The notes under the pieces are model-generated. The model saw only the letters and a program-made list of their open reading frames with translations, had not been told where the DNA came from and did not search any database. Below are positions 1 to 64,000 of a DNA stretch of 64,000 nt, one piece after another; position 1 is the stretch's first letter, and every line of letters begins with the position of its first letter. The position numbers and the translations under genes are program-made. The DNA comes from Psychroserpens jangbogonensis (GTDB lineage Bacteria; Bacteroidota; Bacteroidia; Flavobacteriales; Flavobacteriaceae). The stretch spans positions 496,001-560,000 of the forward strand of contig NZ_JSWG01000009.1 in the NCBI RefSeq assembly GCF_000797465.1, written 5' to 3'.

Positions 1-690
1 TAAAGAATCTCTATTTGCATAAGCTTCAAACCTTCCGTAGCCTTCAATTTCTAAAAATTCTGTACGTCTAAATAAACGGTTATATGGAATATACTTATAA
101 GTTCCTTCTTGCAAAAACTTGGCTGCACCACCTTGACCTGCTAAAACAACATTTCTTGGGTTCCAAGTAAATTTATAATTCCATAGGTTGTTATCACTTT
201 CTGGAGCAACAAGTCCACCTGTAAACGATTCGAATAGAATCATTTTTCCGCCTTGAGATCTAATGTCATCAATAACTTTCATTGCACTCATATGATCAAT
301 TCCGGGATCAACTCCGATCTCATTCATGAAAACGAGTCCTTTATTTTTTGCGGCATTATCTAAATCTTCCATTTCCTTACTTACATAAGAAGCAGTTACC
401 ATATTTTTCCCGTAGGTAATACAGTCTTTTGCAACTTCAATATGATAACGTGCAGGAAGCATTGATACTACAATATCTGCATTTTCAATAGCTTCTTTTC
501 TCGAATGGCTGCTAAAAACATCAAGTGTTATGGCTTGTCCATTCTCATGATTATTTATTAGTTTTCTGGCATTCTGGATATTAATATCACCAACAATTAT
601 ATGTAGGTTTTCTTCAGTAGATTTGTTTAATAAATATTTTATAAGGAAAGATGCAGATTTTCCTGCACCAATAACTAAAATCTTTCGCAT
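1..690 (-). CDS. Saccharopine dehydrogenase-like NAD(P) oxidoreductase, 3' end outside window
   Basis: Reading from an ATG at 690 the frame stays open to the left edge, giving the first 230 residues. It begins MRKILVIGAGKSASFLIKYL, a Rossmann nucleotide-binding motif (GxGxxxxxL), followed by a second-strand acidic residue in IIVGD. Later stretches NEIGVDPGIDHMSA and FTGGLVAPESDNN match the saccharopine dehydrogenase/reductase family, which catalyses the glutamate-forming step of lysine or saccharopine metabolism. Family assignment is firm. Whether it acts in lysine catabolism or is a relative of unknown substrate cannot be decided because the C-terminus is missing. It is transcribed away from the DUF423 gene. 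Confidence 0.8.
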   Translation of the reverse strand, partial: MRKILVIGAGKSASFLIKYLLNKSTEENLHIIVGDINIQNARKLINNHENGQAITLDVFSSHSRKEAIENADIVVSMLPARYHIEVAKDCITYGKNMVTASYVSKEMEDLDNAAKNKGLVFMNEIGVDPGIDHMSAMKVIDDIRSQGGKMILFESFTGGLVAPESDNNLWNYKFTWNPRNVVLAGQGGAAKFLQEGTYKYIPYNRLFRRTEFLEIEGYGRFEAYANRDSL

Positions 691-767
691 AATGGCTTTT
701 GTTGAGTAGTTTTGTAATGACGAATTTACTAAATACTAAGGGTTATTAAAACCAAAATTTCAATTAT

Positions 768-1163
768 ATGAACAGGACTATTTTTATTTCGGCAACTATT
801 TTGGGTATACTTGGGATTGTATTGGGAGCCTTTGCAGCTCATGGCTTGAAATCTTTGATAACTCTAGAATCTCAACAAACATTTGAAACAGGAGTACGTT
901 ATCAAATGTATCATGCTTTTTTTCTACTCATTTTAGGGAATTTGAAGTCAATATCAGAAAAGGCAAAACGCACTATCTTTTATTTAGTAATCGTTGGTCT
1001 AGTTTTCTTCTCTGGTTCTATTTATGGTCTTGCAACAAATGATTTAATATCGTTTGATTTTAAAAGTATTGGATTTATCACACCTATAGGAGGTTTGTTA
1101 TTAATAATAGCTTGGCTAATATTGTTGATAAACTTTTTAAAAGTGGGTACTGATAAATCATAA
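768..1163 (+). CDS. DUF423 family small membrane protein
   Basis: 131 residues. The start MNRTIFISATILGILGIVLGAFAAHGLKS is typical of DUF423 (YgdD-like) inner-membrane proteins: a first hydrophobic helix containing GAFAAHGL, then a conserved TGVRYQMYHAF segment and two or three further membrane helices. The molecular role of the family is not established. The gene stands alone between a divergent dehydrogenase and pckA. Confidence 0.8.
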   Translation: MNRTIFISATILGILGIVLGAFAAHGLKSLITLESQQTFETGVRYQMYHAFFLLILGNLKSISEKAKRTIFYLVIVGLVFFSGSIYGLATNDLISFDFKSIGFITPIGGLLLIIAWLILLINFLKVGTDKS

Positions 1164-1191
1164 ATTAAAGGTGGTACTTTAAAATATTGTT

Positions 1192-1199
1192 TAATTTTG
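1192..1199 (+). promoter_or_regulatory. Bacteroidota -7 promoter element for pckA
   Basis: TAATTTTG matches the TAnnTTTG consensus and lies 25 bases before the ATG at 1224. It also contains the in-frame TTG that would otherwise be taken as a longer pckA start, which argues against that start. Confidence 0.55.
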
Positions 1200-1223
1200 C
1201 AGTCTAAACAACATAAACAAATT

Positions 1224-2840
1224 ATGGTAAACCATACACAAATTACGAAAACGATTGAGTTAGATAATTATGGCATTAAGGATGCTAAAGTTAGATATCA
1301 ATTATCTGCTGACGAACTTCATGACATTACAATAGAAAAAGGTCAAGGTGTTGAAGTATCTACTGGAGCTCTTGCTGTTAATACAGGAGAATTTACTGGT
1401 AGATCTCCTCAAGATAGATTTATTGTAAAAGATGATATTACCAAAGATAAAGTTTGGTGGGGAAATATTAATGTTCCCTTCGAGCCAGATGCTTTTGATA
1501 AGCTCTATGATAAAGTGGTAAATTATCTTTCAGAGAAAGAAGTATTTGTTAGAGATTGTTATGCATGTGCTGATCCCGATTACAAGTTGAATATTCGAGT
1601 AATTAATGAATATCCATGGAGTAACATGTTTTCTTATAACATGTTTTTACGGCCAACAGAAGACGAATTAAAAAACTTTTCTCCAGAATGGACGGTAATT
1701 AATGCGCCTGGATTTATGGCTGACCCTGAAGTTGATAGTACAAGACAACATAATTTTGCCATTTTAAATTTCTCCAAGAAGATTGCTTTAATTGGAGGTA
1801 CTGGATACACAGGAGAGATTAAAAAAGGAATTTTTTCTGCATTAAACTTTATTCTCCCAGTATTTAAAAACACATTACCTATGCATTGTAGTGCTAATGT
1901 TGGAAAAGGTGGAGATACTGCCATCTTTTTTGGTTTATCTGGTACAGGAAAAACAACATTGTCTACAGATCCGGACAGAAGTTTAATTGGAGATGATGAA
2001 CATGGTTGGACAAATGAAAATACTGTATTTAATTTTGAAGGTGGTTGTTATGCTAAAGTTATTAATTTATCGCAAGAGCAAGAACCTGAAATTTTTGAAG
2101 CAATAAAAAAAGGAGCAATTCTTGAAAATGTAATCATTGATGATAAAGGAAGCGTAGATTTTGAAGATACCTCTATTACACAAAACACACGTGTAAGTTA
2201 TCCTATTTTTCACATTGAAAACATTAAAGAGCCTTCTATAGGGAAAAACCCAAAAAACATATTCTTCTTAACAGCAGATGCGTTTGGTGTATTGCCTCCT
2301 ATCTCAAAATTAACACCTAGTCAGGCTGCATATCATTTTATTTCTGGATATACGGCTAAGGTTGCTGGGACGGAAGCAGGTGTAGTTGAACCACAGCCTA
2401 GTTTTTCTGCTTGTTTTGGCGCACCTTTTATGCCATTACATCCAACTGAATATGCTGATATGTTAAGTGCTAAAATGAAAGAAGCTGGTGTAAATGTTTG
2501 GCTTGTTAATACTGGATGGACTGGTGGTCCTTACGGTGTAGGTACTCGTATGAAATTAAAATATACGCGTGCTATGATAAGCGCAGTACTTAATGGAGAC
2601 TTAGGACTTTATAATTATGAGGATTATCATATACATTCTGTTTTTGGTGTCGCTCAACCTAGAACATGTCCAGGAGTTCCTGATGATGTGTTAAGTCCGA
2701 GAAAGTCATGGGATAATGATGAGGCATATTATAAAACAGCTTTTAAATTATCGAATTCATTCCGTGAAAACTTTAAACAATTTGAAGATTACGCTAGTGA
2801 AGAAATTAGACGTGGTGGCCCTCAACGCTATTCGTTTTAA
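1224..2840 (+). CDS. pckA: Phosphoenolpyruvate carboxykinase (ATP)
   Basis: 538 residues, normal length for the ATP-dependent family. It converts oxaloacetate and ATP to PEP, CO2 and ADP in gluconeogenesis, in the cytoplasm. Visible motifs are the kinase-1a P-loop GLSGTGKTTLS (about residues 237-247), the preceding MHCSANVG, IGDDEHGW (kinase-2/metal region) and GYTAKVAGTEAGV. TGRSPQDRF near residue 55 is the substrate-binding region. The ATG at 1224 was chosen because the upstream TTG at 1197 lies inside the -7 promoter element. The gene is monocistronic and ends at a strong hairpin terminator. Confidence 0.97.
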   Translation: MVNHTQITKTIELDNYGIKDAKVRYQLSADELHDITIEKGQGVEVSTGALAVNTGEFTGRSPQDRFIVKDDITKDKVWWGNINVPFEPDAFDKLYDKVVNYLSEKEVFVRDCYACADPDYKLNIRVINEYPWSNMFSYNMFLRPTEDELKNFSPEWTVINAPGFMADPEVDSTRQHNFAILNFSKKIALIGGTGYTGEIKKGIFSALNFILPVFKNTLPMHCSANVGKGGDTAIFFGLSGTGKTTLSTDPDRSLIGDDEHGWTNENTVFNFEGGCYAKVINLSQEQEPEIFEAIKKGAILENVIIDDKGSVDFEDTSITQNTRVSYPIFHIENIKEPSIGKNPKNIFFLTADAFGVLPPISKLTPSQAAYHFISGYTAKVAGTEAGVVEPQPSFSACFGAPFMPLHPTEYADMLSAKMKEAGVNVWLVNTGWTGGPYGVGTRMKLKYTRAMISAVLNGDLGLYNYEDYHIHSVFGVAQPRTCPGVPDDVLSPRKSWDNDEAYYKTAFKLSNSFRENFKQFEDYASEEIRRGGPQRYSF

Positions 2841-2860
2841 TTAGTTACGAGTGTTAAACA

Positions 2861-2893
2861 AAAAAAGCGATTTCTAATTGAAATCGCTTTTTT
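2861..2893. terminator. Bidirectional terminator between pckA and hemD
   Basis: A perfect 13-bp stem (AAAAAAGCGATTT, 7-nt loop, AAATCGCTTTTTT) lies between convergent genes, with T-runs in both directions. Confidence 0.85.
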
Positions 2894-2915
2894 TAATATC
2901 TATAAGGGAATAAAA

Positions 2916-3674
2916 TTATTTTCCTTTATTCGTCTTTTCTATATATTTCTCCAAAGCCATCGTCATAGAAGGCGTTTCTGGTGTTGGAGCAGATATGTCA
3001 ACTCTTAACCCGTGAGATTCAACAGCTTTTATAGTAGTGTTTCCAAAAACAGCTATACGTGTATCGTTTTGTTTGAATTCTGGAAAGTTGTGAAATAATG
3101 ATTCAATACCTGAAGGACTAAAGAATACTAAAATATCATAGTATACATTAGCCAAATCTGATAAATCACTAATTACAGTTTTGTAAAAAGTTGCTTGTTT
3201 CCACTTAACACCTAATTCGTTTAAAATTTCAGGTACTTCAGGTTTTAGCTTGTCTGTAGTTGGTAACAGGAAACTTTCGTCTTTATACTTTTTGATTAAA
3301 GGCGTCAAATCGGCAAAGGTACGCTTGCCAACATATATTTTTCGTTTTCTATAAACAACATACTTTTGTAAGTAATAAGCAACAGCTTCAGATTGGCAGA
3401 AGTATTTCATTGAATCTGGAACTTTGAATCTCATTTCTTCAGCGACTCTAAAGAAATGATCTACAGAGTTTCTACTGGTAAGTATGATGGCCGTATAATT
3501 TAAAAGATCGACTTTTTGTTGTCTAATATCTTTAGCTTCTACTCCTTCAACATGAATAAATGGTCTGAAATCTATTTTTACCTTTTGCTTTTCTTGAAGA
3601 TCAAAGTAAGGAGAGTTTTCTATTTTAGGTTCTGGTTGAGACACTAAAATTGTTTTCACTTTCGTCATATCCAT
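2916..3674 (-). CDS. hemD: Uroporphyrinogen-III synthase
   Basis: 252 residues, the usual size. The two-lobed HemD fold is supported by the N-terminal KTILVSQPEP, the ILTSRNSVDHFF segment (about 65-76), the central AVAYYL and VGKRT, and the C-terminal VFFSPSGIESLF and AVFGNTTIKAVESHG. It cyclises hydroxymethylbilane to uroporphyrinogen III in haem synthesis. It lies 9 bases downstream of a DUF4271 gene on the same strand, and the two probably share a transcript. This pairing is familiar from Flavobacteria. Confidence 0.9.
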   Translation of the reverse strand: MDMTKVKTILVSQPEPKIENSPYFDLQEKQKVKIDFRPFIHVEGVEAKDIRQQKVDLLNYTAIILTSRNSVDHFFRVAEEMRFKVPDSMKYFCQSEAVAYYLQKYVVYRKRKIYVGKRTFADLTPLIKKYKDESFLLPTTDKLKPEVPEILNELGVKWKQATFYKTVISDLSDLANVYYDILVFFSPSGIESLFHNFPEFKQNDTRIAVFGNTTIKAVESHGLRVDISAPTPETPSMTMALEKYIEKTNKGK

Positions 3675-3683
3675 TAAAGTGTT

Positions 3684-4337
3684 TTAAGCGTTAAAATCTT
3701 TAATTAACTTATATAAAATCAGATAGGGTCCGATTTCAAGAGCGCAAAGATACAAAATAAAATAGAAAAAGTTGTTTAATAATAATTTTTGATGATTTTT
3801 AAATGAGCTTATAAATCCAAGTAGATTTATTAATATAATTAAGGCAATACAAACGTATATAATAGGCTTTGTTGGAGCGACTGTATATATCAATAAGCAA
3901 TTGATAGGAAGTAATAAAAAGCCAGTATAGTTTTTATAAGTTGTTTTTTGAAACAGATACGAATCTATTAGCGAATCTATCTCGAAAATGCTACCAATTA
4001 AGCGTTCTAATAGCACCTTGATTAGAAAGAGAACACCAATGCCAAAAATAAGTTTAAAAAACTGAGAGAGGTCGAATTCTGAAGGATGAACTAGAGCTGC
4101 ATAGACAACATATGAAAATATCGAGACTGAAATAATAAGATTAAGGAATAGCAGCGCATCAAAACCATCAATGAATTTTTGATCTCTGGCATAAATCTTC
4201 AAGTATTTAGAGTTGCCAATGACTTTTACAAAGTCCTTAAACCTGGGCGTAAATAAAAACTTACACAAGGTGATAAAAGCTAATCCTAGAATTAGAAAAA
4301 CAGTAAACCAGTCATTAGATATAACTTCTCTAAGCAT
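3684..4337 (-). CDS. DUF4271 integral membrane protein
   Basis: 217 residues with about six hydrophobic segments (for example FLILGLAFITLC near 14-25, ALLFLNLIISVSIFSY near 62-77, and LINLLGFIS near the C-terminus). Together with the position directly upstream of hemD, this matches the Bacteroidota-specific DUF4271 family. No enzymatic motif is visible and the function is unknown. Confidence 0.75.
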   Translation of the reverse strand: MLREVISNDWFTVFLILGLAFITLCKFLFTPRFKDFVKVIGNSKYLKIYARDQKFIDGFDALLFLNLIISVSIFSYVVYAALVHPSEFDLSQFFKLIFGIGVLFLIKVLLERLIGSIFEIDSLIDSYLFQKTTYKNYTGFLLLPINCLLIYTVAPTKPIIYVCIALIILINLLGFISSFKNHQKLLLNNFFYFILYLCALEIGPYLILYKLIKDFNA

Positions 4338-4456
4338 CTTGTAAAATTATAAAGAAATTTCGATGTGGTATCATTTTATATTTCAATACTTCTTAGAGAT
4401 TTATTAAGATTAACATTGTTTATGATTTTTACTGTTCAATTAATCGTTTAAAAACT

Positions 4457-4464
4457 TACTTTTG
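4457..4464 (+). promoter_or_regulatory. -7 promoter element for the glycosyltransferase/pyrC unit
   Basis: TACTTTTG fits TAnnTTTG and lies about 41 bases before the ATG at 4505, leaving a short A-rich leader. Confidence 0.5.
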
Positions 4465-4504
4465 TCATAGTTGATTAAAAAAAAGTTAAGTCAAGCTTAT
4501 ATTA

Positions 4505-5233
4505 ATGAGAGACGCAATTGTCATCATACCAACCTATAATGAAATAGAAAATATAGAAGCTATTATTCGAGCGATATTTTCTCAAGAAAAAGCCTTCGAT
4601 ATCTTGGTTGTAGATGATAATTCTCCAGATTTAACTGGTTTAAAAGTCAAAGAACTACAAGGGGAATTTAAAGATCGGCTTTTTATATTATCACGACAGG
4701 AAAAAACAGGATTGGGTTCTGCATATATTGCAGGCTTCAAATGGTGTTTAGAAAAACATTTTGAATACATTTTTGAAATGGATGCCGATTTTTCTCATGA
4801 CCCAAACGATCTTATTAGACTTTACAATACCTGTGCGTTAGAAGGCGCAGATATGTCAATAGGTTCTCGTTATATTAACAATAATATAAATGTTGTGAAT
4901 TGGGATATGAAACGCCTATTGTTGTCTTATTTCGCTTCTAAATACGTGAGGTTTATTACAAGAATGCGAATTCATGATACCACTGCTGGATTTGTTTGTT
5001 ACAAGCGAAAGGTTTTAGAAACAATTGATTTGAATAATATCAAGTTTGTGGGTTATGCCTTTCAGATCGAAATGAAATTTAAAGCCTATTTGCAAAAGTT
5101 TAAAATTATAGAAGTTCCAGTTATATTTACAGATAGAACAAAAGGGAAATCAAAAATGAGTGGAGGTATTATTTCTGAAGCTATTTTTGGAGTGATTAAT
5201 ATGAAGCTAAAAAGCCTAATTAATAAAAAGTAA
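4505..5233 (+). CDS. Polyprenol-phosphate sugar (mannose) synthase, GT2
   Basis: 242 residues. A GT-A fold is shown by IIPTYNEIENI at the N-terminus, VVDDNSPDLTG (first Asp pair) and FEMDADFSHDP (the DxD-containing sugar-nucleotide/metal motif), then SIGSRYI and TAGFVCYKR. It resembles DPM1-type enzymes that transfer mannose from GDP-mannose to polyprenyl phosphate at the membrane. It lacks the C-terminal membrane helices of longer relatives. The ORF is followed 30 bases later by dihydroorotase, which is likely co-transcribed. The exact sugar is inferred from family resemblance only. Confidence 0.85.
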   Translation: MRDAIVIIPTYNEIENIEAIIRAIFSQEKAFDILVVDDNSPDLTGLKVKELQGEFKDRLFILSRQEKTGLGSAYIAGFKWCLEKHFEYIFEMDADFSHDPNDLIRLYNTCALEGADMSIGSRYINNNINVVNWDMKRLLLSYFASKYVRFITRMRIHDTTAGFVCYKRKVLETIDLNNIKFVGYAFQIEMKFKAYLQKFKIIEVPVIFTDRTKGKSKMSGGIISEAIFGVINMKLKSLINKK

Positions 5234-5263
5234 GATTAGTTAAAGGTTGAGAAATTTATTTAA

Positions 5264-6610
5264 ATGAAAAAGAAGACGACACTTATTAAAAATGCCAGAA
5301 TTGTTAATGAAGGCAAAATTATAGAAGGTGATATTTTAATTGAAGATGATATTATTAAGGAAGTTTCTGATTCTATAAGTGCAAAATCTGCAGATGTTGT
5401 TATTATTGATGTAGAAGGTAATTATGTGTTTCCAGGAGCAATTGATGATCAGGTTCATTTTAGAGAACCAGGACTTACGCACAAAGCAAATATAGAAACA
5501 GAGTCTAGAGCTGCTATTGCTGGAGGGATTACATCGTTTATTGAGATGCCAAACACAAATCCTCAAACAACAACTGTTGAAGCTTTGGAAGACAAATTTG
5601 ACATTGCTTCTAAAACGTCATATGCCAATTACTCCTTTATGTTTGGAGGCACTAACGACAATCTTGACGAAATATTAAAGGTTGACCCGAAATCTGTTGC
5701 AGGATTAAAATTGTTTTTAGGATCATCAACAGGAAATATGTTGGTTGATAACCCTAAAGTATTAGAAAAAATATTCAGTAGTACCAAAATGGTTATTTCT
5801 GTACATTGTGAAGATGAAGCTACAATAAGAAAAAATCTTCAAGAACATATTGACCAATATGGTGAGGACATTCCAATTAGTAAACATCCAATTATTAGAA
5901 GTGAAGAAGCCTGTTACATATCTTCATCAAAGGCAATTGAATTGGCTAAAAAGACTGGAGCACGATTACATGTTTTTCATTTGTCAACAGGTAAGGAAAC
6001 AAAATTGTTCAGCAATAAAATTCCATTAAAAGATAAAAAAATCACAGCCGAAGTTTGTATTCATCATTTATGGTTTAGTGATGAGGATTATGATAAAAAA
6101 GGAACACTTATTAAATGGAATCCAGCAGTTAAAACGGCTAAAGACAGAGATCAGCTTTGGAAAGCACTTTTAGATGACAGAATTGATGTGATTGCTACAG
6201 ACCATGCACCTCATACTTTAGAAGAAAAAAGTGATATTTATACAAAAGCACCTTCAGGAGGTCCTTTAGTTCAGCATGCCTTTGTCGCTATGATTGAAAT
6301 GTTCCATAGAGGAAAAATATCATTAGAGAAAATTGCAGAAAAAATGTGCCATAATCCTTCAATTTTATTTGAAGTTGAAAAACGAGGTTATATAAAACCA
6401 GGTTACTTTGCAGATTTAGTTGTTATCAATATAAATAATCCTTGGTCTGTCAACAAAGAAAATATTTTGTACAAATGCGGTTGGTCACCTTTTGAAGGCA
6501 CTACATTTAGGTCTAGAATTACCCACACTTTTGTAAACGGAACTTTAGCATACAACAATTTTAAAGTTATTGATGTTAAGGCTGGTAAACGATTAACTTT
6601 TAACAGATGA
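5264..6610 (+). CDS. pyrC: Dihydroorotase
   Basis: 448 residues, class I cyclic amidohydrolase length. It interconverts carbamoyl-aspartate and dihydroorotate in pyrimidine synthesis. Motifs are PGAIDDQVHFREPG (about 57-70), the lysine region GLKLFLGSSTGNM, ISVHCEDE and HVFHLSTGKE (metal-binding His), and IATDHAPHTLEEK (catalytic Asp). The first His of the usual HxH metal motif reads Gln63 here (QVH). My recollection is that this is common in Bacteroidota enzymes, so it is not taken as loss of function. The stop overlaps the next start as ATGA. Confidence 0.95.
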   Translation: MKKKTTLIKNARIVNEGKIIEGDILIEDDIIKEVSDSISAKSADVVIIDVEGNYVFPGAIDDQVHFREPGLTHKANIETESRAAIAGGITSFIEMPNTNPQTTTVEALEDKFDIASKTSYANYSFMFGGTNDNLDEILKVDPKSVAGLKLFLGSSTGNMLVDNPKVLEKIFSSTKMVISVHCEDEATIRKNLQEHIDQYGEDIPISKHPIIRSEEACYISSSKAIELAKKTGARLHVFHLSTGKETKLFSNKIPLKDKKITAEVCIHHLWFSDEDYDKKGTLIKWNPAVKTAKDRDQLWKALLDDRIDVIATDHAPHTLEEKSDIYTKAPSGGPLVQHAFVAMIEMFHRGKISLEKIAEKMCHNPSILFEVEKRGYIKPGYFADLVVININNPWSVNKENILYKCGWSPFEGTTFRSRITHTFVNGTLAYNNFKVIDVKAGKRLTFNR

Positions 6611-7053
6611 TAAAACGTATAAGTCTTCTTATTTTTATTTTAGGGTTATGCATTGCTTGTAATCATATAGAGAAACCTAAAAAACCAAAAAATTTGATCG
6701 CCAAGAATAAGATGGTCAACATTCTTTTTGATGTATTTATCTTTAATGCCGCAAAAGGAGCTGATAAGAGGAAATTAGAAAATAATAATGTTACTCCAAC
6801 AGTTTATATCTATGAGAAATATCAAATTGATAGCCTTCAATTTGTAAAGAGTAATGAATATTATGCTTATGACATCAAAGCATATGAAAGCATGATTAAT
6901 AAGGTTGAAGAGAGGATAAAAACAAAGAAAGCTAAATATCAAAAAGAAATAGATCTCAAGGAAGAACAAAAGAAAAAAAGACTTGATTCTATAAAAAAAT
7001 TAGGAGATACTTTAAAAACTGAAAAGAAGCCAAGAGTATTTAAGAAAGACTAA
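6607..7053 (+). CDS. DUF4296 family lipoprotein
   Basis: 148 residues. A signal sequence MIKRISLLIFILGLCIAC ends in a lipobox Cys at about residue 18. The mature part (NMVNILFDVFIFNAAKG-like region, then YEKYQIDSLQF) matches the small DUF4296 lipoproteins of Flavobacteria. The C-terminal 50 residues are a very Lys/Glu-rich helix (EERIKTKKAKYQKE), probably a coiled coil. It starts inside the pyrC stop, so translation is coupled. Its stop overlaps the convergent epimerase gene by 4 bases. Function unknown. Confidence 0.75.
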   Translation: MIKRISLLIFILGLCIACNHIEKPKKPKNLIAKNKMVNILFDVFIFNAAKGADKRKLENNNVTPTVYIYEKYQIDSLQFVKSNEYYAYDIKAYESMINKVEERIKTKKAKYQKEIDLKEEQKKKRLDSIKKLGDTLKTEKKPRVFKKD

Positions 7054-8072
7054 AGTTTACTGGTGTCTTTTAAATAATATTTTGAGACCTTGGCTATAGA
7101 ATTTTCAATAGTTCTAAACTCTATTTGCAAAGCGTTTTTAATTTTTGAATTATCATAAATCGTTTTAGTTCTAACCGATTTGGCCAACTGTTTTGAAATT
7201 TTTCTTCGCTTCCCAAACAATTTACTCATAAGCCAATCTAAACGCCAACCTATTTCTAATATAAAAGTACTAGCTTCTTTTTTTGCTGGGTTTACATTTA
7301 GCGCTTGAGCGACTTTTTTCTGAAAGTCATTAAACGATAAGTTTTCAGAAATTAAAATATAGCGTTCATTTTCAAGGTCACTATGCATTAACTTGAACAT
7401 GATATCACAAACATCCCAAACACCAACATATCCAGATGTGCCTGAAGTATAATATTTTAATCCTTTGTGGATAAGTCTAAATAAATTCCCGCTACTTCCA
7501 CCTTTCCAATATCCTGGACCTAAAATAATTCCCGGATTTATAATAATTGCAGGAACACCTTCTTGAGTGCCTCTCCAAACTTCCATTTCTGCGCCATATT
7601 TAGTAATGGCATATACACTGTTATCCTCTTCTGGATTCCATTCTGTTTGCTCAGTAATTAATTGGTTTGGATTGGGTTCATGACCAATAGCTGCAATTGA
7701 ACTTACGTAGCAAAGTTTTTTGATATTGTTTGAAACGGAAAGGTTGACAATATTAGCAGTCCCATCAATATTTATGTTTCTGAGTTGATAATATTTATTG
7801 GGTTCAAAACTCACCAAAGCTGCACAATGATAAACATAGTCAACATCTTTAAAAGCTAATTCTAGAGATGGAACGTCATTTAAATCAGCTTCAACCCATT
7901 CAATTTTATCGTATAGTTCTTTATAATTTTCAGTGTAATAAGAGAATACATGCTTAACACGTTCTAAGGTATGTGCTCTTCTGTAAATGGCTTTTACGTG
8001 CTCGTTTTCACTAACAAGTTTGTACAATAAATGTGAACCGACTAACCCTGTACCTCCTGTTACTAAAATCAT
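7050..8072 (-). CDS. NAD-dependent epimerase/dehydratase (extended SDR)
   Basis: 340 residues. The N-terminus MILVTGGTGLVGSHLLYKL holds the GxxGxxG Rossmann motif. VEADLNDVPSLELAF and YVYHCAALVSF follow as in extended SDRs, and the catalytic Tyr-x3-Lys is YAITK (about 153-157), preceded by a Ser in VSSIAAIG. Relatives act on nucleotide sugars, dihydroflavonol-like compounds or sterol-type substrates, and the substrate is not identifiable here. It is divergent from tyrS. Confidence 0.85.
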   Translation of the reverse strand: MILVTGGTGLVGSHLLYKLVSENEHVKAIYRRAHTLERVKHVFSYYTENYKELYDKIEWVEADLNDVPSLELAFKDVDYVYHCAALVSFEPNKYYQLRNINIDGTANIVNLSVSNNIKKLCYVSSIAAIGHEPNPNQLITEQTEWNPEEDNSVYAITKYGAEMEVWRGTQEGVPAIIINPGIILGPGYWKGGSSGNLFRLIHKGLKYYTSGTSGYVGVWDVCDIMFKLMHSDLENERYILISENLSFNDFQKKVAQALNVNPAKKEASTFILEIGWRLDWLMSKLFGKRRKISKQLAKSVRTKTIYDNSKIKNALQIEFRTIENSIAKVSKYYLKDTSKL

Positions 8073-8110
8073 TTTGTAAAATTAGTCTTTTTTCTTTTGA
8101 GCTATAAATC

Positions 8111-8118
8111 TATATTTG
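8111..8118 (+). promoter_or_regulatory. -7 promoter element for tyrS
   Basis: TATATTTG is a perfect TAnnTTTG match 25 bases before the ATG at 8143. The upstream TTG at 8116 lies inside this element and is therefore not the start. Confidence 0.6.
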
Positions 8119-8142
8119 CCAAAGATTACTAATTTACATGTT

Positions 8143-9435
8143 ATGATAAAGAATTTTGTTGAAGAGTTACAATGGAGAGGGATGATACATGATACGATGC
8201 CTGGAGCAGAAGATCATTTAATGGAAGCTATGCGTTCTGCTTATATTGGATTTGATCCAACTGCAGACTCTTTGCACATAGGAAATCTTGTTCCTATTAT
8301 GTTATTAGCGCATTACCAACGTTGTGGTCATAAGCCATTTGCTTTGGTAGGTGGAGCAACAGGGATGATTGGTGACCCTTCAGGAAAATCTAGTGAACGT
8401 AATTTGCTTGACGAAAAAACATTACGTCACAACCAAGACGCTATTAAAAATCAATTGGCTCATTTTTTAGATTTTGAAAGTGATGTGCCTAACTCAGCCG
8501 AATTAGTTAATAATTACGACTGGATGAAGGAATTCTCATTTTTAGAATTTATTCGTGATGTCGGTAAGCATATCACAGTTAATTATATGATGGCTAAAGA
8601 TTCTGTAAAAAACAGAATTTCTTCTGAATCATCAGATGGTATGTCATTTACAGAATTCACATACCAATTGGTTCAAGGTTATGATTTTCTTCATTTATAC
8701 AGAGAGAATAACTGTACTATTCAAATGGGAGGAAGCGATCAATGGGGAAATATCACAACAGGAACTGAATTGATTCGACGCATTGCTCAAGGTAAAGGTT
8801 TTGCAATTACGTGTCCGTTAATTACTAAAAGTGATGGTTCTAAATTTGGGAAGTCTGAAGGTGGTAACGTTTGGTTAGATGCCAATAGAACATCGTCTTA
8901 CAAATTCTACCAATATTGGTTGAACTCTAGTGATGAAGATGCTGAAAAATATATAAAGATATTTACTTTTTTAACTGAAGATGAAATTAAAGCTATTGTT
9001 GCTTCTCATCAAGAAGCACCTCATCAAAGAGGATTGCAAAAACGTTTAGCCGAAGAAATTACATCGATGGTTCATTCAAAATCTGATTTTGAAAATGCCG
9101 AGAAAGCTTCTAATATATTGTTTAGCAAAACGTTTAAAGCAGATATAAAAACATTAGATGAGAAAACATTTTTAGATGTGTTTGAAGGCGTGCCTCAGGC
9201 TGAAATTTCTAAAGATGAGTTATCAGATATTGATATGATTGGAGCTTTAGCTGCTAAAACAAATTTCTTAGCGTCTAACAGTGAAGCACGTCGTGCTTTA
9301 AAAGAAAATGCTGTAGCTGTAAATAAGGAAAAGGTAAAAGAAAATTACCAATTATCTCAAGACGATTTGATAAATGATAAATATATTATCATAAATAAAG
9401 GAAAGAAGAATACATATATTATAAAGGTTGTGTAA
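8143..9435 (+). CDS. tyrS: Tyrosyl-tRNA synthetase
   Basis: 430 residues, standard for the bacterial enzyme. Class I signatures are visible: HIGN at about 45-48 (HIGH motif) and KFGKSEG at about 234-240 (KMSKS-type loop). The tyrosine-binding stretch [24 protein letters not shown] lies between them, and an S4 RNA-binding domain ([19 protein letters not shown]) ends the protein. It charges tRNA-Tyr. The start at 8143 leaves the promoter element outside the coding region. A strong terminator follows. Confidence 0.97.
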
Positions 9436-9439
9436 AGAA

Positions 9440-9467
9440 AAACGCCTCATCAAGCGATGAGGCGTTT
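9440..9467 (+). terminator. Terminator after tyrS
   Basis: Perfect 12-bp stem AAACGCCTCATC / GATGAGGCGTTT with a 4-nt loop, 5 bases after the stop codon. Confidence 0.85.
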
Positions 9468-9521
9468 AACATTAACCAACCAACTATTGAAGCTAATTTT
9501 TCTTTTTCATAGAACTCTAAA

Positions 9522-9971
9522 CTATTCCAAAATTATAGCTTCCCAGTTTTTGTCGGCTTTTTCTTGTAAACCTTTCACATTATTTTCAAGCCACAATTTT
9601 AGGGTGTTTGTTCCCCAAGAATTATAGAAGAGATAGAGCTTCCCATCTCTAATTTCGAAGGTTTCAGGATCTATTTTTACTTTCTTTGATTTTTCTGCAA
9701 TAGCATAGGCACAATAACCTCCATACTGCGGAATGTATTTTTTAGGATTATTTAAAAAGGTGTTTAAGTTGTCTTCAGATGAAAACTTATAAGTAGCATT
9801 ATCATAAGTCGTTTTGAATTCCTTTTTGCCTTCAATAGCTTCATTTTCAAAATAAGAAACGACATCATAACCCTCAGCGACGTAACCTTTTTGAATATTA
9901 TAATCTATAGATTGTGACAATCCAATTTGAATTATAAAAAGATTAATACAAGTAAATAGAAATGTTTTCAT
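9522..9971 (-). CDS. Exported YHS-domain protein
   Basis: 149 residues. A signal peptide (MKTFLFTCINLFIIQIGLSQ) is followed by YNIQKGYVAEGYDVVSYFENEAIEGKKEF, a typical YHS-family beginning, and by YGGYCAYAIAEKSK, where the conserved YCAYA-type motif sits. YHS proteins are small and often linked to metal or heme handling, but the exact role is unknown. It is probably periplasmic. It lies 30 bases downstream of a LuxE-like gene on the same strand. Confidence 0.75.
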   Translation of the reverse strand: MKTFLFTCINLFIIQIGLSQSIDYNIQKGYVAEGYDVVSYFENEAIEGKKEFKTTYDNATYKFSSEDNLNTFLNNPKKYIPQYGGYCAYAIAEKSKKVKIDPETFEIRDGKLYLFYNSWGTNTLKLWLENNVKGLQEKADKNWEAIILE

Positions 9972-10001
9972 GTATCACTAGTCGATAAAATATTTCAGAC
10001 T

Positions 10002-10985
10002 TTACAATACCATTAAATTACAACCTCTAATATCACTAGAATCGAAACGACCAATAATTTCAAAAGAACCATCCTTAGCAATGCGACCTAAGTCTTGAGT
10101 TGCAATAAATGAACATGAATTAATATTAGCCAAGTCAATGACATTAATGCCTCCTGTTTTTTGCTTTTTTTGAAGAGCAAGAGCGTCTTCAGGATCACGA
10201 GTGAGGATTTGCATCCAACTCGGACATTCAAATTGGCCATTGCCTTTAGAATAAGCCTGACTTAATAATTCGGTCATGCCATATTCACTATGAATATTAG
10301 TGACACCAAAACCTTGTTTTAGGATAGAATGTAATTCGGCTCTAACGAGTTCTTTTCTGCGACCTTTCATGCCACCAGTTTCCATTATAATGGTATTTTT
10401 AAGATGGAACTGATACTGTTCAACTAAATCTAAAAGTGCAAAAGATACACCTATAAGTAATACCTTTTGTCCTTTTGAATCTAAGGTGATAAGGTGTTCT
10501 TTCAATTCTGAAATATTATCTAAATAGAAGCCACTTTCAGAATGTTTAGATTGTGTAATCATGTCATTCACCATATAAACCAAAGAAGAGCCTTGTCGCT
10601 CTAAATAACTTGGTAATAAAGCAAGAACCACATAATCTTCAATGTTTCCGTAGAACTCATGAAAACCCTTTCTAAAGCTTTCTTCGTAGATGTTTAAATC
10701 TGTAACATTATGCTTGCTAGTAATACTTCCTGTTGTGCCACTACTTGAAAATGTAGCTTCAATTGGATGAGTAGAACTTACGATATTATGACTTTTAAAA
10801 AATTGAATTGGTAAAAAAGGAATGTCTTCAATACACTTTATATCACTAGGATGAATGTATAACAAATCACAGAACGAACGATAAACAGGATTGTTATCAA
10901 ATTGAAATTTAAAAACATCCAATGCTAGCGAGTTGAATGTGTCTTCTGAAGAAATAGAAAAGATATCCTGAGTGTTTATCATCAC
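10002..10985 (-). CDS. LuxE/PaaK-like acyl-protein synthetase
   Basis: 327 residues. FSSSGTTGSITSKH (about 82-95) is the Ser/Thr/Gly-rich adenylate-forming P-loop. VLALLPSYLERQGSSLVYM and NIHSEYGMTELLSQAYS (the SEYGMTE substrate/ATP motif) and DLGRIAKDGSFEIIGRFDSSDIRG complete the LuxE-like pattern. Such enzymes activate acyl groups as acyl-AMP. In Flavobacteria a LuxE-like protein without luminescence genes is common and its substrate is unknown. The start may be either of two adjacent ATGs (10985 or 10982). Confidence 0.75.
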   Translation of the reverse strand: MMINTQDIFSISSEDTFNSLALDVFKFQFDNNPVYRSFCDLLYIHPSDIKCIEDIPFLPIQFFKSHNIVSSTHPIEATFSSSGTTGSITSKHNVTDLNIYEESFRKGFHEFYGNIEDYVVLALLPSYLERQGSSLVYMVNDMITQSKHSESGFYLDNISELKEHLITLDSKGQKVLLIGVSFALLDLVEQYQFHLKNTIIMETGGMKGRRKELVRAELHSILKQGFGVTNIHSEYGMTELLSQAYSKGNGQFECPSWMQILTRDPEDALALQKKQKTGGINVIDLANINSCSFIATQDLGRIAKDGSFEIIGRFDSSDIRGCNLMVL

Positions 10986-11005
10986 TACAAAAGTAGGTAA
11001 AAAGA

Positions 11006-11033
11006 AAAAGCGTTGCCAATAGACAACGCTTTT
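11006..11033 (-). terminator. Terminator after the T9SS cargo gene
   Basis: 10-bp stem AAAAGCGTTG / CAACGCTTTT between the cargo gene stop (11058) and the LuxE-like start, with a T-run on the minus strand. Confidence 0.75.
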
Positions 11034-11057
11034 AAATATGTTATAAAAATTAAGTAA

Positions 11058-13088
11058 TTACTTAATGATTAATTTTTTAGTTACTGACGCATTATTTTGA
11101 GTAACCTTCATAATGTAAACTCCAGTATTAAGAGTAGATACATCTAAACGGTTATTGTTTAATGTTTCATTAATAACTTCTTTTCCTAAGATATCATAAA
11201 CAGCAACTGAAATAGTATCGTTTTTAGCACTTGCAATGTTTACAAATCCTAATGAAGTTGGATTTGGATATACTTTAAAGCCACTTGCAATAGTAAACTC
11301 TTCGTTAGATAATGTTTCAGCAAATGTTTGAGTAACAGCTAAATTATCAACTAATATCCCTTCGTTTTCATCAGAATCAGATTGTCTAAGAGCAAATGAA
11401 GCGACAGTATCACCTGGATCAGCTTCATCAGCACCTATGATAGATGTATCACTTTCAAGAGCAGCATCAACCCAAAGTGTAGCAATGGCAGTAACTTGAT
11501 CATATTTTACAGTAATTCTGTATGAATTCCCATAAGTTAAATCTGCAGCCCATGTTGCATCTGCTGAATTTTGATCACTAGAGATACCAACGGTATAATC
11601 TCCTCCTCCAGTAGGAGCTTCAATAAATACTTGAGCAATAAAGTCAAATCCTTCTGTTTTAAAATGGGCGAAATATTCTGTATCAGATCCAGTAATAGGA
11701 GCTCCAGGATCTTGAACAAGCATATCAAATGCAAAATAAAGGCTTCCAGTTACTGATGTAAAAGGTAAGTTAACATCTTCACTTGGTGTTCCATGTTGAA
11801 CTAAAGCTTGGCCAGAAGTTACTACTAAATCATCAGCAGTTCCACTATGGCTAGACCATTCGCTATTTCCTACTAAAGGTCCATCAGCATAAGCGAATGT
11901 ATCGTAAAGAGGTAAAGTTAATTGAGGGTCACAATTAGGACTATTAATACTTCTTGATAAATCGCAACTACTATTTCCCATATCACCAACGAAGGTCATT
12001 GTAAAATCTGTTCCTTCAAGGATTCCTGTGACAGTAATTGTACCAGCAGCTTCCGTTGTAGGATCGTCACCACCAAGAGTACCATTTCCAGCTGTATCAA
12101 TTGCATAAGTAGAAGTTCCTCCACCTGTAAAATCAATAGTTACATTATAAGTATCATCTGCAGCAGGTGTAATATCATCACATGTTTCAGTAATTGTTCC
12201 TAATTGTAAATCACATGGATAAGCAATACTAAAATCTGCCGTATCTGTATCTACAATTCCACCATCAATTAAATCTATACTCACAGAAAATGTGTCACCA
12301 TCAGCAGTAGGAGTAATTTCAAAAGGACTCACTACTCCATTAGATGCAACAGGAGCTCCTCCATTTGTAATAACAGAAATATTTGCAGTTGCTCCAGGAG
12401 CGTTTGCTATTGTGAATTCTACATTTACAGAAGTTGTTCCAGAAGCAAGTGCTTGTCCATCATTTGGAGATGTAATACTAATTGTTGGATTTGTATTTGC
12501 CATAGGAGAGTATGTTCCAAATGGCACAAAATTACTTAAAGCAGTTGAAGCGTTACATAAACCTTCACCATCAAGTAAATTTAATGCACCATAAGTAAAA
12601 TCTGTGACAACAAATGCACCTCCATTAGCAGGCACACCATCTACACGATATGCATATGAATCAAGATGTTCCCAATCAAAACCTGTTGCATCTTCACCAT
12701 CTACACCGAATCTGTCTATAACAGTATCACCAGCATCAGTAAGTTGCCATCCATCATCTCCATTAGCATTTACATTTGAATCTTCAAATACATTTGTGTT
12801 AATACCAAATTCTGCATCAAGTGTTGCTGCACTATTAGTAATGTAAGCAAATTCATTAGTAAGAGTACCAAGAGTTGAAATATCAATATTTGCTGTAAAT
12901 CCTCCTCCGTTAGATTGTCTAACTAAGTTCCATCCAGTAAAGTCAATTGTACCGTCGACATATATTTCGACTGTTCGTGCAGCTTGACTAGGACATGGAG
13001 AGTCCATGTATCCAGTGACTACAGCTTCTTGTCCATAAGACATAGTAGCTACAAGCAATGTTAAACATAAAAAGTAAAGTTTTTTCAT
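11058..13088 (-). CDS. T9SS-secreted multidomain protein
   Basis: 676 residues from the ATG at 13088, chosen because it starts the signal peptide MKKLYFLCLTLLVATMSYGQ directly; an upstream TTG start would bury it. Order of parts: an N-terminal lamin-tail-like beta domain (VEIYVDGTIDFTGWNLVR), an Ig-like segment (NPTISITSPNDGQALASGTTSV), a Cys-containing stretch (CDLQLGTITETC), a concanavalin/LamG-like beta region (LYFAFDMLVQDP), and a C-terminal type A sorting domain (KVYPNPTSLGFVNI ending TKKLIIK). It should cross the outer membrane through T9SS. Ligand or enzymatic activity is not recognisable. Confidence 0.8.
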   Translation of the reverse strand: MKKLYFLCLTLLVATMSYGQEAVVTGYMDSPCPSQAARTVEIYVDGTIDFTGWNLVRQSNGGGFTANIDISTLGTLTNEFAYITNSAATLDAEFGINTNVFEDSNVNANGDDGWQLTDAGDTVIDRFGVDGEDATGFDWEHLDSYAYRVDGVPANGGAFVVTDFTYGALNLLDGEGLCNASTALSNFVPFGTYSPMANTNPTISITSPNDGQALASGTTSVNVEFTIANAPGATANISVITNGGAPVASNGVVSPFEITPTADGDTFSVSIDLIDGGIVDTDTADFSIAYPCDLQLGTITETCDDITPAADDTYNVTIDFTGGGTSTYAIDTAGNGTLGGDDPTTEAAGTITVTGILEGTDFTMTFVGDMGNSSCDLSRSINSPNCDPQLTLPLYDTFAYADGPLVGNSEWSSHSGTADDLVVTSGQALVQHGTPSEDVNLPFTSVTGSLYFAFDMLVQDPGAPITGSDTEYFAHFKTEGFDFIAQVFIEAPTGGGDYTVGISSDQNSADATWAADLTYGNSYRITVKYDQVTAIATLWVDAALESDTSIIGADEADPGDTVASFALRQSDSDENEGILVDNLAVTQTFAETLSNEEFTIASGFKVYPNPTSLGFVNIASAKNDTISVAVYDILGKEVINETLNNNRLDVSTLNTGVYIMKVTQNNASVTKKLIIK

Positions 13089-13208
13089 AATTTGTATAAT
13101 TAGATTGATAATAAAAATTGCAGAACAAATATAGTAAGATTTAGGGTTTTTCACTAATTAATGTAGCGATAAAGAGCTATTTTACAATATGATAATATTA
13201 ATCCCTAA

Positions 13209-13544
13209 TTACCTTACTACCAATTTTCTAGTTGCAGATAATTTATTCTCTTTTATTTTGAGAATGTAGATACCAGGAGATAATCTAGAAATATTAAGTG
13301 ATTCACTTAAGATTGAAGCAGCAAAAATCCGTTTGCCTAAAACATCATAAATCTCGATAGTTTTAGGTAAATTATGCTTAGTTGTGATAAAAATTTTGTC
13401 ATTTTTTACAGGGTTAGGAAATATAGACAAACCTTCAATAGTACTTGATATTGTTGTAGTATGATCAACTGATTGAGCATTACCTAAATTGGGTAAATTC
13501 AAGAAACAACAAACTAAAAAAATAAACAGGTAGTTTTTCATCAC
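13209..13544 (-). CDS. Minimal T9SS sorting-domain protein
   Basis: 111 residues. It is almost only a signal peptide (to about residue 24, ending NAQ) plus a T9SS type A tail: IFPNPVKNDKIFIT, IYDVLGKRIF, SPGIYILKI and the end ATRKLVV. Little room (about 15 residues) is left for cargo. It may be a remnant left by deletion or a genuine small exported protein. It lies upstream of the larger cargo gene on the same strand. Two adjacent ATGs are possible starts. Confidence 0.65.
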   Translation of the reverse strand: MMKNYLFIFLVCCFLNLPNLGNAQSVDHTTTISSTIEGLSIFPNPVKNDKIFITTKHNLPKTIEIYDVLGKRIFAASILSESLNISRLSPGIYILKIKENKLSATRKLVVR

Positions 13545-13697
13545 AATTATAATATAGTATTGATATTAGTAATAAAGTACCAAATTTTGTACCAAAAGTA
13601 TTTTTTACTTAAGAAACCCTATAAATTGTTTCTAGAAAATCATGGCAAGGTTAACTTAATGTTATTAATGTAAAGGAGTTTATTCTTTTTTGTTATT

Positions 13698-13750
13698 AAT
13701 CCTATCTTTACGTAGGATTTTTAAAATCTAAGACAAAAACCTATAGGTTT
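13698..13750. promoter_or_regulatory. Two palindromes upstream of the phoB-like gene
   Basis: AATCCTA-N8-TAGGATT (13698-13719) and the perfect 14-mer AAACCTATAGGTTT (13737-13750) both carry a CCTA/TAGG core and lie just before the ATG at 13768. TATCTTTA at 13703-13710 is a one-mismatch -7 element within the first palindrome. They could be operator sites, possibly autoregulatory. This is inference only. Confidence 0.3.
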
Positions 13751-13767
13751 ATAGGAATAGCTTAATC

Positions 13768-14451
13768 ATGAAAAAAAGAGATATTAAAATTTTATTGGTT
13801 GATGATGAACCAGATATTTTAGAGATAGTTGGTTATAACTTGTCTTCTGAAGGTTATAAGATTATTACTGCCGAAAACGGACTTGAAGCTGTTAAGATTG
13901 CTAAAAAAGAAAAGCCTCAACTGATAATTTTAGATGTAATGATGCCTGAAATGGATGGTATTGAAGCCTGTGGATTGATTAGGAAAATTCCAGACTTGAG
14001 TGATACCATTATTACATTTTTAACGGCAAGAGGAGAAGATTATTCGCAAATGGCTGGTTTCGATGCAGGAGCGGATGATTATATTACAAAACCAATTAAA
14101 CCTAAAGTTTTGGTTAGTAAAGTAAAAGCACTTTTGAGACGTCTTAAAGAACAGGATGAGACCCAAAGCATTCTTGAAATAGGAGACTTAATTATTAATA
14201 GAGAAGAATACAAAATATCACTTCAAGGCAAAGAAATCATTTTACCGCGAAAAGAATTCGAATTGTTATCTTTGTTAGCAACAAAACCAGGAAAGGTCTT
14301 TAAGCGAGAAGAAATCTTAGATAAGGTTTGGGGTAATGAAGTTGTCGTTGGTGGACGTACAATTGATGTTCATATTAGAAAACTTCGTGAAAAGATTGGA
14401 GATCATAGCTTTAAAACCGTTAAAGGTGTTGGTTATAAGTTTGTAGATTGA
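13768..14451 (+). CDS. PhoB/OmpR-family response regulator
   Basis: 227 residues. The receiver domain has acidic Asp12-Asp13, phospho-acceptor Asp56 (LIILDVMMPEMDG), Thr86 and Lys108. The winged-helix output domain (about 130-227) includes LPRKEFELLSLLATKPGKVF and VHIRKLREKIG. Its partner sensor kinase starts at the stop codon (TGATG overlap). The pair resembles PhoB/PhoR-type systems, but the stimulus is unknown. Confidence 0.9.
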   Translation: MKKRDIKILLVDDEPDILEIVGYNLSSEGYKIITAENGLEAVKIAKKEKPQLIILDVMMPEMDGIEACGLIRKIPDLSDTIITFLTARGEDYSQMAGFDAGADDYITKPIKPKVLVSKVKALLRRLKEQDETQSILEIGDLIINREEYKISLQGKEIILPRKEFELLSLLATKPGKVFKREEILDKVWGNEVVVGGRTIDVHIRKLREKIGDHSFKTVKGVGYKFVD

Positions 14452-15494
14452 TGCAAAACAAAATAAAAAAAACGTATAAGTTTGCTTTTAAAACTTCACT
14501 GTACGTTACTATTTTTTTAACGCTCTTATCGAGTGTTTTTTTGTATATACTTCATTCAGTTGATTTTCTCTATTTGTTAGTTTTTGCCATATTCACCTAT
14601 TTAATTTCTTTTATTGTAATTCAGTACAGAGTAGAACGATTTATCTATAGACGTGTAAAAAGAATTTATGACGATTTAACTCTTCTGGAATCTTCTACAT
14701 TACGTAAACAGCCCATTACAACAGACATGGTAACGCTTACTCAAGAAATTGAAAAGTATGCCAGTGATAAAAAGATGGAGATTGAAACCTTAAAAGTAAG
14801 GGAAGAGTATCGAAAAGAGTTTTTAGGTAACGTTTCTCACGAACTTAAAACACCGCTATTTACTGTTCAAGGCTATTTATTAACCTTGATTGATGGTGCA
14901 ATTGACGATAAAAATGTAAGCGAGAAATACTTGAATAGAGCCAGTAAAGGTTTAGAACGACTTATTTATATTGTAAAAGATTTAGACATGATTACCAAAC
15001 TAGAGGTTGGTGATTTGAGACTAAATATTGAAACCTTTGATATTATTGAATTGGTAAAAAGCGTCTTTGATTTATTGGAAATGAAAGCTGCTAAAAAGAA
15101 AATCACGCTAACTTTTGATATGGATTATAGTTTGCCAATCATGGTTACTGCCGATAAAGACCGAATACAGCAAGTGCTAACAAATCTTGTAGTTAATTCC
15201 ATAAAATATGGAAAGGAAAAAGGGACTACTGAAATTAGCATAGAGAATCTAATAAAAAATAAAGTGATTATTCGCATTACCGATAATGGTGAAGGCATCT
15301 CTAAAGAAAATCTAACACGACTTTTCGAACGCTTTTTTAGAGTTGACAAAAGTGGTTCTCGTAAAGAAGGTGGTTCTGGTTTAGGATTGTCTATTGTAAA
15401 GCATATTATTGAAGCTCATGATGAAAAAATTTATGTCGAAAGCGATTTAGGTATTGGTAGTGAGTTCTCATTTACCCTTGAAAAGGCTAAATAA
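14451..15494 (+). CDS. PhoR-like sensor histidine kinase
   Basis: 347 residues from the ATG at 14451, which overlaps the regulator stop; an in-frame TTG 3 bases upstream is less likely. Two membrane helices occupy about residues 14-58 with almost no periplasmic loop, so the signal is probably sensed in or at the membrane. The phospho-acceptor His is in NVSHELKTPL (about residue 130). The HATPase domain shows VVNSIKYG (N box), DNGEGIS and GSGLGLSIVKHI (G boxes). The last codons overlap the convergent glycosyltransferase gene by 27 bases. Confidence 0.9.
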   Translation: MQNKIKKTYKFAFKTSLYVTIFLTLLSSVFLYILHSVDFLYLLVFAIFTYLISFIVIQYRVERFIYRRVKRIYDDLTLLESSTLRKQPITTDMVTLTQEIEKYASDKKMEIETLKVREEYRKEFLGNVSHELKTPLFTVQGYLLTLIDGAIDDKNVSEKYLNRASKGLERLIYIVKDLDMITKLEVGDLRLNIETFDIIELVKSVFDLLEMKAAKKKITLTFDMDYSLPIMVTADKDRIQQVLTNLVVNSIKYGKEKGTTEISIENLIKNKVIIRITDNGEGISKENLTRLFERFFRVDKSGSRKEGGSGLGLSIVKHIIEAHDEKIYVESDLGIGSEFSFTLEKAK

Positions 15495-16550
15495 CTTTTT
15501 GTAATTGGTAATGTAGTCAGTTGACTTTAAACCACTAAACTCTTCAATAGATTTAAGCATTTCAATTTTAAATTCATTTTGGTTGCAACTCGGTACATAA
15601 CCAAGTTTTGTTAATCGTTTTGCAATATATTCTTGTTCAAATTGACCAGGTGTTGGAATGAAAAATGCTTTTTTATCCAGTTTTGCTAAATCCATTACTG
15701 TAGTATATCCTGATCTAGATATTACAACATTACTCTCGTTTATTGCTTTTTCTAAATCTGTGCTCGTCATAAAATTATAACTAGTCATATTATCCTTAAC
15801 AGTTGCTTTAGACTCGTCGTCAACAATGCCTTTCACTAATAATAGCTTCCCTTTAAACGAATTTAGTTTTTTTAAAAGCAAATTTTGCAACAGTGTGCGT
15901 TGAGGTTCTGGACCAGAAAGTAAAACCATAAGGTCATATTTTGATTCGCTATCTAACTTACTGAAACGACTTAACGGACCAATATACTTTACAGGAATAC
16001 CTGCGACAGTAGCATGACCAAGTTCTCCACTTAAATTGTCTTCACCAATATTATCAGGCACCCAACATTCATCAAAGCGTTTGATTATTTTTTGATGCAT
16101 TTCGGTGCTTAACCAAGTTGTATTTCCGCTTAAAACTTTGAGCTGATGCGTCATAAACACACATGGAATATGTTTGCTATGCACACCAAGTCTATTATCT
16201 GAAATAATGCCATCAATATTGTAATCCTTAATTATGGTATTAGTAACTCTCTTTTCGGCATTAACTGCTTTAATTAGTTTCGGAGAGTTTTGAAGCATTT
16301 TTAGTTTAAAGAATTGTCCCTTTTTTGAATATGTAATGTTATAGGAAGGCAATTCAATGGTTTCAAGTTCAGGAAATTCTTTTTGCAATAATTTTAAAGC
16401 AATCCCATCACTTGCAATTACAGGTTCAAAACAATTTGCTAGCAATGCATGAATTAAAGGTATGCACCTCGCAGCATGACCTAAACCCCAATTTAAAGGA
16501 GCTACAAGTATTCGTTTTTTAGGTTCTTCTTGTTTCAGTGGAATTCTAAT
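15468..16550 (-). CDS. MurG/GT28-like glycosyltransferase with unclear start
   Basis: About 360 residues if translation begins at or near 16550. The N-terminal ILVAPLNWGLGHAARCIPLIHAL is the nucleotide-sugar transferase motif G-x-GH and must be part of the protein. The first standard codon in this frame (TTG at 16445) lies after it, and the frame upstream closes at a TAA (16553-16551). Candidates are ATT at 16550, or the ATG at 16558 in another frame with a small frameshift. A -7 element (16571-16578) fits a start near 16550-16558. C-terminal motifs include VVISRSGYTTVMDLAKL and FIPTPGQFEQEYIA, typical of the UDP-sugar-binding half. The acceptor is unknown. Confidence 0.75.
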   Translation of the reverse strand: MRIPLKQEEPKKRILVAPLNWGLGHAARCIPLIHALLANCFEPVIASDGIALKLLQKEFPELETIELPSYNITYSKKGQFFKLKMLQNSPKLIKAVNAEKRVTNTIIKDYNIDGIISDNRLGVHSKHIPCVFMTHQLKVLSGNTTWLSTEMHQKIIKRFDECWVPDNIGEDNLSGELGHATVAGIPVKYIGPLSRFSKLDSESKYDLMVLLSGPEPQRTLLQNLLLKKLNSFKGKLLLVKGIVDDESKATVKDNMTSYNFMTSTDLEKAINESNVVISRSGYTTVMDLAKLDKKAFFIPTPGQFEQEYIAKRLTKLGYVPSCNQNEFKIEMLKSIEEFSGLKSTDYITNYKKLFSLFKGK

Positions 16551-16570
16551 TTAAACATGACAGATAAAAA

Positions 16571-16578
16571 CAAAGATA
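16571..16578 (-). promoter_or_regulatory. -7 promoter element for the glycosyltransferase
   Basis: On the minus strand this reads TATCTTTG, a perfect TAnnTTTG, 13 bases before an ATG at 16558 and 21 before the ATT at 16550. It is divergent from the trmB promoter. Confidence 0.55.
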
Positions 16579-16595
16579 ATACTAATATGTTTCGT

Positions 16596-16603
16596 TAATT
16601 TTG
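16596..16603 (+). promoter_or_regulatory. -7 promoter element for trmB
   Basis: TAATTTTG matches the consensus and lies 20 bases before the GTG start at 16623. Confidence 0.55.
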
Positions 16604-16622
16604 GCGAAATATTAAATTAATT

Positions 16623-17297
16623 GTGGGAAGTAAGAATAAATTAAAACGGTTTAATGAAAATGATACGTTTGCTAATGTCATCCAGCCAACACGTGATGAA
16701 TTAGTAACCGGTAATTTTCAATTGAAAGGAAATTGGCAAGCCAACTTTTTTAAGAACTCAAACCCTTTAGTTTTAGAACTAGGTTGTGGTAAGGGAGAGT
16801 ATTCTGTTGAATTGGCTAAGAAATACCCTGAAAAGAATTTTATTGGTATTGATATTAAAGGTGCTCGATTTTGGAGAGGTGCAAAGACTGCTATTGAAGA
16901 AGGAATTCCAAACGTTGGGTTTATAAGAACTCAAATAGAACTCGTTGATTTTGCTTTTGCTGAAAATGAAGTAGATGAGATTTGGATTACTTTTCCAGAT
17001 CCACAAATAAAATATAAGCGTACTAAACACCGAATGACAAATTCTCAGTTTTTAAAACGTTATAAAACTATTTTAAAACCTGATGGCATTGTAAACCTAA
17101 AGACAGACAGTGAGTTTATGCATGGATACACGCTTGGTCTTTTACAAGGCGAAGGTCACGACATACTTTATGCTAATCATGATGTGTATAAACAAGAAGG
17201 TAGTCCTGAAGAGGTTACAAGCATCCAAACCTTTTACGAATCGCAATATTTGGAGCATAACAAACCAATTACGTATATTAGGTTTAAATTAAAATAG
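16623..17297 (+). CDS. trmB: tRNA (guanine46-N7)-methyltransferase
   Basis: 224 residues, GTG start. The SAM-binding motif is LELGCGKGEYSVELAKKYP (about 50-68), followed by IGIDIKGARFWRGAKTA. The family motif ITFPDPQIKYKRTKHRM, which binds substrate guanine, lies at about 121-137. It makes m7G46 in the variable loop of tRNAs. A LysE-type exporter starts 3 bases downstream, so the genes likely form one transcript with the alkyltransferase-like gene. Confidence 0.93.
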   Translation: MGSKNKLKRFNENDTFANVIQPTRDELVTGNFQLKGNWQANFFKNSNPLVLELGCGKGEYSVELAKKYPEKNFIGIDIKGARFWRGAKTAIEEGIPNVGFIRTQIELVDFAFAENEVDEIWITFPDPQIKYKRTKHRMTNSQFLKRYKTILKPDGIVNLKTDSEFMHGYTLGLLQGEGHDILYANHDVYKQEGSPEEVTSIQTFYESQYLEHNKPITYIRFKLK

Positions 17298-17300
17298 ATT

Positions 17301-17933
17301 TTGAATATTACAGTCATTTTTTTTCTAGGATTATTGATAGCACTATTAGGAGTTGTTCCACCTGGATTACTAAATATGACTGCTGCAAAAATTAGCTTAA
17401 AAGAAGGCGCAAATAGAGGTATAATGTTCTCTATAGGTGTTTGTCTCATCGTTTTTTTACAGACTTACATTGCTGCAATGTTTGCTCGTTATTTGAGTAA
17501 TCATAAAGATGTTGTAGAAATTTTACAACGCGTTGCTTTTGTGATTTTTATATTAATTACAATTTACTTTTTATTACTGGCTAAAACAGAAAATAAGCCA
17601 GATGTAGAAACCGATTCCAGAAGTAGTAAACACAGTCGTATATTTCAAGGCATGTTTTTATCTGCAATTAATGTGTTTCCAATACCATACCAAGCTTATA
17701 TGACCATAACAATTGCTGGATTTGGTTGGTTTGCTTTTGATCCTACGAGCATATTGACATACTGTTCTGGAGCATCAATGGGCACATTCGTAATGCTTTA
17801 TGTCTATATCTTCTTTTTTGATAAAGTCAAGAGTAAACAGTTTACATCCCAAAAGAACATGAATAAAAGTATTGGAATTATAACTGGGATTGTGGCAGCA
17901 GTAACATTGATTCATATAATAAAGGATCTGTAA
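17301..17933 (+). CDS. LysE/RhtB-family exporter
   Basis: 210 residues starting at TTG, 3 bases after the trmB stop. No ATG or GTG precedes the first membrane helix in this frame. Five to six hydrophobic helices are visible. The first contains LLIALLGVVPPGLLNM, the P-P-G motif of LysE translocators, and the middle loop holds ETDSRSSKHSRIF. The family exports amino acids or related metabolites; the substrate is not identifiable. It lies between trmB and an alkyltransferase-like gene in the same direction. Confidence 0.75.
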   Translation: MNITVIFFLGLLIALLGVVPPGLLNMTAAKISLKEGANRGIMFSIGVCLIVFLQTYIAAMFARYLSNHKDVVEILQRVAFVIFILITIYFLLLAKTENKPDVETDSRSSKHSRIFQGMFLSAINVFPIPYQAYMTITIAGFGWFAFDPTSILTYCSGASMGTFVMLYVYIFFFDKVKSKQFTSQKNMNKSIGIITGIVAAVTLIHIIKDL

Positions 17934-17934
17934 G

Positions 17935-18264
17935 ATGAAGCCTGAAACTTTAAATTTCTTCGATAAAGTATACGAGGTTGCTAAGGTAATTCCCTTTGGA
18001 AGAGTTACGAGTTATGGTGCAATTGCAAATTATCTTGGCGCAAAAAGAAGCGCTAGAATGGTAGGTTATGCAATGAACGGTTCTCACGGAAAAGATATTC
18101 CTGCGCATCGTGTTGTAAATAGAAAAGGTCTTCTTACAGGAAAACATCATTTTGATGGTACTAACCTCATGCAACAATTGTTAGAAAGCGAAGGCATCAC
18201 TGTTGTTGACAACCAAATACAAGATTTAGATACGATTTATTGGGATCCAGCTAAAGAGTTATAA
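17935..18264 (+). CDS. Alkyltransferase-like protein (ATL), no catalytic Cys
   Basis: 109 residues, the size of the isolated DNA-binding half of O6-methylguanine-DNA methyltransferases. FDKVYEVAKVIPFGRVTSYGAIANYLG is the helix-turn-helix region. The active-site PCHRV motif reads PAHRV here (Ala57 replaces Cys), so it should bind O6-alkylguanine and flip it without repairing it. Known ATLs hand such lesions to nucleotide excision repair. The start follows the LysE stop by one base. The gene ends back to back with the convergent LRR gene. Confidence 0.9.
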   Translation: MKPETLNFFDKVYEVAKVIPFGRVTSYGAIANYLGAKRSARMVGYAMNGSHGKDIPAHRVVNRKGLLTGKHHFDGTNLMQQLLESEGITVVDNQIQDLDTIYWDPAKEL

Positions 18265-20763
18265 TTAATCCTTAATTACTTTTCGTACAACTTCTCCTTG
18301 AATCATTTTAATTTTCACAAAATAAGTACCACTTGAAAGGTCTTCAGTAGAAAAATTCACATAAGTTTTTGAACCAATCAGAGCAATTTCTTTAATGCGT
18401 CGTCCAGAAATATCATAAATACTAATTTGCTTAATTGCTTGTTTTGATTCTAAATGCAAAACATTTGTTGTTGGGTTAGGATACAATGTGATGTTATTGT
18501 TTGCTAACTCAAACTCTTCAATACTCAACGTAGCGATGGTAGTTTGTGCAATATTCGTAATGATAGGAAAATTGAAATCAAAATAAATCTCAGCATTGTT
18601 TTCAAAAGTATCTCCTAAAACTAAGGTCTCTAATGTTTTAATTTTGAAAGCAATGAAACCATCATTATTTGAATCGTCAAAAGGTAAATTGATATTTTCA
18701 AAAATAAATTCTATGTAATTAGCATCATTGTTTATTCTAGCTACAAAATTATGACTTGCATGTAAAGGAATAAGTGAAGCTAAATCGTACTTATTAGTGT
18801 CAATAATATCTTTTACAACAATATTTACAGCACTTGCACTTCCAGTATTTTCAAAACGAATCATATAATGTACATACTCACCAATCATTTCAGGAGAAAT
18901 AAAATCACCTTCCAAACATGTTTTATCATTAGGATCAAAAGAATTTACAACCGGTTGACGCAATGAAGAAGCATTGTCAGTTGGAGTGGAATCGTTATTA
19001 ACCGGGAATATTTGAGCATTAAAACTTAATAAATCACCATCGTTCAATGGAAAATCTGGATCTGTTGGTGGATTCAAATTCATAGTAATATCAATCTCTC
19101 TAGATTCAAAAGGTGCTAAGTCAATAAAATCCCATGTGAGAATTCCACCTAAATTACCGTCTTCTGAAGGTGCTGCGTTAATAAAACTAGACACGTTGAT
19201 AATATCAGAAAAAATGAATTCTAAATAACCTGACAAAGTTGTAGTTCCTTTGTTTTTATAAACAAGTTTATAATCAGTATCAAAACCAGGACGCGCATCT
19301 TCAAGAGGAATGATCGTAATTTCTAAATCGTTGTGTTCACCATTAGGTGTAATACAAAAATCTTGTTGGTGTGGACTTGCATCTGATGGAAATGAAACAG
19401 CAATGTTTAAAGGCATCACCATAAAATATTCGGGATTTTCAAGAATGGGAGTAATAGTGTAAGTGTCTGCTTCAACAGGAATAGAATAATCTCCTGTTGT
19501 ATTGGAAACAAAATTCCTAGTTTCAGTGCCATTTGTGATTGCAAAGTTAAGATTAGTAAAAACAGCATCGTTAATATCACAACCATTAACATCAGAATCA
19601 ATTCTTGTATTGCCTTCTATAATAAAATAGTCATTTCCAGGAACGAACGAACAGTAAGAGTTTAAAGTATAAAATGTTATTCCGGAATTTTCTAATATTA
19701 ATTCAACGGAGTTGAATTCATATTCATCTGCACATATATAAAATAGGTTTGGATTGTTATTGAAATTATAACTATATAAATCTATTGGCTCAGAAATAGT
19801 CACATCAGATATACCATTTTTCAATATCAGTGTTGTTAATTGATTATCATTAGCATAAATTGAGGAAAATGGAACTGTGTTGTTAGATAAATCTAATGTT
19901 GTTAATTGATTTTCTTCACAAGAAAGAAAAGTTAAACTAGGAGTACCGCTCAAATCTAAGGAGGTTAATTGATTGTCATAGCATGATAACGCTGCTAATA
20001 AGGGTGAATTTCCAATTGTCAACGTTTCTATTTGATTAGAGTAGCATCGAAGGAGTTCTAAGTTAGGTGCATCTATAATTTCTAAAGATGTTAATTGGTT
20101 ATTGCGACAATATAATCTTACTAAACTCGGTAAGTTATTCACATCTAAAGAAGTTAGTGAATTATATCCTATTAGAAATCGACTCAAATTGGGTAACGAA
20201 TTATACTCAAAGGATGATATTTGATTAGTAGTGCAATCGAGTATATTTAGTGATGGTAAGTCACCGAGCGTGAGCGTTTCGATTTGATTATCAATACAGT
20301 ATAGATTAACTAAGTTAGGTGCATCCAAAATCTCTAAAGATGTTATTTGGTTAAAGTCACAATTTAATTCTTCTAATCCAGGCAAGTTGGAAACGTCTAA
20401 GCTGGTTAATGAATTGCTGCTGCAATTCAATATTTTGAGTTGATTTAATGATAAATTTAAATTCGAAATTTCATTTGAATTACAGCTTAAATATTCAAGG
20501 TTTACAAAGTTTTCAATTCCATTTAATGATGAAATAGACAATGAATTTAAATATAAGTTTGTTACTGCCTCTGCTTCAGAAACTTCTATTTCACCGTCAT
20601 TGTTAGTGTCAGCGTCAGAATCAAAAACTTCATCATTATCTGTGTCAACACAATCTGTATTCACCAAAGCATTCTTAAAATTGGTATCCGGAAAATTAAT
20701 AATTTGTGCATTAATCGTAAAAGAGATTAAAAGGGCAACTAGTAAAACGTAGAGGTTTTTCAT
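18265..20763 (-). CDS. T9SS-exported leucine-rich-repeat surface protein, copy 3
   Basis: 832 residues. A signal peptide (to NAQ, residue 19) is followed by a short Ca-type acidic motif DTNNDGEIEVSEA (about 53-65). Then come many 20-21-residue LRRs built on the pattern L-x-C-x2-NQLTSLD-x4-P-x-L (about 70-330). A conserved region follows with FDPNDKTCLEGDFISPEM and YMIRFENTGSASAVNIVVKD, matching the T9SS-associated DUF7619-type domain as I recall it. The type A sorting tail is LYPNPTTNVLHLE, IYDISGRRI, SSGTYFVKI. It is likely surface-attached and protein- or glycan-binding. It lies 3 bases after copy 2, so the trio is one operon. Confidence 0.85.
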   Translation of the reverse strand: MKNLYVLLVALLISFTINAQIINFPDTNFKNALVNTDCVDTDNDEVFDSDADTNNDGEIEVSEAEAVTNLYLNSLSISSLNGIENFVNLEYLSCNSNEISNLNLSLNQLKILNCSSNSLTSLDVSNLPGLEELNCDFNQITSLEILDAPNLVNLYCIDNQIETLTLGDLPSLNILDCTTNQISSFEYNSLPNLSRFLIGYNSLTSLDVNNLPSLVRLYCRNNQLTSLEIIDAPNLELLRCYSNQIETLTIGNSPLLAALSCYDNQLTSLDLSGTPSLTFLSCEENQLTTLDLSNNTVPFSSIYANDNQLTTLILKNGISDVTISEPIDLYSYNFNNNPNLFYICADEYEFNSVELILENSGITFYTLNSYCSFVPGNDYFIIEGNTRIDSDVNGCDINDAVFTNLNFAITNGTETRNFVSNTTGDYSIPVEADTYTITPILENPEYFMVMPLNIAVSFPSDASPHQQDFCITPNGEHNDLEITIIPLEDARPGFDTDYKLVYKNKGTTTLSGYLEFIFSDIINVSSFINAAPSEDGNLGGILTWDFIDLAPFESREIDITMNLNPPTDPDFPLNDGDLLSFNAQIFPVNNDSTPTDNASSLRQPVVNSFDPNDKTCLEGDFISPEMIGEYVHYMIRFENTGSASAVNIVVKDIIDTNKYDLASLIPLHASHNFVARINNDANYIEFIFENINLPFDDSNNDGFIAFKIKTLETLVLGDTFENNAEIYFDFNFPIITNIAQTTIATLSIEEFELANNNITLYPNPTTNVLHLESKQAIKQISIYDISGRRIKEIALIGSKTYVNFSTEDLSSGTYFVKIKMIQGEVVRKVIKD

Positions 20764-20766
20764 AAA

Positions 20767-23181
20767 TTAATCTTTAATTACTTTTTGTACAATTTTTCCT
20801 TGATTCGTTTTAATTTTCACAAAATAAGTACCACTTGAAAGGTCTTCAGTAGAAATATTGACGTTAGTTTTTGATCCAATCACAGCAATCTCATTTATGA
20901 GTCTGCCGGAAATATCGTAAATAGAGATGTGATTGATAGCTTGTTTTGATTCTAAAATTAAATGATTAGTAGTCGGATTAGGATACAACAAAATAGAATT
21001 ATTTGACAATTGAAAGTCTTCAGTACTTAACGTTGCTATGGTTGTCTGTTCGTTATTGGTTACGATTGGGAAATTAAAATCGAAGTAAATTTCGGCATCA
21101 TTTTCAAAAGTATCATTCAAAGCCAAAGTGTCTAATGTTTTAATTTTAAAAACGATATAGCCATCATTATTAGCATCATCAAACGGTAAGTTGATGTTTT
21201 CAAAAATGAACTCTACATAATTGTCCGTTGCATTGTTTTGTATTCTGGCAACATAATCATGACTAGCGTTTAACGGAATAAGTGTTGAAATATCATATTT
21301 GGTTCTATCAATGTCATCTTTTACAACAATATTTACAGCACTAGCAGTTCCTGTGTTTTCAAAACGGATCATATAGTGTACAAAATTACCAACCATTTCA
21401 GGTGTAATAAAATTACCTTCTAAACAAGTTTTATCGTTAGGATCATAGGAATTGACTACGGTTTGATTTAATGTAGATGTATTGTCATCTGGTGTTTCAT
21501 CAGTTTCAGAAGAATTGATAGTTGCTTCAAACACTAAAACTTCACCACCATTTACTGGAGGCGTTTCCATAGGAGAATTGAGATTCATTATAAAATCAAT
21601 GTTACGACTTTCAAAAGGTTCTAAATCATTGAAATTCCAAGTTAATTGGTTAGGAGATTGCGCATCTTCAGTTGGAGTAGCAAAGACCAAATCCATAAGG
21701 TCATCTTCAAACGTTAAATCCACACTTCCAGATAAAACTGTTGTGCCTTTGTTTTTATACATAAGTGTATAGTGCGTATCAAAACCAGGACGTGCAAGCT
21801 CTAATGGGATGATGGTGATTTCTAAATCATTAAATGTGCCAATTGGTGCTATGCAAAAATCTTGAGTAAACGGACTTTCATCTGTTGGGAAATCTACAAC
21901 TAAGCTTGAAGGTGTAACAGAAAAATAAGTTGGATTATCAAGACTTGGGGTCAGAATGTATGCACCCTCTCCAACAGGAATAGAATAATCTCCGGAAGCG
22001 TTTGCAATAAAGTTTCTTGTTTCAGTATCAGTAGTAATTTCAAAGTTTAAGTTAGGATAAAAAATATCATTTGAGTCACAACCATTGCTATCTAAATCAA
22101 GTGTTGTATTACCTTCAATAAAATAATTATCTCCACCTGGATTAAAAGTGCAATACGGGCTCACAGTAACATTTGTATAGCCACAATTATCCACTATTTG
22201 TTGTACACCATCTACATATATAGTAATGATATCACCTCCTTCATCAATTGTATATGTCCAACTCTCAATCTCATTTTCGTCTGCGCAAACAAAAGTTAAA
22301 TTTGGGTTATTACAGATAGAATAAGAACTATATTCAAAACCATCATAATTACTTAATCCATTTTTAAAAGAGATCGTTTCTAGTATAGGATTACCTTCAA
22401 TATAATAATTGCCATCATCATAATTGTCACCACCTAACTGAACTGAAGTCAAATTGGGATTAATTTGGCAAGAAAAATGTGTCATGTATTGTAGTTCACT
22501 TACGTCAAGTTCAGATATACCAATATTAGCAAGAGTAAGGAAATCTAAGGTTAAACTTAATTCTAATGACGTTAAATTAGGGTTATTAGTACAGTAAAGT
22601 TCAGTGACTTCCAAATCACCAATATCTAATGAGGTCAATTCATTATCACTACACTCTAGTATATCAAGTAATGATGAATTTCCAAAAAGCAATGAGGTTA
22701 GTTGATTATTTAAGCATTCTAGACCTCTTAAATTTGGAGCGTTAATAAAGTCTAAAGATGTTAATTGATTATTTGAGCATTCTAGAAACATTAAATTTGG
22801 AGCATTGTTTACATCTAAAAACGTAAATAAATTATTACTTATCGAAAGATTAGATAAATTAGGTAACCAACTAAAATCAAAAGTGGAAATTTGGTTATTA
22901 TCTACAAAAAGAGCAGTAAGATTTGCAAAGTTTTCAATGCCTTCTAATGATGAAATAGATTGACCTTGAATGAACAAACCTGTTGTAATTGCTAATGCTT
23001 CTGAAACTTCTATTTCGCCGTCTTCATTTGTGTCGGCATCAGTATTAGCATTTCCAGGAACAGATACACAATTCGTATTTACCAAGGCGTTTTTTAGGTT
23101 AGCATCAGGAAAATCAATAATCTGAGCATTAATAGTAAATGAGATTAAAAGGGTGACGAGAAATATGTAGTAATTTTTCAT
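20767..23181 (-). CDS. T9SS-exported leucine-rich-repeat surface protein, copy 2
   Basis: 804 residues with the same plan as its neighbours: signal peptide to NAQ, DTNEDGEIEVSEA Ca-type motif, LRRs (for example LMFLECSNNQLTSLDF), a Cys-bearing cap (CNNPNLTFVCADENEIESW), a beta-rich middle, the SYDPNDKTCLEGNFITPEM/YMIRFENTGTASA domain and a T9SS type A tail (LYPNPTTNHLILES, IYDISGRLI). It is closest to copy 1, sharing cap and C-terminal half almost throughout, while the LRR core differs. Only 3 bases separate it from both flanking copies. The ligand is unknown. Confidence 0.85.
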   Translation of the reverse strand: MKNYYIFLVTLLISFTINAQIIDFPDANLKNALVNTNCVSVPGNANTDADTNEDGEIEVSEALAITTGLFIQGQSISSLEGIENFANLTALFVDNNQISTFDFSWLPNLSNLSISNNLFTFLDVNNAPNLMFLECSNNQLTSLDFINAPNLRGLECLNNQLTSLLFGNSSLLDILECSDNELTSLDIGDLEVTELYCTNNPNLTSLELSLTLDFLTLANIGISELDVSELQYMTHFSCQINPNLTSVQLGGDNYDDGNYYIEGNPILETISFKNGLSNYDGFEYSSYSICNNPNLTFVCADENEIESWTYTIDEGGDIITIYVDGVQQIVDNCGYTNVTVSPYCTFNPGGDNYFIEGNTTLDLDSNGCDSNDIFYPNLNFEITTDTETRNFIANASGDYSIPVGEGAYILTPSLDNPTYFSVTPSSLVVDFPTDESPFTQDFCIAPIGTFNDLEITIIPLELARPGFDTHYTLMYKNKGTTVLSGSVDLTFEDDLMDLVFATPTEDAQSPNQLTWNFNDLEPFESRNIDFIMNLNSPMETPPVNGGEVLVFEATINSSETDETPDDNTSTLNQTVVNSYDPNDKTCLEGNFITPEMVGNFVHYMIRFENTGTASAVNIVVKDDIDRTKYDISTLIPLNASHDYVARIQNNATDNYVEFIFENINLPFDDANNDGYIVFKIKTLDTLALNDTFENDAEIYFDFNFPIVTNNEQTTIATLSTEDFQLSNNSILLYPNPTTNHLILESKQAINHISIYDISGRLINEIAVIGSKTNVNISTEDLSSGTYFVKIKTNQGKIVQKVIKD

Positions 23182-23184
23182 AGT

Positions 23185-25599
23185 TTAATCTTTAATAATT
23201 TGCTTTACAACTTCTCCAGTTTCTGTTTTAATCTTTAGGAAATAATTACCTGCTGAAAGCGCTTCAATAGAAATCGTTAGTTCAGTTTTTAAGCCTATAA
23301 CAGCTATCTCATTTATGAGTCTGCCAGAAATATCGTAAATAGAGATATGTTTAATAGCTTGCTTTGATTCTAAAGTTAGCTTATCAATTGTCGGATTAGG
23401 ATATAACAAAATAGAGTTGTTAGCCAACTCAAAGTCTTCAGTACTTAAAGTCGCAATTGTAGTCTGTTCATTATTAGTAATGATTGGGAAATTAAAATCG
23501 AAGTAAATTTCTGCATCATTTTCAAAGGTATCATTCAATGCTAAAGTATCAAGCGTTTTAATTTTAAAAACGATATAACCATCATTATTGGCACCATCAA
23601 AAGGTAAGTTGATATTTTCAAAAATAAATTCAACATAATAATTTGATGCATCATCCTTAATTCTAGCCACATAATCATGACTTGAATGTAAAGGTACAAG
23701 CGTAGCTAAATCGTATTTACTAATATCTATATCATCTTTAACCACAATATTTATAGCATCTGCAGTTCCTGTATTTTCAAAACGAATCATATAGTGTACA
23801 TAGTCGCCAACCATTTCAGGAGTAATAAAATCACCTTCCAGACATGTTTTGTCATTTGGATCAAACGAATTCACTACAGTTTGATGAAGCTCAAAAGTAT
23901 TATCATCAGGAGTTTCATCAGTTTCTGAAGAATTAATACTAGTTATAAATGTTAGTTCATCTCCATCGTTTAAAGGAGGTGTTTCCATTGGAGAATTTAA
24001 GTTCATCGTTAAATTAATCTCTCGACTTTCAAAAGGAGCTAAATCAATAAAACTATAACTTAATAAATCCGGGAGTCCAGATTCATTTGGAGGTGTTGAG
24101 GTAACAAACTCTATGACTTCATCTTGAAACCCAAAATCGATACTTCCAGATAAGGCTGTTGTTCCTTTATTTTTATAAATCACTTTATAATTGGTGTCAA
24201 AACCGGGACGCGCAAGCTCTAATGGAATGATGGTAATCTCTAAATCATTAAAAGTACCAATCGGTGTGATGCAGAAGTCTTGTAAAAACGGACTTACATC
24301 TGTTGGGAAAGACACATCCAAACTTGTAGGTGAAACAGAAAAATAATTCAAATTTTCTAGAGTAGGTGTTATGGTGTGCGAAACATTACCCACTGGAATG
24401 TAATAATCTCCAGAAGTGTCAGAAATGAAATTACCAGTTTCAGATCCATTAGTGATTGCAAAATTTAGATTAGGAAAAATAGCATCGTTAGAGTCACAAC
24501 CATCTGTGTCTAAATCTAATCTTGCATTTCCTTCAATAGTATAATAATCACCTCCTGGTTCAAAAGAACAATAAGAGCTAACAGCAACGTTCGTATAACC
24601 ACAATTATCAACTATTTCTTGTACACCTTCTACATTTATAGTAATGATATCACCTCCTTCATTAACCGTATATGTCCAACTCTCTATCTCATTTTCATCT
24701 GCGCAAACAAAAGTTAAATTTGGGTTATTACATATAGAATAATAGGCATATTCAAAACCTGAAAAATTACCTAGGCCGTTTTTAAAAGAGATAGTTTCAA
24801 GTACAGGATTGTCTTCAATAAAATAACCGCTAGTTTCTGAATACCCTTGACCTACCTTAACAAAAGTTAAATTGAGATTATTTCTGCAACCAAATATATA
24901 AAGGTTTGGTAATCCACTTACGTCTAGCTCAGTTAAACCGATATTATTAAGACTAAGTTCACCTATGTATGAATTTAATTCTAATGACGTTAAATTTGGA
25001 TTATTATCACAGGAAAACTCATAGACGTGAATAGCGCTTAAATCTAATGTCGTAAGTTGATTATCACTACAAGAGAGTATATCAAGTGAGGGCAAATTCT
25101 CTAGAGTCAATGAGGTTAATTGATTCATCTCACAATGTAGAGACAATAAGTTTGGAGTATTGCTAATATCTAATGATGTTAATTGATTATTTGTACATTC
25201 TAGATACATTAAATTTGGGGCATTATTTACATCCAAAAACTCAAATAAATTATTATGTATCGAAAGAGTAGTTAAATTAGGTAGCCAACTGAATTCAAAA
25301 GTTGAAATTTGATTATTACCTACCGAAAGCGTAGAAAGATTAACAAAATTCTCAATACCTTCTAATGATGATATAGATTGATCTTGCAGAAGCAAAGCTG
25401 TTGTAATTGCTAATGCTTCAGAAACTTCTATTTCACCATCATCATTTGTATCTGCATCAGTGTTAGGGTTTCCCTGAACAGATACACAAGGTGTATTTAC
25501 CAATGCATTTTTTAGGTTAGCATCAGGAATATCAATAATCTGTGCATTTAAGGTAAATGAGATAAAAAGTGCAACTAATAAAGTGTAGAGGTTTTTCAT
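23185..25599 (-). CDS. T9SS-exported leucine-rich-repeat surface protein, copy 1
   Basis: 804 residues from the ATG at 25599, chosen because it begins the signal peptide MKNLYTLLVALFISFTLNAQ as in the other copies; a TTG 15 bases upstream is less likely. It has the Ca-type motif DTNDDGEIEVSEA, LRRs (LMYLECTNNQLTSLDIS), the cap CADENEIESW, the FDPNDKTCLEGDFITPEM domain and a T9SS tail ending VKQIIKD. It is first in the operon, so expression of the trio probably depends on its upstream region. Confidence 0.85.
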   Translation of the reverse strand: MKNLYTLLVALFISFTLNAQIIDIPDANLKNALVNTPCVSVQGNPNTDADTNDDGEIEVSEALAITTALLLQDQSISSLEGIENFVNLSTLSVGNNQISTFEFSWLPNLTTLSIHNNLFEFLDVNNAPNLMYLECTNNQLTSLDISNTPNLLSLHCEMNQLTSLTLENLPSLDILSCSDNQLTTLDLSAIHVYEFSCDNNPNLTSLELNSYIGELSLNNIGLTELDVSGLPNLYIFGCRNNLNLTFVKVGQGYSETSGYFIEDNPVLETISFKNGLGNFSGFEYAYYSICNNPNLTFVCADENEIESWTYTVNEGGDIITINVEGVQEIVDNCGYTNVAVSSYCSFEPGGDYYTIEGNARLDLDTDGCDSNDAIFPNLNFAITNGSETGNFISDTSGDYYIPVGNVSHTITPTLENLNYFSVSPTSLDVSFPTDVSPFLQDFCITPIGTFNDLEITIIPLELARPGFDTNYKVIYKNKGTTALSGSIDFGFQDEVIEFVTSTPPNESGLPDLLSYSFIDLAPFESREINLTMNLNSPMETPPLNDGDELTFITSINSSETDETPDDNTFELHQTVVNSFDPNDKTCLEGDFITPEMVGDYVHYMIRFENTGTADAINIVVKDDIDISKYDLATLVPLHSSHDYVARIKDDASNYYVEFIFENINLPFDGANNDGYIVFKIKTLDTLALNDTFENDAEIYFDFNFPIITNNEQTTIATLSTEDFELANNSILLYPNPTIDKLTLESKQAIKHISIYDISGRLINEIAVIGLKTELTISIEALSAGNYFLKIKTETGEVVKQIIKD

Positions 25600-25716
25600 A
25601 AAGTTGGTTTTCAAGTTATTAAAGTTACATTTTTTTTACAAATTGAGTCATAATCAATCCAAATTATACCATAAGAAATAGCAATCCCAACACTTTAAAC
25701 TTCAAGGTTTATTAAG

Positions 25717-25724
25717 TACCTTTG
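25717..25724 (+). promoter_or_regulatory. -7 promoter element for the Mrp/Nfu operon
   Basis: TACCTTTG matches TAnnTTTG 38 bases before the ATG at 25762. Confidence 0.5.
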
Positions 25725-25761
25725 CATTTAGAATGATTCTGAATAGAATCTATTTTTAAAA

Positions 25762-26904
25762 ATGATTATGAAATTAAATAAACAAGATATATTTAAGGCG
25801 CTCGAAACTATTACTGTTCCTGGAGAAGGACAAAATATGGTAGAGAGTGGAGCTGTCACAAATGTGGTAACCTTCGCAGATGAAGTTATTGTTGATATCA
25901 CAATTAAGAATCCAAGTTTGCAAGCCAAAAAGAAAACTGAAGTAGAGATCATGAAAACCATTCATGATATTGTGTATGAAAAGGCTAAAATAACTGTTAA
26001 TGTAAAAGTTGATGCACCTGCTAAATCTGCTCCTAATGTGATTAAAGGGAAAAAGATTCCAGGCATTCAAAATATTATAGCTGTCGCTTCCGGAAAAGGA
26101 GGTGTTGGTAAATCTACAGTTACTGCAAATTTAGCAGTGACCTTAGCAAAAATGGGTTTTAAAGTTGGTGTTTTAGATGCCGATATTTATGGTCCTTCAA
26201 TGCCAATTATGTTTGATGTAGAACTAGAAAGACCTGTTGCAGTAAATGTAGATGGGAAATCTAAAATGCGTCCTGTAGAAAACTACGGTGTTAAAATGTT
26301 ATCTATTGGTTTTTTCACAAAACCTGATCAAGCTGTAGTTTGGAGAGGTCCAATGGCAGCAAAAGCACTTAATCAAATGATTTTTGATGCGGCTTGGGGA
26401 GAACTCGATTTTTTATTAATTGATTTACCTCCAGGAACAGGTGATATTCATTTAAGTATCATGCAATCACTTCCAATTACAGGAGCTGTTGTAGTAAGTA
26501 CACCTCAAAATGTAGCGTTGGCAGATGCCAAAAAAGGTGTTGCAATGTTTCAGCAAGAAAGCATCAACGTACCAGTTTTAGGTATTATCGAAAATATGGC
26601 TTACTTTACACCTGATGAGCTTCCTGATAACAAATATTACATCTTCGGAAAAGAAGGCGCTAAAAATTTAGCAGAAGACTTGGGAGTCCGATTTTTAGGT
26701 GATTTACCGTTAGTACAGAGCATTAGAGAAGCAGGAGATATTGGTCGTCCAGCGGCATTACAAACAGCGACGACTTTAGAACAAGCTTTCGAGAAGTTAA
26801 CGCAAAATGTTGTTGAAGAAGTCGTAAGACGAAATGACGATCTGCCTCCAACAGATGCAATTAAAATAACAACTATGGCTGGATGTTCAGCAGTAAAGAA
26901 ATAA
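25762..26904 (+). CDS. Mrp/ApbC-family Fe-S cluster carrier ATPase
   Basis: 380 residues. An N-terminal MIP18/DUF59-like domain (about 1-95) precedes a P-loop GKGGVGKS (about 111-118, deviant Walker A), VLDADIYGPSMP (Walker A') and LLIDLPPGTGDIHL. This is the Mrp/NBP35 scaffold that carries Fe-S clusters to apoproteins. The CxxC pair normally found after the ENM motif in Mrp is absent: the sequence is ENMAYFTPDELPDNKYY. The only cysteine near the end is in MAGCSAVKK. An Nfu-type gene starts 3 bases downstream. A second ATG at 25768 is possible. Confidence 0.88.
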   Translation: MIMKLNKQDIFKALETITVPGEGQNMVESGAVTNVVTFADEVIVDITIKNPSLQAKKKTEVEIMKTIHDIVYEKAKITVNVKVDAPAKSAPNVIKGKKIPGIQNIIAVASGKGGVGKSTVTANLAVTLAKMGFKVGVLDADIYGPSMPIMFDVELERPVAVNVDGKSKMRPVENYGVKMLSIGFFTKPDQAVVWRGPMAAKALNQMIFDAAWGELDFLLIDLPPGTGDIHLSIMQSLPITGAVVVSTPQNVALADAKKGVAMFQQESINVPVLGIIENMAYFTPDELPDNKYYIFGKEGAKNLAEDLGVRFLGDLPLVQSIREAGDIGRPAALQTATTLEQAFEKLTQNVVEEVVRRNDDLPPTDAIKITTMAGCSAVKK

Positions 26905-26907
26905 TAA

Positions 26908-27150
26908 ATGAGTACAGAAGAACTTAGACTTAATGTCGAAAAAGCATTAGACGAAATCCGTCCTTTTTTACAAAGTGATGGAGGCGATATTTCATTATTA
27001 TCTATTGAAAATGATACCCTAGTAAAGGTACAATTGCAAGGCGCTTGTGTTGGATGTAGTGTTAATCAAATGACACTTAAATCTGGTGTAGAGATGACCA
27101 TTAAAAAATATGCTCCGCAAATAGAACACGTAATTAATATTGAAGCCTAA
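26908..27150 (+). CDS. NifU C-terminal-domain (Nfu) scaffold protein
   Basis: 80 residues, essentially a single Nfu domain. The cluster-binding motif CVGC (Cys47, Cys50) is in LQGACVGCSVNQMTLKSG. Such proteins hold a [4Fe-4S] or [2Fe-2S] cluster, often as dimers, for delivery to enzymes. It is 3 bases from the Mrp gene, and together they make a cluster carrier and scaffold unit. Confidence 0.92.
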   Translation: MSTEELRLNVEKALDEIRPFLQSDGGDISLLSIENDTLVKVQLQGACVGCSVNQMTLKSGVEMTIKKYAPQIEHVINIEA

Positions 27151-27151
27151 A

Positions 27152-27167
27152 TGTGACTTTTGTCACA
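27152..27167. promoter_or_regulatory. CRP/FNR-type palindrome upstream of ferredoxin reductase
   Basis: TGTGACTTTTGTCACA is a perfect TGTGA-N6-TCACA palindrome, the consensus of the CRP/FNR regulator superfamily (as in E. coli CRP). It lies about 43 bases before an inferred start point set by TAATTTTA at 27189-27196, a class II activator distance. It could also serve as a weak terminator hairpin after the nfu gene. Confidence 0.5.
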
Positions 27168-27215
27168 TAATTTGTCTTGTTTTTCAATTAATTTTACGTT
27201 CCGAAATTTAGATTC

Positions 27216-28277
27216 ATGATTAAAACAGATATACTCATAATTGGCGCTGGACCAACAGGTTTATTTACGGTGTTTGAAGCTGGTTTACTTAAATTGAAAT
27301 GTCATTTAATTGATGCTCTGCCGCAACCAGGTGGACAATGTTCAGAAATATATCCAAAAAAACCTATTTATGATATTCCTGCATATCCTGAAATTCTTGC
27401 AGGCGATCTTACCGATAAATTATTAGAACAATGCAAACAGTTTGAACCAGGTTTTACGCTTGGAGAACGTGCAGAAACTATTGACAAACAAGATGATGGT
27501 ACATTTATTGTAACGACCAATAAAGGAACAAAACATCATGCATCTGTAGTTGCAATTGCTGGTGGATTAGGAAGTTTTGAACCTCGAAAACCATTAATTC
27601 ATAATATTGTTGATTTTGAAGATAAAGGCGTAGAATATATTATAAAAGACCCTGAATTCTATAGAGATAAAAATGTAGTGATTGCAGGTGGAGGAGATTC
27701 AGCACTAGATTGGAGTATTTTTTTAAGCCATGTGGCAAGCAAAGTAACTTTAATTCATAGACGAAATGAGTTTCGTGGGCATCTAGATTCTGTTGATAAA
27801 GTTCAAGAATTGAAAAACGAAGGCAAGATTGAATTAATTACTCCAGCTGAGGTTATTGGAATCGTTGGAGATAAAAAAGTGAAAGCAATTGTTGTAAAAC
27901 AAGCGCAACATATTGAAAAAGAATTTGAAGTAGAATGTGATCACTTTATTCCGCTTTTTGGTTTATCACCAAAATTAGGACCTATTGCAAATTGGGGTTT
28001 AGAAATTGAAAAAAACGCCATTAAAGTTGATAATGCTTTAGATTATCAAACCAATATCCCTGGGATTTTCGCCATTGGTGATGTAAACACATATCCAGGT
28101 AAATTAAAATTAATCTTGTGTGGTTTTCATGAGGCAACATTAATGTGTCAAGCTGCATACCAAATTATTAATCCAGGCAAGCGTTACGTATTAAAATACA
28201 CAACGGTTAGTGGAGTAGATGGTTTTGATGGCACAAGAAAAGAAGCGCCAAAAGCAGTTGTTAAAAAGATAGAGTAG
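27216..28277 (+). CDS. Ferredoxin/flavodoxin-NADP+ reductase, thioredoxin-reductase type
   Basis: 353 residues. The FAD-binding GxGxxG is in DILIIGAGPTGLFTVFEAG. PQPGGQCSEIYPKKPIYDIPAYP is the region typical of the YumC-type reductases, which lack the redox-active CxxC of thioredoxin reductase. The NADP site is NVVIAGGGDSALDWSIFL, and the C-terminal FAIGDVNTYPGKLKLILCGFHE closes the FAD domain. It transfers electrons between NADPH and ferredoxin. The ferredoxin gene starts at its last base (28277). Confidence 0.9.
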   Translation: MIKTDILIIGAGPTGLFTVFEAGLLKLKCHLIDALPQPGGQCSEIYPKKPIYDIPAYPEILAGDLTDKLLEQCKQFEPGFTLGERAETIDKQDDGTFIVTTNKGTKHHASVVAIAGGLGSFEPRKPLIHNIVDFEDKGVEYIIKDPEFYRDKNVVIAGGGDSALDWSIFLSHVASKVTLIHRRNEFRGHLDSVDKVQELKNEGKIELITPAEVIGIVGDKKVKAIVVKQAQHIEKEFEVECDHFIPLFGLSPKLGPIANWGLEIEKNAIKVDNALDYQTNIPGIFAIGDVNTYPGKLKLILCGFHEATLMCQAAYQIINPGKRYVLKYTTVSGVDGFDGTRKEAPKAVVKKIE

Positions 28278-28609
28278 TGGAACAAGATGTCAATATAAAA
28301 ATTACCGATAGAGATGGTGTTACGCATGAAGTAAAAGCACCAACAGATATGGCAATGAACCTTATGGAAATTGTGCGTTCTTATGAATTGGCTCCTGAAG
28401 GAACTATTGGTATTTGTGGTGGCATGGCAATGTGCGCTTCCTGTCAATGCTATGTATTAAGCGAAACAGAACTACCAGAAAAGCAAGATGATGAAGAAGC
28501 GATGCTAAGTGAAGCGTTTTATGTTCAAGATAACTCGCGCTTAGGTTGTCAAATTCAAATGACTCCAGAAATGGAAGGTTTAGAAGTCGTGTTAGCTCCC
28601 GAATCGTAA
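28277..28609 (+). CDS. [2Fe-2S] ferredoxin, adrenodoxin type
   Basis: 110 residues with a GTG start overlapping the reductase stop by one base. Cluster ligands are Cys47, Cys53, Cys56 and Cys91 (C-x5-C-x2-C-x34-C), with GICGGMAMCASCQC as the core. The family carries electrons to cytochrome P450s or Fe-S assembly and repair pathways. Its tight pairing with the reductase suggests a dedicated electron-transfer pair, possibly serving the Mrp/Nfu cluster genes upstream. That link is inferred from order only. Confidence 0.9.
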   Translation: MEQDVNIKITDRDGVTHEVKAPTDMAMNLMEIVRSYELAPEGTIGICGGMAMCASCQCYVLSETELPEKQDDEEAMLSEAFYVQDNSRLGCQIQMTPEMEGLEVVLAPES

Positions 28610-28611
28610 CC

Positions 28612-29508
28612 TTACTCTGTTTTATAATCAGACAATTTATTAGGTCCTTCCAGTAAAATTCTAACAATTTTTAAGGTACCATCATCAGATGTGGCTATTT
28701 GCCATTTGATGAGTGATATTTCACCATTTTCAATTTCAATACCTGTTATACTTCTCGGATGTACACAGCTACCATCGTTAAAAAAAGCAATGTCTCCTGG
28801 TTCAGGAAATCGTGGTCTGTGTGTATGACCAACAACGGTAATTAAGTTGTCGTTTTCAGTAATCCACTTTTTAGTCCTACGCTCAATTTTAATTAATTCT
28901 TTATAATTTTTTGCTGGACTAGTCGGATCTGCAATACCCATTACGTTAAGCGGTTTCCAGAGAACGCGAACCATAAATCGGCTCCATTTCCAAAATAAAT
29001 AATTCCACCAATCGGCTTGATGACCATGCGTTAAAAATAGTTCTTGACCAGAATCAGAATGTTTCAAAACTACAGCTTCATGATATTTAAGATTGCAAAA
29101 CAACTCTACATCTTCTCCAATTTTTGCGTCAAAATAAGTTGATAAATTCTTTTCTACATATTTGGGATCACGATATACCATATCATGATTTCCCCAAATC
29201 ATATGAAGTCGTTCTTGTTCATGAAACAATTTCAACAACATATACACGTTTTTGTGTGCATTTAAAATAGAATCAAATGAGATATTTTCCCAAAGCTCAT
29301 CGCCATCGCCAAGTTCGCAATAACTAAATCCTTCAGTATGATATTGTTTTAAGGCATGAAAATAGATGTTTCTGTTATTGGCGAAGTCATCTGCAAAACT
29401 ATTATCACCTCTATGACAGTCACTGAAAAGAACAATCTTGCTAGAATTGTCAAATGGAACAACTTTAGCATTCTTGTAAGCGCGATCTAATCTAGTTTTT
29501 GAAGACAT
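28612..29508 (-). CDS. Metallophosphoesterase family protein
   Basis: 298 residues. Calcineurin-like motifs are in order: SDCHRGD (Asp30, His32), ELGDGDELW, IWGNHDMVY, FLTHGHQADWW and VVGHTHRPRFP. These bind two metals for phosphoester or pyrophosphate hydrolysis. The layout resembles UDP-2,3-diacylglucosamine hydrolase-type (LpxH-like) proteins but is longer, and the substrate is unclear. It is convergent with the ferredoxin gene, 2 bases from its stop. Confidence 0.85.
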   Translation of the reverse strand: MSSKTRLDRAYKNAKVVPFDNSSKIVLFSDCHRGDNSFADDFANNRNIYFHALKQYHTEGFSYCELGDGDELWENISFDSILNAHKNVYMLLKLFHEQERLHMIWGNHDMVYRDPKYVEKNLSTYFDAKIGEDVELFCNLKYHEAVVLKHSDSGQELFLTHGHQADWWNYLFWKWSRFMVRVLWKPLNVMGIADPTSPAKNYKELIKIERRTKKWITENDNLITVVGHTHRPRFPEPGDIAFFNDGSCVHPRSITGIEIENGEISLIKWQIATSDDGTLKIVRILLEGPNKLSDYKTE

Positions 29509-29523
29509 GAAGTAAATGTAAAC

Positions 29524-29552
29524 AAAAAATGCCTTTCATTTGAGAGGCATTT
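29524..29552 (-). terminator. Stem-loop between acyl-CoA dehydrogenase and phosphoesterase
   Basis: An 8-bp stem AAATGCCT / AGGCATTT, with a T-run on the minus strand, lies upstream of the phosphoesterase start at 29508. Confidence 0.6.
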
Positions 29553-29605
29553 CTTAATTTTTATTTTAAATACTACTCATAACGATTCCACATGAGTAGG
29601 ATAAT

Positions 29606-29622
29606 AAAAGCCACTTTGTGGC
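29606..29622 (-). terminator. Terminator after acyl-CoA dehydrogenase
   Basis: GCCAC-TTT-GTGGC, followed by T4 on the minus strand, begins 1 base after the stop codon. Confidence 0.65.
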
Positions 29623-30801
29623 CTATTTGAAGGCGTTGAGACCTGTGACATCTAAACCTGTTATAAGTAAATGAATATCGTGAGTACCTTCATAAGTCAC
29701 TACACTTTCAAGGTTCATCATATGTCTCATGATAGAATATTCACCACTAATTCCCATTCCGCCTAACATTTGTCTAGCGTCGCGAGCAATTTTTAATGCC
29801 ATATCAACATTGTTTCGTTTTGCCATAGAAATTTGGGCAGAAGTAGCAGTTCCATTTTCACGCATAACTCCTAAACGCCATGCTAATAATTGTGCTTTTG
29901 TGATTTCAGTAATCATTTCAGCTAATTTCTTTTGTTGTAATTGAAACTGGCCAATAGGTTTCCCAAACTGAATACGTTCTTTGCTATAACGTAAGGCAGT
30001 ATCGTAGCAATCCATTGCTGCTCCAATTGCTCCCCAAGCAATACCAAAACGTGCCGAATCTAAGCATCCAAGTGGAGCTCCAAGACCAGATTTGTTTGGC
30101 AGTAAATTTTCTTTAGGAACCTTCACGTTGTCAAAAATAAGTTCTCCAGTAGCACTTGCACGAAGAGACCATTTGTTGTGTGTTTCAGGTGTTGAGAAAC
30201 CTTCCATGCCACGTTCAACAATTAAACCATGAATACGTCCACTTTCATCTTTAGCCCAAACTACAGCGACTTGACAAAAAGGAGAATTTGAAATCCACAT
30301 TTTTGCACCATTTAAAAGATAATGGTCTCCCATATCTTTAAAGTTTGTCACCATTCCACTAGGATTACTACCATGATCAGGTTCTGTAAGACCAAAAGAT
30401 CCAATCCATTCACCTGAAGCAAGTTTTGGTAGATACTTCATGCGTTGTTCTTCATTTCCGTATTTCCAAATAGGATACATAACTAAAGACGACTGTACAG
30501 AAGCTGTACTCCTTACACCAGAATCTCCACGTTCAATTTCTTGCATGATTAAACCGTAAGAAATTTGGTCTAATCCAGCTCCTCCATATTCCACTGGGAT
30601 ATAAGGGCCAAAAGCGCCAATTTCAGCTAAGCCTTTAACAATTTGAGTTGGGAATTCTGCTTTTTGAGCATATTCTTCAATTATAGGTGAAACATCACGT
30701 TTTACCCAGTCTCTAGCTGCATCACGTACTAATTTATGTTCTTCAGAAAGTAATTCATCAAGATTATAATAATCAGGTGCTTCGAATAAATCTGGCTTCA
30801 T
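29623..30801 (-). CDS. Acyl-CoA dehydrogenase, glutaryl-CoA dehydrogenase-like
   Basis: 392 residues. The signatures of the FAD-dependent acyl-CoA dehydrogenases are present: GSFGLTEPDHGSNPSGM (substrate/FAD region), KMWISNSPFCQVAVVWA and QMLGGMGISGEYSIMRHMMN, with VTYEGTHDIH carrying the catalytic Glu (about residue 371). The overall pattern, including DLFEAPDYYNLDELLSEEHK at the start, is closest to glutaryl-CoA dehydrogenase. That enzyme oxidises and decarboxylates glutaryl-CoA in lysine and tryptophan breakdown. The saccharopine dehydrogenase-like gene at the left edge may belong to the same broad catabolism, but the genes are far apart. Confidence 0.85.
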   Translation of the reverse strand: MKPDLFEAPDYYNLDELLSEEHKLVRDAARDWVKRDVSPIIEEYAQKAEFPTQIVKGLAEIGAFGPYIPVEYGGAGLDQISYGLIMQEIERGDSGVRSTASVQSSLVMYPIWKYGNEEQRMKYLPKLASGEWIGSFGLTEPDHGSNPSGMVTNFKDMGDHYLLNGAKMWISNSPFCQVAVVWAKDESGRIHGLIVERGMEGFSTPETHNKWSLRASATGELIFDNVKVPKENLLPNKSGLGAPLGCLDSARFGIAWGAIGAAMDCYDTALRYSKERIQFGKPIGQFQLQQKKLAEMITEITKAQLLAWRLGVMRENGTATSAQISMAKRNNVDMALKIARDARQMLGGMGISGEYSIMRHMMNLESVVTYEGTHDIHLLITGLDVTGLNAFK

Positions 30802-30826
30802 TATAAGATATATTTTGTTTGGATAA

Positions 30827-30834
30827 CAAAAATA
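30827..30834 (-). promoter_or_regulatory. -7 promoter element for acyl-CoA dehydrogenase
   Basis: Reads TATTTTTG on the minus strand (TAnnTTTG), 26 bases before the ATG at 30801. Confidence 0.5.
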
Positions 30835-30854
30835 ACGAAATCGTTTTCTTAAAA

Positions 30855-31568
30855 CTACATTTTCAAATAAAAATCCTTTGTCAAATTGATGTAGTCTTCT
30901 GTGTAGTCATGACGACTGGTTTCAATAATTAATTCTGAAGTTAGGATATCTGTTTTTGAAGATGAAAATTCAATTAGACTTCGTTTTATATCTGTTGAAG
31001 GCGTGCCCTTTACACGTGTTATTCGGTTAGGGAAAAGAGAAACTTTAGATGCTAAGACTATAAAGTTTTGTTCCTCAGAAAATGGTATGACTACGGAAAA
31101 CAAACCATTTTCAGAAAGCAAATTAACAACGCTCTCTAATAAATGCCCAAAAGGCATGGCGTCTTGAAATCGTGCTAAATCACGTTGTGAGTTTTCAGTT
31201 TTATAAGTTTCAGAATAGAAAGGTGGATTACAAATAATTAAATCATAGGTATCATCAATTTCTTCTGCATACTCTTCTAAGGAAGCATGATAACAAAACA
31301 AACGATCGCTCCAAGGCGATTGTTCAAAGTTATTTACACATTGCTCATAGGCTTGATCATCAATTTCTAAGGCTTCGATAACTTGAGCATGACTTCGCTG
31401 AGCTAGCATTAAAGATAAAACACCAGTTCCGGCTCCAATATCTAAAATCGAAAAGGGGTTGGCTTCAATAGAAGTCCATGCACCCAATAGCACACCATCT
31501 GTACCAATTTTCATAGCACATTGGTTCTGGTTTACACTAAAATGTTTGAATTGAAAAGGCTTACTCAT
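30855..31568 (-). CDS. trmN6: tRNA1(Val) A37 N6-methyltransferase-like
   Basis: 237 residues. The start FQFKHFSVNQNQCAMKIGTDGVLLGAW matches TrmN6/YfiC proteins. The SAM site is ILDIGAGTGVLSLMLAQRS (about 43-61), and LIICNPPFYSET holds the NPPF motif for base methylation. It modifies A37 of tRNA-Val in E. coli; the same target here is inferred. The gene overlaps the end of rimM by 8 bases, so translation is probably coupled. Confidence 0.88.
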   Translation of the reverse strand: MSKPFQFKHFSVNQNQCAMKIGTDGVLLGAWTSIEANPFSILDIGAGTGVLSLMLAQRSHAQVIEALEIDDQAYEQCVNNFEQSPWSDRLFCYHASLEEYAEEIDDTYDLIICNPPFYSETYKTENSQRDLARFQDAMPFGHLLESVVNLLSENGLFSVVIPFSEEQNFIVLASKVSLFPNRITRVKGTPSTDIKRSLIEFSSSKTDILTSELIIETSRHDYTEDYINLTKDFYLKM

Positions 31569-32091
31569 CTAAATATAAATCAATCAGTCCTTCAGGAGTA
31601 TCAACAAAAATGATTTTATTTTTTTTATCAATCTTAGAAATAAATTCGTCATTCATTGGGATTAAGATTTCTATTCCATCTCTATCTATTTCAAAAAGTG
31701 ATTGAGCTGTCGAGTCGTTGATAGATTTTATAATTCCAACATGACCGAAGGTTTTGTCTTCTACTTTAAAACCAATAATTTCATGAAAATAAAATTTATC
31801 GTCATCAAGTTTTGGTAAAAATTCAAGAGGCAAGTATAAATTACTTTTCATTAAAGAATCTGCATCTGCTTCGGTATCTACTTCTTCAAATTTAATTCTT
31901 AGTAATTCAGATTTATGTAGTTGAGAAGATTCAATAAAAAAAGGAACAAGGTTATTACGTACTTCTACAAATACGGATTCCATATGTTCATAGATCTTAG
32001 GTTCATCGGTGTCTAATTTTATTAATAACTCACCTTTAAAGCTGTATTTTTTGACAATCTTACCTAGAAAGAAACAATCTTTTTTATTCAT
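31561..32091 (-). CDS. rimM: Ribosome maturation factor RimM
   Basis: 176 residues from the ATG at 32091, the start of MNKKDCFFLGKIVKKYSFKGEL, the typical RimM beginning. A longer version from a TTG at 32118 would begin inside the terminator hairpin and is rejected. The N-terminal beta-barrel and the PRC-barrel (FYFHEIIGFKVEDKTFGHVGII) are present. RimM assists 30S head assembly and binds S19. It follows rpsP as in many bacteria, here with a hairpin between them. Confidence 0.93.
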   Translation of the reverse strand: MNKKDCFFLGKIVKKYSFKGELLIKLDTDEPKIYEHMESVFVEVRNNLVPFFIESSQLHKSELLRIKFEEVDTEADADSLMKSNLYLPLEFLPKLDDDKFYFHEIIGFKVEDKTFGHVGIIKSINDSTAQSLFEIDRDGIEILIPMNDEFISKIDKKNKIIFVDTPEGLIDLYLDE

Positions 32092-32115
32092 ATCTAATTG
32101 TACTATGCTATTTAA

Positions 32116-32147
32116 CAAAAAAACTCCGATACATTGTATCGGAGTTT
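32116..32147 (-). terminator. Strong hairpin between rpsP and rimM
   Basis: A perfect 12-bp stem AAACTCCGATAC / GTATCGGAGTTT with a 3-nt loop and a T-run on the minus strand. It could end or attenuate the rpsP transcript so that less RimM than S16 is made. Confidence 0.8.
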
Positions 32148-32168
32148 AAAAGTATAAAAAATATTTTT

Positions 32169-32711
32169 CTATTCTTCTTCGTTTGAAGCTGTTACTTCTT
32201 CACCTTCACTTTCAGCTTTCGCTTCTTCAGCTACTACTTCTTCAGCTACTACTTCTTCAACAACAGGAGCCGCAGCTGCTATTCTTGCTTCATTAACTGC
32301 TTTTTCAGCAGCCAAGGCGTCAGCTTTTGCTTTCGCTTCAACTTCAGATAAACCAGCTTCTTTTGCCATTACTTTAGTTGCTTTCTCATCTAACCAAGCA
32401 TTGAATTTTGCTTCAGCTTGTTCTTCTGTTAAAGCACCTTTAGCAACACCACCTGCAAGGTGATTTTTAAGCATTGCACCTTTATAAGATAAAATTGCTC
32501 TAGCTGTATCAGTAGGTTGTGCACCATCCTGTAGCCATTGTACTGTACCATCAACATCTAATTCTACTGTTGCTGGGTTAGTGTTTGGGTTGTAAGCACC
32601 TAATTTTTCTAAGTATTTACCATCTCTTTTTGATCTTGCATCTGCTGCTACGATCCAGTAGTAAGGCTTCCCTTTTTTACCGTGTCTTTGTAATCTAATT
32701 TTAACTGACAT
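32169..32711 (-). CDS. rpsP: 30S ribosomal protein S16 with long acidic tail
   Basis: 180 residues. The first 80 or so (VKIRLQRHGKKGKPYYWIVAADARSKRDGKYLE onwards) are canonical S16. The remaining 100 form an Ala/Glu-rich extension (VVEEVVAEEVVAEE, ESEGEEVTASNEEE), about twice the length of E. coli S16. As I recall, such tails are usual in Flavobacteria. Its leader contains a small GAGGT-N5-ACCTC hairpin (32728-32742). Confidence 0.95.
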   Translation of the reverse strand: MSVKIRLQRHGKKGKPYYWIVAADARSKRDGKYLEKLGAYNPNTNPATVELDVDGTVQWLQDGAQPTDTARAILSYKGAMLKNHLAGGVAKGALTEEQAEAKFNAWLDEKATKVMAKEAGLSEVEAKAKADALAAEKAVNEARIAAAAPVVEEVVAEEVVAEEAKAESEGEEVTASNEEE

Positions 32712-32758
32712 ATTTAATTAATTAGTGAGGTTCTCGACCTCTATTATTAATGAGAGCG

Positions 32759-32766
32759 CAAAGATA
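32759..32766 (-). promoter_or_regulatory. -7 promoter element for rpsP
   Basis: Reads TATCTTTG on the minus strand, 48 bases before the ATG at 32711. Confidence 0.5.
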
Positions 32767-32825
32767 ATACATTTATTTAATTTAGAACATTTTATTTGAA
32801 ATTAAGTAATATTGAAATTTTATTA

Positions 32826-32833
32826 TACTTTTG
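32826..32833 (+). promoter_or_regulatory. -7 promoter element for the calcium-repeat lipoprotein
   Basis: TACTTTTG (TAnnTTTG) lies 72 bases before the ATG at 32905, leaving a leader of roughly 65 bases. It lies inside a longer open frame, which shows that the earlier start is wrong. Confidence 0.5.
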
Positions 32834-32904
32834 AAAGTTCTAAAACGTTATATTTACCCAAAAATGTGCCTCATTTTTATTTAGAGGAAGAAAAATTAAA
32901 CCCA

Positions 32905-34302
32905 ATGAAAAGATTAGTTATACTCCTTATAACAGTATTGACATTTGCAAGTTGTGGTGATGAAGTTGAATTTAATTCACCATCAATACAAGGTAATAAA
33001 GATTATGTACTCTGGAAAGCAGAATTTTTTAATGCTGATATAGATAGTAATGGATATCTAACCATTACTGGAGGAAATAATGTTGAAACATTAAAACTTA
33101 GAATCCCTTCAGCTGCTGTTGGTTCTTATAATTTGGGTGATGTACAATCTATGGTAGCAACTTTTACTACTGGAGATGGTACTGTTTTTTCTACAAATAA
33201 CAGACCAGATCCTAGTGTAACACTTTATCCTGAGTATGGTAAAATTTTCTTAGATGAAATTATAAATAATACATTTACTGGTACATTTCGTTTTAATGCC
33301 TATGACGAAACAGGTTTACGTGTTGTAAACTTTAGTGGTACTACTGAAGAAGATCCACTTAATGGTGGGATATTTTATAGAGTGCCTTTAACTTCAGGAA
33401 GTTTTCCAGCAATGATTTTTACATGTGCTGATGCCGAAGAGCAATCAGATTTGCTTCAAGCGGCTTTTGATGCAACTACAGCAGACGAGCTTACTTATAT
33501 TAGTAGTAGTGATTATATTACTGCTTGTGAGGCTCTTGCCGCATCCTTAGAAATTCAAAGAGAATATTGTGGTGATATTGGTGGTGCTATTCGAATTAGA
33601 ATTGACGAATTAAATGCTTGTGTTTTTCCATGTGAAATTGCAGAAGAAAATAGAAATATCGCAGAAGATGTTATTGAAAACACTACTATCGGAGACTACA
33701 TATTGGCGTGTTTAGATTATCAATTGTATTTACAAGAACAAATTGATTTCTGCGAAGACCTTGATGGAAGTATACAATTAGAATTAGATGATTTAAATTG
33801 TGGAGACGATGATAATGATGGCATACCAAATGCTTTTGAAGACTTTAATGGTGATGGTGTGTTTGATGATGATACTGATGGTGATGGTCTTCCTAATATA
33901 TTAGACAACGATGATGATGGTGACGGAATTCTAACTATTGATGAAGCTAAAGATGAAAATGGGAATCCATTAGATACTGATGGTGATGGTGATGTTGATT
34001 ATCTTGACAATGATGATGATGGAGATGGAATATTAACACAAAATGAAGGCGGAGATACAGATGGTGATGGTGTTGTAAATTATTTGGATAACGACGATGA
34101 TGGAGATGGCTTATTTACTCAGTTCGAAACTGGAACTGGAGATACAGACGTCGATGGTCAAGTTGATTATTTAGATGATGACGATGATGGTGATGGTCTT
34201 TTAACAATAAATGAAAATGCAGATCCTAATATGGATGGAGATCCTGCAGATGCTGTAGACACCGATATGGATGGTGTGCCAGATTATTTGGATAACGTCT
34301 AA
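32905..34302 (+). CDS. Surface lipoprotein with thrombospondin type 3-like repeats
   Basis: 465 residues. The signal MKRLVILLITVLTFASC ends in a lipobox Cys followed by Gly-Asp-Glu, an acidic +2/+3 context like the lipoprotein export signal of Bacteroidota, so it is probably displayed on the cell surface. The middle (about 30-290) is beta-rich with two Cys-containing repeats (TCADAEEQSDLLQAAF; PCEIAEENRNIAEDV). From about residue 300 there are tandem Ca-binding DxDxDG units (DTDGDGLPNILDNDDDGDG and relatives). The start at 32905 is fixed by the lipobox. The ligand is unknown. Confidence 0.75.
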   Translation: MKRLVILLITVLTFASCGDEVEFNSPSIQGNKDYVLWKAEFFNADIDSNGYLTITGGNNVETLKLRIPSAAVGSYNLGDVQSMVATFTTGDGTVFSTNNRPDPSVTLYPEYGKIFLDEIINNTFTGTFRFNAYDETGLRVVNFSGTTEEDPLNGGIFYRVPLTSGSFPAMIFTCADAEEQSDLLQAAFDATTADELTYISSSDYITACEALAASLEIQREYCGDIGGAIRIRIDELNACVFPCEIAEENRNIAEDVIENTTIGDYILACLDYQLYLQEQIDFCEDLDGSIQLELDDLNCGDDDNDGIPNAFEDFNGDGVFDDDTDGDGLPNILDNDDDGDGILTIDEAKDENGNPLDTDGDGDVDYLDNDDDGDGILTQNEGGDTDGDGVVNYLDNDDDGDGLFTQFETGTGDTDVDGQVDYLDDDDDGDGLLTINENADPNMDGDPADAVDTDMDGVPDYLDNV

Positions 34303-34322
34303 ATTTCTTAAAAAAACTATAT

Positions 34323-34353
34323 AAAAGTCAGCTTGTGAAAGCTGACTTTTTTT
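34323..34353 (+). terminator. Terminator after the lipoprotein gene
   Basis: Perfect 12-bp stem AAAAGTCAGCTT / AAGCTGACTTTT with GTGA loop and a T-tract. Confidence 0.85.
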
Positions 34354-34469
34354 GTTTAAAACTGTTCATAACTTTCCTTTTAAAAAAGAGGAGTTTCTTC
34401 GTAATTTTATGGACTTGCTTTTCAGGCCTTACTTCGGAAAGTTTAGATTTAAAATTGAAATAAAATTAC

Positions 34470-37400
34470 ATGTACTTAATCTTCGATACCGAAACAACAG
34501 GATTACCAAAACGATGGGATGCACCAATTACAGACGTTGATAATTGGCCTAGATGTATTCAAATAGCTTGGCAGCTCCATGATGAAATGGGTAACTGTAT
34601 CGATCATCAAGATTATTTGGTACAACCGGAAGGATTCAATATTCCTTATGATGCTGAGAAAATCCATGGAATTTCTACTGAATTAGCACAAGAGCAAGGG
34701 GTTTCGCTTCAAGATGTACTTGAGAAGTTTAATGATGCATTATCTAAAACAAAATTTGTTGTTGGACAGAATGTAAAGTTTGATCTCAATATCATGGGAG
34801 CCGAATTTGTTAGAGGAGATGTTGCAAATCAGCTTCAAGAATTACCGGTTTTAGATACGTGTACAGAACACACAGCCAAGTTGTGTGAAATCCCAGGAGG
34901 TCGTTATGGGAAGTTTAAATTACCAACGTTAACCGAGTTACATCAATTTTTATTCAACGCACCTTTTTCAGAAGCGCATAATGCAACTGCCGATGTTGAA
35001 GCAACAACTCGTTGCTTTTTTGAATTACTTCGTTTAGGTGAATACACAAAGGAACAATTAGATGTTCAGCCTGATTATTTTCAAGACTTTAATGAAAAGA
35101 ATCCACAAACGATTCAGTTTATAGGATTAAAGCATATTAACCTTAAAAAGGAAAGTGCTAAGATTAATGAGCGACTTCAAAAATCACAAGCTGTTGATAT
35201 TTCAGAAGCAGAAATAAAAGAAAATATCTCTGGTTTGGCAGATGTTGATTTCGTGCATCTTCATAACCATTCACAATTTTCTGTACTCCAGTCAACAATT
35301 AGTATTATAGACTTGGTTGCAGTTGCTGCAGAAAATGATATGTCAGCTGTAGCATTGACTGATCATGCCAATATGATGGGAGCTTTTCATTTTGTAAAAG
35401 CGGTTAATAATCATAACAAATCTGTGCAATCGGAAATCGCAGAAGCTGAAGAAAAAGGTGAAACTTCAGATTTAAAAGAAATCAAACCAATACTAGGTTG
35501 TGAGTTTTTTGTTTGTGAAGATCATACTGATAAAACTAGAAAAGACAATGGCTACCAAATTGTATTAATTGCAAAAAATAAAAACGGGTATCACAATTTA
35601 GCTAAGTTATCATCTCATGCTTTTGTGGATGGCTTTTACTACTTGCCACGAATTGATAAAAAATTGATTCAGCAATATAAAGAAGACTTGATTTGTTTAA
35701 CTGGTAATCTCTATGGAGAAGTACCAAGTAAAGTATTAAATGTTGGTGAAAACCAAGCAGAAGAAGCCTTGGTATGGTGGAAACAAGAATTTGGTGATGA
35801 TTTATATGTTGAGTTGATGCGTCACAACCAAGAAGATGAAAACCGAGTGAATCCAGTTCTTGTAAAGCTGGCACAAAAACACGAAGTGAAACTCATAGCA
35901 TCAAATAACACCTACTATTGTAAACAAGACGATGCCAATGCTCATGATATTTTGTTATGTGTAAAAGATGGTGAAAAGCAAGCCACTCCAATTGGTAGAG
36001 GAAGAGGTTATCGTTATGGAATGCCTAACCAAGAATATTATTTCAAGTCTTCAGAAGAAATGAAGGCTTTGTTTAGGGATATTCCTGAAGCAATTACTAA
36101 TATTCAAGAGGTTGTCGATAAGGTTGAAGCTTTTCAACTGGCACGTGATGTATTATTACCTGCATTTGATATTCCAGAAGAATTTGAAGACAGTGCTGAT
36201 GTTGCTGATGCTGGAAAACGAGGAGAGAATGCTTACCTAAGACATTTAACTTACGAAGGCGCTAAAAAACGCTATGAAGATCTTTCTGAAGATATTATAG
36301 AACGTCTAGATTTCGAATTGAGTGTTATTGAAAACACAGGATATCCAGGATACTTTTTGATTGTTGAAGATTTTATTCGAGAAGCTCGAAATATGGATGT
36401 GTCTGTTGGTCCAGGTCGTGGTTCGGCAGCAGGATCTGTAGTTGCATATTGCCTTTGGATTACTAATATAGACCCATTAAAGTACGACTTACTTTTTGAG
36501 CGTTTTTTAAATCCAGATCGTGTAAGTATGCCTGATATTGATATCGATTTTGATGATGAAGGTCGAAGTCGTGTGATGGATTACGTGATTGAAAAATATG
36601 GATCCAATCAGGTGGCTCAAATTATAACTTATGGAACCATGGCTGCAAAGTCATCCATTAGAGATACAGCGCGAGTTTTAGACTTGCCTTTATTTGATGC
36701 AGATCGAATTGCGAAGTTGATTCCAACCATGTCTAAATTGAATAAGATTTTTGGACTTAATGAAAAAGAATTAGCAAAAAAATTCAGAGCTGAAGATTTA
36801 GAGAAAGTAAATCAGTTACTCAATATTGCAGATGGTGATGACTTAGAATCTGAAACCATTAATCTTGCTAGAAGCTTAGAAGGCTCTGTTCGTAATACAG
36901 GAATTCATGCTTGTGGTGTGATTATTACCCCAGATGATATAACCAAATTCGTTCCTGTGGCAACTGCTAAGGATTCTGACTTGTATGTCACTCAGTTTGA
37001 TAACTCTGTAGTTGAAGATGCTGGATTACTGAAAATGGATTTCCTGGGATTAAAAACCTTGACCTTAATTAAGGATACAGTTAAAATCGTTAAAGCCAAA
37101 CATGATATTTTATTGGATCCAGATAGTTTTCCACTAGATGATGAAAAAACATATGAACTGTTTCAAAAAGGAGAAACAGTAGGTGTATTCCAATACGAAT
37201 CACCAGGAATGCAAAAGCACCTTAAAGATTTAAAACCTTCAGTGTTTGAAGATCTTATTGCTATGAATGCACTCTATCGTCCTGGACCAATGGAATACAT
37301 TCCGAGTTTTGTTCGTAGAAAGCATGGTGACGAGGACATTGAGTACGATTTGCCAGCAATGGAAGAGTACCTTAAAGAAACCTACGGAATTACAGTCTAC

Positions 37401-38855
37401 CAAGAGCAAGTAATGTTATTGTCTCAAAAGTTAGCAGACTTTACCAAAGGTGAAGCAGATGTACTTCGTAAGGCTATGGGTAAGAAGCAAATTGCAGTCC
37501 TTGATAAAATGAAGCCAAAATTTATTGAGCAAGCTAGTGCCAATGGTCATGATGCTAAAGTTCTCGAGAAAGTTTGGAAAGATTGGGAAGCTTTTGCTAG
37601 TTATGCCTTTAATAAATCCCACTCAACGTGCTATGCTTGGATTGCATACCAAACTGCTTACTTAAAAGCGCATTATCCAGCAGAATATATGGCTGCGGTA
37701 TTGTCTAATAATATGAATGATATTAAGCAGGTTACCTTTTTCATGGAAGAGTGTAAACGGATGCGATTAGATGTTTTAGGTCCAGATGTAAATGAGTCGT
37801 ATTATAAGTTTTCGGTGAACCAAGATTATGCAGTTCGCTTCGGAATGGGAGCGATTAAAGGTGTTGGTCATGGTGCGGTGATGACCATTGTTGGAAACAG
37901 AAAGAAAGATGGTCATTTCAAATCAATTTTTGATTTAGCGAAACGTATTGATCTTCGAGCTGCAAATAAAAAAGCATTTGAAAATTTAGCTTTAGCTGGT
38001 GGTTTTGACGGATTTGGAGAAGCGCATCGCGCACAATATTTTCATGATGATGGAGATAGCATTACCTTTTTGGAGAAAGCCATAAAATATGGTGCGAAAC
38101 ACCAAGAGAATGAAAATTCGGCACAAGTAAGTTTGTTTGGAGCAACTAGTGAAGTTCAAATTGACGAACCTGTTGTTCCACCTTGTGAAGAATGGGGAAC
38201 AATGGAAAAATTGGCTCAAGAGAAAGAAGTCGTAGGTGTTTATATATCTGGTCATCCACTAGACGATTTTAAAGTTGAAATGAAAACGTTTTGTAATGGT
38301 AGTCTGGCACTTTTTAATGAGTTAGAAAATTACGTTAATCGAGAAATAACCTTTGGTGGAGTCGTTACAGATGTGCAACATCGCGTGAGTAAGCAAGGCA
38401 AGGGCTGGGCCTTATTTATGGTTGAAGATTATACAGATAGTTTCGAGTTTAGAATTTTTGGAGAAGAATACCTAAAGTATCGTCACTTCTTGGTTAAGAA
38501 TAGTTTTGTCTACGTGAAGTCTTATGTAAGAGAAGGTTGGGTTAATCGTGAAACAGGGAAAAAGAGTGATCCAAGGTTGCAATTTAATAGCTTTCAGTTG
38601 TTGCATGACGTGATGGATACCTACGCAAAGAAACTGTCCATTCAACTCAATATTGATGATTTAAAAGAACAACGAATTGCCAAACTTCATGATTTATTTA
38701 AAAGTCATGATGGCAATCATGCGCTGAATTTTGTAATCTATGATAATGAAGAGGAAATTAAATTGAACCTACCAAGTAGGATCCAAAAAATCAAAATTTC
38801 ACAAGAACTTTTGGAAGAATTGGATAATGACGGAGTATACTATAAATTGAATTAA
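34470..38855 (+). CDS. dnaE: DNA polymerase III alpha subunit with fused proofreading exonuclease
   Basis: 1461 residues, about 300 longer than E. coli DnaE because of an N-terminal DnaQ-like 3'-5' exonuclease (about 1-205). Its catalytic set is intact: FDTETTGLP (DxE), NVKFDLN (Asp) and SEAHNATADVEATTR (His, Asp). The PHP domain follows (VHLHNHSQFSVLQS, about 270), then the polymerase palm with GPGRGSAAGS and PDIDIDF (about 688-694, catalytic Asp), and the C-terminal OB-fold (EITFGGVVTDVQHRVSKQGK). It is the main replicative polymerase. The fusion puts polymerisation and proofreading in one chain, as is usual in Bacteroidota. Confidence 0.96.
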   Translation: MYLIFDTETTGLPKRWDAPITDVDNWPRCIQIAWQLHDEMGNCIDHQDYLVQPEGFNIPYDAEKIHGISTELAQEQGVSLQDVLEKFNDALSKTKFVVGQNVKFDLNIMGAEFVRGDVANQLQELPVLDTCTEHTAKLCEIPGGRYGKFKLPTLTELHQFLFNAPFSEAHNATADVEATTRCFFELLRLGEYTKEQLDVQPDYFQDFNEKNPQTIQFIGLKHINLKKESAKINERLQKSQAVDISEAEIKENISGLADVDFVHLHNHSQFSVLQSTISIIDLVAVAAENDMSAVALTDHANMMGAFHFVKAVNNHNKSVQSEIAEAEEKGETSDLKEIKPILGCEFFVCEDHTDKTRKDNGYQIVLIAKNKNGYHNLAKLSSHAFVDGFYYLPRIDKKLIQQYKEDLICLTGNLYGEVPSKVLNVGENQAEEALVWWKQEFGDDLYVELMRHNQEDENRVNPVLVKLAQKHEVKLIASNNTYYCKQDDANAHDILLCVKDGEKQATPIGRGRGYRYGMPNQEYYFKSSEEMKALFRDIPEAITNIQEVVDKVEAFQLARDVLLPAFDIPEEFEDSADVADAGKRGENAYLRHLTYEGAKKRYEDLSEDIIERLDFELSVIENTGYPGYFLIVEDFIREARNMDVSVGPGRGSAAGSVVAYCLWITNIDPLKYDLLFERFLNPDRVSMPDIDIDFDDEGRSRVMDYVIEKYGSNQVAQIITYGTMAAKSSIRDTARVLDLPLFDADRIAKLIPTMSKLNKIFGLNEKELAKKFRAEDLEKVNQLLNIADGDDLESETINLARSLEGSVRNTGIHACGVIITPDDITKFVPVATAKDSDLYVTQFDNSVVEDAGLLKMDFLGLKTLTLIKDTVKIVKAKHDILLDPDSFPLDDEKTYELFQKGETVGVFQYESPGMQKHLKDLKPSVFEDLIAMNALYRPGPMEYIPSFVRRKHGDEDIEYDLPAMEEYLKETYGITVYQEQVMLLSQKLADFTKGEADVLRKAMGKKQIAVLDKMKPKFIEQASANGHDAKVLEKVWKDWEAFASYAFNKSHSTCYAWIAYQTAYLKAHYPAEYMAAVLSNNMNDIKQVTFFMEECKRMRLDVLGPDVNESYYKFSVNQDYAVRFGMGAIKGVGHGAVMTIVGNRKKDGHFKSIFDLAKRIDLRAANKKAFENLALAGGFDGFGEAHRAQYFHDDGDSITFLEKAIKYGAKHQENENSAQVSLFGATSEVQIDEPVVPPCEEWGTMEKLAQEKEVVGVYISGHPLDDFKVEMKTFCNGSLALFNELENYVNREITFGGVVTDVQHRVSKQGKGWALFMVEDYTDSFEFRIFGEEYLKYRHFLVKNSFVYVKSYVREGWVNRETGKKSDPRLQFNSFQLLHDVMDTYAKKLSIQLNIDDLKEQRIAKLHDLFKSHDGNHALNFVIYDNEEEIKLNLPSRIQKIKISQELLEELDNDGVYYKLN

Positions 38856-38867
38856 TTTAAGTGCTCG

Positions 38868-39302
38868 TTATCTGGTTTCTACATGTTTTTTTAATCGATC
38901 TGTAATAAACTTATCCCAGGTTGTCGAACAAACTTTATAACATTCTATTTTAGGAGATAGACCTACTTGATGAAATTTGATTATTGTTTTTGAATTGTCT
39001 TCAATAATTTCCCAATGTAAAATTTGTCCAATCCATTCTTTATTAAAATCAGGTTCACCATCGATACATTTCCATACGATGTCATGATTTGGAGTAAATT
39101 CAAGAATTTTGAAGGTCCACCAATGCCCATTTTCAAAATGAATAGTAAAATGACCTCCTTCTTTTTGCACTGAATTACTTGTGTTGGACCACCAAAGATT
39201 TATCCCATCGGTTAAAGCGTTAAACACGGTTTTAGCAGTTGAAGATGCTTCAATTTGTTTATGATAATTGGTGTTTGGATGAGTTACAGTATTATTAAGC
39301 AT
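38868..39302 (-). CDS. SRPBCC (START/AHSA1-like) domain protein
   Basis: 144 residues. A START-like fold is suggested by YHKQIEASSTAKTVFNALTD, the Trp-rich strands HFENGHWWTFKILEFTPNHDIVWKCID and the closing helix CSTTWDKFITDRLKKHVE. These proteins bind small hydrophobic ligands; Bacteroidota versions are commonly annotated as AHSA1 or ATPase-activator-like. It is third in an operon with an ArsR regulator and another SRPBCC protein, and its start overlaps the regulator by 8 bases. Confidence 0.8.
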   Translation of the reverse strand: MLNNTVTHPNTNYHKQIEASSTAKTVFNALTDGINLWWSNTSNSVQKEGGHFTIHFENGHWWTFKILEFTPNHDIVWKCIDGEPDFNKEWIGQILHWEIIEDNSKTIIKFHQVGLSPKIECYKVCSTTWDKFITDRLKKHVETR

Positions 39303-39624
39303 TTTTGTTCGTATTTAAATAAGTGTCTAAATTATCTAGTGAATCACCCCAGAATTGTTCATAGAATTGCATCCATTTATTTAGTTCTTTAAGTGGTTTT
39401 GCATTAGCATAACAAAAGCGTTCTCGACCTTTATTATCTAACTTAATCAAACCAGCATCTTCTAAAGTTTTGATATGTTTGGTAACACCTTGTCTGCTAA
39501 TTTCAAATTGATTTGCGATTTGAGTAATAGATAATGCTGTACTAGCAATCACTAAGGCGTGAAAAATGTCACGCCTTGTTGGATCTGCAATTGCTTTAAA
39601 TAATTGAGTGATTCTATCCTGCAT
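39295..39624 (-). CDS. ArsR-family winged-helix repressor
   Basis: 109 residues. LFKAIADPTRRDIFHALV and ITQIANQFEISRQGVTKHIKTLEDAGLI are the classic ArsR/SmtB helix-turn-helix. No metal-binding Cys pair is visible, so it probably senses something other than metal. ArsR-SRPBCC operons are widespread, and the SRPBCC proteins may bind the same ligand. It overlaps both neighbours. Confidence 0.88.
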   Translation of the reverse strand: MQDRITQLFKAIADPTRRDIFHALVIASTALSITQIANQFEISRQGVTKHIKTLEDAGLIKLDNKGRERFCYANAKPLKELNKWMQFYEQFWGDSLDNLDTYLNTNKNA

Positions 39625-40045
39625 TAACTTCTTGTTTTAAATAATCTATGAGTTGATTAATGCAACCGTTCCAGCCACCATTAAAGCTCTCAAACATGGC
39701 TATGGCTGAATCTCCAGCATAGTTAGAAATTCCTGAATGTTCTAAATGTAATTTTGTGCCTTCAGAAACAGCTTCTAATTTCCAAGTCACTGTAGTTTCT
39801 ATTTCAGTATCGGCTACAATCCACGTATATACTAGTACATACGGATTTGCTTCTTTAACGGTTCCGCTAATAGTTGTGCATCCTTTTTCGTTTACTTCTG
39901 AGGTGAATGTGTATTGATATCCTTTTTCAGCTTTAAAGTCTGCTTGAATAAACCATGATGAGATTTCTTCGGCTTTAGAAATGGCGTCCCATACTTTCTC
40001 TATAGGATGATTAAATATTTTTTCTTTTGAGATTGTGTCTTTCAT
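39614..40045 (-). CDS. SRPBCC (AHSA1-like) domain protein
   Basis: 143 residues. ISKEKIFNHPIEKVWDAISKAEEISSWF and the end HSGISNYAGDSAIAMFESFNGGWNGCINQLIDYL are typical of AHSA1-like START proteins. It is first in the SRPBCC-ArsR-SRPBCC operon and overlaps the regulator by 11 bases. It is likely regulated by the ArsR protein, but no operator could be assigned. Confidence 0.82.
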   Translation of the reverse strand: MKDTISKEKIFNHPIEKVWDAISKAEEISSWFIQADFKAEKGYQYTFTSEVNEKGCTTISGTVKEANPYVLVYTWIVADTEIETTVTWKLEAVSEGTKLHLEHSGISNYAGDSAIAMFESFNGGWNGCINQLIDYLKQEVNAG

Positions 40046-40111
40046 AATTATTCGATTTTTGATTAATAGACAACTTTATGACTGCTAAAATAAATAATAA
40101 TTTTTTAATAT

Positions 40112-40230
40112 GCAACTTTTTGGTTGCGTATTGTATTGCCTTCTTTGCGCAAAGGATGGAGCAATTGTTGGAGCTCCTTGAAGAGAGCGACTTGTGAGAG
40201 CCGGGTTTATGCGCCCAAATAAAAGTATAT
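40112..40230. repeat. Structured GC-richer intergenic segment, possible dispersed repeat
   Basis: The 298-base gap between the SRPBCC operon and trxA holds a stretch with GCAAC-TTTTTG-GTTGC (40112-40127), the 12-bp palindrome CTTTGCGCAAAG (40143-40154), and paired GGAGC/GAGCTCC blocks. It is much richer in G+C than the flanks. No convincing gene lies in it. It resembles intergenic repeat sequences I recall from flavobacterial genomes, but no second copy was found in this window. Confidence 0.3.
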
Positions 40231-40295
40231 GTTGAATCAATAACTTCATAATCAAAACAAATACATCCATTGTAAGGTTTGGCAAAATTTTTGAC

Positions 40296-40303
40296 TAATT
40301 TTG
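40296..40303 (+). promoter_or_regulatory. -7 promoter element for trxA
   Basis: TAATTTTG (TAnnTTTG) lies 41 bases before the ATG at 40344. Confidence 0.5.
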
Positions 40304-40343
40304 TGTATTAAAACGAAGTTAAACACATTTATAACATATAATT

Positions 40344-40661
40344 ATGGCATTAGAAATAACAGATGCAACGTTTGAAGAAACAGTATTAAATAGCGACAAA
40401 CCAGTAGTGGTAGATTTTTGGGCAGCTTGGTGTGGACCATGTAGAATGGTTGGACCAATCATTGATGAAATAAGTACAGAATACGATGGTAAAGCTGTCG
40501 TAGGGAAAGTAGATGTTGATGCAAATCAAGAGTTTGCAGCAAAGTATGGTGTACGTAACATTCCAACGGTTTTGGTATTCAAAAACGGTGAAGTTGTAGG
40601 ACGTCAAGTAGGAGTTGCTCCTAAAAATGCTTACACAGACGCAATCGATTCTTTATTATAA
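40344..40661 (+). CDS. trxA: Thioredoxin
   Basis: 105 residues, standard size. The redox site is WCGPC (Cys30, Cys33) within VVVDFWAAWCGPCRM, followed by the cis-Pro region RNIPTVLVFKNGE. It reduces cytoplasmic protein disulfides. It is monocistronic with its own promoter and terminator. Confidence 0.97.
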   Translation: MALEITDATFEETVLNSDKPVVVDFWAAWCGPCRMVGPIIDEISTEYDGKAVVGKVDVDANQEFAAKYGVRNIPTVLVFKNGEVVGRQVGVAPKNAYTDAIDSLL

Positions 40662-40683
40662 GATATATTCTAAAAGAAATGAT

Positions 40684-40716
40684 AAAAGGTTTGCCAGTAT
40701 GGTGAACCTTTTTTTA
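40684..40716 (+). terminator. Terminator after trxA
   Basis: AAAAGGTT / AACCTTTT stem with internal CCA/TGG pairing and a long T-tract. Confidence 0.75.
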
Positions 40717-40753
40717 TTTTTAGCTAATTATTAAGACCTAAGACAAAACATAT

Positions 40754-41299
40754 ATGAGCAAGAAAGAAAAAGCACAAGATGTAATAGACAATAAATTATT
40801 AGAAGAACGTAAAGTGTTTCTTTGGGGAATGGTGGATGATAAGTCAGCAAAGCATGTGATAGACCGTTTGATGTATTTAGATGCATTAGAGACTAAAGAC
40901 ATTCATTTATATATTAATAGTCCAGGAGGTTATGTAACATCTGGATTTGCTATGTATGATTGTATTAAGTCTTTAAATAGTGATGTGTCAACAATTTGTA
41001 CAGGATTAGCTGCGTCAATGGGATCTATATTATTATCTGTTGGAACTAAAGGAAAACGTTTTATCCAACCACATGCTCGTGTAATGATACACCAGCCAAG
41101 TGGAGGCGCTCGTGGTCAAGCGAGTGATATTGAAATTACAGCTCAAGAAATCTTAAAAACAAAAGAGTTAAGTGCAAAAATTTTGGCTGATAATTGCGGA
41201 CAAGATTTTGATAAGGTGATGAAAGATTTTAATCGTGACCATTGGATGGGAGCAGAGGAGTCTAAAGCATATGGGATTGTTGATGGTATACTAGAATAA
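40754..41299 (+). CDS. clpP: ATP-dependent Clp protease proteolytic subunit
   Basis: 181 residues. The serine-protease triad is visible: Ser88 in GLAASMGS, His113 in ARVMIHQPSGG and Asp162 in FNRDHWMGAEES. LYINSPGGYVTSGFAMYDC is the conserved strand-helix of the family. It forms the barrel that degrades proteins unfolded by ClpX or ClpA. No clp ATPase or tig gene is next to it, so it may be a second, stand-alone ClpP. A DUF58 gene follows after 4 bases. Confidence 0.9.
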   Translation: MSKKEKAQDVIDNKLLEERKVFLWGMVDDKSAKHVIDRLMYLDALETKDIHLYINSPGGYVTSGFAMYDCIKSLNSDVSTICTGLAASMGSILLSVGTKGKRFIQPHARVMIHQPSGGARGQASDIEITAQEILKTKELSAKILADNCGQDFDKVMKDFNRDHWMGAEESKAYGIVDGILE

Positions 41300-41303
41300 G
41301 CAG

Positions 41304-42233
41304 ATGAATTTACAAGCAGAACTCAATAAAGCCGGAGGATTTAAAAACCTGGAGCTTCTTGCTAAGCAAGTTGTGGAAGGGTTTATTGCAGGAATGCATA
41401 AGAGTCCGTTTCATGGGTTTTCTGCTGAGTTTGCTGAACATAAAATTTACAACCAAGGCGAAAGTACACGTCATATTGATTGGAAGTTATATGCCAAAAC
41501 TGATAAGCTCTATACTAAACGTTATGATGATGAAACTAATTTACGTTGTCATCTTATTATAGATAATAGTAGTTCGATGCATTATCCTGAAATGAAAGAT
41601 TTCAGTATTTCAAATCTTAACAAAATTGCCTTTTCGGCATTAGCGTCTGCATCTATGATGCATATATTAAAAAAGCAACGCGATGCTGTAGGCTTAAGTA
41701 TTTATAGCGATGCGTATGATTATTATGCTCCCGAAAAAGGAAGTGAACGTCATCATCAGATGTTATTGAGTCAGTTAAGTAATGCAGTCATTTCAAAACC
41801 GCTCAATAAGAAAACAGAAACGTATAAGTATCTGCATCAAATAGCAGAAAACATTCACAGGCGTTCTTTAATTTTCTTTTTTACAGACATGTTTCAAACC
41901 TCTACAGATGATGTGAAATTATTTGAAGCCTTGAGACATTTAAAGCATAATAAGCATGAAGTTGTATTATTTCATGTCATTGATAAAGAGAAAGAATTAA
42001 AGTTTGATTTTGATAATGCACCTAAACGTTTTATTGATGTAGAAACGAATGAGTTCATTAATTTGTATCCTGATACAGTTAAAGAAGGTTATGAAACTGC
42101 TGTAGAAGATTACTTTAAAGCCATTAGGTTAAAGTGTTTACAGTATCAAATTAAATATGTTGAAGCAGACATAAATCAACCTTTTAATAAGATCCTAACT
42201 ACCTACATGGTAGAGCGTCAAAAATTTATTTAA
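41304..42233 (+). CDS. DUF58 domain protein (vWA-like)
   Basis: 309 residues. EFAEHKIYNQGESTRHIDWKLYAKTDKLYTK is the DUF58 core. LIIDNSSSMHYP is a MIDAS-like DxSxS motif of vWA domains, and SLIFFFTDMFQ lies on the next strand. DUF58 proteins usually work with MoxR-type AAA ATPases in assembling surface or envelope complexes, but no MoxR gene is in this window. It is probably co-transcribed with clpP. Confidence 0.82.
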   Translation: MNLQAELNKAGGFKNLELLAKQVVEGFIAGMHKSPFHGFSAEFAEHKIYNQGESTRHIDWKLYAKTDKLYTKRYDDETNLRCHLIIDNSSSMHYPEMKDFSISNLNKIAFSALASASMMHILKKQRDAVGLSIYSDAYDYYAPEKGSERHHQMLLSQLSNAVISKPLNKKTETYKYLHQIAENIHRRSLIFFFTDMFQTSTDDVKLFEALRHLKHNKHEVVLFHVIDKEKELKFDFDNAPKRFIDVETNEFINLYPDTVKEGYETAVEDYFKAIRLKCLQYQIKYVEADINQPFNKILTTYMVERQKFI

Positions 42234-42261
42234 AAATTTTGTCAAAAATCTTTATAAAAGA

Positions 42262-42292
42262 TTTGTGATATTAAAAATCGAATGTATATTTG
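42262..42292 (+). promoter_or_regulatory. Promoter of tRNA-Asp
   Basis: TTTG (42262-42265), a 19-base spacer, and TATATTTG (42285-42292) form a full Bacteroidota -33/-7 promoter. The -7 element ends 18 bases before the tRNA. Confidence 0.65.
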
Positions 42293-42310
42293 CCCTCGCA
42301 ATAAAGCAAC

Positions 42311-42384
42311 GGTCTGGTAGTTCAGTTGGTTAGAATGTCGCCCTGTCACGGCGAAGGTCGCGGGTTCGAGTCCCGTCCAGACCG
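42311..42384 (+). tRNA. tRNA-Asp (anticodon GTC)
   Basis: 74 nt. Acceptor arms GGTCTGG (42311-42317) and CCAGACC (42377-42383) pair fully. The anticodon stem TCGCC/GGCGA closes the loop CTGTCAC with GTC at 42345-42347. The T arm reads CGGGTTCGAGTCCCG. No CCA is encoded. Its 3' end is duplicated at 50813, marking it as the integration site of the element. Confidence 0.97.
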
Positions 42385-42562
42385 CTAAAAATTGCAAAAC
42401 TAAAGCTCTAAGAAATTAGGGCTTTTTTTAAGCAATAAAAGTAGTTGTGTTGTTCTCAGAGAAATCTGAGAGTTGTAAGAAACTCAATGTTGTTGGGTTC
42501 TTACCGATGAGAAGCTTTCCTTTTTTCTGAATAAGAAAATCGGGATGCTTTTTTGTTTTATG
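42372..42562 (+). repeat. Left attachment repeat (attL side, contains tRNA 3' end)
   Basis: 191 bases starting in the T arm of tRNA-Asp at CCCGTCCAGACCGCT. Matched to 50813-51002 it shows only about four differences (G/A at 42496, G/T at 42529, and one substitution plus one indel near 42533). It includes the tRNA terminator and a CTCAGA-GAAA-TCTGAG hairpin. Confidence 0.92.
42402..42430 (+). terminator. Terminator after tRNA-Asp
   Basis: AAAGCTCTAA / TTAGGGCTTT stem (one G-T pair), GAAA loop, T7 tract. An identical copy is in the right repeat at about 50843-50871. Confidence 0.75.
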
Positions 42563-42586
42563 GCATTTCAATCTACAAATACCATC

Positions 42587-42628
42587 AAAAGGGGTATTAT
42601 TAGGGGACACTCTTTTTTCTAAAAGGGG
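42587..42628. promoter_or_regulatory. Three AGGGG repeats near the left end, possible integrase/excisionase sites
   Basis: AGGGG occurs at 42590-42594, 42602-42606 and 42624-42628; the first and third copies are part of AAAAGGGG. They lie between the attL repeat and the integrase gene, where arm-type binding sites of tyrosine recombinases are often found. This is inference. Confidence 0.3.
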
Positions 42629-42689
42629 ATGCTCTATCTTTCACAAAATCAATCAAATACATTTTTTAATAACTAAAAAACTACCAATT

Positions 42690-43904
42690 ATGCAGATAAA
42701 TAGGGTGACTATTTTATTTGTAATTTACAAAAGCAGGAAAAAGAAAGACAACACTTCTCCTATTTATTGTAGAATTACTTATAAAAAACAAAGGAAAGAG
42801 TTTGCAACTGGATACTATATAAATCCTGAGAATTGGAATAGTAAAAACCAATTTGTCAAACCACCAGAAAAAGAACATAACTTTGTAAATACACAACTAA
42901 GCCTGATTACATCTAAAATGAATCAGGCTTTTTTATTGCTTCAAGTTAATCAAGTTAATTTTGATGTAGAAGATATTTTCAGACATTACAAAGGTGAAAA
43001 GGTTAAAGCAGATTTAGGAGTCTATGAAGTTTATAATCTGTTTTTAAAATACCTAGAAAGATTAGTTGGCAAAGAGTTGAATGAAGATACTCATAAGAAA
43101 TATATAGCCTATGGTAAACATTTGAAAAGCTTCATTAAATGGAAGTATAAATCTAAAGATGTAAAACTCTCAGCCATTAAAAGCAGTTTTATAACACACT
43201 ATGAATATTACCTTAAAACTGAAAAGAACTTTGCTCAAATAACCTTAAATAAGGTGATACAAAGGTTTAGAAGGTCAATAAGGTATGCTATAGCTGAAGA
43301 TTACTTAGACAAAGACCCTTTTATGCTTTATAAAGCAAGGAGAGTTAAGAAAGAGATTGTTTATCTTTCTCAGGAAGAACTTTTAAAGCTAGAAAACAAG
43401 AATTTTGAACTTCAAAGAATACAGCAAATCAAGGATATGTTTGTGTTTTGTTGCTATACAGGATTAGCATTTAAAGAAATGATTGCTTTAACCAGAAATG
43501 ATATTATTGTAGAGTTTGATGACAACCTTTGGATAAAGGTACATAGAGTAAAAACTTCAAGAAGTTATAAAGTACCATTAATGCCACAAGCAATGAGAAT
43601 AGTGGAAAAATACCATCATGAAGATTTAGACTATGTGTTTCCAAGGGTGTCAAATCCAAAGTTTAATGCTTATTTAAAGGAAATAGCTGATGTTGTTGGA
43701 ATTAAAATCAACCTTACACATCATATTGCTAGAAAGACTTTTGCAACAACTGTATTGCTTTACAATGATGTGCCAATGGAGGTTGTATCCAAGCTTTTAG
43801 GTCATAGTAAAATGCAAACCACTCAAGAGCATTATGGAGAAGTAGTTCAGAGAAAGATTAGCGAAGAGATGATAAGACTTAATAAAAAGTTTAAAATTAG
43901 ATGA
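42690..43904 (+). CDS. int: Tyrosine recombinase/integrase of the tRNA-Asp element
   Basis: 404 residues. The N-terminal half contains a SAM-like core-binding domain (YNLFLKYLERLVGKELNEDTHKKY, about 110-135). The catalytic domain shows CYTGLAFKEMIAL, where the first catalytic Arg position reads Ala, as in many Bacteroidota integrases. VHRVKTSRSYKVPL follows, then HHIARKTFATT (His-x2-Arg, Arg about 348), LLGHSKMQTTQ and HYGEV with nucleophile Tyr about 382. It should recombine attP with the tRNA-Asp 3' end. It is transcribed inward from attL. Confidence 0.92.
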   Translation: MQINRVTILFVIYKSRKKKDNTSPIYCRITYKKQRKEFATGYYINPENWNSKNQFVKPPEKEHNFVNTQLSLITSKMNQAFLLLQVNQVNFDVEDIFRHYKGEKVKADLGVYEVYNLFLKYLERLVGKELNEDTHKKYIAYGKHLKSFIKWKYKSKDVKLSAIKSSFITHYEYYLKTEKNFAQITLNKVIQRFRRSIRYAIAEDYLDKDPFMLYKARRVKKEIVYLSQEELLKLENKNFELQRIQQIKDMFVFCCYTGLAFKEMIALTRNDIIVEFDDNLWIKVHRVKTSRSYKVPLMPQAMRIVEKYHHEDLDYVFPRVSNPKFNAYLKEIADVVGIKINLTHHIARKTFATTVLLYNDVPMEVVSKLLGHSKMQTTQEHYGEVVQRKISEEMIRLNKKFKIR

Positions 43905-43946
43905 GCTAATTAACTGTGTTGTAATATATTTATAGCACAGTTAAAT

Positions 43947-44519
43947 TTGTTTATGAAGCTTCCAAACAATCACTTTCAAGATTTCCCTATTGATTTTAAA
44001 CAAATAGACCCTAAAGATTTTTCGAAATTTGAAACAGGTAATAAGATTGTTATAAGTCCAGATGTTAATGGCTATGTAGAGGATTTAAGAGCTGATAGTT
44101 ATATTGGTATGAAATCAAAACTTTTGGAGGTACTTCAAAATTATGGAGCAGAAAATCATTTGAATTCTATGAAGCAATTGGCTCAACAGAATTTAACTGA
44201 ACATCAGTTTGCTCAGCTAATAGGTAAGTCAAGACTATACAATTATTTACCAAAAAAGGATAAGCTTGGCGTTCCAGAATTATTGCTGAATGATGGACAA
44301 ATTTCTGCTGTGGCTAAAGACTATTATTTAGATGAAAACTTTTGTAGAAATGACAATGGAGATATAAGCCTCTGGAATGTTTACAACCTCTTCACAGGAG
44401 CTAATAAGAGCTCCTATATAGACTCTTTCCTGTCAAGGAATGTCAATGCCTTTGATTTTTCAAAAGGGTTGGCTAATGCTATCAATGGTGATTCTAAATA
44501 CCATTGGTTTTTGAGTTGA
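43947..44519 (+). CDS. DUF3871-like protein, N-terminally short
   Basis: 190 residues. The C-terminal two thirds (NLTEHQFAQLIGKSRLYNYLP, LLLNDGQISAVAKDYYLDENF, ISLWNVYNLFTGANKSSYID) match the DUF3871 family found on Bacteroidota mobile elements, as I recall it. Full members are longer (about 330 residues), so the N-terminal half seems to be missing. The frame starts cleanly 42 bases after int, and the DVNGYVEDLRADS segment is in place. It could be a natural short form or a deletion product. Function unknown. Confidence 0.55.
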   Translation: MFMKLPNNHFQDFPIDFKQIDPKDFSKFETGNKIVISPDVNGYVEDLRADSYIGMKSKLLEVLQNYGAENHLNSMKQLAQQNLTEHQFAQLIGKSRLYNYLPKKDKLGVPELLLNDGQISAVAKDYYLDENFCRNDNGDISLWNVYNLFTGANKSSYIDSFLSRNVNAFDFSKGLANAINGDSKYHWFLS

Positions 44520-44524
44520 GTGAT

Positions 44525-44550
44525 GCCCAATCTTTAAGGTTGGGCTTTTC
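44525..44550 (+). terminator. Terminator after the DUF3871-like gene
   Basis: GCCCAATCTT / AAGGTTGGGC stem followed by T4 and further T-rich sequence, 6 bases after the stop. Confidence 0.75.
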
Positions 44551-44591
44551 TTTTTCTTAAGTTACAAGCAATTAATTTGCTTCTTATAGGT

Positions 44592-44831
44592 TTAATTTTT
44601 AACTATAAACTGAAAAGCTTTTGATGGGGTTTTAAGGTAATTATAAGCTCCATTTTCCCTGTAGCTTTTTGTTTTAACAACATTTGAAAAAACATCATAA
44701 AATTCTTTTTTTGTCATTTCATATGTACATTGGTCATTTGTAGAATATATGCTGATTTTATCTTCCCATGATAATTTTTCAATACTATCTCTTTTAAAAA
44801 GTAATCTTGTTGATGAATAAGTTGACTTCAT
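44592..44831 (-). CDS. Small hypothetical protein
   Basis: 79 residues, ATG at 44831. It contains STRLLFKRDSIEKLSWEDKISIYSTNDQ and MTKKEFYDVFSNVVKTKSYRENGAYNYLKTP. It looks soluble with no recognisable motif, signal peptide or membrane segment. The normal amino-acid composition and a proper start make it a probable real gene, but I do not recognise the family. Confidence 0.5.
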   Translation of the reverse strand: MKSTYSSTRLLFKRDSIEKLSWEDKISIYSTNDQCTYEMTKKEFYDVFSNVVKTKSYRENGAYNYLKTPSKAFQFIVKN

Positions 44832-44876
44832 ACTAATATTTATTTTTGCTTCTTAAACAAAAGTTTCTTTTATTCA

Positions 44877-45143
44877 TTATAACTCATTTTCTAAAATAAA
44901 CCTTTCTAATCTATCTTCGTCTAGAATTGAATAAGGTAGGAAATCAGATTCACCATATCCAGAAGCATATACTTTAATTTTAACCCCTTGTGATGATAAC
45001 CATATCATTGTCCTACCACCATGGCTTAATTTCAAAAATGTTCCATCTTTCTCTTTTTTGTAACCCATTTTCCTTATTTTTTTTTCAAATGGATTATTGG
45101 ACGCCTTAACAAAGATGTTTTTTAAAAAAGCGAATAGTTTCAT
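44877..45143 (-). CDS. Small hypothetical protein
   Basis: 88 residues. MKLFAFLKNIFVKASNNPFEKKIRKMGYKKEKDG is a basic N-terminus, followed by TFLKLSHGGRTMIWLSSQGVKIKVYASG and an acidic end (DEDRLERFILENEL). No family recognised. It lies 45 bases upstream of the 79-residue gene on the same strand and may form a unit with it. Confidence 0.5.
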   Translation of the reverse strand: MKLFAFLKNIFVKASNNPFEKKIRKMGYKKEKDGTFLKLSHGGRTMIWLSSQGVKIKVYASGYGESDFLPYSILDEDRLERFILENEL

Positions 45144-45149
45144 TTAAAT

Positions 45150-45287
45150 TATTTATTTTCAAATTATTGTACTCATACATTTTATAATACATAACGAGTT
45201 TGAATATGATTTGTACGACTTAGAGTTTGTAGGATTTTCCAAGTAATCATTGAACTAGCAATGAATTATACACGTTGTTGGCTACAG
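45150..45287. repeat. attC-like repeat after the methyltransferase gene
   Basis: Directly after the methyltransferase stop (reading the minus strand) comes AGCCAAC-AACGTGTATAATT, ending about 90 bases later with AACTCGTTATGT. AGCCAAC and GTTATGT are each one mismatch from the attC ends RYYYAAC and GTTRRRY. The inner block TAGCAATGAATTATACAC (45256-45273 on plus) recurs at 46247. Confidence 0.4.
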
Positions 45288-46112
45288 TTATTTTCTGTAA
45301 ACACCACTTATAAGTTCTAATTCACCAGTTTTTAAATGAGTTAGAAGATTCATAAGTTTAGGTTTTGTTGTTTCGCCCATTAAGACATTAAGTCCCATTT
45401 TTGGTGGTCCAAACTCTTTCAGTCGAGCAACGAGTGCATTAAAAAAATCTATTCCTGCTTGAGTTTGATTTGTGGACTGTTCTTTTGTTAAGCCAAACTC
45501 TTTTAAAAATCCATCCATTTCTTCTATTTTAAACAAGAAACTATGGTTGATATTACTAGCCCAAGGCATTGGGTAATTGATTTCTCCATCTCCTTTTTTA
45601 AGAATATCATAAAAAAGAAAATATCCACCAGTTTTCAATACTCTATTTATTTCTGAATAAAACTTTTTCTTATCTGGAATATTCATTTGAACGTGCTGTG
45701 TCCAAACAACATCAAATTTATTATCCTCAAATGGTAGTTCAGCAGCGTCTCCTTGTACAAAAGTTGTTTTATTATTTAAATTTACGAGTTTAGATAATTT
45801 ATTGGCTGTTCTTACGTATTCATTACTAAGGTCAATTCCAGTTGTCTGACAATTATATTCATCAGCAAGCATTCTGCAAGGTCCTCCTAATCCACAGCCA
45901 ACATCTAAAACATTAAGTCCGTTTAGGTCAATACTATTGGCAAGCTCTTTTGAGACTGTTGCTCCACGTACGTGAAACTCATCAGCTCCAGCAATGTCAG
46001 ATCTCTTTACATTTTCTAAATCAATATTTTGTTCTTTAAGTCGATTGACAATATCCTCATAAAGTGCTTCTTTGAGATAATGATTCTCTATACTTAGATT
46101 TAAACTTTCCAT
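45288..46112 (-). CDS. SAM-dependent methyltransferase, class I
   Basis: 274 residues. The SAM-binding motif is VLDVGCGLGGPCRMLADEY (about 68-86), with TTGIDLSNEYVRTAN, FVQGDAAELPFEDNKFDVVW and the post-motif III NRVLKTGGYFLFYDIL. It is similar in layout to Methyltransf_11 small-molecule enzymes (sarcosine/dimethylglycine or sterol type), but the substrate cannot be assigned. It lies between two attC-like repeats, as a cassette gene would. Confidence 0.8.
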   Translation of the reverse strand: MESLNLSIENHYLKEALYEDIVNRLKEQNIDLENVKRSDIAGADEFHVRGATVSKELANSIDLNGLNVLDVGCGLGGPCRMLADEYNCQTTGIDLSNEYVRTANKLSKLVNLNNKTTFVQGDAAELPFEDNKFDVVWTQHVQMNIPDKKKFYSEINRVLKTGGYFLFYDILKKGDGEINYPMPWASNINHSFLFKIEEMDGFLKEFGLTKEQSTNQTQAGIDFFNALVARLKEFGPPKMGLNVLMGETTKPKLMNLLTHLKTGELELISGVYRK

Positions 46113-46134
46113 TTTTTCAGAGTTAATTTAGTTT

Positions 46135-46279
46135 TAATTGTTGCCAACGGTTTGTGTATGGTTAGTTGCGTAAGCGACTAAGATAGCAAAAAAGGGCAGG
46201 AGTAAGGAAATCCGCTAGGATTTCCGAGATACTCTTTACCCACTATTAGCAATTAATTATACACCGTGTTGGCATTAGG
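46135..46279. repeat. attC-like repeat after the 169-residue gene
   Basis: On the minus strand it begins TGCCAACACGGTGTATAATT straight after a stop codon and ends AACCGTTGGCA, so the two ends pair. A GGAAATCC-TAG-CGGATTTCC hairpin lies in the middle (plus 46207-46226). The block TAGCAATTAATTATACACCG matches the first repeat in 24 of 27 positions over the shared segment. Confidence 0.4.
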
Positions 46280-46789
46280 TTATTTTTCATCCACTACATC
46301 ATATATTCCTTCTGAATTTGTCTTATCAGTTGCCATTATTTCTTCAACATATTCTTGGAATTCCTTTAGAAAAATTGCTTTACGTGACTGCCAAAAAACT
46401 TGAAACCCTGGGTTGTTTTTTACTCCGTTAATAATTTCAAGTAATGATTCTTGTACTCTTTTGTCAAGCGTGCCTTCTTTAACGAGGTAATAGCTGTTCT
46501 GCCACGTTAACAATATACCGTGTAAATTCATTATAGCTTGAAATCGTTCTACTGGTGTTATTGAATCAGGATTGGTCATAAAGTTCCAAAAGACATAACT
46601 TCCTTGTTCACTATTTCCTAAATTGCTGTACCAAGAAGTAAGTTCTGATACTGTTGTCACAGCAGTCGCTGAACGTGTAGCCTTAGCACTTTCTTTTAAT
46701 TGCAACCCAACAAAAAGAAGGGAAATAATAATTACGATTCCACCAATTATTTCGACAATTAACGCAGTCTGTTCAAGATTATATTCCAT
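46280..46789 (-). CDS. Hypothetical protein with one N-terminal membrane helix
   Basis: 169 residues. IVEIIGGIVIIISLLFVGLQL (about 12-32) is a single membrane helix. The rest is soluble and mostly helical (WQNSYYLVKEGTLDKRVQESLLEIING, FWQSRKAIFLKEFQEYVEEIM). It resembles small N-anchored hypothetical proteins common in marine bacteria. No catalytic motif. Its 3' end abuts an attC-like repeat. Confidence 0.6.
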   Translation of the reverse strand: MEYNLEQTALIVEIIGGIVIIISLLFVGLQLKESAKATRSATAVTTVSELTSWYSNLGNSEQGSYVFWNFMTNPDSITPVERFQAIMNLHGILLTWQNSYYLVKEGTLDKRVQESLLEIINGVKNNPGFQVFWQSRKAIFLKEFQEYVEEIMATDKTNSEGIYDVVDEK

Positions 46790-46810
46790 AGTTTTTGTTT
46801 TGTCAAACTT

Positions 46811-46976
46811 AATGCCAATGCTCCCTGTGTATAGCGTAGTGAGGCGCGCCTCACGAAGAGCTATGTTCGCGCCTCATTCGCTATACATTATGTTGTGTGT
46901 AGTTTCTTGAGGAGCTCACAAGGAACTGCATAAATATACATTAATTAGTCGAGGTGCGATCAACAGGGAGCATTGT
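46811..46976. repeat. Large nested palindrome
   Basis: CAATGCTCCCTGT (46816-46828) pairs with ACAGGGAGCATTG (46963-46975). Inside it TGTATAGCG (46828-46836) pairs with CGCTATACA (46879-46887), and the centre holds the perfect 16-mer GTGAGGCGCGCCTCAC (46839-46854). It lies in a 595-base region without a convincing gene and could be an attC-like or replication/transfer structure. Confidence 0.55.
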
Positions 46977-47043
46977 GGGTAATTAGTAGAAAAGGAGCGT
47001 TTGCAAAACGCGGTTTCTATGTGCCGCAGGCAATTACCCACAA
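46973..47043. repeat. Second palindrome with 12-bp arms
   Basis: TTGTGGGTAATT (46973-46984) pairs with AATTACCCACAA (47032-47043). The loop contains the hairpin GCGTTT-GCA-AAACGC. It abuts the larger palindrome, forming a continuous structured block. Confidence 0.55.
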
Positions 47044-47190
47044 CAATTGGATATAGGTATTAACTATATCCACTCTATATCTATACCTACAAATCTAATA
47101 GATTTTTTGGACAATAAATATACAGAGGAGAGAATATAAATCTACTGAAATTAAATCATAAAATTTTTTTTCATAAAAGATTTTAAAATA

Positions 47191-47248
47191 CGGGTATCAC
47201 ACTCACGCCCCCCTCCCTAGTAAATACCCGCACTTATTTTTAGGGAGG
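47191..47248 (+). other. Interlocked inverted repeats, possible pseudoknot
   Basis: CGGGTAT (47191-47197) pairs with ATACCCG (47224-47230), and CCTCCCTA (47212-47219) pairs with TAGGGAGG (47241-47248). The arms interleave, as in an H-type pseudoknot with loops of 14, 4 and 10 bases. It lies in a C-rich patch 137 bases before the 131-residue gene. It may be a leader RNA or a DNA origin-type signal. Confidence 0.4.
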
Positions 47249-47384
47249 AAAACTCCCCCAACCCCAATTAAAAGATTTCACTTTTTTACAGGCAGATATG
47301 ATACAAGTTGATAGCTGTTATCTATGGTCTTAAAGAAGTAAAATATTTTGTAGGGTTTTTGTTCAACTCAAAAATTTAAATATT

Positions 47385-47780
47385 ATGGTACGTATTGTTA
47401 ACTACGAAGAAAGACAAGTAGATGATGGTAAAACATTCTTTGTTTTAGAGCTACAAGGTGGCATTGAAATGGCATTAAGTCAAGAGACTAATCTATTCTA
47501 TGCTACAGCAAGAAGAACCTTCATCTCTTCTACATTTGATGAAGACACCTGTAAAGCTTTATTAGGAACTTCTATGCATGGAAAGATAGAAAGGCAAGAA
47601 TGTGAAGCTTACGAGTACGAAATCAAGGAGACAGGAGATGTGAGAATTCTAAATCACAGATTTGTTTATGCTCCAGAACCTATATCATCATCTAAAGAAG
47701 ATAAAGCTGTTCAAAAGCTATTTGCTGAAGAACATACCTTTTCTCAGAATGGTGTTCTAGAGGAAGAGTTAATAGATTAA
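47385..47780 (+). CDS. Hypothetical protein upstream of the RadC-like gene
   Basis: 131 residues beginning MVRIVNYEERQVDDGKTFFVLELQGG. It has a beta-rich first half (ALSQETNLFYATARRTFISSTF), one Cys pair region (EDTCKALLG; RQECEAYEY) and an acidic end. No signal peptide or membrane segment. I recall similar proteins beside RadC-like genes on Bacteroidota mobile elements, without known function. It is preceded by an unusually structured leader. Confidence 0.6.
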   Translation: MVRIVNYEERQVDDGKTFFVLELQGGIEMALSQETNLFYATARRTFISSTFDEDTCKALLGTSMHGKIERQECEAYEYEIKETGDVRILNHRFVYAPEPISSSKEDKAVQKLFAEEHTFSQNGVLEEELID

Positions 47781-47788
47781 TTAATCAT

Positions 47789-47843
47789 ACTTCCAGTTTT
47801 TGTATATCTATTATATAGGTGGCAAATATAAACTGGAAGTTTT
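47789..47843 (+). terminator. Long-loop hairpin between the hypothetical and RadC-like genes
   Basis: ACTTCCAGTTT (47789-47799) and AAACTGGAAGT (47830-47840) form a perfect 11-bp stem with a 30-base loop, followed by TTT. It may terminate the first gene or limit read-through into the second. Confidence 0.5.
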
Positions 47844-47856
47844 AATTTCAACATGT

Positions 47857-48291
47857 ATGAAGGTGTCAGAAATAAAGGTTTCGTATTCCAATGAGAATCC
47901 GAACAAAGTGAAAATTGATAGCAGTGAAAGTGTATTTGAATTAGTGATGAATCATTGGGACAATAATTTAATTGAACTTCAGGAAGAAGTGAAAGTTGTC
48001 CTACTTAATAGAGCTAATATAGTCATAGGAATATATGACTTATCAAAAGGAGGAATTACAGGTTGTATAGTGGACATAAAACTTATTTTAAGTGTTGCTT
48101 TAAAAGCAGTCACATCACATATAGTATTAGTTCATAATCATCCTAGTGGAAATTTAAAGCCTAGTGAAGCAGATAAAAGGATTACTAGTAGGCTAAATAA
48201 AGCATGTGAAATAGTAGAGATTAGTCTATTAGACCATTTGATTATTTCAAAAGACAGCTTTTTTAGTTTTAAGGATGAAGGATTGATTTGA
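47857..48291 (+). CDS. RadC-like JAB/MPN domain protein
   Basis: 144 residues from the ATG at 47857; an earlier frame start at 47800 would run through the hairpin. The JAMM metal motif is intact: VHNHPSGNLKPSEAD with His93, His95, Ser103 and Asp106. The N-terminal helix-hairpin-helix of chromosomal RadC (about 225 residues) is absent. Short RadC-like proteins of this kind are typical of plasmids and genomic islands. Despite the old name, a DNA-repair role is not established. Confidence 0.85.
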   Translation: MKVSEIKVSYSNENPNKVKIDSSESVFELVMNHWDNNLIELQEEVKVVLLNRANIVIGIYDLSKGGITGCIVDIKLILSVALKAVTSHIVLVHNHPSGNLKPSEADKRITSRLNKACEIVEISLLDHLIISKDSFFSFKDEGLI

Positions 48292-48571
48292 CCTTACAAT
48301 TTGGTATGACACTTATATAACTAATTAACCATTCTGTAAGGTCTTCTTGACCTTTCCCTAATATGGTAGTAATTTTGTTTTACTCTCGTGTGAATGTGTC
48401 AATAATCATTAGTTTATAGAGGTTTTCAATCTAAGTGATAGTTTGTAGATTATATATCATAGCCAAATCTTAATTAAAAAGAGTGATTTGTTATTAAGAT
48501 AGTTAAGGTGTCATTTGATATATTACTATATCTCTAGGAACAAGGAGTGCTAAGTATCAAGTTGTAAATAG
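48292..48571. other. 280-base gap, no gene seen
   Basis: AT-rich sequence between the convergent RadC-like and XRE genes. No convincing reading frame, terminator or palindrome was found. Confidence 0.5.
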
Positions 48572-48823
48572 CTAAACATCAGTTTCACACTCTTCAATAT
48601 TGAGTAATTCAGAGAGTGATACTTCTAATGCTTCTGCTATCCTATGTAAAGTGTTTAGTGTAGGATTGGTTCTCCCAGATTCAATTCTAGAGACATTAGT
48701 AGTATCAAATACACCTAGAATTTTACCAGCTAAATCAACTTGAGAATACCCTTTTGAGATTCTAATTTGTTGTATTCTTTTACCAGTAATTTTAAGTAAA
48801 TCTGACTCTTCCACACTTGACAT
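48572..48823 (-). CDS. XRE-family HTH regulator
   Basis: 83 residues from the ATG at 48823; a TTG 9 bases upstream is less likely. RIQQIRISKGYSQVDLAGKILGVFDTTNVSRIESGRTNPTL is a Cro/C1-type helix-turn-helix, followed by LHRIAEALEVSLSELLNIEE. It consists of the DNA-binding domain alone, like the controllers of restriction or toxin loci. It is divergent from the membrane-protein operon, with a perfect palindrome between them. Confidence 0.88.
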   Translation of the reverse strand: MSSVEESDLLKITGKRIQQIRISKGYSQVDLAGKILGVFDTTNVSRIESGRTNPTLNTLHRIAEALEVSLSELLNIEECETDV

Positions 48824-48864
48824 ATTTGACAAGTGAATGAAAGACTTATATTTACAATGTTTAA

Positions 48865-48878
48865 TGCCATATATGGCA
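48865..48878. promoter_or_regulatory. Perfect palindrome in the XRE/membrane-protein divergent promoter region
   Basis: TGCCATATATGGCA is a 14-bp perfect palindrome, 42 bases from the XRE start and 8 bases before the first possible start codon of the opposite gene. It is a good candidate for the XRE operator, placed to repress the operon. A second, looser inverted repeat (CACTTG-N10-CAAGTG) overlaps the XRE start at 48814-48835. Confidence 0.5.
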
Positions 48879-48885
48879 AGTTTGC

Positions 48886-49716
48886 ATGATTATGGGAAAA
48901 TGGGAATGTTTAGCACAAGCAGATGGTTACTATAAAATAATTAAAGAAAAAATAGGTAGAGAACCAACATTTGATGATTTAATTAAATATAGAGTATCTG
49001 TTACGTCATTAAATGATGTACAATCTAATTTTGATGACTATGTAAGTGGTTGGAATCTTCTTAATAAGGATGTGTCTAATTCAGATGAAGTTTATGACAA
49101 ATATTTTAAAGCGAGAGATGATTTTGATAAGCTTGTAGAAGAGATATCTAAAGCTGGTTCTGTTGAAGAAAAAAGACAGCTTCATAAAAATCAAAAGAGA
49201 AATTTAGGTGACACCCTAAAGAATGGTGATAATAATACTAAAGAAATCCATTTGGAAGAGAGTCCTAACTTACTAGATAATTTAGGAATCGTCTTAATGT
49301 TTATTAATATACTATATTTTACAATTGAATTTGTATATCGCATCTTTTTAGATAAGATTGGAGTCTTTTATATATGGGGGTATTATGATGAAGTTTTCAA
49401 ACTGTCAGGAATATTATTAGTTCTGTCAATTCTTGGATTAAATTATTATTATTCTAGGTCAGATAACTTAAAGCAAATTATTGATGATATATATTTAATT
49501 GGCTTTAAGTTAATAAAATTCTTAAAAGAGATTTTGAAGATAAAAACTGTCCAAAATATATTCCTATGGGTAATAGGTGTTTCATTTGTTGTTTATATAA
49601 TTATCTATGTATTTGGAGTTGTTTATTTGTTGATTAAGTATTGGTATTTTGTAGTAATTGGTTTTCTTGCTCTAGTGCTTTTTTTGTATATTTTTATTAA
49701 ATACGAGAGGAAATAG
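48886..49716 (+). CDS. Unrecognised membrane protein, first gene of XRE-linked operon
   Basis: 276 residues. The soluble N-terminal half (about 1-125) is charged: KWECLAQADGYYKIIKEKIGREPTFDDLIKYR. Then come four or five hydrophobic helices: LGIVLMFINILYFTIEFVY, LSGILLVLSILGLNYYY, IFLWVIGVSFVVYIIIYVF and WYFVVIGFLALVLFLYIFI. An amphipathic Ile/Lys-rich stretch lies between helices 2 and 3. No enzymatic motif was recognised. The plan (cytoplasmic domain plus membrane helices, XRE control, on a small island) resembles effector proteins of some defence or toxin loci, but that is only an analogy. Confidence 0.7.
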   Translation: MIMGKWECLAQADGYYKIIKEKIGREPTFDDLIKYRVSVTSLNDVQSNFDDYVSGWNLLNKDVSNSDEVYDKYFKARDDFDKLVEEISKAGSVEEKRQLHKNQKRNLGDTLKNGDNNTKEIHLEESPNLLDNLGIVLMFINILYFTIEFVYRIFLDKIGVFYIWGYYDEVFKLSGILLVLSILGLNYYYSRSDNLKQIIDDIYLIGFKLIKFLKEILKIKTVQNIFLWVIGVSFVVYIIIYVFGVVYLLIKYWYFVVIGFLALVLFLYIFIKYERK

Positions 49717-49717
49717 T

Positions 49718-50251
49718 ATGAATAAACAAGAAATAACATTTGATTTTACAAGAAAGTATATAGATGATTTTATAATTACAACTAATAACTTGACCTATAG
49801 TATTCATCATATCAATTGGTGGCTTATGAAATATGAAGCTGAGTTTTATGAAGCTATTTCAAAGTCAAATTGTGGTAAATGGAGTAAATGGGTAAGAGAT
49901 AACTCTATTCATGTATTTCCTTGTGCTTGTCCAACTAGAGAGCAAGAATGTATTTTTATCGAGTTGTATTTTGAGCTTTTAAAAGTATCAGAGCTAGAGC
50001 CAAAAGAAATATTCTTTGAAAAAATAATGAAGGAGTATAAAATAGTTCAACACGATGAAGATGAGATTAATTTATGGCTTGATAAACATAAAGTAACTTG
50101 GAAAGGTTTAAGGTTTGATGAAATCATAAGAGTAAAACTTACTACAGAACCTTATACTAAAATAGAAGTACAATTAGCTAAGTGTGATTTTAGAAATATT
50201 ATCTTATTCCAGAAAACCTATAATAGATTGCACTACTCTAAAGAGTTTTAA
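49718..50251 (+). CDS. Unrecognised soluble protein with Cys cluster
   Basis: 177 residues, starting 1 base after the membrane-protein stop, so almost certainly co-translated. It contains a Trp/His-rich N-terminal part (SIHHINWWLMKYEAEFYEA) and a Cys cluster HVFPCACPTREQEC (three Cys plus His), which might bind a metal. A charged helical C-terminus follows (DEDEINLWLDKHKVTWKGL). No known family recognised. Confidence 0.65.
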   Translation: MNKQEITFDFTRKYIDDFIITTNNLTYSIHHINWWLMKYEAEFYEAISKSNCGKWSKWVRDNSIHVFPCACPTREQECIFIELYFELLKVSELEPKEIFFEKIMKEYKIVQHDEDEINLWLDKHKVTWKGLRFDEIIRVKLTTEPYTKIEVQLAKCDFRNIILFQKTYNRLHYSKEF

Positions 50252-50266
50252 AATACAGATTCATTT

Positions 50267-50291
50267 AACCATCTAAATAGATGGTTTTTTT
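50267..50291 (+). terminator. Terminator after the 177-residue gene
   Basis: AACCATCT-AAAT-AGATGGTT stem followed by T5-T6, 15 bases after the stop codon. Confidence 0.8.
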
Positions 50292-50304
50292 ATACCCAAT
50301 AGTT

Positions 50305-50721
50305 ATGAGAAAAAATAATATACCTTTTAAAATAGGTATGCAATATGAAAATTGGGAATTCAACCTAGATATATTACCAGACAGAATAAAAGGACTTGAT
50401 AGTTACTTAAACATAGATATATCATTAAATAAATTTCTTAATGTTCATTCAGATAAAACTGAATTACTATTTAATTTAGATATTCTCGAAGGTGTTATAC
50501 TTACCTTTGAAAACAGAACACAGGCTTTTTACAAAGAATTAAAAGAGAAGAGGTTTTCAGATGTAGAGAAACTAGGAGAGCTCAATATATGGTGTTTGTC
50601 TCAATGTGAGGATTATTTATTGACTCTAGGACATGGCATTATATATAAGGATAAAGTAGTATGTTTATACTATTGTAATAAAACTATATTACTACGATTG
50701 TTACATACATTAATTCAATAA
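50305..50721 (+). CDS. Unrecognised protein, last gene of the element
   Basis: 138 residues from the ATG at 50305. An ATG at 50281 lies inside the terminator stem and is rejected. The sequence MRKNNIPFKIGMQYENWEFNLDILPDRIKG starts a mixed alpha/beta protein. It has four Cys in the last third (LNIWCLSQCEDYLLTLG; KVVCLYYCNKT). It resembles uncharacterised island proteins and carries no known motif. It ends 91 bases before the right attachment repeat. Confidence 0.6.
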   Translation: MRKNNIPFKIGMQYENWEFNLDILPDRIKGLDSYLNIDISLNKFLNVHSDKTELLFNLDILEGVILTFENRTQAFYKELKEKRFSDVEKLGELNIWCLSQCEDYLLTLGHGIIYKDKVVCLYYCNKTILLRLLHTLIQ

Positions 50722-50812
50722 TAATATCGAAAGGAGTGTAATTAGGAGTTGTTTTTCTTATAGTATAACATGAACCCTTTATTTATAAGGGCATATTAGT
50801 TATAAGAATTCA

Positions 50813-51002
50813 CCCGTCCAGACCGCTAAAAATTGCAAAACTAAAGCTCTAAGAAATTAGGGCTTTTTTTAAGCAATAAAAGTAGTTGTGTTGTTCTCAG
50901 AGAAATCTGAGAGTTGTAAGAAACTCAATGTTGTTGAGTTCTTACCGATGAGAAGCTTTCCTTTTTTCTTAATTGAAAATCGGGATGCTTTTTTGTTTTA
51001 TG
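50813..51002 (+). repeat. Right attachment repeat (attR side)
   Basis: Begins with CCCGTCCAGACCGCT, the last 13 bases of tRNA-Asp plus 2, and continues 190 bases nearly identical to 42372-42562, including the tRNA terminator. No intact tRNA precedes it. It marks the right junction of the element. Confidence 0.92.
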
Positions 51003-51056
51003 CGTGTTTTGATGACAATTTTAAATTTCCCTGATGTGATTATAAACAACAACAAC

Positions 51057-51195
51057 ATGAAAGCATTTAAGTACATTATCATTTTAGCAGTAATTTCACT
51101 TGTATTTGGTTCATGTTGTAAGATTTAGAGATTCTGATTTGGATGGATTACCAGATAATCAAGATACAGTACCTTTTAATCCGAACATCCAATAA
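51057..51195 (+). pseudogene. Frameshifted small lipoprotein with Ca-repeat remnant
   Basis: An ATG at 51057 opens MKAFKYIIILAVISLVFGSC, a lipoprotein signal with lipobox Cys, but stops after 23 codons (TAG at 51126). In the next frame the sequence continues DSDLDGLPDNQDTVPFNPN to a TAA ending at 51195, a thrombospondin type 3-like unit. One frameshift separates the two parts. It looks like a small surface lipoprotein gene broken just outside the element, or a sequencing error. Confidence 0.5.
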
Positions 51196-51528
51196 ACCGA
51201 CTTATTAACAAGTAATGAACATTATTTTTGTTAAAAAAAAGCATTTAATCGATGAAATATTACATTTAAACGGATTTATTTTTGTTTGAAGACTAAATAG
51301 TATTATGTTTACAGTCCTTCATAAGCCCCTAAATCACTTATCAAGGTAATTTTATTAATCCATTCTATTTATTAAACGTTTTGTGCGTTTAAAATTCCCT
51401 CAAAAATTTTTTGATGTTTTGGCATGTTTGCCATTTAGTTAATAATCCATTCTTCCCTCGACTGGCATTTTTTGATGCTGTTTAATTATTAACAAAATAG
51501 AATCTAATAAACCCTAAATTATATAATT
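51196..51528. other. 333-base gap, no gene seen
   Basis: AT-rich sequence (about 70% A+T) between the decayed lipoprotein and the 60-residue secreted peptide gene. No convincing reading frame, hairpin or TAnnTTTG promoter was found near the next gene. Confidence 0.5.
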
Positions 51529-51711
51529 ATGAAGACCCTAAAAATTACATTTCTATTATTAGCAGTAGTATTATTAACTGTTTCAGGACAAAGTAGCGAT
51601 ATTGTAGTAGATACAAATGAGACTACTTTCAAGCCACAAAAGCAGATTGATCTAATGGCTCATAATAAAGGAAAATTGAAATTACCTACTAGCGGAATTA
51701 ACAAGAGTTAA
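51529..51711 (+). CDS. Small secreted peptide
   Basis: 60 residues. The signal peptide MKTLKITFLLLAVVLLTVSGQ leaves a mature part of about 39 residues, SSDIVVDTNETTFKPQKQ and onwards, ending LPTSGINKS. It is polar with no Cys. It has its own terminator and precedes the TPR sensor kinase. No family recognised. A precursor of an exported peptide is possible but unproven. Confidence 0.55.
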   Translation: MKTLKITFLLLAVVLLTVSGQSSDIVVDTNETTFKPQKQIDLMAHNKGKLKLPTSGINKS

Positions 51712-51736
51712 ATTATTCTTATACAATAAATATTAG

Positions 51737-51765
51737 CCCTTACTTTTTTAAGTAAGGGTTTTTAT
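51737..51765 (+). terminator. Terminator after the small secreted peptide gene
   Basis: CCCTTACTT-TTTT-AAGTAAGGG stem with a T-tract. Confidence 0.85.
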
Positions 51766-51811
51766 GTTTAAAATATTTTGCAACTATATTAAAGTATAAA
51801 ATAAAATATTC

Positions 51812-51819
51812 TACATTTG
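51812..51819 (+). promoter_or_regulatory. -7 promoter element for the TPR sensor kinase
   Basis: TACATTTG matches TAnnTTTG. The TTG at 51817 lies within it and so is unlikely to be the kinase start. Confidence 0.5.
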
Positions 51820-51846
51820 GTAGCAACATTGATAAACCAATCTATT

Positions 51847-53880
51847 TTGCGACATTTTGTTTTTCCTTTAATTCTACTTCTTAGTTTATCTACTGTTTAT
51901 TCGCAGAATGTTATACCTGAAAAGGATATTGATAGTATTCTTAAGTTAAGAAAGCTCTCTTCTGATGAAACACTTTCATTGGATGAGCGATTTTTATATG
52001 CAAAGAAAGCAAGTGAGCTCTCATTCGAAACAACTCTAGATACAACAATCTTAATAAGTAACAAGAACCTGTCATTTTTTCACATGATGATGGATAATCT
52101 TAATTTATATAGAAACCAAAGTGTTGATAACCTGAAATTGGCCAAAAAATTAAACGATTCTTCTTCAATAGCTAATGTAAATCATAATTTAGGTTATTAT
52201 CATCATGCAAATCAGCAAAATGATAGTGCTTATTATTACTATTCAAATGCATTAGAAATGTATGATTACCTTAATCAAGAACGAAATGTATCTTCCGTTT
52301 TGATAAATATAGCTAGTATTCAACAGGTTGAAAATGATTTTATAGGAGCAGAAGATAATGCCATAAAAGCAATAGAAGTTTTACAAAAATTACCTAAATC
52401 TGAAAGCGTCTCAGATGATCTTTGGATTCTATATAATTTACTAGGCATCAATTCATTAAATCTTAAACTTTATCAAAACTCTCTGGAGTATCATAATGAA
52501 GCTTTAAAGATTAGTGATGATATGAAGTTTGGCAAATACAATAAACTGTATTCAATTAATAATTTAGCCTTTGTTTACAGGGAGTTAGGAGATTTAGATA
52601 AAGCAATTAGTTTATATTCTAGTTTATTAAAAAATAAAAACTTATTTGAAGAAGACCCTTCTTTCTATGCGCTAATACTAGAAAATATAGCATACACTAG
52701 ATTTTTAAAAGGCGATGAGAATATTGACAATATTGAGACGCTATTTAATAGGGCTTATAAAATTAGTGATAGTATTGATGACCCAATCACCAAAATAGGT
52801 GTAACAGTTAGTATGGCTAAGTTTTATAAAGAGCTTGGTAGAAAAGAAGACGCTCTAAAATATGCTAAGGAAACTTATAATATTTCCAAAAACATAGAAT
52901 CTAATGATATTTTATTAGAGTCTTTATTAATTTTATCTGAATTAAGAGAAGGAGAAGACGGTAAAACCTATCTAAACGAACATATAAAACTTAGTGATAG
53001 TTTACTCAACGTCGAGAGAAATGTACGTAATAAGTTTGCTAGAATAGAATTTGATACCGATAAAATTGAAGAGGAAAACGAACGTATTTCTCAACAACGC
53101 ATGTGGTTGATGATTGTATCTGCGGTATTATTAGTGACCTTATTCTTGTTATATGTGATCATCACGCAGCGTGCAAAAAACAAAGAGTTGCAGTTTGAAA
53201 AAGATCAACAAAAAGCTAATGAAGAAATCTATAACCTCATGTTGTCACAACAGGACAAAGTAGATGAAGCTAGAGCAAATGAGAAAAAACGAATCTCACA
53301 AGAAATGCATGATGGCATTTTAGGGCGATTATTTGGAACAAGACTAAGTTTGGATAGCTTAAATTTTTCTGAAGGTAAAGAAGCCATTCAAAATAGAGCA
53401 ACTTACATAAAAGAGCTAATGACTATTGAGAATGATATTCGTAAAATATCTCATGACCTTAATACCGATTTTGTTTCAGGTTCTGGTTTTATGGATATCG
53501 TTTCAGAACTTATTGAAAAGCAAACAAGTGCCTACAAACTCAAACACGAATTTGATTATACAGATGACGTGAGTTGGGAAATTGTGTCTAACAAAAATAA
53601 AATTAATATTTATAGAATTATTCAGGAGTCGCTCCAAAACATATACAAACATGCCAAAGCTGAAGGGGTTAAAATTAGTTTCCAATTAAAAAATAACGTA
53701 ATTTTATTATCAATCACTGATGATGGAGAAGGATTTGATATTAATAAGAGTAAAAAAGGAATTGGTCTTAAGAATATCAACGCTAGAGTCGATGACCTAG
53801 AAGGAATGGTAGATTTTATATCAGAGATTAATAAAGGAACAACGATTAATATAAATATTCCCTATAAAACCAACCCATAA
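51847..53880 (+). CDS. TPR-containing sensor histidine kinase (NarX/HisKA_3 type)
   Basis: About 677 residues from the TTG at 51847, which opens a clean signal sequence (LRHFVFPLILLLSLSTVYSQ). The frame has no ATG before the TPRs. A periplasmic TPR region (about 60-400: NHNLGYYHHANQQNDSAYYYY, NNLAFVYRELGDLDKAISLY) is followed by one membrane helix (MWLMIVSAVLLVTLFLLYVI, about 419) and a coiled coil. The phospho-acceptor His is in KKRISQEMHDGILGR (about 488). The ATPase domain has ESLQNIYKHAK, DDGEGFD and GIGLKNI. It overlaps its LuxR-type regulator by one base. Confidence 0.9.
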   Translation: MRHFVFPLILLLSLSTVYSQNVIPEKDIDSILKLRKLSSDETLSLDERFLYAKKASELSFETTLDTTILISNKNLSFFHMMMDNLNLYRNQSVDNLKLAKKLNDSSSIANVNHNLGYYHHANQQNDSAYYYYSNALEMYDYLNQERNVSSVLINIASIQQVENDFIGAEDNAIKAIEVLQKLPKSESVSDDLWILYNLLGINSLNLKLYQNSLEYHNEALKISDDMKFGKYNKLYSINNLAFVYRELGDLDKAISLYSSLLKNKNLFEEDPSFYALILENIAYTRFLKGDENIDNIETLFNRAYKISDSIDDPITKIGVTVSMAKFYKELGRKEDALKYAKETYNISKNIESNDILLESLLILSELREGEDGKTYLNEHIKLSDSLLNVERNVRNKFARIEFDTDKIEEENERISQQRMWLMIVSAVLLVTLFLLYVIITQRAKNKELQFEKDQQKANEEIYNLMLSQQDKVDEARANEKKRISQEMHDGILGRLFGTRLSLDSLNFSEGKEAIQNRATYIKELMTIENDIRKISHDLNTDFVSGSGFMDIVSELIEKQTSAYKLKHEFDYTDDVSWEIVSNKNKINIYRIIQESLQNIYKHAKAEGVKISFQLKNNVILLSITDDGEGFDINKSKKGIGLKNINARVDDLEGMVDFISEINKGTTININIPYKTNP

Positions 53881-54548
53881 TGCAGCACATTCATATTTTA
53901 ATGGTTGATGACCATCCTATCATTATTGAAGGATACCAGAATACCTTGATGGCTACAAAAAATGACGATCAAACATTAGTTATTGATACGGCTAATACAT
54001 GTGATGCTGCAAATTTGTTGATGGAAAGAGCTGCAGACGAGCGACCTTATGATGTTTGTTTTTTTGATATTAGTTTGCCTCCATCGTCTGATGGAAAAAT
54101 CACTTCTGGGGAAGACCTTGCTAAAATAGCCAAGAATTTACTTCCCAATGCGAAGATTATAATTCTTACCATGTTTAACGAATCATATCGTATACATAGT
54201 ATTGTAAAAGAAATTAATCCAGATGGTTTTTTAATTAAAAGTGATTTGACTTCTAGTGAACTTGCTGAAGCATTTCATCACATATTAATTGATCCACCAT
54301 ATTACAGTAGTACAGTAACCAACTTCTTAAATAAATCAGTTATTAACGAGATTTATGTAGATGAGGTTAATAGAAAAATTCTACATCTGTTAGCGCAAGG
54401 AATGAAAACTAGAAGTCTCCCAGAACATATTAATCTGTCAATGAGTGCTATAGAAAAACGAAAAAAACATCTTAAATTATTGTTTTCTATTTCAGACGGA
54501 AAAGACGAATCCTTGATTATGGAAGCTAGAAAAAAAGGCTTTTTATAA
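53880..54548 (+). CDS. LuxR/FixJ-family response regulator
   Basis: 222 residues, start overlapping the kinase stop (TAATG). The receiver has acidic Asp10-Asp11, phospho-acceptor Asp63 (FFDISLPP), Thr97 and Lys120 (FLIKSDLTSSEL). The C-terminal helix-turn-helix is ILHLLAQGMKTRSLPEHINLSMSAIEKRKKHL (about 160-192). It should be phosphorylated by the upstream TPR kinase. The 15-bp direct repeats right after the gene are candidate binding sites. Confidence 0.9.
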   Translation: MQHIHILMVDDHPIIIEGYQNTLMATKNDDQTLVIDTANTCDAANLLMERAADERPYDVCFFDISLPPSSDGKITSGEDLAKIAKNLLPNAKIIILTMFNESYRIHSIVKEINPDGFLIKSDLTSSELAEAFHHILIDPPYYSSTVTNFLNKSVINEIYVDEVNRKILHLLAQGMKTRSLPEHINLSMSAIEKRKKHLKLLFSISDGKDESLIMEARKKGFL

Positions 54549-54617
54549 TAAAATCAACTTATTTCACGGTTTTCTGTCTTAAAAACACATCTTCAAAGCC
54601 TTGTCAATTCTATAAAC

Positions 54618-54654
54618 TACGGTTTTTCCGCATCAAGTTTACGGTTTTTCCGCA
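54618..54654 (+). promoter_or_regulatory. Two 15-bp direct repeats upstream of a -7 element
   Basis: TACGGTTTTTCCGCA occurs at 54618-54632 and 54640-54654, spaced 22 bases (two helical turns). Each is itself nearly palindromic (TACGG / CCGcA). They lie about 42 and 64 bases before the start point predicted from TATATTTG at 54677. This fits binding of a dimeric activator such as the adjacent LuxR-type regulator. Confidence 0.6.
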
Positions 54655-54676
54655 CCTAAAAGTTATTATCTAAACC

Positions 54677-54684
54677 TATATTTG
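54677..54684 (+). promoter_or_regulatory. -7 promoter element without a downstream gene
   Basis: TATATTTG is a perfect TAnnTTTG with no TTTG at -33, as expected for an activator-dependent promoter. The next 95 bases contain no reading frame and end at a strong terminator. Confidence 0.5.
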
Positions 54685-54689
54685 ACTAG

Positions 54690-54780
54690 TCAACAGAATT
54701 AATTAATCCCTCTAAGTATTTTGTTGAATTAATAGCAAAGAAAAAAAACCTAACAATTCTCATTAGTTGTTAGGTTTTGT
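54690..54780 (+). ncRNA. Candidate small non-coding RNA
   Basis: A transcript from about 54690 (from the -7 element) to the hairpin AAAACCTAACAA / TTGTTAGGTTTT (54745-54778) would be about 90 nt, with a palindromic 5' part (GACTAGTC) and no start codon in a usable frame. It would be controlled by the 15-bp repeats. This is predicted only from signal order. Confidence 0.35.
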
Positions 54781-54783
54781 CTT
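54741..54783. terminator. Bidirectional terminator between the regulator/ncRNA and the DUF456 gene
   Basis: Perfect 12-bp stem (54745-54756 with 54767-54778), with an A8 run on the left and T-rich sequence on the right, serving both directions. Confidence 0.8.
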
Positions 54784-54798
54784 TTTATACATTTAAGA

Positions 54799-55296
54799 TT
54801 AAAATAGTACATCTTGGTACTCAACAATCTTCACAATAAAGAGCCCCAAAAAAAAGAGAGCTACCATAAACTTTAAAAATGTAGATGCTAAAAACCCTAA
54901 AAAAGAGCCAAAAGCAGCTTTAAGCGCTTTATCAAATTCACTTTTATTAATTAATTCACCTACTAAGGCACCAACAAAAGGTCCAATTATGATTCCTAAA
55001 GGAATTGGTGATAGCAAACCAAGTACTAATCCTATTGAAGTTCCAATCATACCAGCTCTGCTACCTCCAAAGCGTTTTGTTCCCATAGCAGGAATAATAT
55101 AATCAAGGATCCATATAACAATGGCGACGACAAGTGTAATAATTAAAAATGTCCAATTCATTGGAATAACATCAGTAAGATGTAAAATAAGTAAGCCAAT
55201 CCAACCGGTTAAAGGTCCAGGCAGGACTGGTAAAAAACTGCCAATAATTCCTAAAATCACAAAAAAGGCAGCAAGTATGGTTAAAAAAATATCCAT
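54799..55296 (-). CDS. DUF456 membrane protein
   Basis: 165 residues with about five hydrophobic segments: FLTILAAFFVILGIIGSFLPVLPGPL, LIILHLTDVIPMNWTFLIITLVV, YIIPAMGTKRFGGSRAGMIGTSIGL and others. GxxRxGGSRAGxxG and the Pro/Gly-rich GPLTGWIG are features of DUF456. The function of the family is unknown. It is transcribed convergently with the regulator gene and divergently from blaI. Confidence 0.85.
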   Translation of the reverse strand: MDIFLTILAAFFVILGIIGSFLPVLPGPLTGWIGLLILHLTDVIPMNWTFLIITLVVAIVIWILDYIIPAMGTKRFGGSRAGMIGTSIGLVLGLLSPIPLGIIIGPFVGALVGELINKSEFDKALKAAFGSFLGFLASTFLKFMVALFFLGLFIVKIVEYQDVLF

Positions 55297-55351
55297 TAAA
55301 TAGTATTAAAATTCAATACGTTAGACGTTAAAGGGATTGATTTGTTACATT

Positions 55352-55396
55352 TTTGAACTAAAAAATTAGTTCAAACTAAGTTTTTAGTTATATTTG
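55352..55396 (+). promoter_or_regulatory. Double operator and -7 element of the BlaI-type regulator
   Basis: A 10-bp inverted repeat TTTGAACTAA-N4-TTAGTTCAAA (55352-55375) is followed by AACTAA-GTTT-TTAGTT (55374-55389), a shorter copy with the same 4-base spacer. It abuts TATATTTG (55389-55396), the -7 element. The repressor would cover the -33 region and the -7 edge, an autoregulation layout known for BlaI/MecI. Confidence 0.65.
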
Positions 55397-55415
55397 TGTA
55401 TTCAATTTTTAAAAC

Positions 55416-55778
55416 ATGAAGCAACTTACAAAAGCAGAAGAGGAGATTATGCAGGTTCTTTGGCAACTAAAAAAGACCAATGTAAAAGACATTATTGCAG
55501 AATTGCCTGAGCCAAAACCAGCATATAATACAGTTTCTACTATAGTTAGAATTTTAGAAACTAAAGGATTTGTTGATTATGAAAAGCAAGGCAAAGGTCA
55601 TTTGTATTTTCCAATTGTTCAAAAGCAAGATTACAGCAATCAGTCTATAAACACCTTGGTTGATAATTACTTTCAAGGATCTTTTCAAAGTATGGTATCA
55701 TTTTTTGTAAAGAAAAACGATGTAGATCTTAAGGACATGGAAACTATTTTAAAAGAAATTAATAAAAACAACTCATAA
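55416..55778 (+). CDS. BlaI/MecI-family transcriptional repressor
   Basis: 120 residues. MKQLTKAEEEIMQVLWQLKK and YNTVSTIVRILETKGFVDYEKQGKGHLYFPIV are the winged-helix DNA-binding domain of BlaI/MecI. The C-terminal dimer helix region is TLVDNYFQGSFQSMVSFFVKKNDVD, and the Asn-Phe region that BlaR1 cleaves in the classical system is not obviously present. It lies one base upstream of an M56 peptidase gene. The pair resembles BlaI/BlaR1 but is not linked to a beta-lactamase here. Confidence 0.92.
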   Translation: MKQLTKAEEEIMQVLWQLKKTNVKDIIAELPEPKPAYNTVSTIVRILETKGFVDYEKQGKGHLYFPIVQKQDYSNQSINTLVDNYFQGSFQSMVSFFVKKNDVDLKDMETILKEINKNNS

Positions 55779-55779
55779 C

Positions 55780-57438
55780 ATGCTACACTATATATTACAG
55801 GTCATTGCATTTCAACTTGGGTTTTTAGTTGTTTATGATGTGTTCCTTCGTAAAGAAACATTCTTCAATTGGAATAGAGTTTACCTTCTGGCAACTGCCA
55901 TGTTATCGGTTTTGATACCCTTCATAAAGTTAGATATCGTAAAAGCCATCATGCCAGAGGAATTTGTTATTCGTTTACCAGAAGTTATTATTGGTAACGT
56001 TACTGAAACTAGTTCTATAAATCCTGATTTTGGAAACCTAGCTGGAATCACTTTTGCTTCTGAATCAACTTCGTTATGGAGTATCCTACTTTTTAGCGGT
56101 ATGTGTGTTGCTTTAATAATTCTAGCTTTCAAAATTTTCAAGCTAGTATTATTGGCTTCACAACAACCAAAACACTGGAGTAATAATCTGTTGGTCATTA
56201 AGCTTATTAATAGTAATGCAGCATTTTCTTTTTTCCATTATGTGTTTTTAGGTGAAAAAATTGACACAAAAGATCGATCGTCTATTTTAGAACATGAAAT
56301 GGTTCACGTCAAGCAAAAGCACACTTTAGATTTACTGTTTTTTGAAGTACTTCGAATTGTGTTTTGGTTCAATCCATTAATTTATATGTATCAAAATAGA
56401 ATAGCGACGTTACACGAATATATTGCAGACGCAAAAGCAGTAAAACAACAAAGTAAAGCCGAGTACTACGACAATTTATTAGCTCAAGTTTTTGAAACCA
56501 GACAATTTTCATTTGTAAATCCATTTTTTAAACAATCATTAATCAAAAAACGAATCATTATGTTAAGTAAATCAAAATCAAAACAAATTAATATTTTAAA
56601 GTATGCCTTGTTATTTCCAATGGTGTGTTCAATGCTTATTTATACGTCATCATATGCAACAGAAAAAACTCTAGACATAGAAGAAACAGTACTAACTGAA
56701 GGTTCACAATCGAGTAATGACAAAGAAACGGTTTTAACTAAAAAAATAAAAGCAGTAATACATCAAGTTGAAATTAAAGGGAATGTAACGGCAGAAGAAG
56801 ACGAAGGGTTTGAATTATTAGTCAATTTAGTGTCAGGTACTGAGTTAGATTTGGATTTGGTTAAAAATGTACAAGCGTATGCGAGTAGATCAAATCAAAC
56901 AGCTTTAATGAAGGCTATTAATACCGTATTCGAACAAATTCAAGTTCAGGGAGAACTATCTGAATATGAAGAAAAATCATTAAAGAGAATGTTAGTTCTT
57001 ACTTCTGAGGATGGTATAAATAATCCAGCTCTTCAAGACGTTATTGAGACAGTGGAAGTGCCTTTTGGTGTCGTTGACGAAGTTCCAGTAATGCCTGCAT
57101 GTCAAAATCTGAAATCTAATGACGAACGTAAAACGTGTTTGAGTAAAAACATAGCGATGCATGTCAGTAAAAATTTCAATTTAGATCTAGCAAAAAAATT
57201 AGGATTGTCTGGTAAACAGCGTATTACTGTAATTTTTAAAATAAATGCTAAGGGAAACATTATTGATGTTAAATCTAGAGCACCTCTTCCAGAATTAGAA
57301 GTTGAAGCAAAGCGTGTTATTAATTTATTACCACAATTTACACCTGGAAAGCAAGACGGCAAAGCTGTTACTGTGCCTTATAGTTTACCTATTCTGTTTC
57401 AAATAGCACCAGATAAAAAGGAGGACAAGAAAAATTAG
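55780..57438 (+). CDS. BlaR1/M56-family peptidase with TonB-like C-terminus
   Basis: 552 residues. Membrane helices near the N-terminus frame the zinc motif HEMVH (about 172-176) and YIADAKAVKQ, which are M56 features. A hydrophobic segment (ALLFPMVCSMLIYT, near 275) is followed by a periplasmic part. The last 90 residues (QRITVIFKINAKGNIIDVKSR onward, VTVPYSLPILFQI) are TonB C-terminal-domain-like. It likely senses envelope stress and cleaves the adjacent BlaI-type repressor. No beta-lactam sensor domain is visible. Confidence 0.85.
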   Translation: MLHYILQVIAFQLGFLVVYDVFLRKETFFNWNRVYLLATAMLSVLIPFIKLDIVKAIMPEEFVIRLPEVIIGNVTETSSINPDFGNLAGITFASESTSLWSILLFSGMCVALIILAFKIFKLVLLASQQPKHWSNNLLVIKLINSNAAFSFFHYVFLGEKIDTKDRSSILEHEMVHVKQKHTLDLLFFEVLRIVFWFNPLIYMYQNRIATLHEYIADAKAVKQQSKAEYYDNLLAQVFETRQFSFVNPFFKQSLIKKRIIMLSKSKSKQINILKYALLFPMVCSMLIYTSSYATEKTLDIEETVLTEGSQSSNDKETVLTKKIKAVIHQVEIKGNVTAEEDEGFELLVNLVSGTELDLDLVKNVQAYASRSNQTALMKAINTVFEQIQVQGELSEYEEKSLKRMLVLTSEDGINNPALQDVIETVEVPFGVVDEVPVMPACQNLKSNDERKTCLSKNIAMHVSKNFNLDLAKKLGLSGKQRITVIFKINAKGNIIDVKSRAPLPELEVEAKRVINLLPQFTPGKQDGKAVTVPYSLPILFQIAPDKKEDKKN

Positions 57439-57468
57439 TGAGATTAGGATTCATCTTACAAATACAAA

Positions 57469-57502
57469 GTTAAAAACCGAAGCACAGTCTTCGGTTTTTA
57501 AC
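57469..57502 (+). terminator. Terminator after the M56 peptidase gene
   Basis: Perfect 14-bp stem GTTAAAAACCGAAG / CTTCGGTTTTTAAC with a 6-nt loop. Confidence 0.85.
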
Positions 57503-57655
57503 TTTTGCGGTTAGCCTCTATAATATCTAAAAAAATTGTACTTTTCGCTTTCAGTTATACAAACATGAAACGAGTATGTTAAAAACGTTATCACCCAAAA
57601 GAAAGATTAATAGCGAACAACATGTGACCTATAGAAAAATAATAGATATTATCAC

Positions 57656-58132
57656 ATGAAACGCATATTTATTTTCTTATTGCTCATCAACATGATGTCT
57701 TGTGATTACTTCAACAAGAAGAAAGTATATTCTGAAGAGTTATTAGAAAATGAATTGGAAACGTTTTCGTGGAATGACGTAGACGAATATCCTACATTTG
57801 CATCTTGCGATTCTACCTCTGGAAAGACCAATAAAAAGCAATGTTTTGAAAACACATTAAGAGACATATTAAATACTAATTTGTCCCAATACCATATTAT
57901 TGTTTCAGAGTCTATTGAGGATACGGTTAAACTTAAAATTACTATTGATAATAAAGGTGAGTTTTCAATTAGTTCTATACAAAGTAGTGCATTAACAAAA
58001 CAGGAAATACCACAATTAGATAGTTTGTTGCGCCTAAGTTTAGATTCTTTACCTAAAATATATCCAGCAATTAAGCGAAGTCAGCAAGTCACAACTCAGT
58101 TTAGTTTGCCTGTGATTATTAAAATCGAATAG
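57656..58132 (+). CDS. TonB-CTD-like lipoprotein
   Basis: 158 residues. The signal MKRIFIFLLLINMMSC ends in a lipobox Cys at about residue 16. The mature protein resembles the C-terminal domain of the upstream M56 protein: FASCDSTSGKTNKKQCFENTL is like CQNLKSNDERKTCLSKN, and LKITIDNKGEFSISSIQ is like VIFKINAKGNIIDVKS. It is probably periplasmic or inner-face outer membrane. Its stop overlaps the convergent Bax-inhibitor gene. The pairing suggests a related envelope role. Confidence 0.65.
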   Translation: MKRIFIFLLLINMMSCDYFNKKKVYSEELLENELETFSWNDVDEYPTFASCDSTSGKTNKKQCFENTLRDILNTNLSQYHIIVSESIEDTVKLKITIDNKGEFSISSIQSSALTKQEIPQLDSLLRLSLDSLPKIYPAIKRSQQVTTQFSLPVIIKIE

Positions 58133-58856
58133 CTAATTTTTGCATCAATCTTAGGATTTCTACGTAGAGCCAAATGAGTGTGGCTAAAAGTCCCCAAGTT
58201 GCTAACCATTCTTTATATTTTGGAGCTTTATTTTTATAGCGTTCAATATAGTCAAAGTCTAAAAGCAATGCGAAAGACGCAACGATTGCAGCTATGCAAT
58301 TAAAGACAATAGCAAACCAGGATGTTCCCCAAAGGTAACTTTTGATTCCAAAGAAACTCAAAACCCAAGAGATCAAATACACAACTATAATACTCACAGT
58401 AGCCGTAATAATTACACTTCTTAATTTTTTTGTGATTACAATAACTCTAGTTTGATAAAAGATGAGCATGACAAAAAAAGTAACTATAGTAACTCCAATT
58501 GCTTGGAAAGGCATTTCAGGGAAATGTTTATGAGCATAAGCTGAAAATCCACCAAGAAAAATACCTTTGGCAATAGTGTATAGAGGAACTAAAAAAGGAG
58601 CCCAATTTTGCCTTACAGAGATTATAACACTAATAACGATTGCAGCTAGCATACCTCCAAGTGTAAACCATTTTACAGGCATTCCACCTTCGTTAAGTTT
58701 CCAGATATAAGCAGTAATAGCAGCAATTACTAAAATACATAGTAATGATTTTACAATAATACCAGTAACAGTCATTTTCTTATTTGAATCATTCTGCTCT
58801 TCCCAGAAGTATCCTGAAAATACTGGATTATTGGTTTTGTAATTAGATAAGCGCAT
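58119..58856 (-). CDS. Bax inhibitor-1/YccA-like membrane protein
   Basis: 245 residues with about seven hydrophobic segments, among them IVKSLLCILVIAAITAYIW, WFTLGGMLAAIVISVIIS and WFAIVFNCIAAIVASFALLLDFDYIERY. The last contains the FxxxLLDFDxIE signature near the C-terminus seen in bacterial TMBIM/BI-1-like proteins (pH-gated Ca2+ leak). Its start overlaps the stop of the outer-membrane barrel gene by one base (TAATG). Confidence 0.82.
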   Translation of the reverse strand: MRLSNYKTNNPVFSGYFWEEQNDSNKKMTVTGIIVKSLLCILVIAAITAYIWKLNEGGMPVKWFTLGGMLAAIVISVIISVRQNWAPFLVPLYTIAKGIFLGGFSAYAHKHFPEMPFQAIGVTIVTFFVMLIFYQTRVIVITKKLRSVIITATVSIIVVYLISWVLSFFGIKSYLWGTSWFAIVFNCIAAIVASFALLLDFDYIERYKNKAPKYKEWLATWGLLATLIWLYVEILRLMQKLAIRF

Positions 58857-59728
58857 TACAAATTAAATTTGTAGCCTATAGAAAAGTCGGTTGAAAAATT
58901 ACCTTGATTATCTAAGAACAAAGCAAAGAGTTCATTATAACCTAATGTGATAAAGCTATTTTTACTAATATTAATATCTGCTCCAACACCAAAAATAAAT
59001 GGTACATCGAAAGCTGTTTCGTCAAATTCTTCAGTGGTAATAACACCATTTAGGTCAGTAACTACTGTAGCATTAGAAAAGTTAAGTGTTGCAAATTTCA
59101 CATTTGCATATAAACTAAACGTTTCTTTATTAATAACTCTAAAACGATATCCTAATGCTAATTCTGTTGTAGAATATTTAATCTCATCCTGTTCAATTAC
59201 ATGTTTTAATTGCATAAAAACAGCATGTCTCGAAATACGTTCGGCTTCAACTACTTCTAATTCTGCTCCAAATAATGGTGTTGTTTCATTATTAGGATTA
59301 GTGACAAAAGGACTATTGGTCATACCACCAAAGACTCCAATTCTAAACTGAAGTTTACTTCTACTTACATTAGATTGATAATTACTGTCCACTGAAATAT
59401 TGTATTTATCAATAAACTCCTTAAGACTAAACAATGTTAGGTTAAGACGTTTTGTAGACATGGAGTTGTTTGTCAACTCGTTAAGTAATGTTTTGTATTC
59501 TTCTTGGAATTTTCGCTCTACTTTAGTGTTTTTTAATTCTGTGATTGTATTGTCTTCAGTCCTAACAAAATAGCGGTATTTACCATCTATGATATTCCAA
59601 AGTAAATCTAATTTACCATCGACTTCGGTTTTTAATTCGAGAGTTTCTCCATTTATAGTGTAGCTTTCTTGAGCGTTTAGAAATGAAACGCTAAGAATAA
59701 AGCATATAATACAGATTATTTTTTTCAT
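58856..59728 (-). CDS. Outer-membrane beta-barrel family protein
   Basis: 290 residues. The signal peptide MKKIICIICFILSVSFLNAQ is followed by a short soluble part that contains a coiled region (NNSMSTKRLNLTLFSLKEF) and then amphipathic strands (SKLQFRIGVFGGMTN, ELALGYRFRVIN, FSLYANVKFATL), ending FSIGYKFNL with a terminal aromatic pattern of outer-membrane barrels. Function unknown. It is cotranscribed with the Bax-inhibitor-like gene. Confidence 0.7.
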   Translation of the reverse strand: MKKIICIICFILSVSFLNAQESYTINGETLELKTEVDGKLDLLWNIIDGKYRYFVRTEDNTITELKNTKVERKFQEEYKTLLNELTNNSMSTKRLNLTLFSLKEFIDKYNISVDSNYQSNVSRSKLQFRIGVFGGMTNSPFVTNPNNETTPLFGAELEVVEAERISRHAVFMQLKHVIEQDEIKYSTTELALGYRFRVINKETFSLYANVKFATLNFSNATVVTDLNGVITTEEFDETAFDVPFIFGVGADINISKNSFITLGYNELFALFLDNQGNFSTDFSIGYKFNL

Positions 59729-59781
59729 CAGGATATTGGGTTGTTATTCATGTAAATCTAACAAAAATAATTGAGAAAGTA

Positions 59782-60906
59782 CTATTTGGTGTACGCTCTA
59801 TCTTTCCATTTGTAACCCTTAAATACTGAAGTAAAAACCACGTAAACAGAAAAGAATGGATATATAAAACTTGAAAATAAGAAAGATGCCAGAAACGAGT
59901 CCTGATTAAAAAAACGTGCAGTTTTAAATAGCAATAAAAAGTCGATACTAAACTTAATTACAAATGTATAAATCAACGTTTTTAAGGAAATAAAATTAGC
60001 AAGAGTTAAAAGAGGAGAACACACTAAAAATCCATTCATTAAAAAAACTGTCAGTCCGGTGAGTTTACCAAAAAGACTGTTATAGCTAGATGTTTTAGCT
60101 GCCCAACGAACACGTTGAGAGACTAAGCTTTTTAAGGTAGACTGAGCCAAGGTTTGCACAATTGCACTCTCATTCTTTAAGTAATGAATCTGTTTGGGAC
60201 ATTTATAAATAGCCTTTTGTAATAAGAAAATATCATCTCCACTTGAAATGTGCGAATTGCCTTTAAAACCGTCTAATTCAATAAAAAGGGATTTGGTATA
60301 GGCTAGATTTGCACCATTACACAATATGGGTTTATTTATACCAAAACCACCAATACTCACACCTTGAAGACTTAAGAAGTCGAGCAATTGAAACCGTTTT
60401 AAAAATGAAGTTGTCTGATAGTAAGTTACTGGAGCTACTATGAATTTTGTGTCATTTTTTTGAATAAAACAATCAAAACTATCTAGCCAGTATTTTGGAA
60501 GTTTACAGTCGGCATCTGTTGTGACAATCCATTCGTATTTTGATTCGGTAATGGCTTTAGTTATCGCATCTTTTTTTGGGGAGCTTGAATTGCGATCATT
60601 AATTAATATGCTGAAATCTATCTGAGTTTTACTTAGTTTACTTCTAATAAGTTTAACCGAATCATCTTCAGAGTCATCATCAATAAATAGAATTTCAAAT
60701 TTGTGCTTATCATATTTCAACTCTAAAATAGAATTCAATAAATCAGGTAAACATTCAGCTTCATTTCTAAACGGAATGACAATACTAAAATCAACTTTTG
60801 CTTTAATGTCTTCGAGGGATGTCAATTTCACCTTATCAAATCCAATGGTAAAACTGCCAATTAAAAGTAGATATAGTAGGATGATAATAATAGAAATGAT
60901 CAGCAT
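59782..60906 (-). CDS. Family 2 glycosyltransferase, membrane-anchored
   Basis: 374 residues. An N-terminal membrane helix (IIIILLYLLLIGSFTIGF) precedes the GT-A core: FSIVIPFRNEAECLPDLLNSIL, FIDDDSEDDS, TTDADCKLP (DxD), and QRVRWAAKT (Q/RxxRW motif). Two or three membrane helices follow at the C-terminus. It is probably a lipid-linked or glycolipid glycosyltransferase. The start overlaps the stop of a YbhN/LPG-synthase-type gene by one base, which suggests synthesis and membrane handling of one product. Confidence 0.87.
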   Translation of the reverse strand: MLIISIIIILLYLLLIGSFTIGFDKVKLTSLEDIKAKVDFSIVIPFRNEAECLPDLLNSILELKYDKHKFEILFIDDDSEDDSVKLIRSKLSKTQIDFSILINDRNSSSPKKDAITKAITESKYEWIVTTDADCKLPKYWLDSFDCFIQKNDTKFIVAPVTYYQTTSFLKRFQLLDFLSLQGVSIGGFGINKPILCNGANLAYTKSLFIELDGFKGNSHISSGDDIFLLQKAIYKCPKQIHYLKNESAIVQTLAQSTLKSLVSQRVRWAAKTSSYNSLFGKLTGLTVFLMNGFLVCSPLLTLANFISLKTLIYTFVIKFSIDFLLLFKTARFFNQDSFLASFLFSSFIYPFFSVYVVFTSVFKGYKWKDRAYTK

Positions 60907-61880
60907 TATATATTGTTGTCTTTAGGTAAATTAAAATTCAGCACGTAGTAACTTCCAAACAAACTAGGCAATACAAAATTAAGAAGCCACATCAATGTAA
61001 CGATACTAAGTGTAGTAAAATCGTTTACACCGACAATTGAAAACATATACACAGCAACACTACTTTTTATGATGACATCAAAGATAAAAACAGAAGGTAT
61101 TACAGATGCTAATAAATACATAGAAGTGATAACAATCATGGCATTGTAGTAACTAACGTTCACACCAAATACATGGAGTAAATAATAGAATTGAAATGAA
61201 AACACGAGATATCTTGTAACTGATAAAGCTATTCCAAAAAATTTTGTGGTAGCCGAAATATTTTTAAAAAATTGTAATATTCGCTCAATTGAAAAGCCTT
61301 TTATTTTGTACTTGTTTTGCTTGAGTCCAAAAGCGGCGAATAGAACCACTAAAATAATTATGACCAAGAAGCGAGATGCTTTATAGTAATTTATATCCAA
61401 GTCATATTTAGAATTTAAAATGTATAATCCAATAACTCCAAATAAAACTGTTGCACCCATTTGCATCATGTTGCCTAAAAAATTTAGCAGGACTATTTTT
61501 TTTCGCTTCCCTGAAGAAAAGTAAACGGCCTTTGCGCCATATTCTCCTATTCGGTTTGGTGTAAATAAGGAAGCAGTTAAAGATCCTAAGCTTTGTTCTA
61601 ATGCATTTTTAAAGCTTATTTTTTCTATGGTTGCAACCAAAGTTTTCCATTTTAAAATTTCCAAAAACCAGTTAAATAAGGTTAAAAACAGCAAAAAAAG
61701 TATGGTTTTGGTTGAAAAAGAGTCATTTTCTTTTAAAAACTGAAGAAAAACATGGAAATCGAGTTCGTCGTTTTCTGTCAATTTTTTGTAGATAAAATAA
61801 AATGCACCAACAACGATACTTAATTTAATAAGTACAAGAAAGAATTGTTTAGTTTTGTAAGGAAGGTTTCCAAAATGCAT
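60906..61880 (-). CDS. Lysylphosphatidylglycerol synthase TM-region family protein (YbhN-like)
   Basis: 324 residues, about eight membrane helices. The family motif region is SLTASLFTPNRIGEYGAKAVYFSSGKRK (about 92-119), followed by LLNFLGNMMQMGATVLFGVIGL. Relatives include AglD and the flippase half of MprF. It probably moves or supports a polyprenol- or lipid-linked intermediate made by the overlapping GT2 partner. No aminoacyl transferase domain is present, so it is not a full LPG synthase. Confidence 0.8.
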   Translation of the reverse strand: MHFGNLPYKTKQFFLVLIKLSIVVGAFYFIYKKLTENDELDFHVFLQFLKENDSFSTKTILFLLFLTLFNWFLEILKWKTLVATIEKISFKNALEQSLGSLTASLFTPNRIGEYGAKAVYFSSGKRKKIVLLNFLGNMMQMGATVLFGVIGLYILNSKYDLDINYYKASRFLVIIILVVLFAAFGLKQNKYKIKGFSIERILQFFKNISATTKFFGIALSVTRYLVFSFQFYYLLHVFGVNVSYYNAMIVITSMYLLASVIPSVFIFDVIIKSSVAVYMFSIVGVNDFTTLSIVTLMWLLNFVLPSLFGSYYVLNFNLPKDNNI

Positions 61881-61906
61881 AGCACAAAATAAACCAATAT
61901 AATGAC

Positions 61907-62539
61907 ATGATTTCGATTTTTAAAACTCAAAAACATAAATTATTAATAGTAACCTTATTGTTTACAGCTTTTTCATTTGCGCAAAGAAGCACTAATATGT
62001 GGAAAGCTCAAATCGCTCTAGGTTTAAATAGTCCGTCGCAATCTGGTTTTGTGGAAGGATTCGAATCAAAGTCGATGAATTTCCCGACGATTAATGCTGG
62101 ATTCCAAAGGATGTTTAAACCCCAATTTGGAGCTAAACTCGATTTTGGATACAATAGATTTTCAAGTGAAGACAATTCACCAGAGTTTAAAATTAATTAT
62201 TCTAGAATAAATGTACAAGTTGTATATGATCCTACAGAGAAGCTTACTTTTTTGCCGGAGCAAATTGCTTTAGTAGTTCATGCTGGACCTGGTTATACTT
62301 TTGTCAAACCATTAGGTGATTTTGCAAGTAATAAGGTATCGTTTTTAAATGTTATGGCTGGTCTTGAAGTACATTATGGTTTAAGTAAGTTCATGTCTTT
62401 GTATACTGATGTGTCTTATATTTTGGGAATGGGAAAAGATTTTGACCCAGTAATTGATGGTTTTGGATCTTTTAACGGAAACCTGTTAACCATTTCCTTC
62501 GGAATTACATTCTCGTTAAGTGGATGTCAATATTGTTAA
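61907..62539 (+). CDS. Outer-membrane beta-barrel protein
   Basis: 210 residues. The signal peptide MISIFKTQKHKLLIVTLLFTAFSFAQ (about 26) is followed by alternating amphipathic strands: KAQIALGLNSPSQSG, AKLDFGYNRFSSEDN, RINVQVVYDP, FLNVMAGLEVHYGLS, ending NLLTISFGITFSL then a Cys pair (SGCQYC). It is an OmpA/OmpW-like barrel family. Two C-terminal cysteines after the barrel are unusual. It lies 3 bases before ruvC, so likely co-transcribed. Confidence 0.72.
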   Translation: MISIFKTQKHKLLIVTLLFTAFSFAQRSTNMWKAQIALGLNSPSQSGFVEGFESKSMNFPTINAGFQRMFKPQFGAKLDFGYNRFSSEDNSPEFKINYSRINVQVVYDPTEKLTFLPEQIALVVHAGPGYTFVKPLGDFASNKVSFLNVMAGLEVHYGLSKFMSLYTDVSYILGMGKDFDPVIDGFGSFNGNLLTISFGITFSLSGCQYC

Positions 62540-62542
62540 TCA

Positions 62543-63097
62543 ATGGCTAAAGAAAAAATCATATTAGGTATTGATCCTGGAACTACAATAATGGGTTTCG
62601 GACTCATAAAAGTTGAAGGGAAGACAATGACATTCCTTCAACTCAATGAATTGGACCTAAAAAAATATAGTGATCATTATCTCAAATTAAAACTCATTTT
62701 CGAACGTACTATCGAATTGATAGATACGCATCATCCTGATGAAATTGCAATTGAAGCGCCTTTCTTTGGAAAGAATGTTCAAAGTATGTTGAAACTAGGA
62801 AGAGCTCAAGGGGTTGCTATGGCAGCAGGATTATCTCGCGAAATCCCAATTACAGAATATGCGCCTAAAAAAATAAAAATGGCGATTACCGGAAATGGAA
62901 ATGCCAGTAAAGAGCAAGTGGCAAAAATGCTACAAAGTTTATTAGGGTTAAAAACCTTACCAAAAAATTTAGATTCAATGGATGGTTTAGCAGCTGCAGT
63001 TTGTCATTTTTATAATGAAGGTCGCATTGAAATTGGTAAAAGTTATTCTGGTTGGGGAAGTTTTGTAAAGCAGAATCAAGATCGTGTTAAGAAATAA
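62543..63097 (+). CDS. ruvC: Crossover junction endodeoxyribonuclease RuvC
   Basis: 184 residues, normal length. The catalytic acidic residues sit in LGIDPGTTIMGFG (Asp11), AIEAPFFGKNVQSMLKLGRAQG (Glu of IEAPFF) and NLDSMDGLAAAVCHF (Asp pair). It resolves Holliday junctions symmetrically in recombination repair. It is 3 bases from the barrel gene and 21 bases before the HemW-like gene. Confidence 0.96.
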   Translation: MAKEKIILGIDPGTTIMGFGLIKVEGKTMTFLQLNELDLKKYSDHYLKLKLIFERTIELIDTHHPDEIAIEAPFFGKNVQSMLKLGRAQGVAMAAGLSREIPITEYAPKKIKMAITGNGNASKEQVAKMLQSLLGLKTLPKNLDSMDGLAAAVCHFYNEGRIEIGKSYSGWGSFVKQNQDRVKK

Positions 63098-63118
63098 CTT
63101 TAGTTTATTACATTTTTA

Positions 63119-64000
63119 ATGTCAGGCATCTATATCCACATACCATTCTGCAAACAGGCTTGCCACTATTGCGACTTTCACTTTTCTACAAGTTTAAAGA
63201 AGAGAGATGAGATGGTCGTTGCATTGGCTAAAGAAATTCAACTTAGAAAGGATGAATTTGAGAACATCACAATTGAGACTATTTATTTTGGTGGCGGAAC
63301 TCCAAGTTTACTAACCATTAAAGAACTTAAGTTTTTAATAGACACTGTTTATGGTTCTTATGAAGTGGTATCAACTCCAGAAATTACCCTTGAAGCTAAT
63401 CCTGATGATCTGATTAAAGCAGAACAGTCAGTTCAAACAGAATCTAAGACTATTTTTGAAGACTATAGGAGCATTGGAATCAATCGACTATCAATTGGTA
63501 TTCAATCTTTTTTTGAAGAAGACCTTAAGCTCATGAATCGCGCTCACAATGCTGAAGAAGCAAAAGTATGTTTAGATGTAGCAACGCAATATTTCGATAA
63601 CATTTCAGTCGATTTAATTTATGGCATTCCTGGTTTGAGTAACAATCGTTGGAAGCAAAATATAGAAATAGCCTTATCTTATAACATTCCGCATATTTCA
63701 AGCTATGCATTAACTGTCGAGCCAAAAACGGCTTTAGCAAGTTTTATAAAAAAAGGAATTATTGATAATGTCGATGATGATAAAGCTCATGAGCAATTTC
63801 ATTTGCTTGTCGATACATTGGATCAAAATGGTTTTATTCACTACGAATTATCAAATTTTGGAAAGGAAGATTATTTCAGTAAAAATAATTCTGCCTATTG
63901 GCAAGGGAAATCTTATATAGGCATCGGACCTTCAGCACATTCGTTTAATGGAAAAGAACGTGGTTGGAATGTTCGTAATAATTCGAAATATATTAAGGCG
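63119..64000 (+). CDS. HemW-like radical SAM protein, 3' end outside window
   Basis: The first 294 residues are present. The ATG at 63119 opens MSGIYIHIPFCKQACHYCDF, with the radical SAM cluster motif CxxxCxxC (Cys11, Cys15, Cys18) and the further Cys-free HFST. Next come IYFGGGTPSLL and RLSIGIQSF, typical of the HemN/HemW family. YGIPGLSNNRWKQNIEIAL, SSYALTVEPKTAL and YELSNFGKE follow the same pattern. Lacking HemN-specific extensions, it fits the heme chaperone HemW better than coproporphyrinogen oxidase. Confidence 0.88.
   Translation, partial: MSGIYIHIPFCKQACHYCDFHFSTSLKKRDEMVVALAKEIQLRKDEFENITIETIYFGGGTPSLLTIKELKFLIDTVYGSYEVVSTPEITLEANPDDLIKAEQSVQTESKTIFEDYRSIGINRLSIGIQSFFEEDLKLMNRAHNAEEAKVCLDVATQYFDNISVDLIYGIPGLSNNRWKQNIEIALSYNIPHISSYALTVEPKTALASFIKKGIIDNVDDDKAHEQFHLLVDTLDQNGFIHYELSNFGKEDYFSKNNSAYWQGKSYIGIGPSAHSFNGKERGWNVRNNSKYIKA

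Follow-up and report, generated by a model that had tools for sequence, protein, structure and literature searches.

An integrative element at tRNA-Asp of Psychroserpens jangbogonensis bounded by direct repeats that contain a complete neighbouring structured RNA

Islands that integrate at tRNA genes rebuild the tRNA that they enter. The tRNA-targeting islands mapped by Islander are described, in the available part of that paper, as carrying a tyrosine integrase, with the tRNA restored by the island and a displaced tRNA fragment left at the far end (PMC4383910). Within the flavobacteria, excision and circularisation have been demonstrated for the 10K genomic island of Riemerella anatipestifer (available part of PMC6764341). 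Here we describe an element in a window of Psychroserpens jangbogonensis DNA, by which we mean the whole analysed stretch of 64,000 nucleotides. The element is like the Islander islands, as portrayed there, in its integrase, restored tRNA and displaced fragment, but its repeated unit adds a complete neighbouring RNA gene, such that 177 of 191 bp lie outside the tRNA (PMC4383910). It also resembles the Riemerella island, which is flavobacterial, about 10 kb long and has 12 ORFs with a tyrosine integrase by a tRNA gene, and differs from it in that the latter, in the portion of the paper available, uses tRNA-Arg and a 53-bp repeat (PMC6764341). In the open-access literature we recognised no paper on this element or on an attachment site that carries a neighbouring RNA. 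The features of the site are as follows.

42285..42292, + strand: TATATTTG, promoter -7-like box before tRNA-Asp (sequence)
42311..42385, + strand: tRNA-Asp(GTC), target gene, intact (ARAGORN; Rfam tRNA 70.6 bits)
42372..42562, + strand: left repeat (attL side), with 14 nt of tRNA 3' end, hairpin and RNA; putative element-borne copy (repeat alignment, genus comparison)
42402..42425, + strand: hairpin after the tRNA, terminator-like by eye (MFE fold; the consensus terminator scan did not call it)
42444..42555, + strand: conserved structured RNA, tRNA-linked copy (model R1, 134.8 bits; covariation)
42587..42634, + strand: candidate arm sites for the integrase (P' arm), made up of AAAAGGGG-type repeats, by eye
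42690..43904, + strand: tyrosine recombinase (integrase), 404 aa (Pfam Arm-DNA-bind_5, Phage_int_SAM_5 and Phage_integrase; tree)
50730..50751, + strand: AAAGGAGT..AATTAGGAG, putative P arm, by-eye resemblance to the left arm
50813..51002, + strand: right repeat (attR side), with displaced tRNA 3' fragment, hairpin and RNA; putative resident copy (repeat alignment, genus comparison)
50885..50995, + strand: displaced copy of the conserved structured RNA, no promoter-like box nearby (model R1, 139.8 bits; no TAnnTTTG in 250 nt upstream)

The two repeats are identical at 187 of 191 positions (98%), far above chance, are the only copies in the genome and bound an insertion of 8.44 kb. The tRNA is restored at one end and its displaced 3' fragment lies at the other, as is the case for tRNA-targeted integrative elements. 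The original prediction of an integrative element in tRNA-Asp is thus supported by the repeats, by the integrase ORF with its three Pfam domains beside the left repeat, where a tyrosine recombinase had been noted, and by unbroken sites in relatives. Its account of direct repeats containing the tRNA 3' end was correct in that the repeats are real and incomplete as to their content: only 14 bp belong to tRNA-Asp, and the other 177 bp comprise the hairpin and a complete structured RNA of ~111 nt, which had been missed. The empty site that it proposed to look for is seen in related genomes, as in 20 of 22 other genomes of the genus tRNA-Asp continues without interruption into the next 177 bp, with no match to the window integrase. 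Of the two exceptions, G003 carries an element of its own and G016 an island without an integrase match that parts tRNA and RNA. When the flanks of the element are joined at the repeat they align in 21 of the 22 genomes to within 4 nt of the repeat end or past it, five of these reaching at least 55 nt beyond it into the right flank. By eye, GGGGT/GGTGT-type repeats lie behind the RNA end in the window element and in 10 related elements inspected; the putative P-arm pattern has a similar counterpart at the Tamlana right end and is not obvious at three other right ends inspected.

The 177-nt stretch after the tRNA has a fold z of -5.2, and covariation in the RNA is strong, with 98.5% of pair cells standard and 130 cells changed on both sides, compared with 29.9 +/- 4.4 after shuffling. 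Model searches found the RNA in 223 of 397 genomes of the family Flavobacteriaceae, and 24 of 25 matches in a phylum sample fall in this family. tRNA-Asp lies just upstream in 25 of the best 30 loci, and some other genomes have copies arranged in arrays. An Rfam 15 scan of positions 41000-52500 gave only the tRNA above cut-off, and nothing listed up to an E value of 5 overlaps the RNA; identity with 6S-Flavo or another Rfam RNA was rejected for want of a match over it. Rfp18 of Flavobacterium psychrophilum is described, in the part of PMC9723704 available, as a structured sRNA that has several stem-loops and is conserved in Flavobacterium; on that description the two RNAs are alike in being structured.

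The same source, in its available part, gives the consensus TAnnTTTG for the promoter box (PMC9723704). This box precedes the tRNA in 72 of 77 linked full-tRNA copies, and in none of the same 77 does it occur within 40 nt before the RNA. It lies within 110 nt of 5 of 7 RNAs without an identified tRNA-linked copy and of 2 of 27 redundant displaced copies (Fisher p 0.0014), and within 250 nt of 10 of 10 and 9 of 27, respectively (chance 0.165); the scan distance was 40 nt, then 110, then 250 with three more sole loci, both enlargement and widening following sight of the data, and sole status comes from model searches with strict filters that a weak linked copy could have escaped. With the addition of one contig copy, the right copy of W. 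bathintestinalis and three draft copies of unclear status, a box lies within 250 nt for 12 of 32 redundant or unclear displaced RNAs, which we count against the reading given below. In the hosts of three members of the integrase clade described below that lack the RNA (L006, L167, L168), the only RNA found is elsewhere and has a box at 47-55 nt. A conjugative-type element at tRNA-Asp seems instead to supply an outward promoter: in a leader common to its right end and to loci of three other genomes, TATTTTTG precedes the RNA by 196-227 nt. The pattern suggests that this uncatalogued RNA matters enough to be retained, whether through its promoter, through a second copy or, apparently, through a newly supplied promoter.

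We consider it likely, with a probability of about 0.68, that the extended attachment site brings in a substitute for the entire tRNA-RNA unit, without which insertion would break that unit apart. An element with a phage-type tyrosine recombinase would insert site-specifically at the 3' end of tRNA-Asp, where, in this family, the structured RNA comes after the tRNA and seems to be expressed from its promoter. With an ordinary tRNA attachment site the tRNA would be restored and the RNA cut off; a site with the tRNA 3' end, the hairpin and the complete RNA would rebuild the unit at the promoter, and the resident RNA would be displaced to the far end of the element. The computed basis consists of the repeats, the empty sites, the conserved RNA, the extended repeat in 14 pairs of copies and a single integrase clade. 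From these sequences we infer a crossover in the tRNA 3' end, co-transcription of tRNA and RNA, and continued expression of the RNA as the reason that a copy is carried. If insertion indeed rebuilds the adjoining gene of the transcription unit as well, selection on attachment sites would extend past the target gene, and the length of the repeats here, far beyond that of a core site, would be explained. One point against this reading is that transcription may stop at the hairpin that separates tRNA and RNA; in three loci, however, the spacer is only 9 nt.

The same tRNA-plus-RNA repeat (class A) occurs in 14 of 38 copy pairs, a share that is not a frequency as the loci were picked for several RNA matches or a related integrase. 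The starting points of class A repeats lie 12-27 nt within the tRNA (counted to one nucleotide short of the tRNA end), and the repeats stop 3-38 nt past the RNA; in the G750 pair neither copy adjoins a whole tRNA. Two further pairs were left uncounted, one in G745, where the 357-bp repeat extends beyond the RNA and may be a contig end present twice, and one in G036, where the full tRNA is duplicated in tandem. It is unlikely, in our view, that the long repeat is a mere duplication or a capture of host DNA by homologous recombination, the RNA being without function for the element. Such an origin would fit copies that are often nearly identical within a genome (1.00 in G750 and G751) and islands without an integrase match that bear the same repeat, but the start and end regions recur in all 14 pairs, eight of which enclose intact, diverged integrases of the clade; the displaced copy of G039 scores 80.4 bits, against 98.9 for its tRNA-linked copy, and by eye lacks part of the terminator stem; and promoter boxes follow need, in sole as against redundant RNAs. 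Since the repeats of G215, G056, G066 and G316 enclose no ORF matching the integrase profile, and that of G751 only a distant match, such repeats may also spread in other ways, for example by homologous recombination across the repeat, a further point against replacement of the whole unit by integration.

In the integrase tree the window protein falls within a 23-member clade (support 99/93) that targets tRNA-Asp. tRNA-Asp itself lies upstream in 15 members and its 3' fragment in two; four were assigned by the RNA alone and two are unplaced. Among the tree labels, those of L005 and L006 were set by hand from the loci inspected, L156 was labelled Asp though only the RNA 3' part precedes int, and for L008, L164 and L185 the RNA was the sole basis of the label; L159, a near-duplicate, was omitted. 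A complete RNA lies upstream of int in 17 of the 23. The tRNA-Asp locus is a family-wide hotspot, in a family that is large and mostly marine. Related integrases also sit at tRNA-Met, -Asn, -Val, -Arg and -Pro, and there no RNA was found between tRNA and int. Among 41 related loci with other targets the far repeat was reached in only two, both at tRNA-Met, most loci being too short for the far end and L183 having been dropped as a self-match artefact. In contrast to the window repeats, these two measure 49 and 50 bp and end 6-8 bp past the tRNA; the G070 element has a second, weaker 57-bp match ending 35 bp past it.

With a different crossover, at the 3' terminator of the RNA, the RNA itself would serve as attachment gene, and the right end's tRNA 3' end and RNA would be passenger DNA acquired earlier. 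Most repeats of all classes do stop close to the RNA end, with arm-like repeats directly behind it, and in some copies elsewhere the repeat is limited to the final 47-73 bp of the RNA (among them the third copy of G056, and G127, G178, G330 and G459). The left copies of G316 (172/204, against 155/235 for the right) and G178 (156/202, against 117/201) are also nearer the genus mate. By contrast, the window copies differ at four columns, and at three of these the right copy has the genus majority (17, 16 and 14 of 20) and the left copy differs; on these four columns, one of them undecided, the right copy looks resident and the left RNA looks like the newcomer. Each of the 14 class A repeats has its left boundary within the tRNA 3' end, as tRNA-type sites do, and related integrases sit at tRNA genes without the RNA. 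We judge a terminator crossover unlikely. Comparisons with the genus mate are mixed in Tamlana (left 168/209, right 160/193), and in G405 neither copy is clearly closer. Which copy looks native thus differs among genomes, and we count this against replacement of the whole unit. Left and right alleles have identities of 0.84 in Tamlana, 0.86 in Formosa and 0.90 in Hanstruepera, and in Tamlana the left copy has a longer middle hairpin than either the right copy or a genus mate. It is rather doubtful that elements bring their own RNA allele to the promoter-linked position and silence the host copy by distance, swapping a host small RNA; if they did, the RNA would be changed where, as in these three, the alleles differ.

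Besides the integrase, the window element contains the following genes.

43947..44519, + strand: remnant of a DUF3871 protein, C-terminal part, with homology beginning near 44046 (profile 170-318 of 318; residues 190-344 of the Tamlana protein)
44592..44831, - strand: 79-aa ORF, no family (only weak matches below cut-off)
44877..45143, - strand: 88-aa ORF, no significant family (Pfam and further searches)
45288..46112, - strand: SAM-dependent methyltransferase, cargo (Methyltransf_11, 6e-26)
46280..46789, - strand: 169-aa protein, no family, cargo (Pfam)
47385..47780, + strand: p131, part of the backbone, no family, SSB-like fold (weak) (matched in many related elements; structure model)
47800..48291, + strand: RadC-like JAB protein (Pfam, 2e-36)
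48572..48832, - strand: HTH_3 repressor-like protein (Pfam)
48886..49716, + strand: 276-aa protein, no family (Pfam)
49718..50251, + strand: p177, right-end module protein (W. bathintestinalis sibling, 27%)
50281..50721, + strand: p146, right-end module protein (W. bathintestinalis sibling, 42% over 81 aa)

Seven of the 12 ORFs have no Pfam family above the curated cut-off, in agreement with the original prediction of at least six family-less proteins, and its failure to recognise relaxase or phage genes is borne out by the absence of relaxase, capsid and terminase families from the 12. The statement that only accessory genes lie inside was inexact, as DUF3871, p131, RadC, HTH and p177/p146 recur in related elements; the tRNA-Met element of G014, for instance, also has AAA_24, DUF3871, p131, RadC and HTH. 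The expected integrase with other cargo was found in Winogradskyella luteola (94%), W. bathintestinalis (87%) and Tamlana (75%). Compared with larger relatives, the window element lacks the helicase, AAA_24 and the first half of DUF3871, and is, on this gene content, a mosaic deletion derivative of such elements; this nature and the family-wide hotspot had both been overlooked. A fold search with p131 gave nothing at E <= 0.001, the best matches being SSB chains (E 0.028, TM about 0.3), and p177 was found in 5 of 116 genomes searched, its own included.

No conjugation family occurs among the 12 ORFs, and the element does not qualify as integrative conjugative or mobilizable. PHROGs gave no capsid or terminase for the seven window proteins submitted, nor did Pfam for the element, and PADLOC returned for 10 of the 12 proteins only generic HTH matches and one very weak match. 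Close integrase homologues were absent from phages and plasmids, all 60 and 84 matching records lying below 60% identity; viral contigs held three integrase-matching loci on two contigs, at 32-50%. Types of protein that phages also have, Sak4-like and SSB-like, are present in the Tamlana sibling. The element may move with a borrowed helper, as the original prediction allowed. In W. bathintestinalis a sibling element lies head-to-tail behind a conjugative-type element at this tRNA; a search of the P. jangbogonensis genome with the TraG of that element, run without a positive control, gave no match, nor did one with the relaxase family PF03432. The missing genes, the missing relaxase and conjugation families and the empty TraG search would suit a dead, immobile remnant, a possibility that we lean against: the integrase ORF is intact, the repeats are 98% identical, arm-like repeats stand at both ends, and a relative of 3.9 kb, in G039, consists of int and two other genes only. 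As read from its sequence, the window copy is probably able to excise if int works, without transfer genes of its own. PF03432 was found in 2 of 11 genomes searched, in G035 on the same contig as a related integrase and ~170 kb from it, and in G029 on another contig.

The 8.44-kb insertion at tRNA-Asp is bounded by two copies of a long direct repeat, the left linked to the tRNA and the right displaced from it; no third copy was found in the window's own genome. The direct repeats containing the tRNA 3' end that had been proposed from the sequence are thereby borne out, as is the tyrosine recombinase (int), whose ORF carries three integrase-type domains.

Features of the tRNA-Asp locus (window positions)
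42311-42385, tRNA-Asp(GTC)
42372-42562, left repeat, identical to the right repeat at 187/191 positions
42402-42425, hairpin after the tRNA
42444-42555, structured RNA of ~111 nt, starting GTTGTGTTGT, with a hairpin and U-run as its 3' end
42690-43904, integrase ORF with arm-binding, SAM-like and phage-integrase domains
50813-51002, right repeat

The tRNA accounts for only 14 nt of the repeat, which is mostly a structured RNA gene. The fold of the 177-nt stretch gives a z-score of -5.2, and an Rfam search listed no match overlapping it. Compensatory changes occur in 8/23 predicted pairs of a 23-row alignment; among 60 distinct rows, aligned by fitting to the RNA model, 130 cells carried changes at both partners, compared with an expectation of 29.9 from shuffling, and shifting partners by 1-3 columns left 9-21. 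Among 397 family genomes the model matches 223; in a phylum sample of 296 genomes it matches 25 (24 within the family and one weak match outside). For the 30 best loci, ARAGORN places tRNA-Asp just 5' of the RNA in 25. Some genomes (L134/G227, L135/G287, L139/G129, L125/G056) also have the RNA, complete or truncated, as an array of 3-7 copies downstream of tRNA-Asp, mostly at kb spacing, several copies comprising the last 47-73 bp only.

Relatives supply the empty site called for as a check: in 20 of the 22 other genus genomes the same 177 bp come immediately after tRNA-Asp, and the stretches examined of these unbroken loci gave no match to the window-type integrase. Within the genus, G003 has its own element at the site, G005 and G013 carry different DNA beyond the RNA, and in G016 the tRNA and RNA are parted by an island without an integrase match. 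By eye, this island (L070, L217) spans ~12 kb and holds CRP-like, metallo-beta-lactamase/rhodanese-like and other genes. When the window flanks are joined at the repeat, the resulting sequence aligns in 21/22 genus genomes (a count that takes in the left end of G003) to within 4 nt of the repeat end or past it, and reaches at least 55 nt past it in five loci (L068, L073, L067, L079, L084). By the features tested, the window element is a tRNA-targeted integrative element.

What is new is an extended attachment site that reproduces the neighboring RNA gene, associated with one integrase clade in many genera. In 14 of the 38 copy pairs examined the repeat begins 12-27 nt inside the tRNA and stops 3-38 nt past the RNA, giving repeats of 147-225 bp with identities of 0.74-1.00. 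Eight of these pairs enclose an intact clade integrase (the window, G003, G039, Tamlana, Formosa, Hanstruepera, Pontimicrobium and Winogradskyella bathintestinalis); the G405 pair encloses a 109-aa integrase fragment. In the G751 pair the one integrase-like ORF enclosed is distant, and a clade integrase lies immediately outside the right copy. An integrase profile search found nothing between the repeats of the other four (G215, G056, G066, G316). Between those of G316 (L128, 1973-11309), SusC/SusD-like, anti-sigma-like and sigma-like genes were recognized by eye.

All 21 integrases labeled tRNA-Asp fall, with two unplaced ones, into one clade of 23 (99/93) in a 63-row tree; its nearest sister group is tRNA-Asn, further groups are Met, Val, Arg and Pro, and the nearest named relatives of the window integrase are in Winogradskyella. 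Upstream of the 21 lies tRNA-Asp itself in 15 and a 3' fragment in two, the remaining four having been labeled from the RNA because a contig end intervened or nothing but the RNA was visible. The RNA starts at most 640 bp upstream of int in 16/23 clade members. In G003 it adjoins the tRNA, ~1.6 kb upstream of int; in L156 and L166 it is well preserved only in its 3' part, and in L160 the region is cut by a contig end. Three members (L006, L167, L168) have no RNA upstream of int, and the sole RNA found in their hosts lies elsewhere, preceded at 47-55 nt by TAnnTTTG. Since the repeats of two related tRNA-Met elements measure 49-50 bp, the integrase family as a whole does not seem to be characterized by long repeats, although two elements are few.

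At the four columns where the window copies differ, the right copy agrees with 17, 16, 14 and 8 of 20 genus genomes and the left with 3, 3, 6 and 9; the left copy, next to the tRNA, therefore appears to have arrived with the element and the right copy to be the resident one, which fits a crossover within the tRNA. Unlike in the window, the left copy is nearer to the genus mate in G316 and G178, while Tamlana is mixed and G405 favors neither, which slightly lowers our confidence in the overall reading.

A reason for carrying the RNA is suggested by TAnnTTTG, described as the flavobacterial housekeeping -7 box (PMC9723704). This box precedes the tRNA in 72/77 linked copies, and none of the 77 has one in the 40 nt ahead of the RNA. 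The tRNA-RNA gap is just 9 nt in three loci (L123, L135, L161). A box lies within 250 nt of 10/10 RNAs lacking a detected tRNA-linked partner versus 9/27 redundant displaced copies (chance 0.165), and within 110 nt of 5/7 versus 2/27. The displaced RNA of G016 has a box 145 nt upstream and an apparent decayed tRNA start. On this reading the RNA would usually be read from the tRNA promoter, and an insertion between the two would favor either a substitute copy or the gain of another promoter. In L146 and L147 (genus g188), which have the RNA without a tRNA, TATATTTG begins 12 nt 5' of the first RNA base, suggesting a start point. A leader of ~200 nt with TATTTTTG is common to L095 (G225), L143 (G193), L194 (G750) and L202 (G741), running into the tRNA-Asp 3' end and RNA; a conjugative-type element in G750 has this leader as its right end, as though providing a putative outward promoter.

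Of the 12 element ORFs read as genes, seven lack a Pfam family above the cut-off and five (integrase, DUF3871 remnant, methyltransferase, RadC, HTH) match one, in keeping with the original prediction of at least six family-less proteins. The same integrase with other cargo, a further check, was also found: the W. bathintestinalis integrase is 87% identical, and sibling gene sets differ from the window's. Siblings in W. luteola, Gelidibacter, Formosa, Tamlana and Aequorivita carry int, a helicase-like protein, AAA_24 (Sak4-like in Tamlana) and DUF3871 consecutively, and the Tamlana element further encodes a cytosine methylase, p131, RadC and DUF3127 (SSB-like). In the window DUF3871 homology begins 142 bp past int and corresponds there to residue 190 in Tamlana; ~3.8 kb is therefore absent relative to W. 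luteola. Judged by sequence identity, the window element is also a mosaic, because its p131, RadC and HTH are 82-84% identical to those of a tRNA-Met element in G014 but the integrases only 50%. Of the proteins without a Pfam family, p177 occurs in 5/116 genomes searched, its own included, and p131 has a predicted beta-rich fold with weak SSB-like matches. The minimal element of G039 (3.9 kb) consists of int and two lipoprotein-like genes.

No relaxase family was detected in the window element, as had been noted from the sequence, or in the 10 Tamlana and 10 W. bathintestinalis ORFs scanned. A W. bathintestinalis TraG query gave no match in the window's genome, in a search run without a positive control. 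Downstream of the true tRNA-Asp of W. bathintestinalis come a different integrase (56% to the one at locus L020) and a ~49-kb element encoding TraG, TraM, DUF4138 and DUF5712 proteins. A tRNA 3' end and RNA come next, with the window-type element immediately after them; such tandem placing could permit joint transfer.

Two further observations were made by eye. Right of the window element, 51057-51195 encodes the beginning and end of a lipoprotein-like protein and looks like a gene remnant, since the middle part of its 260-aa counterpart in G005 is absent. Encoded side by side at 18265-25614 are three paralogs of 804-832 aa, which look like secreted leucine-rich-repeat proteins and have similar C-terminal sorting-type domains.
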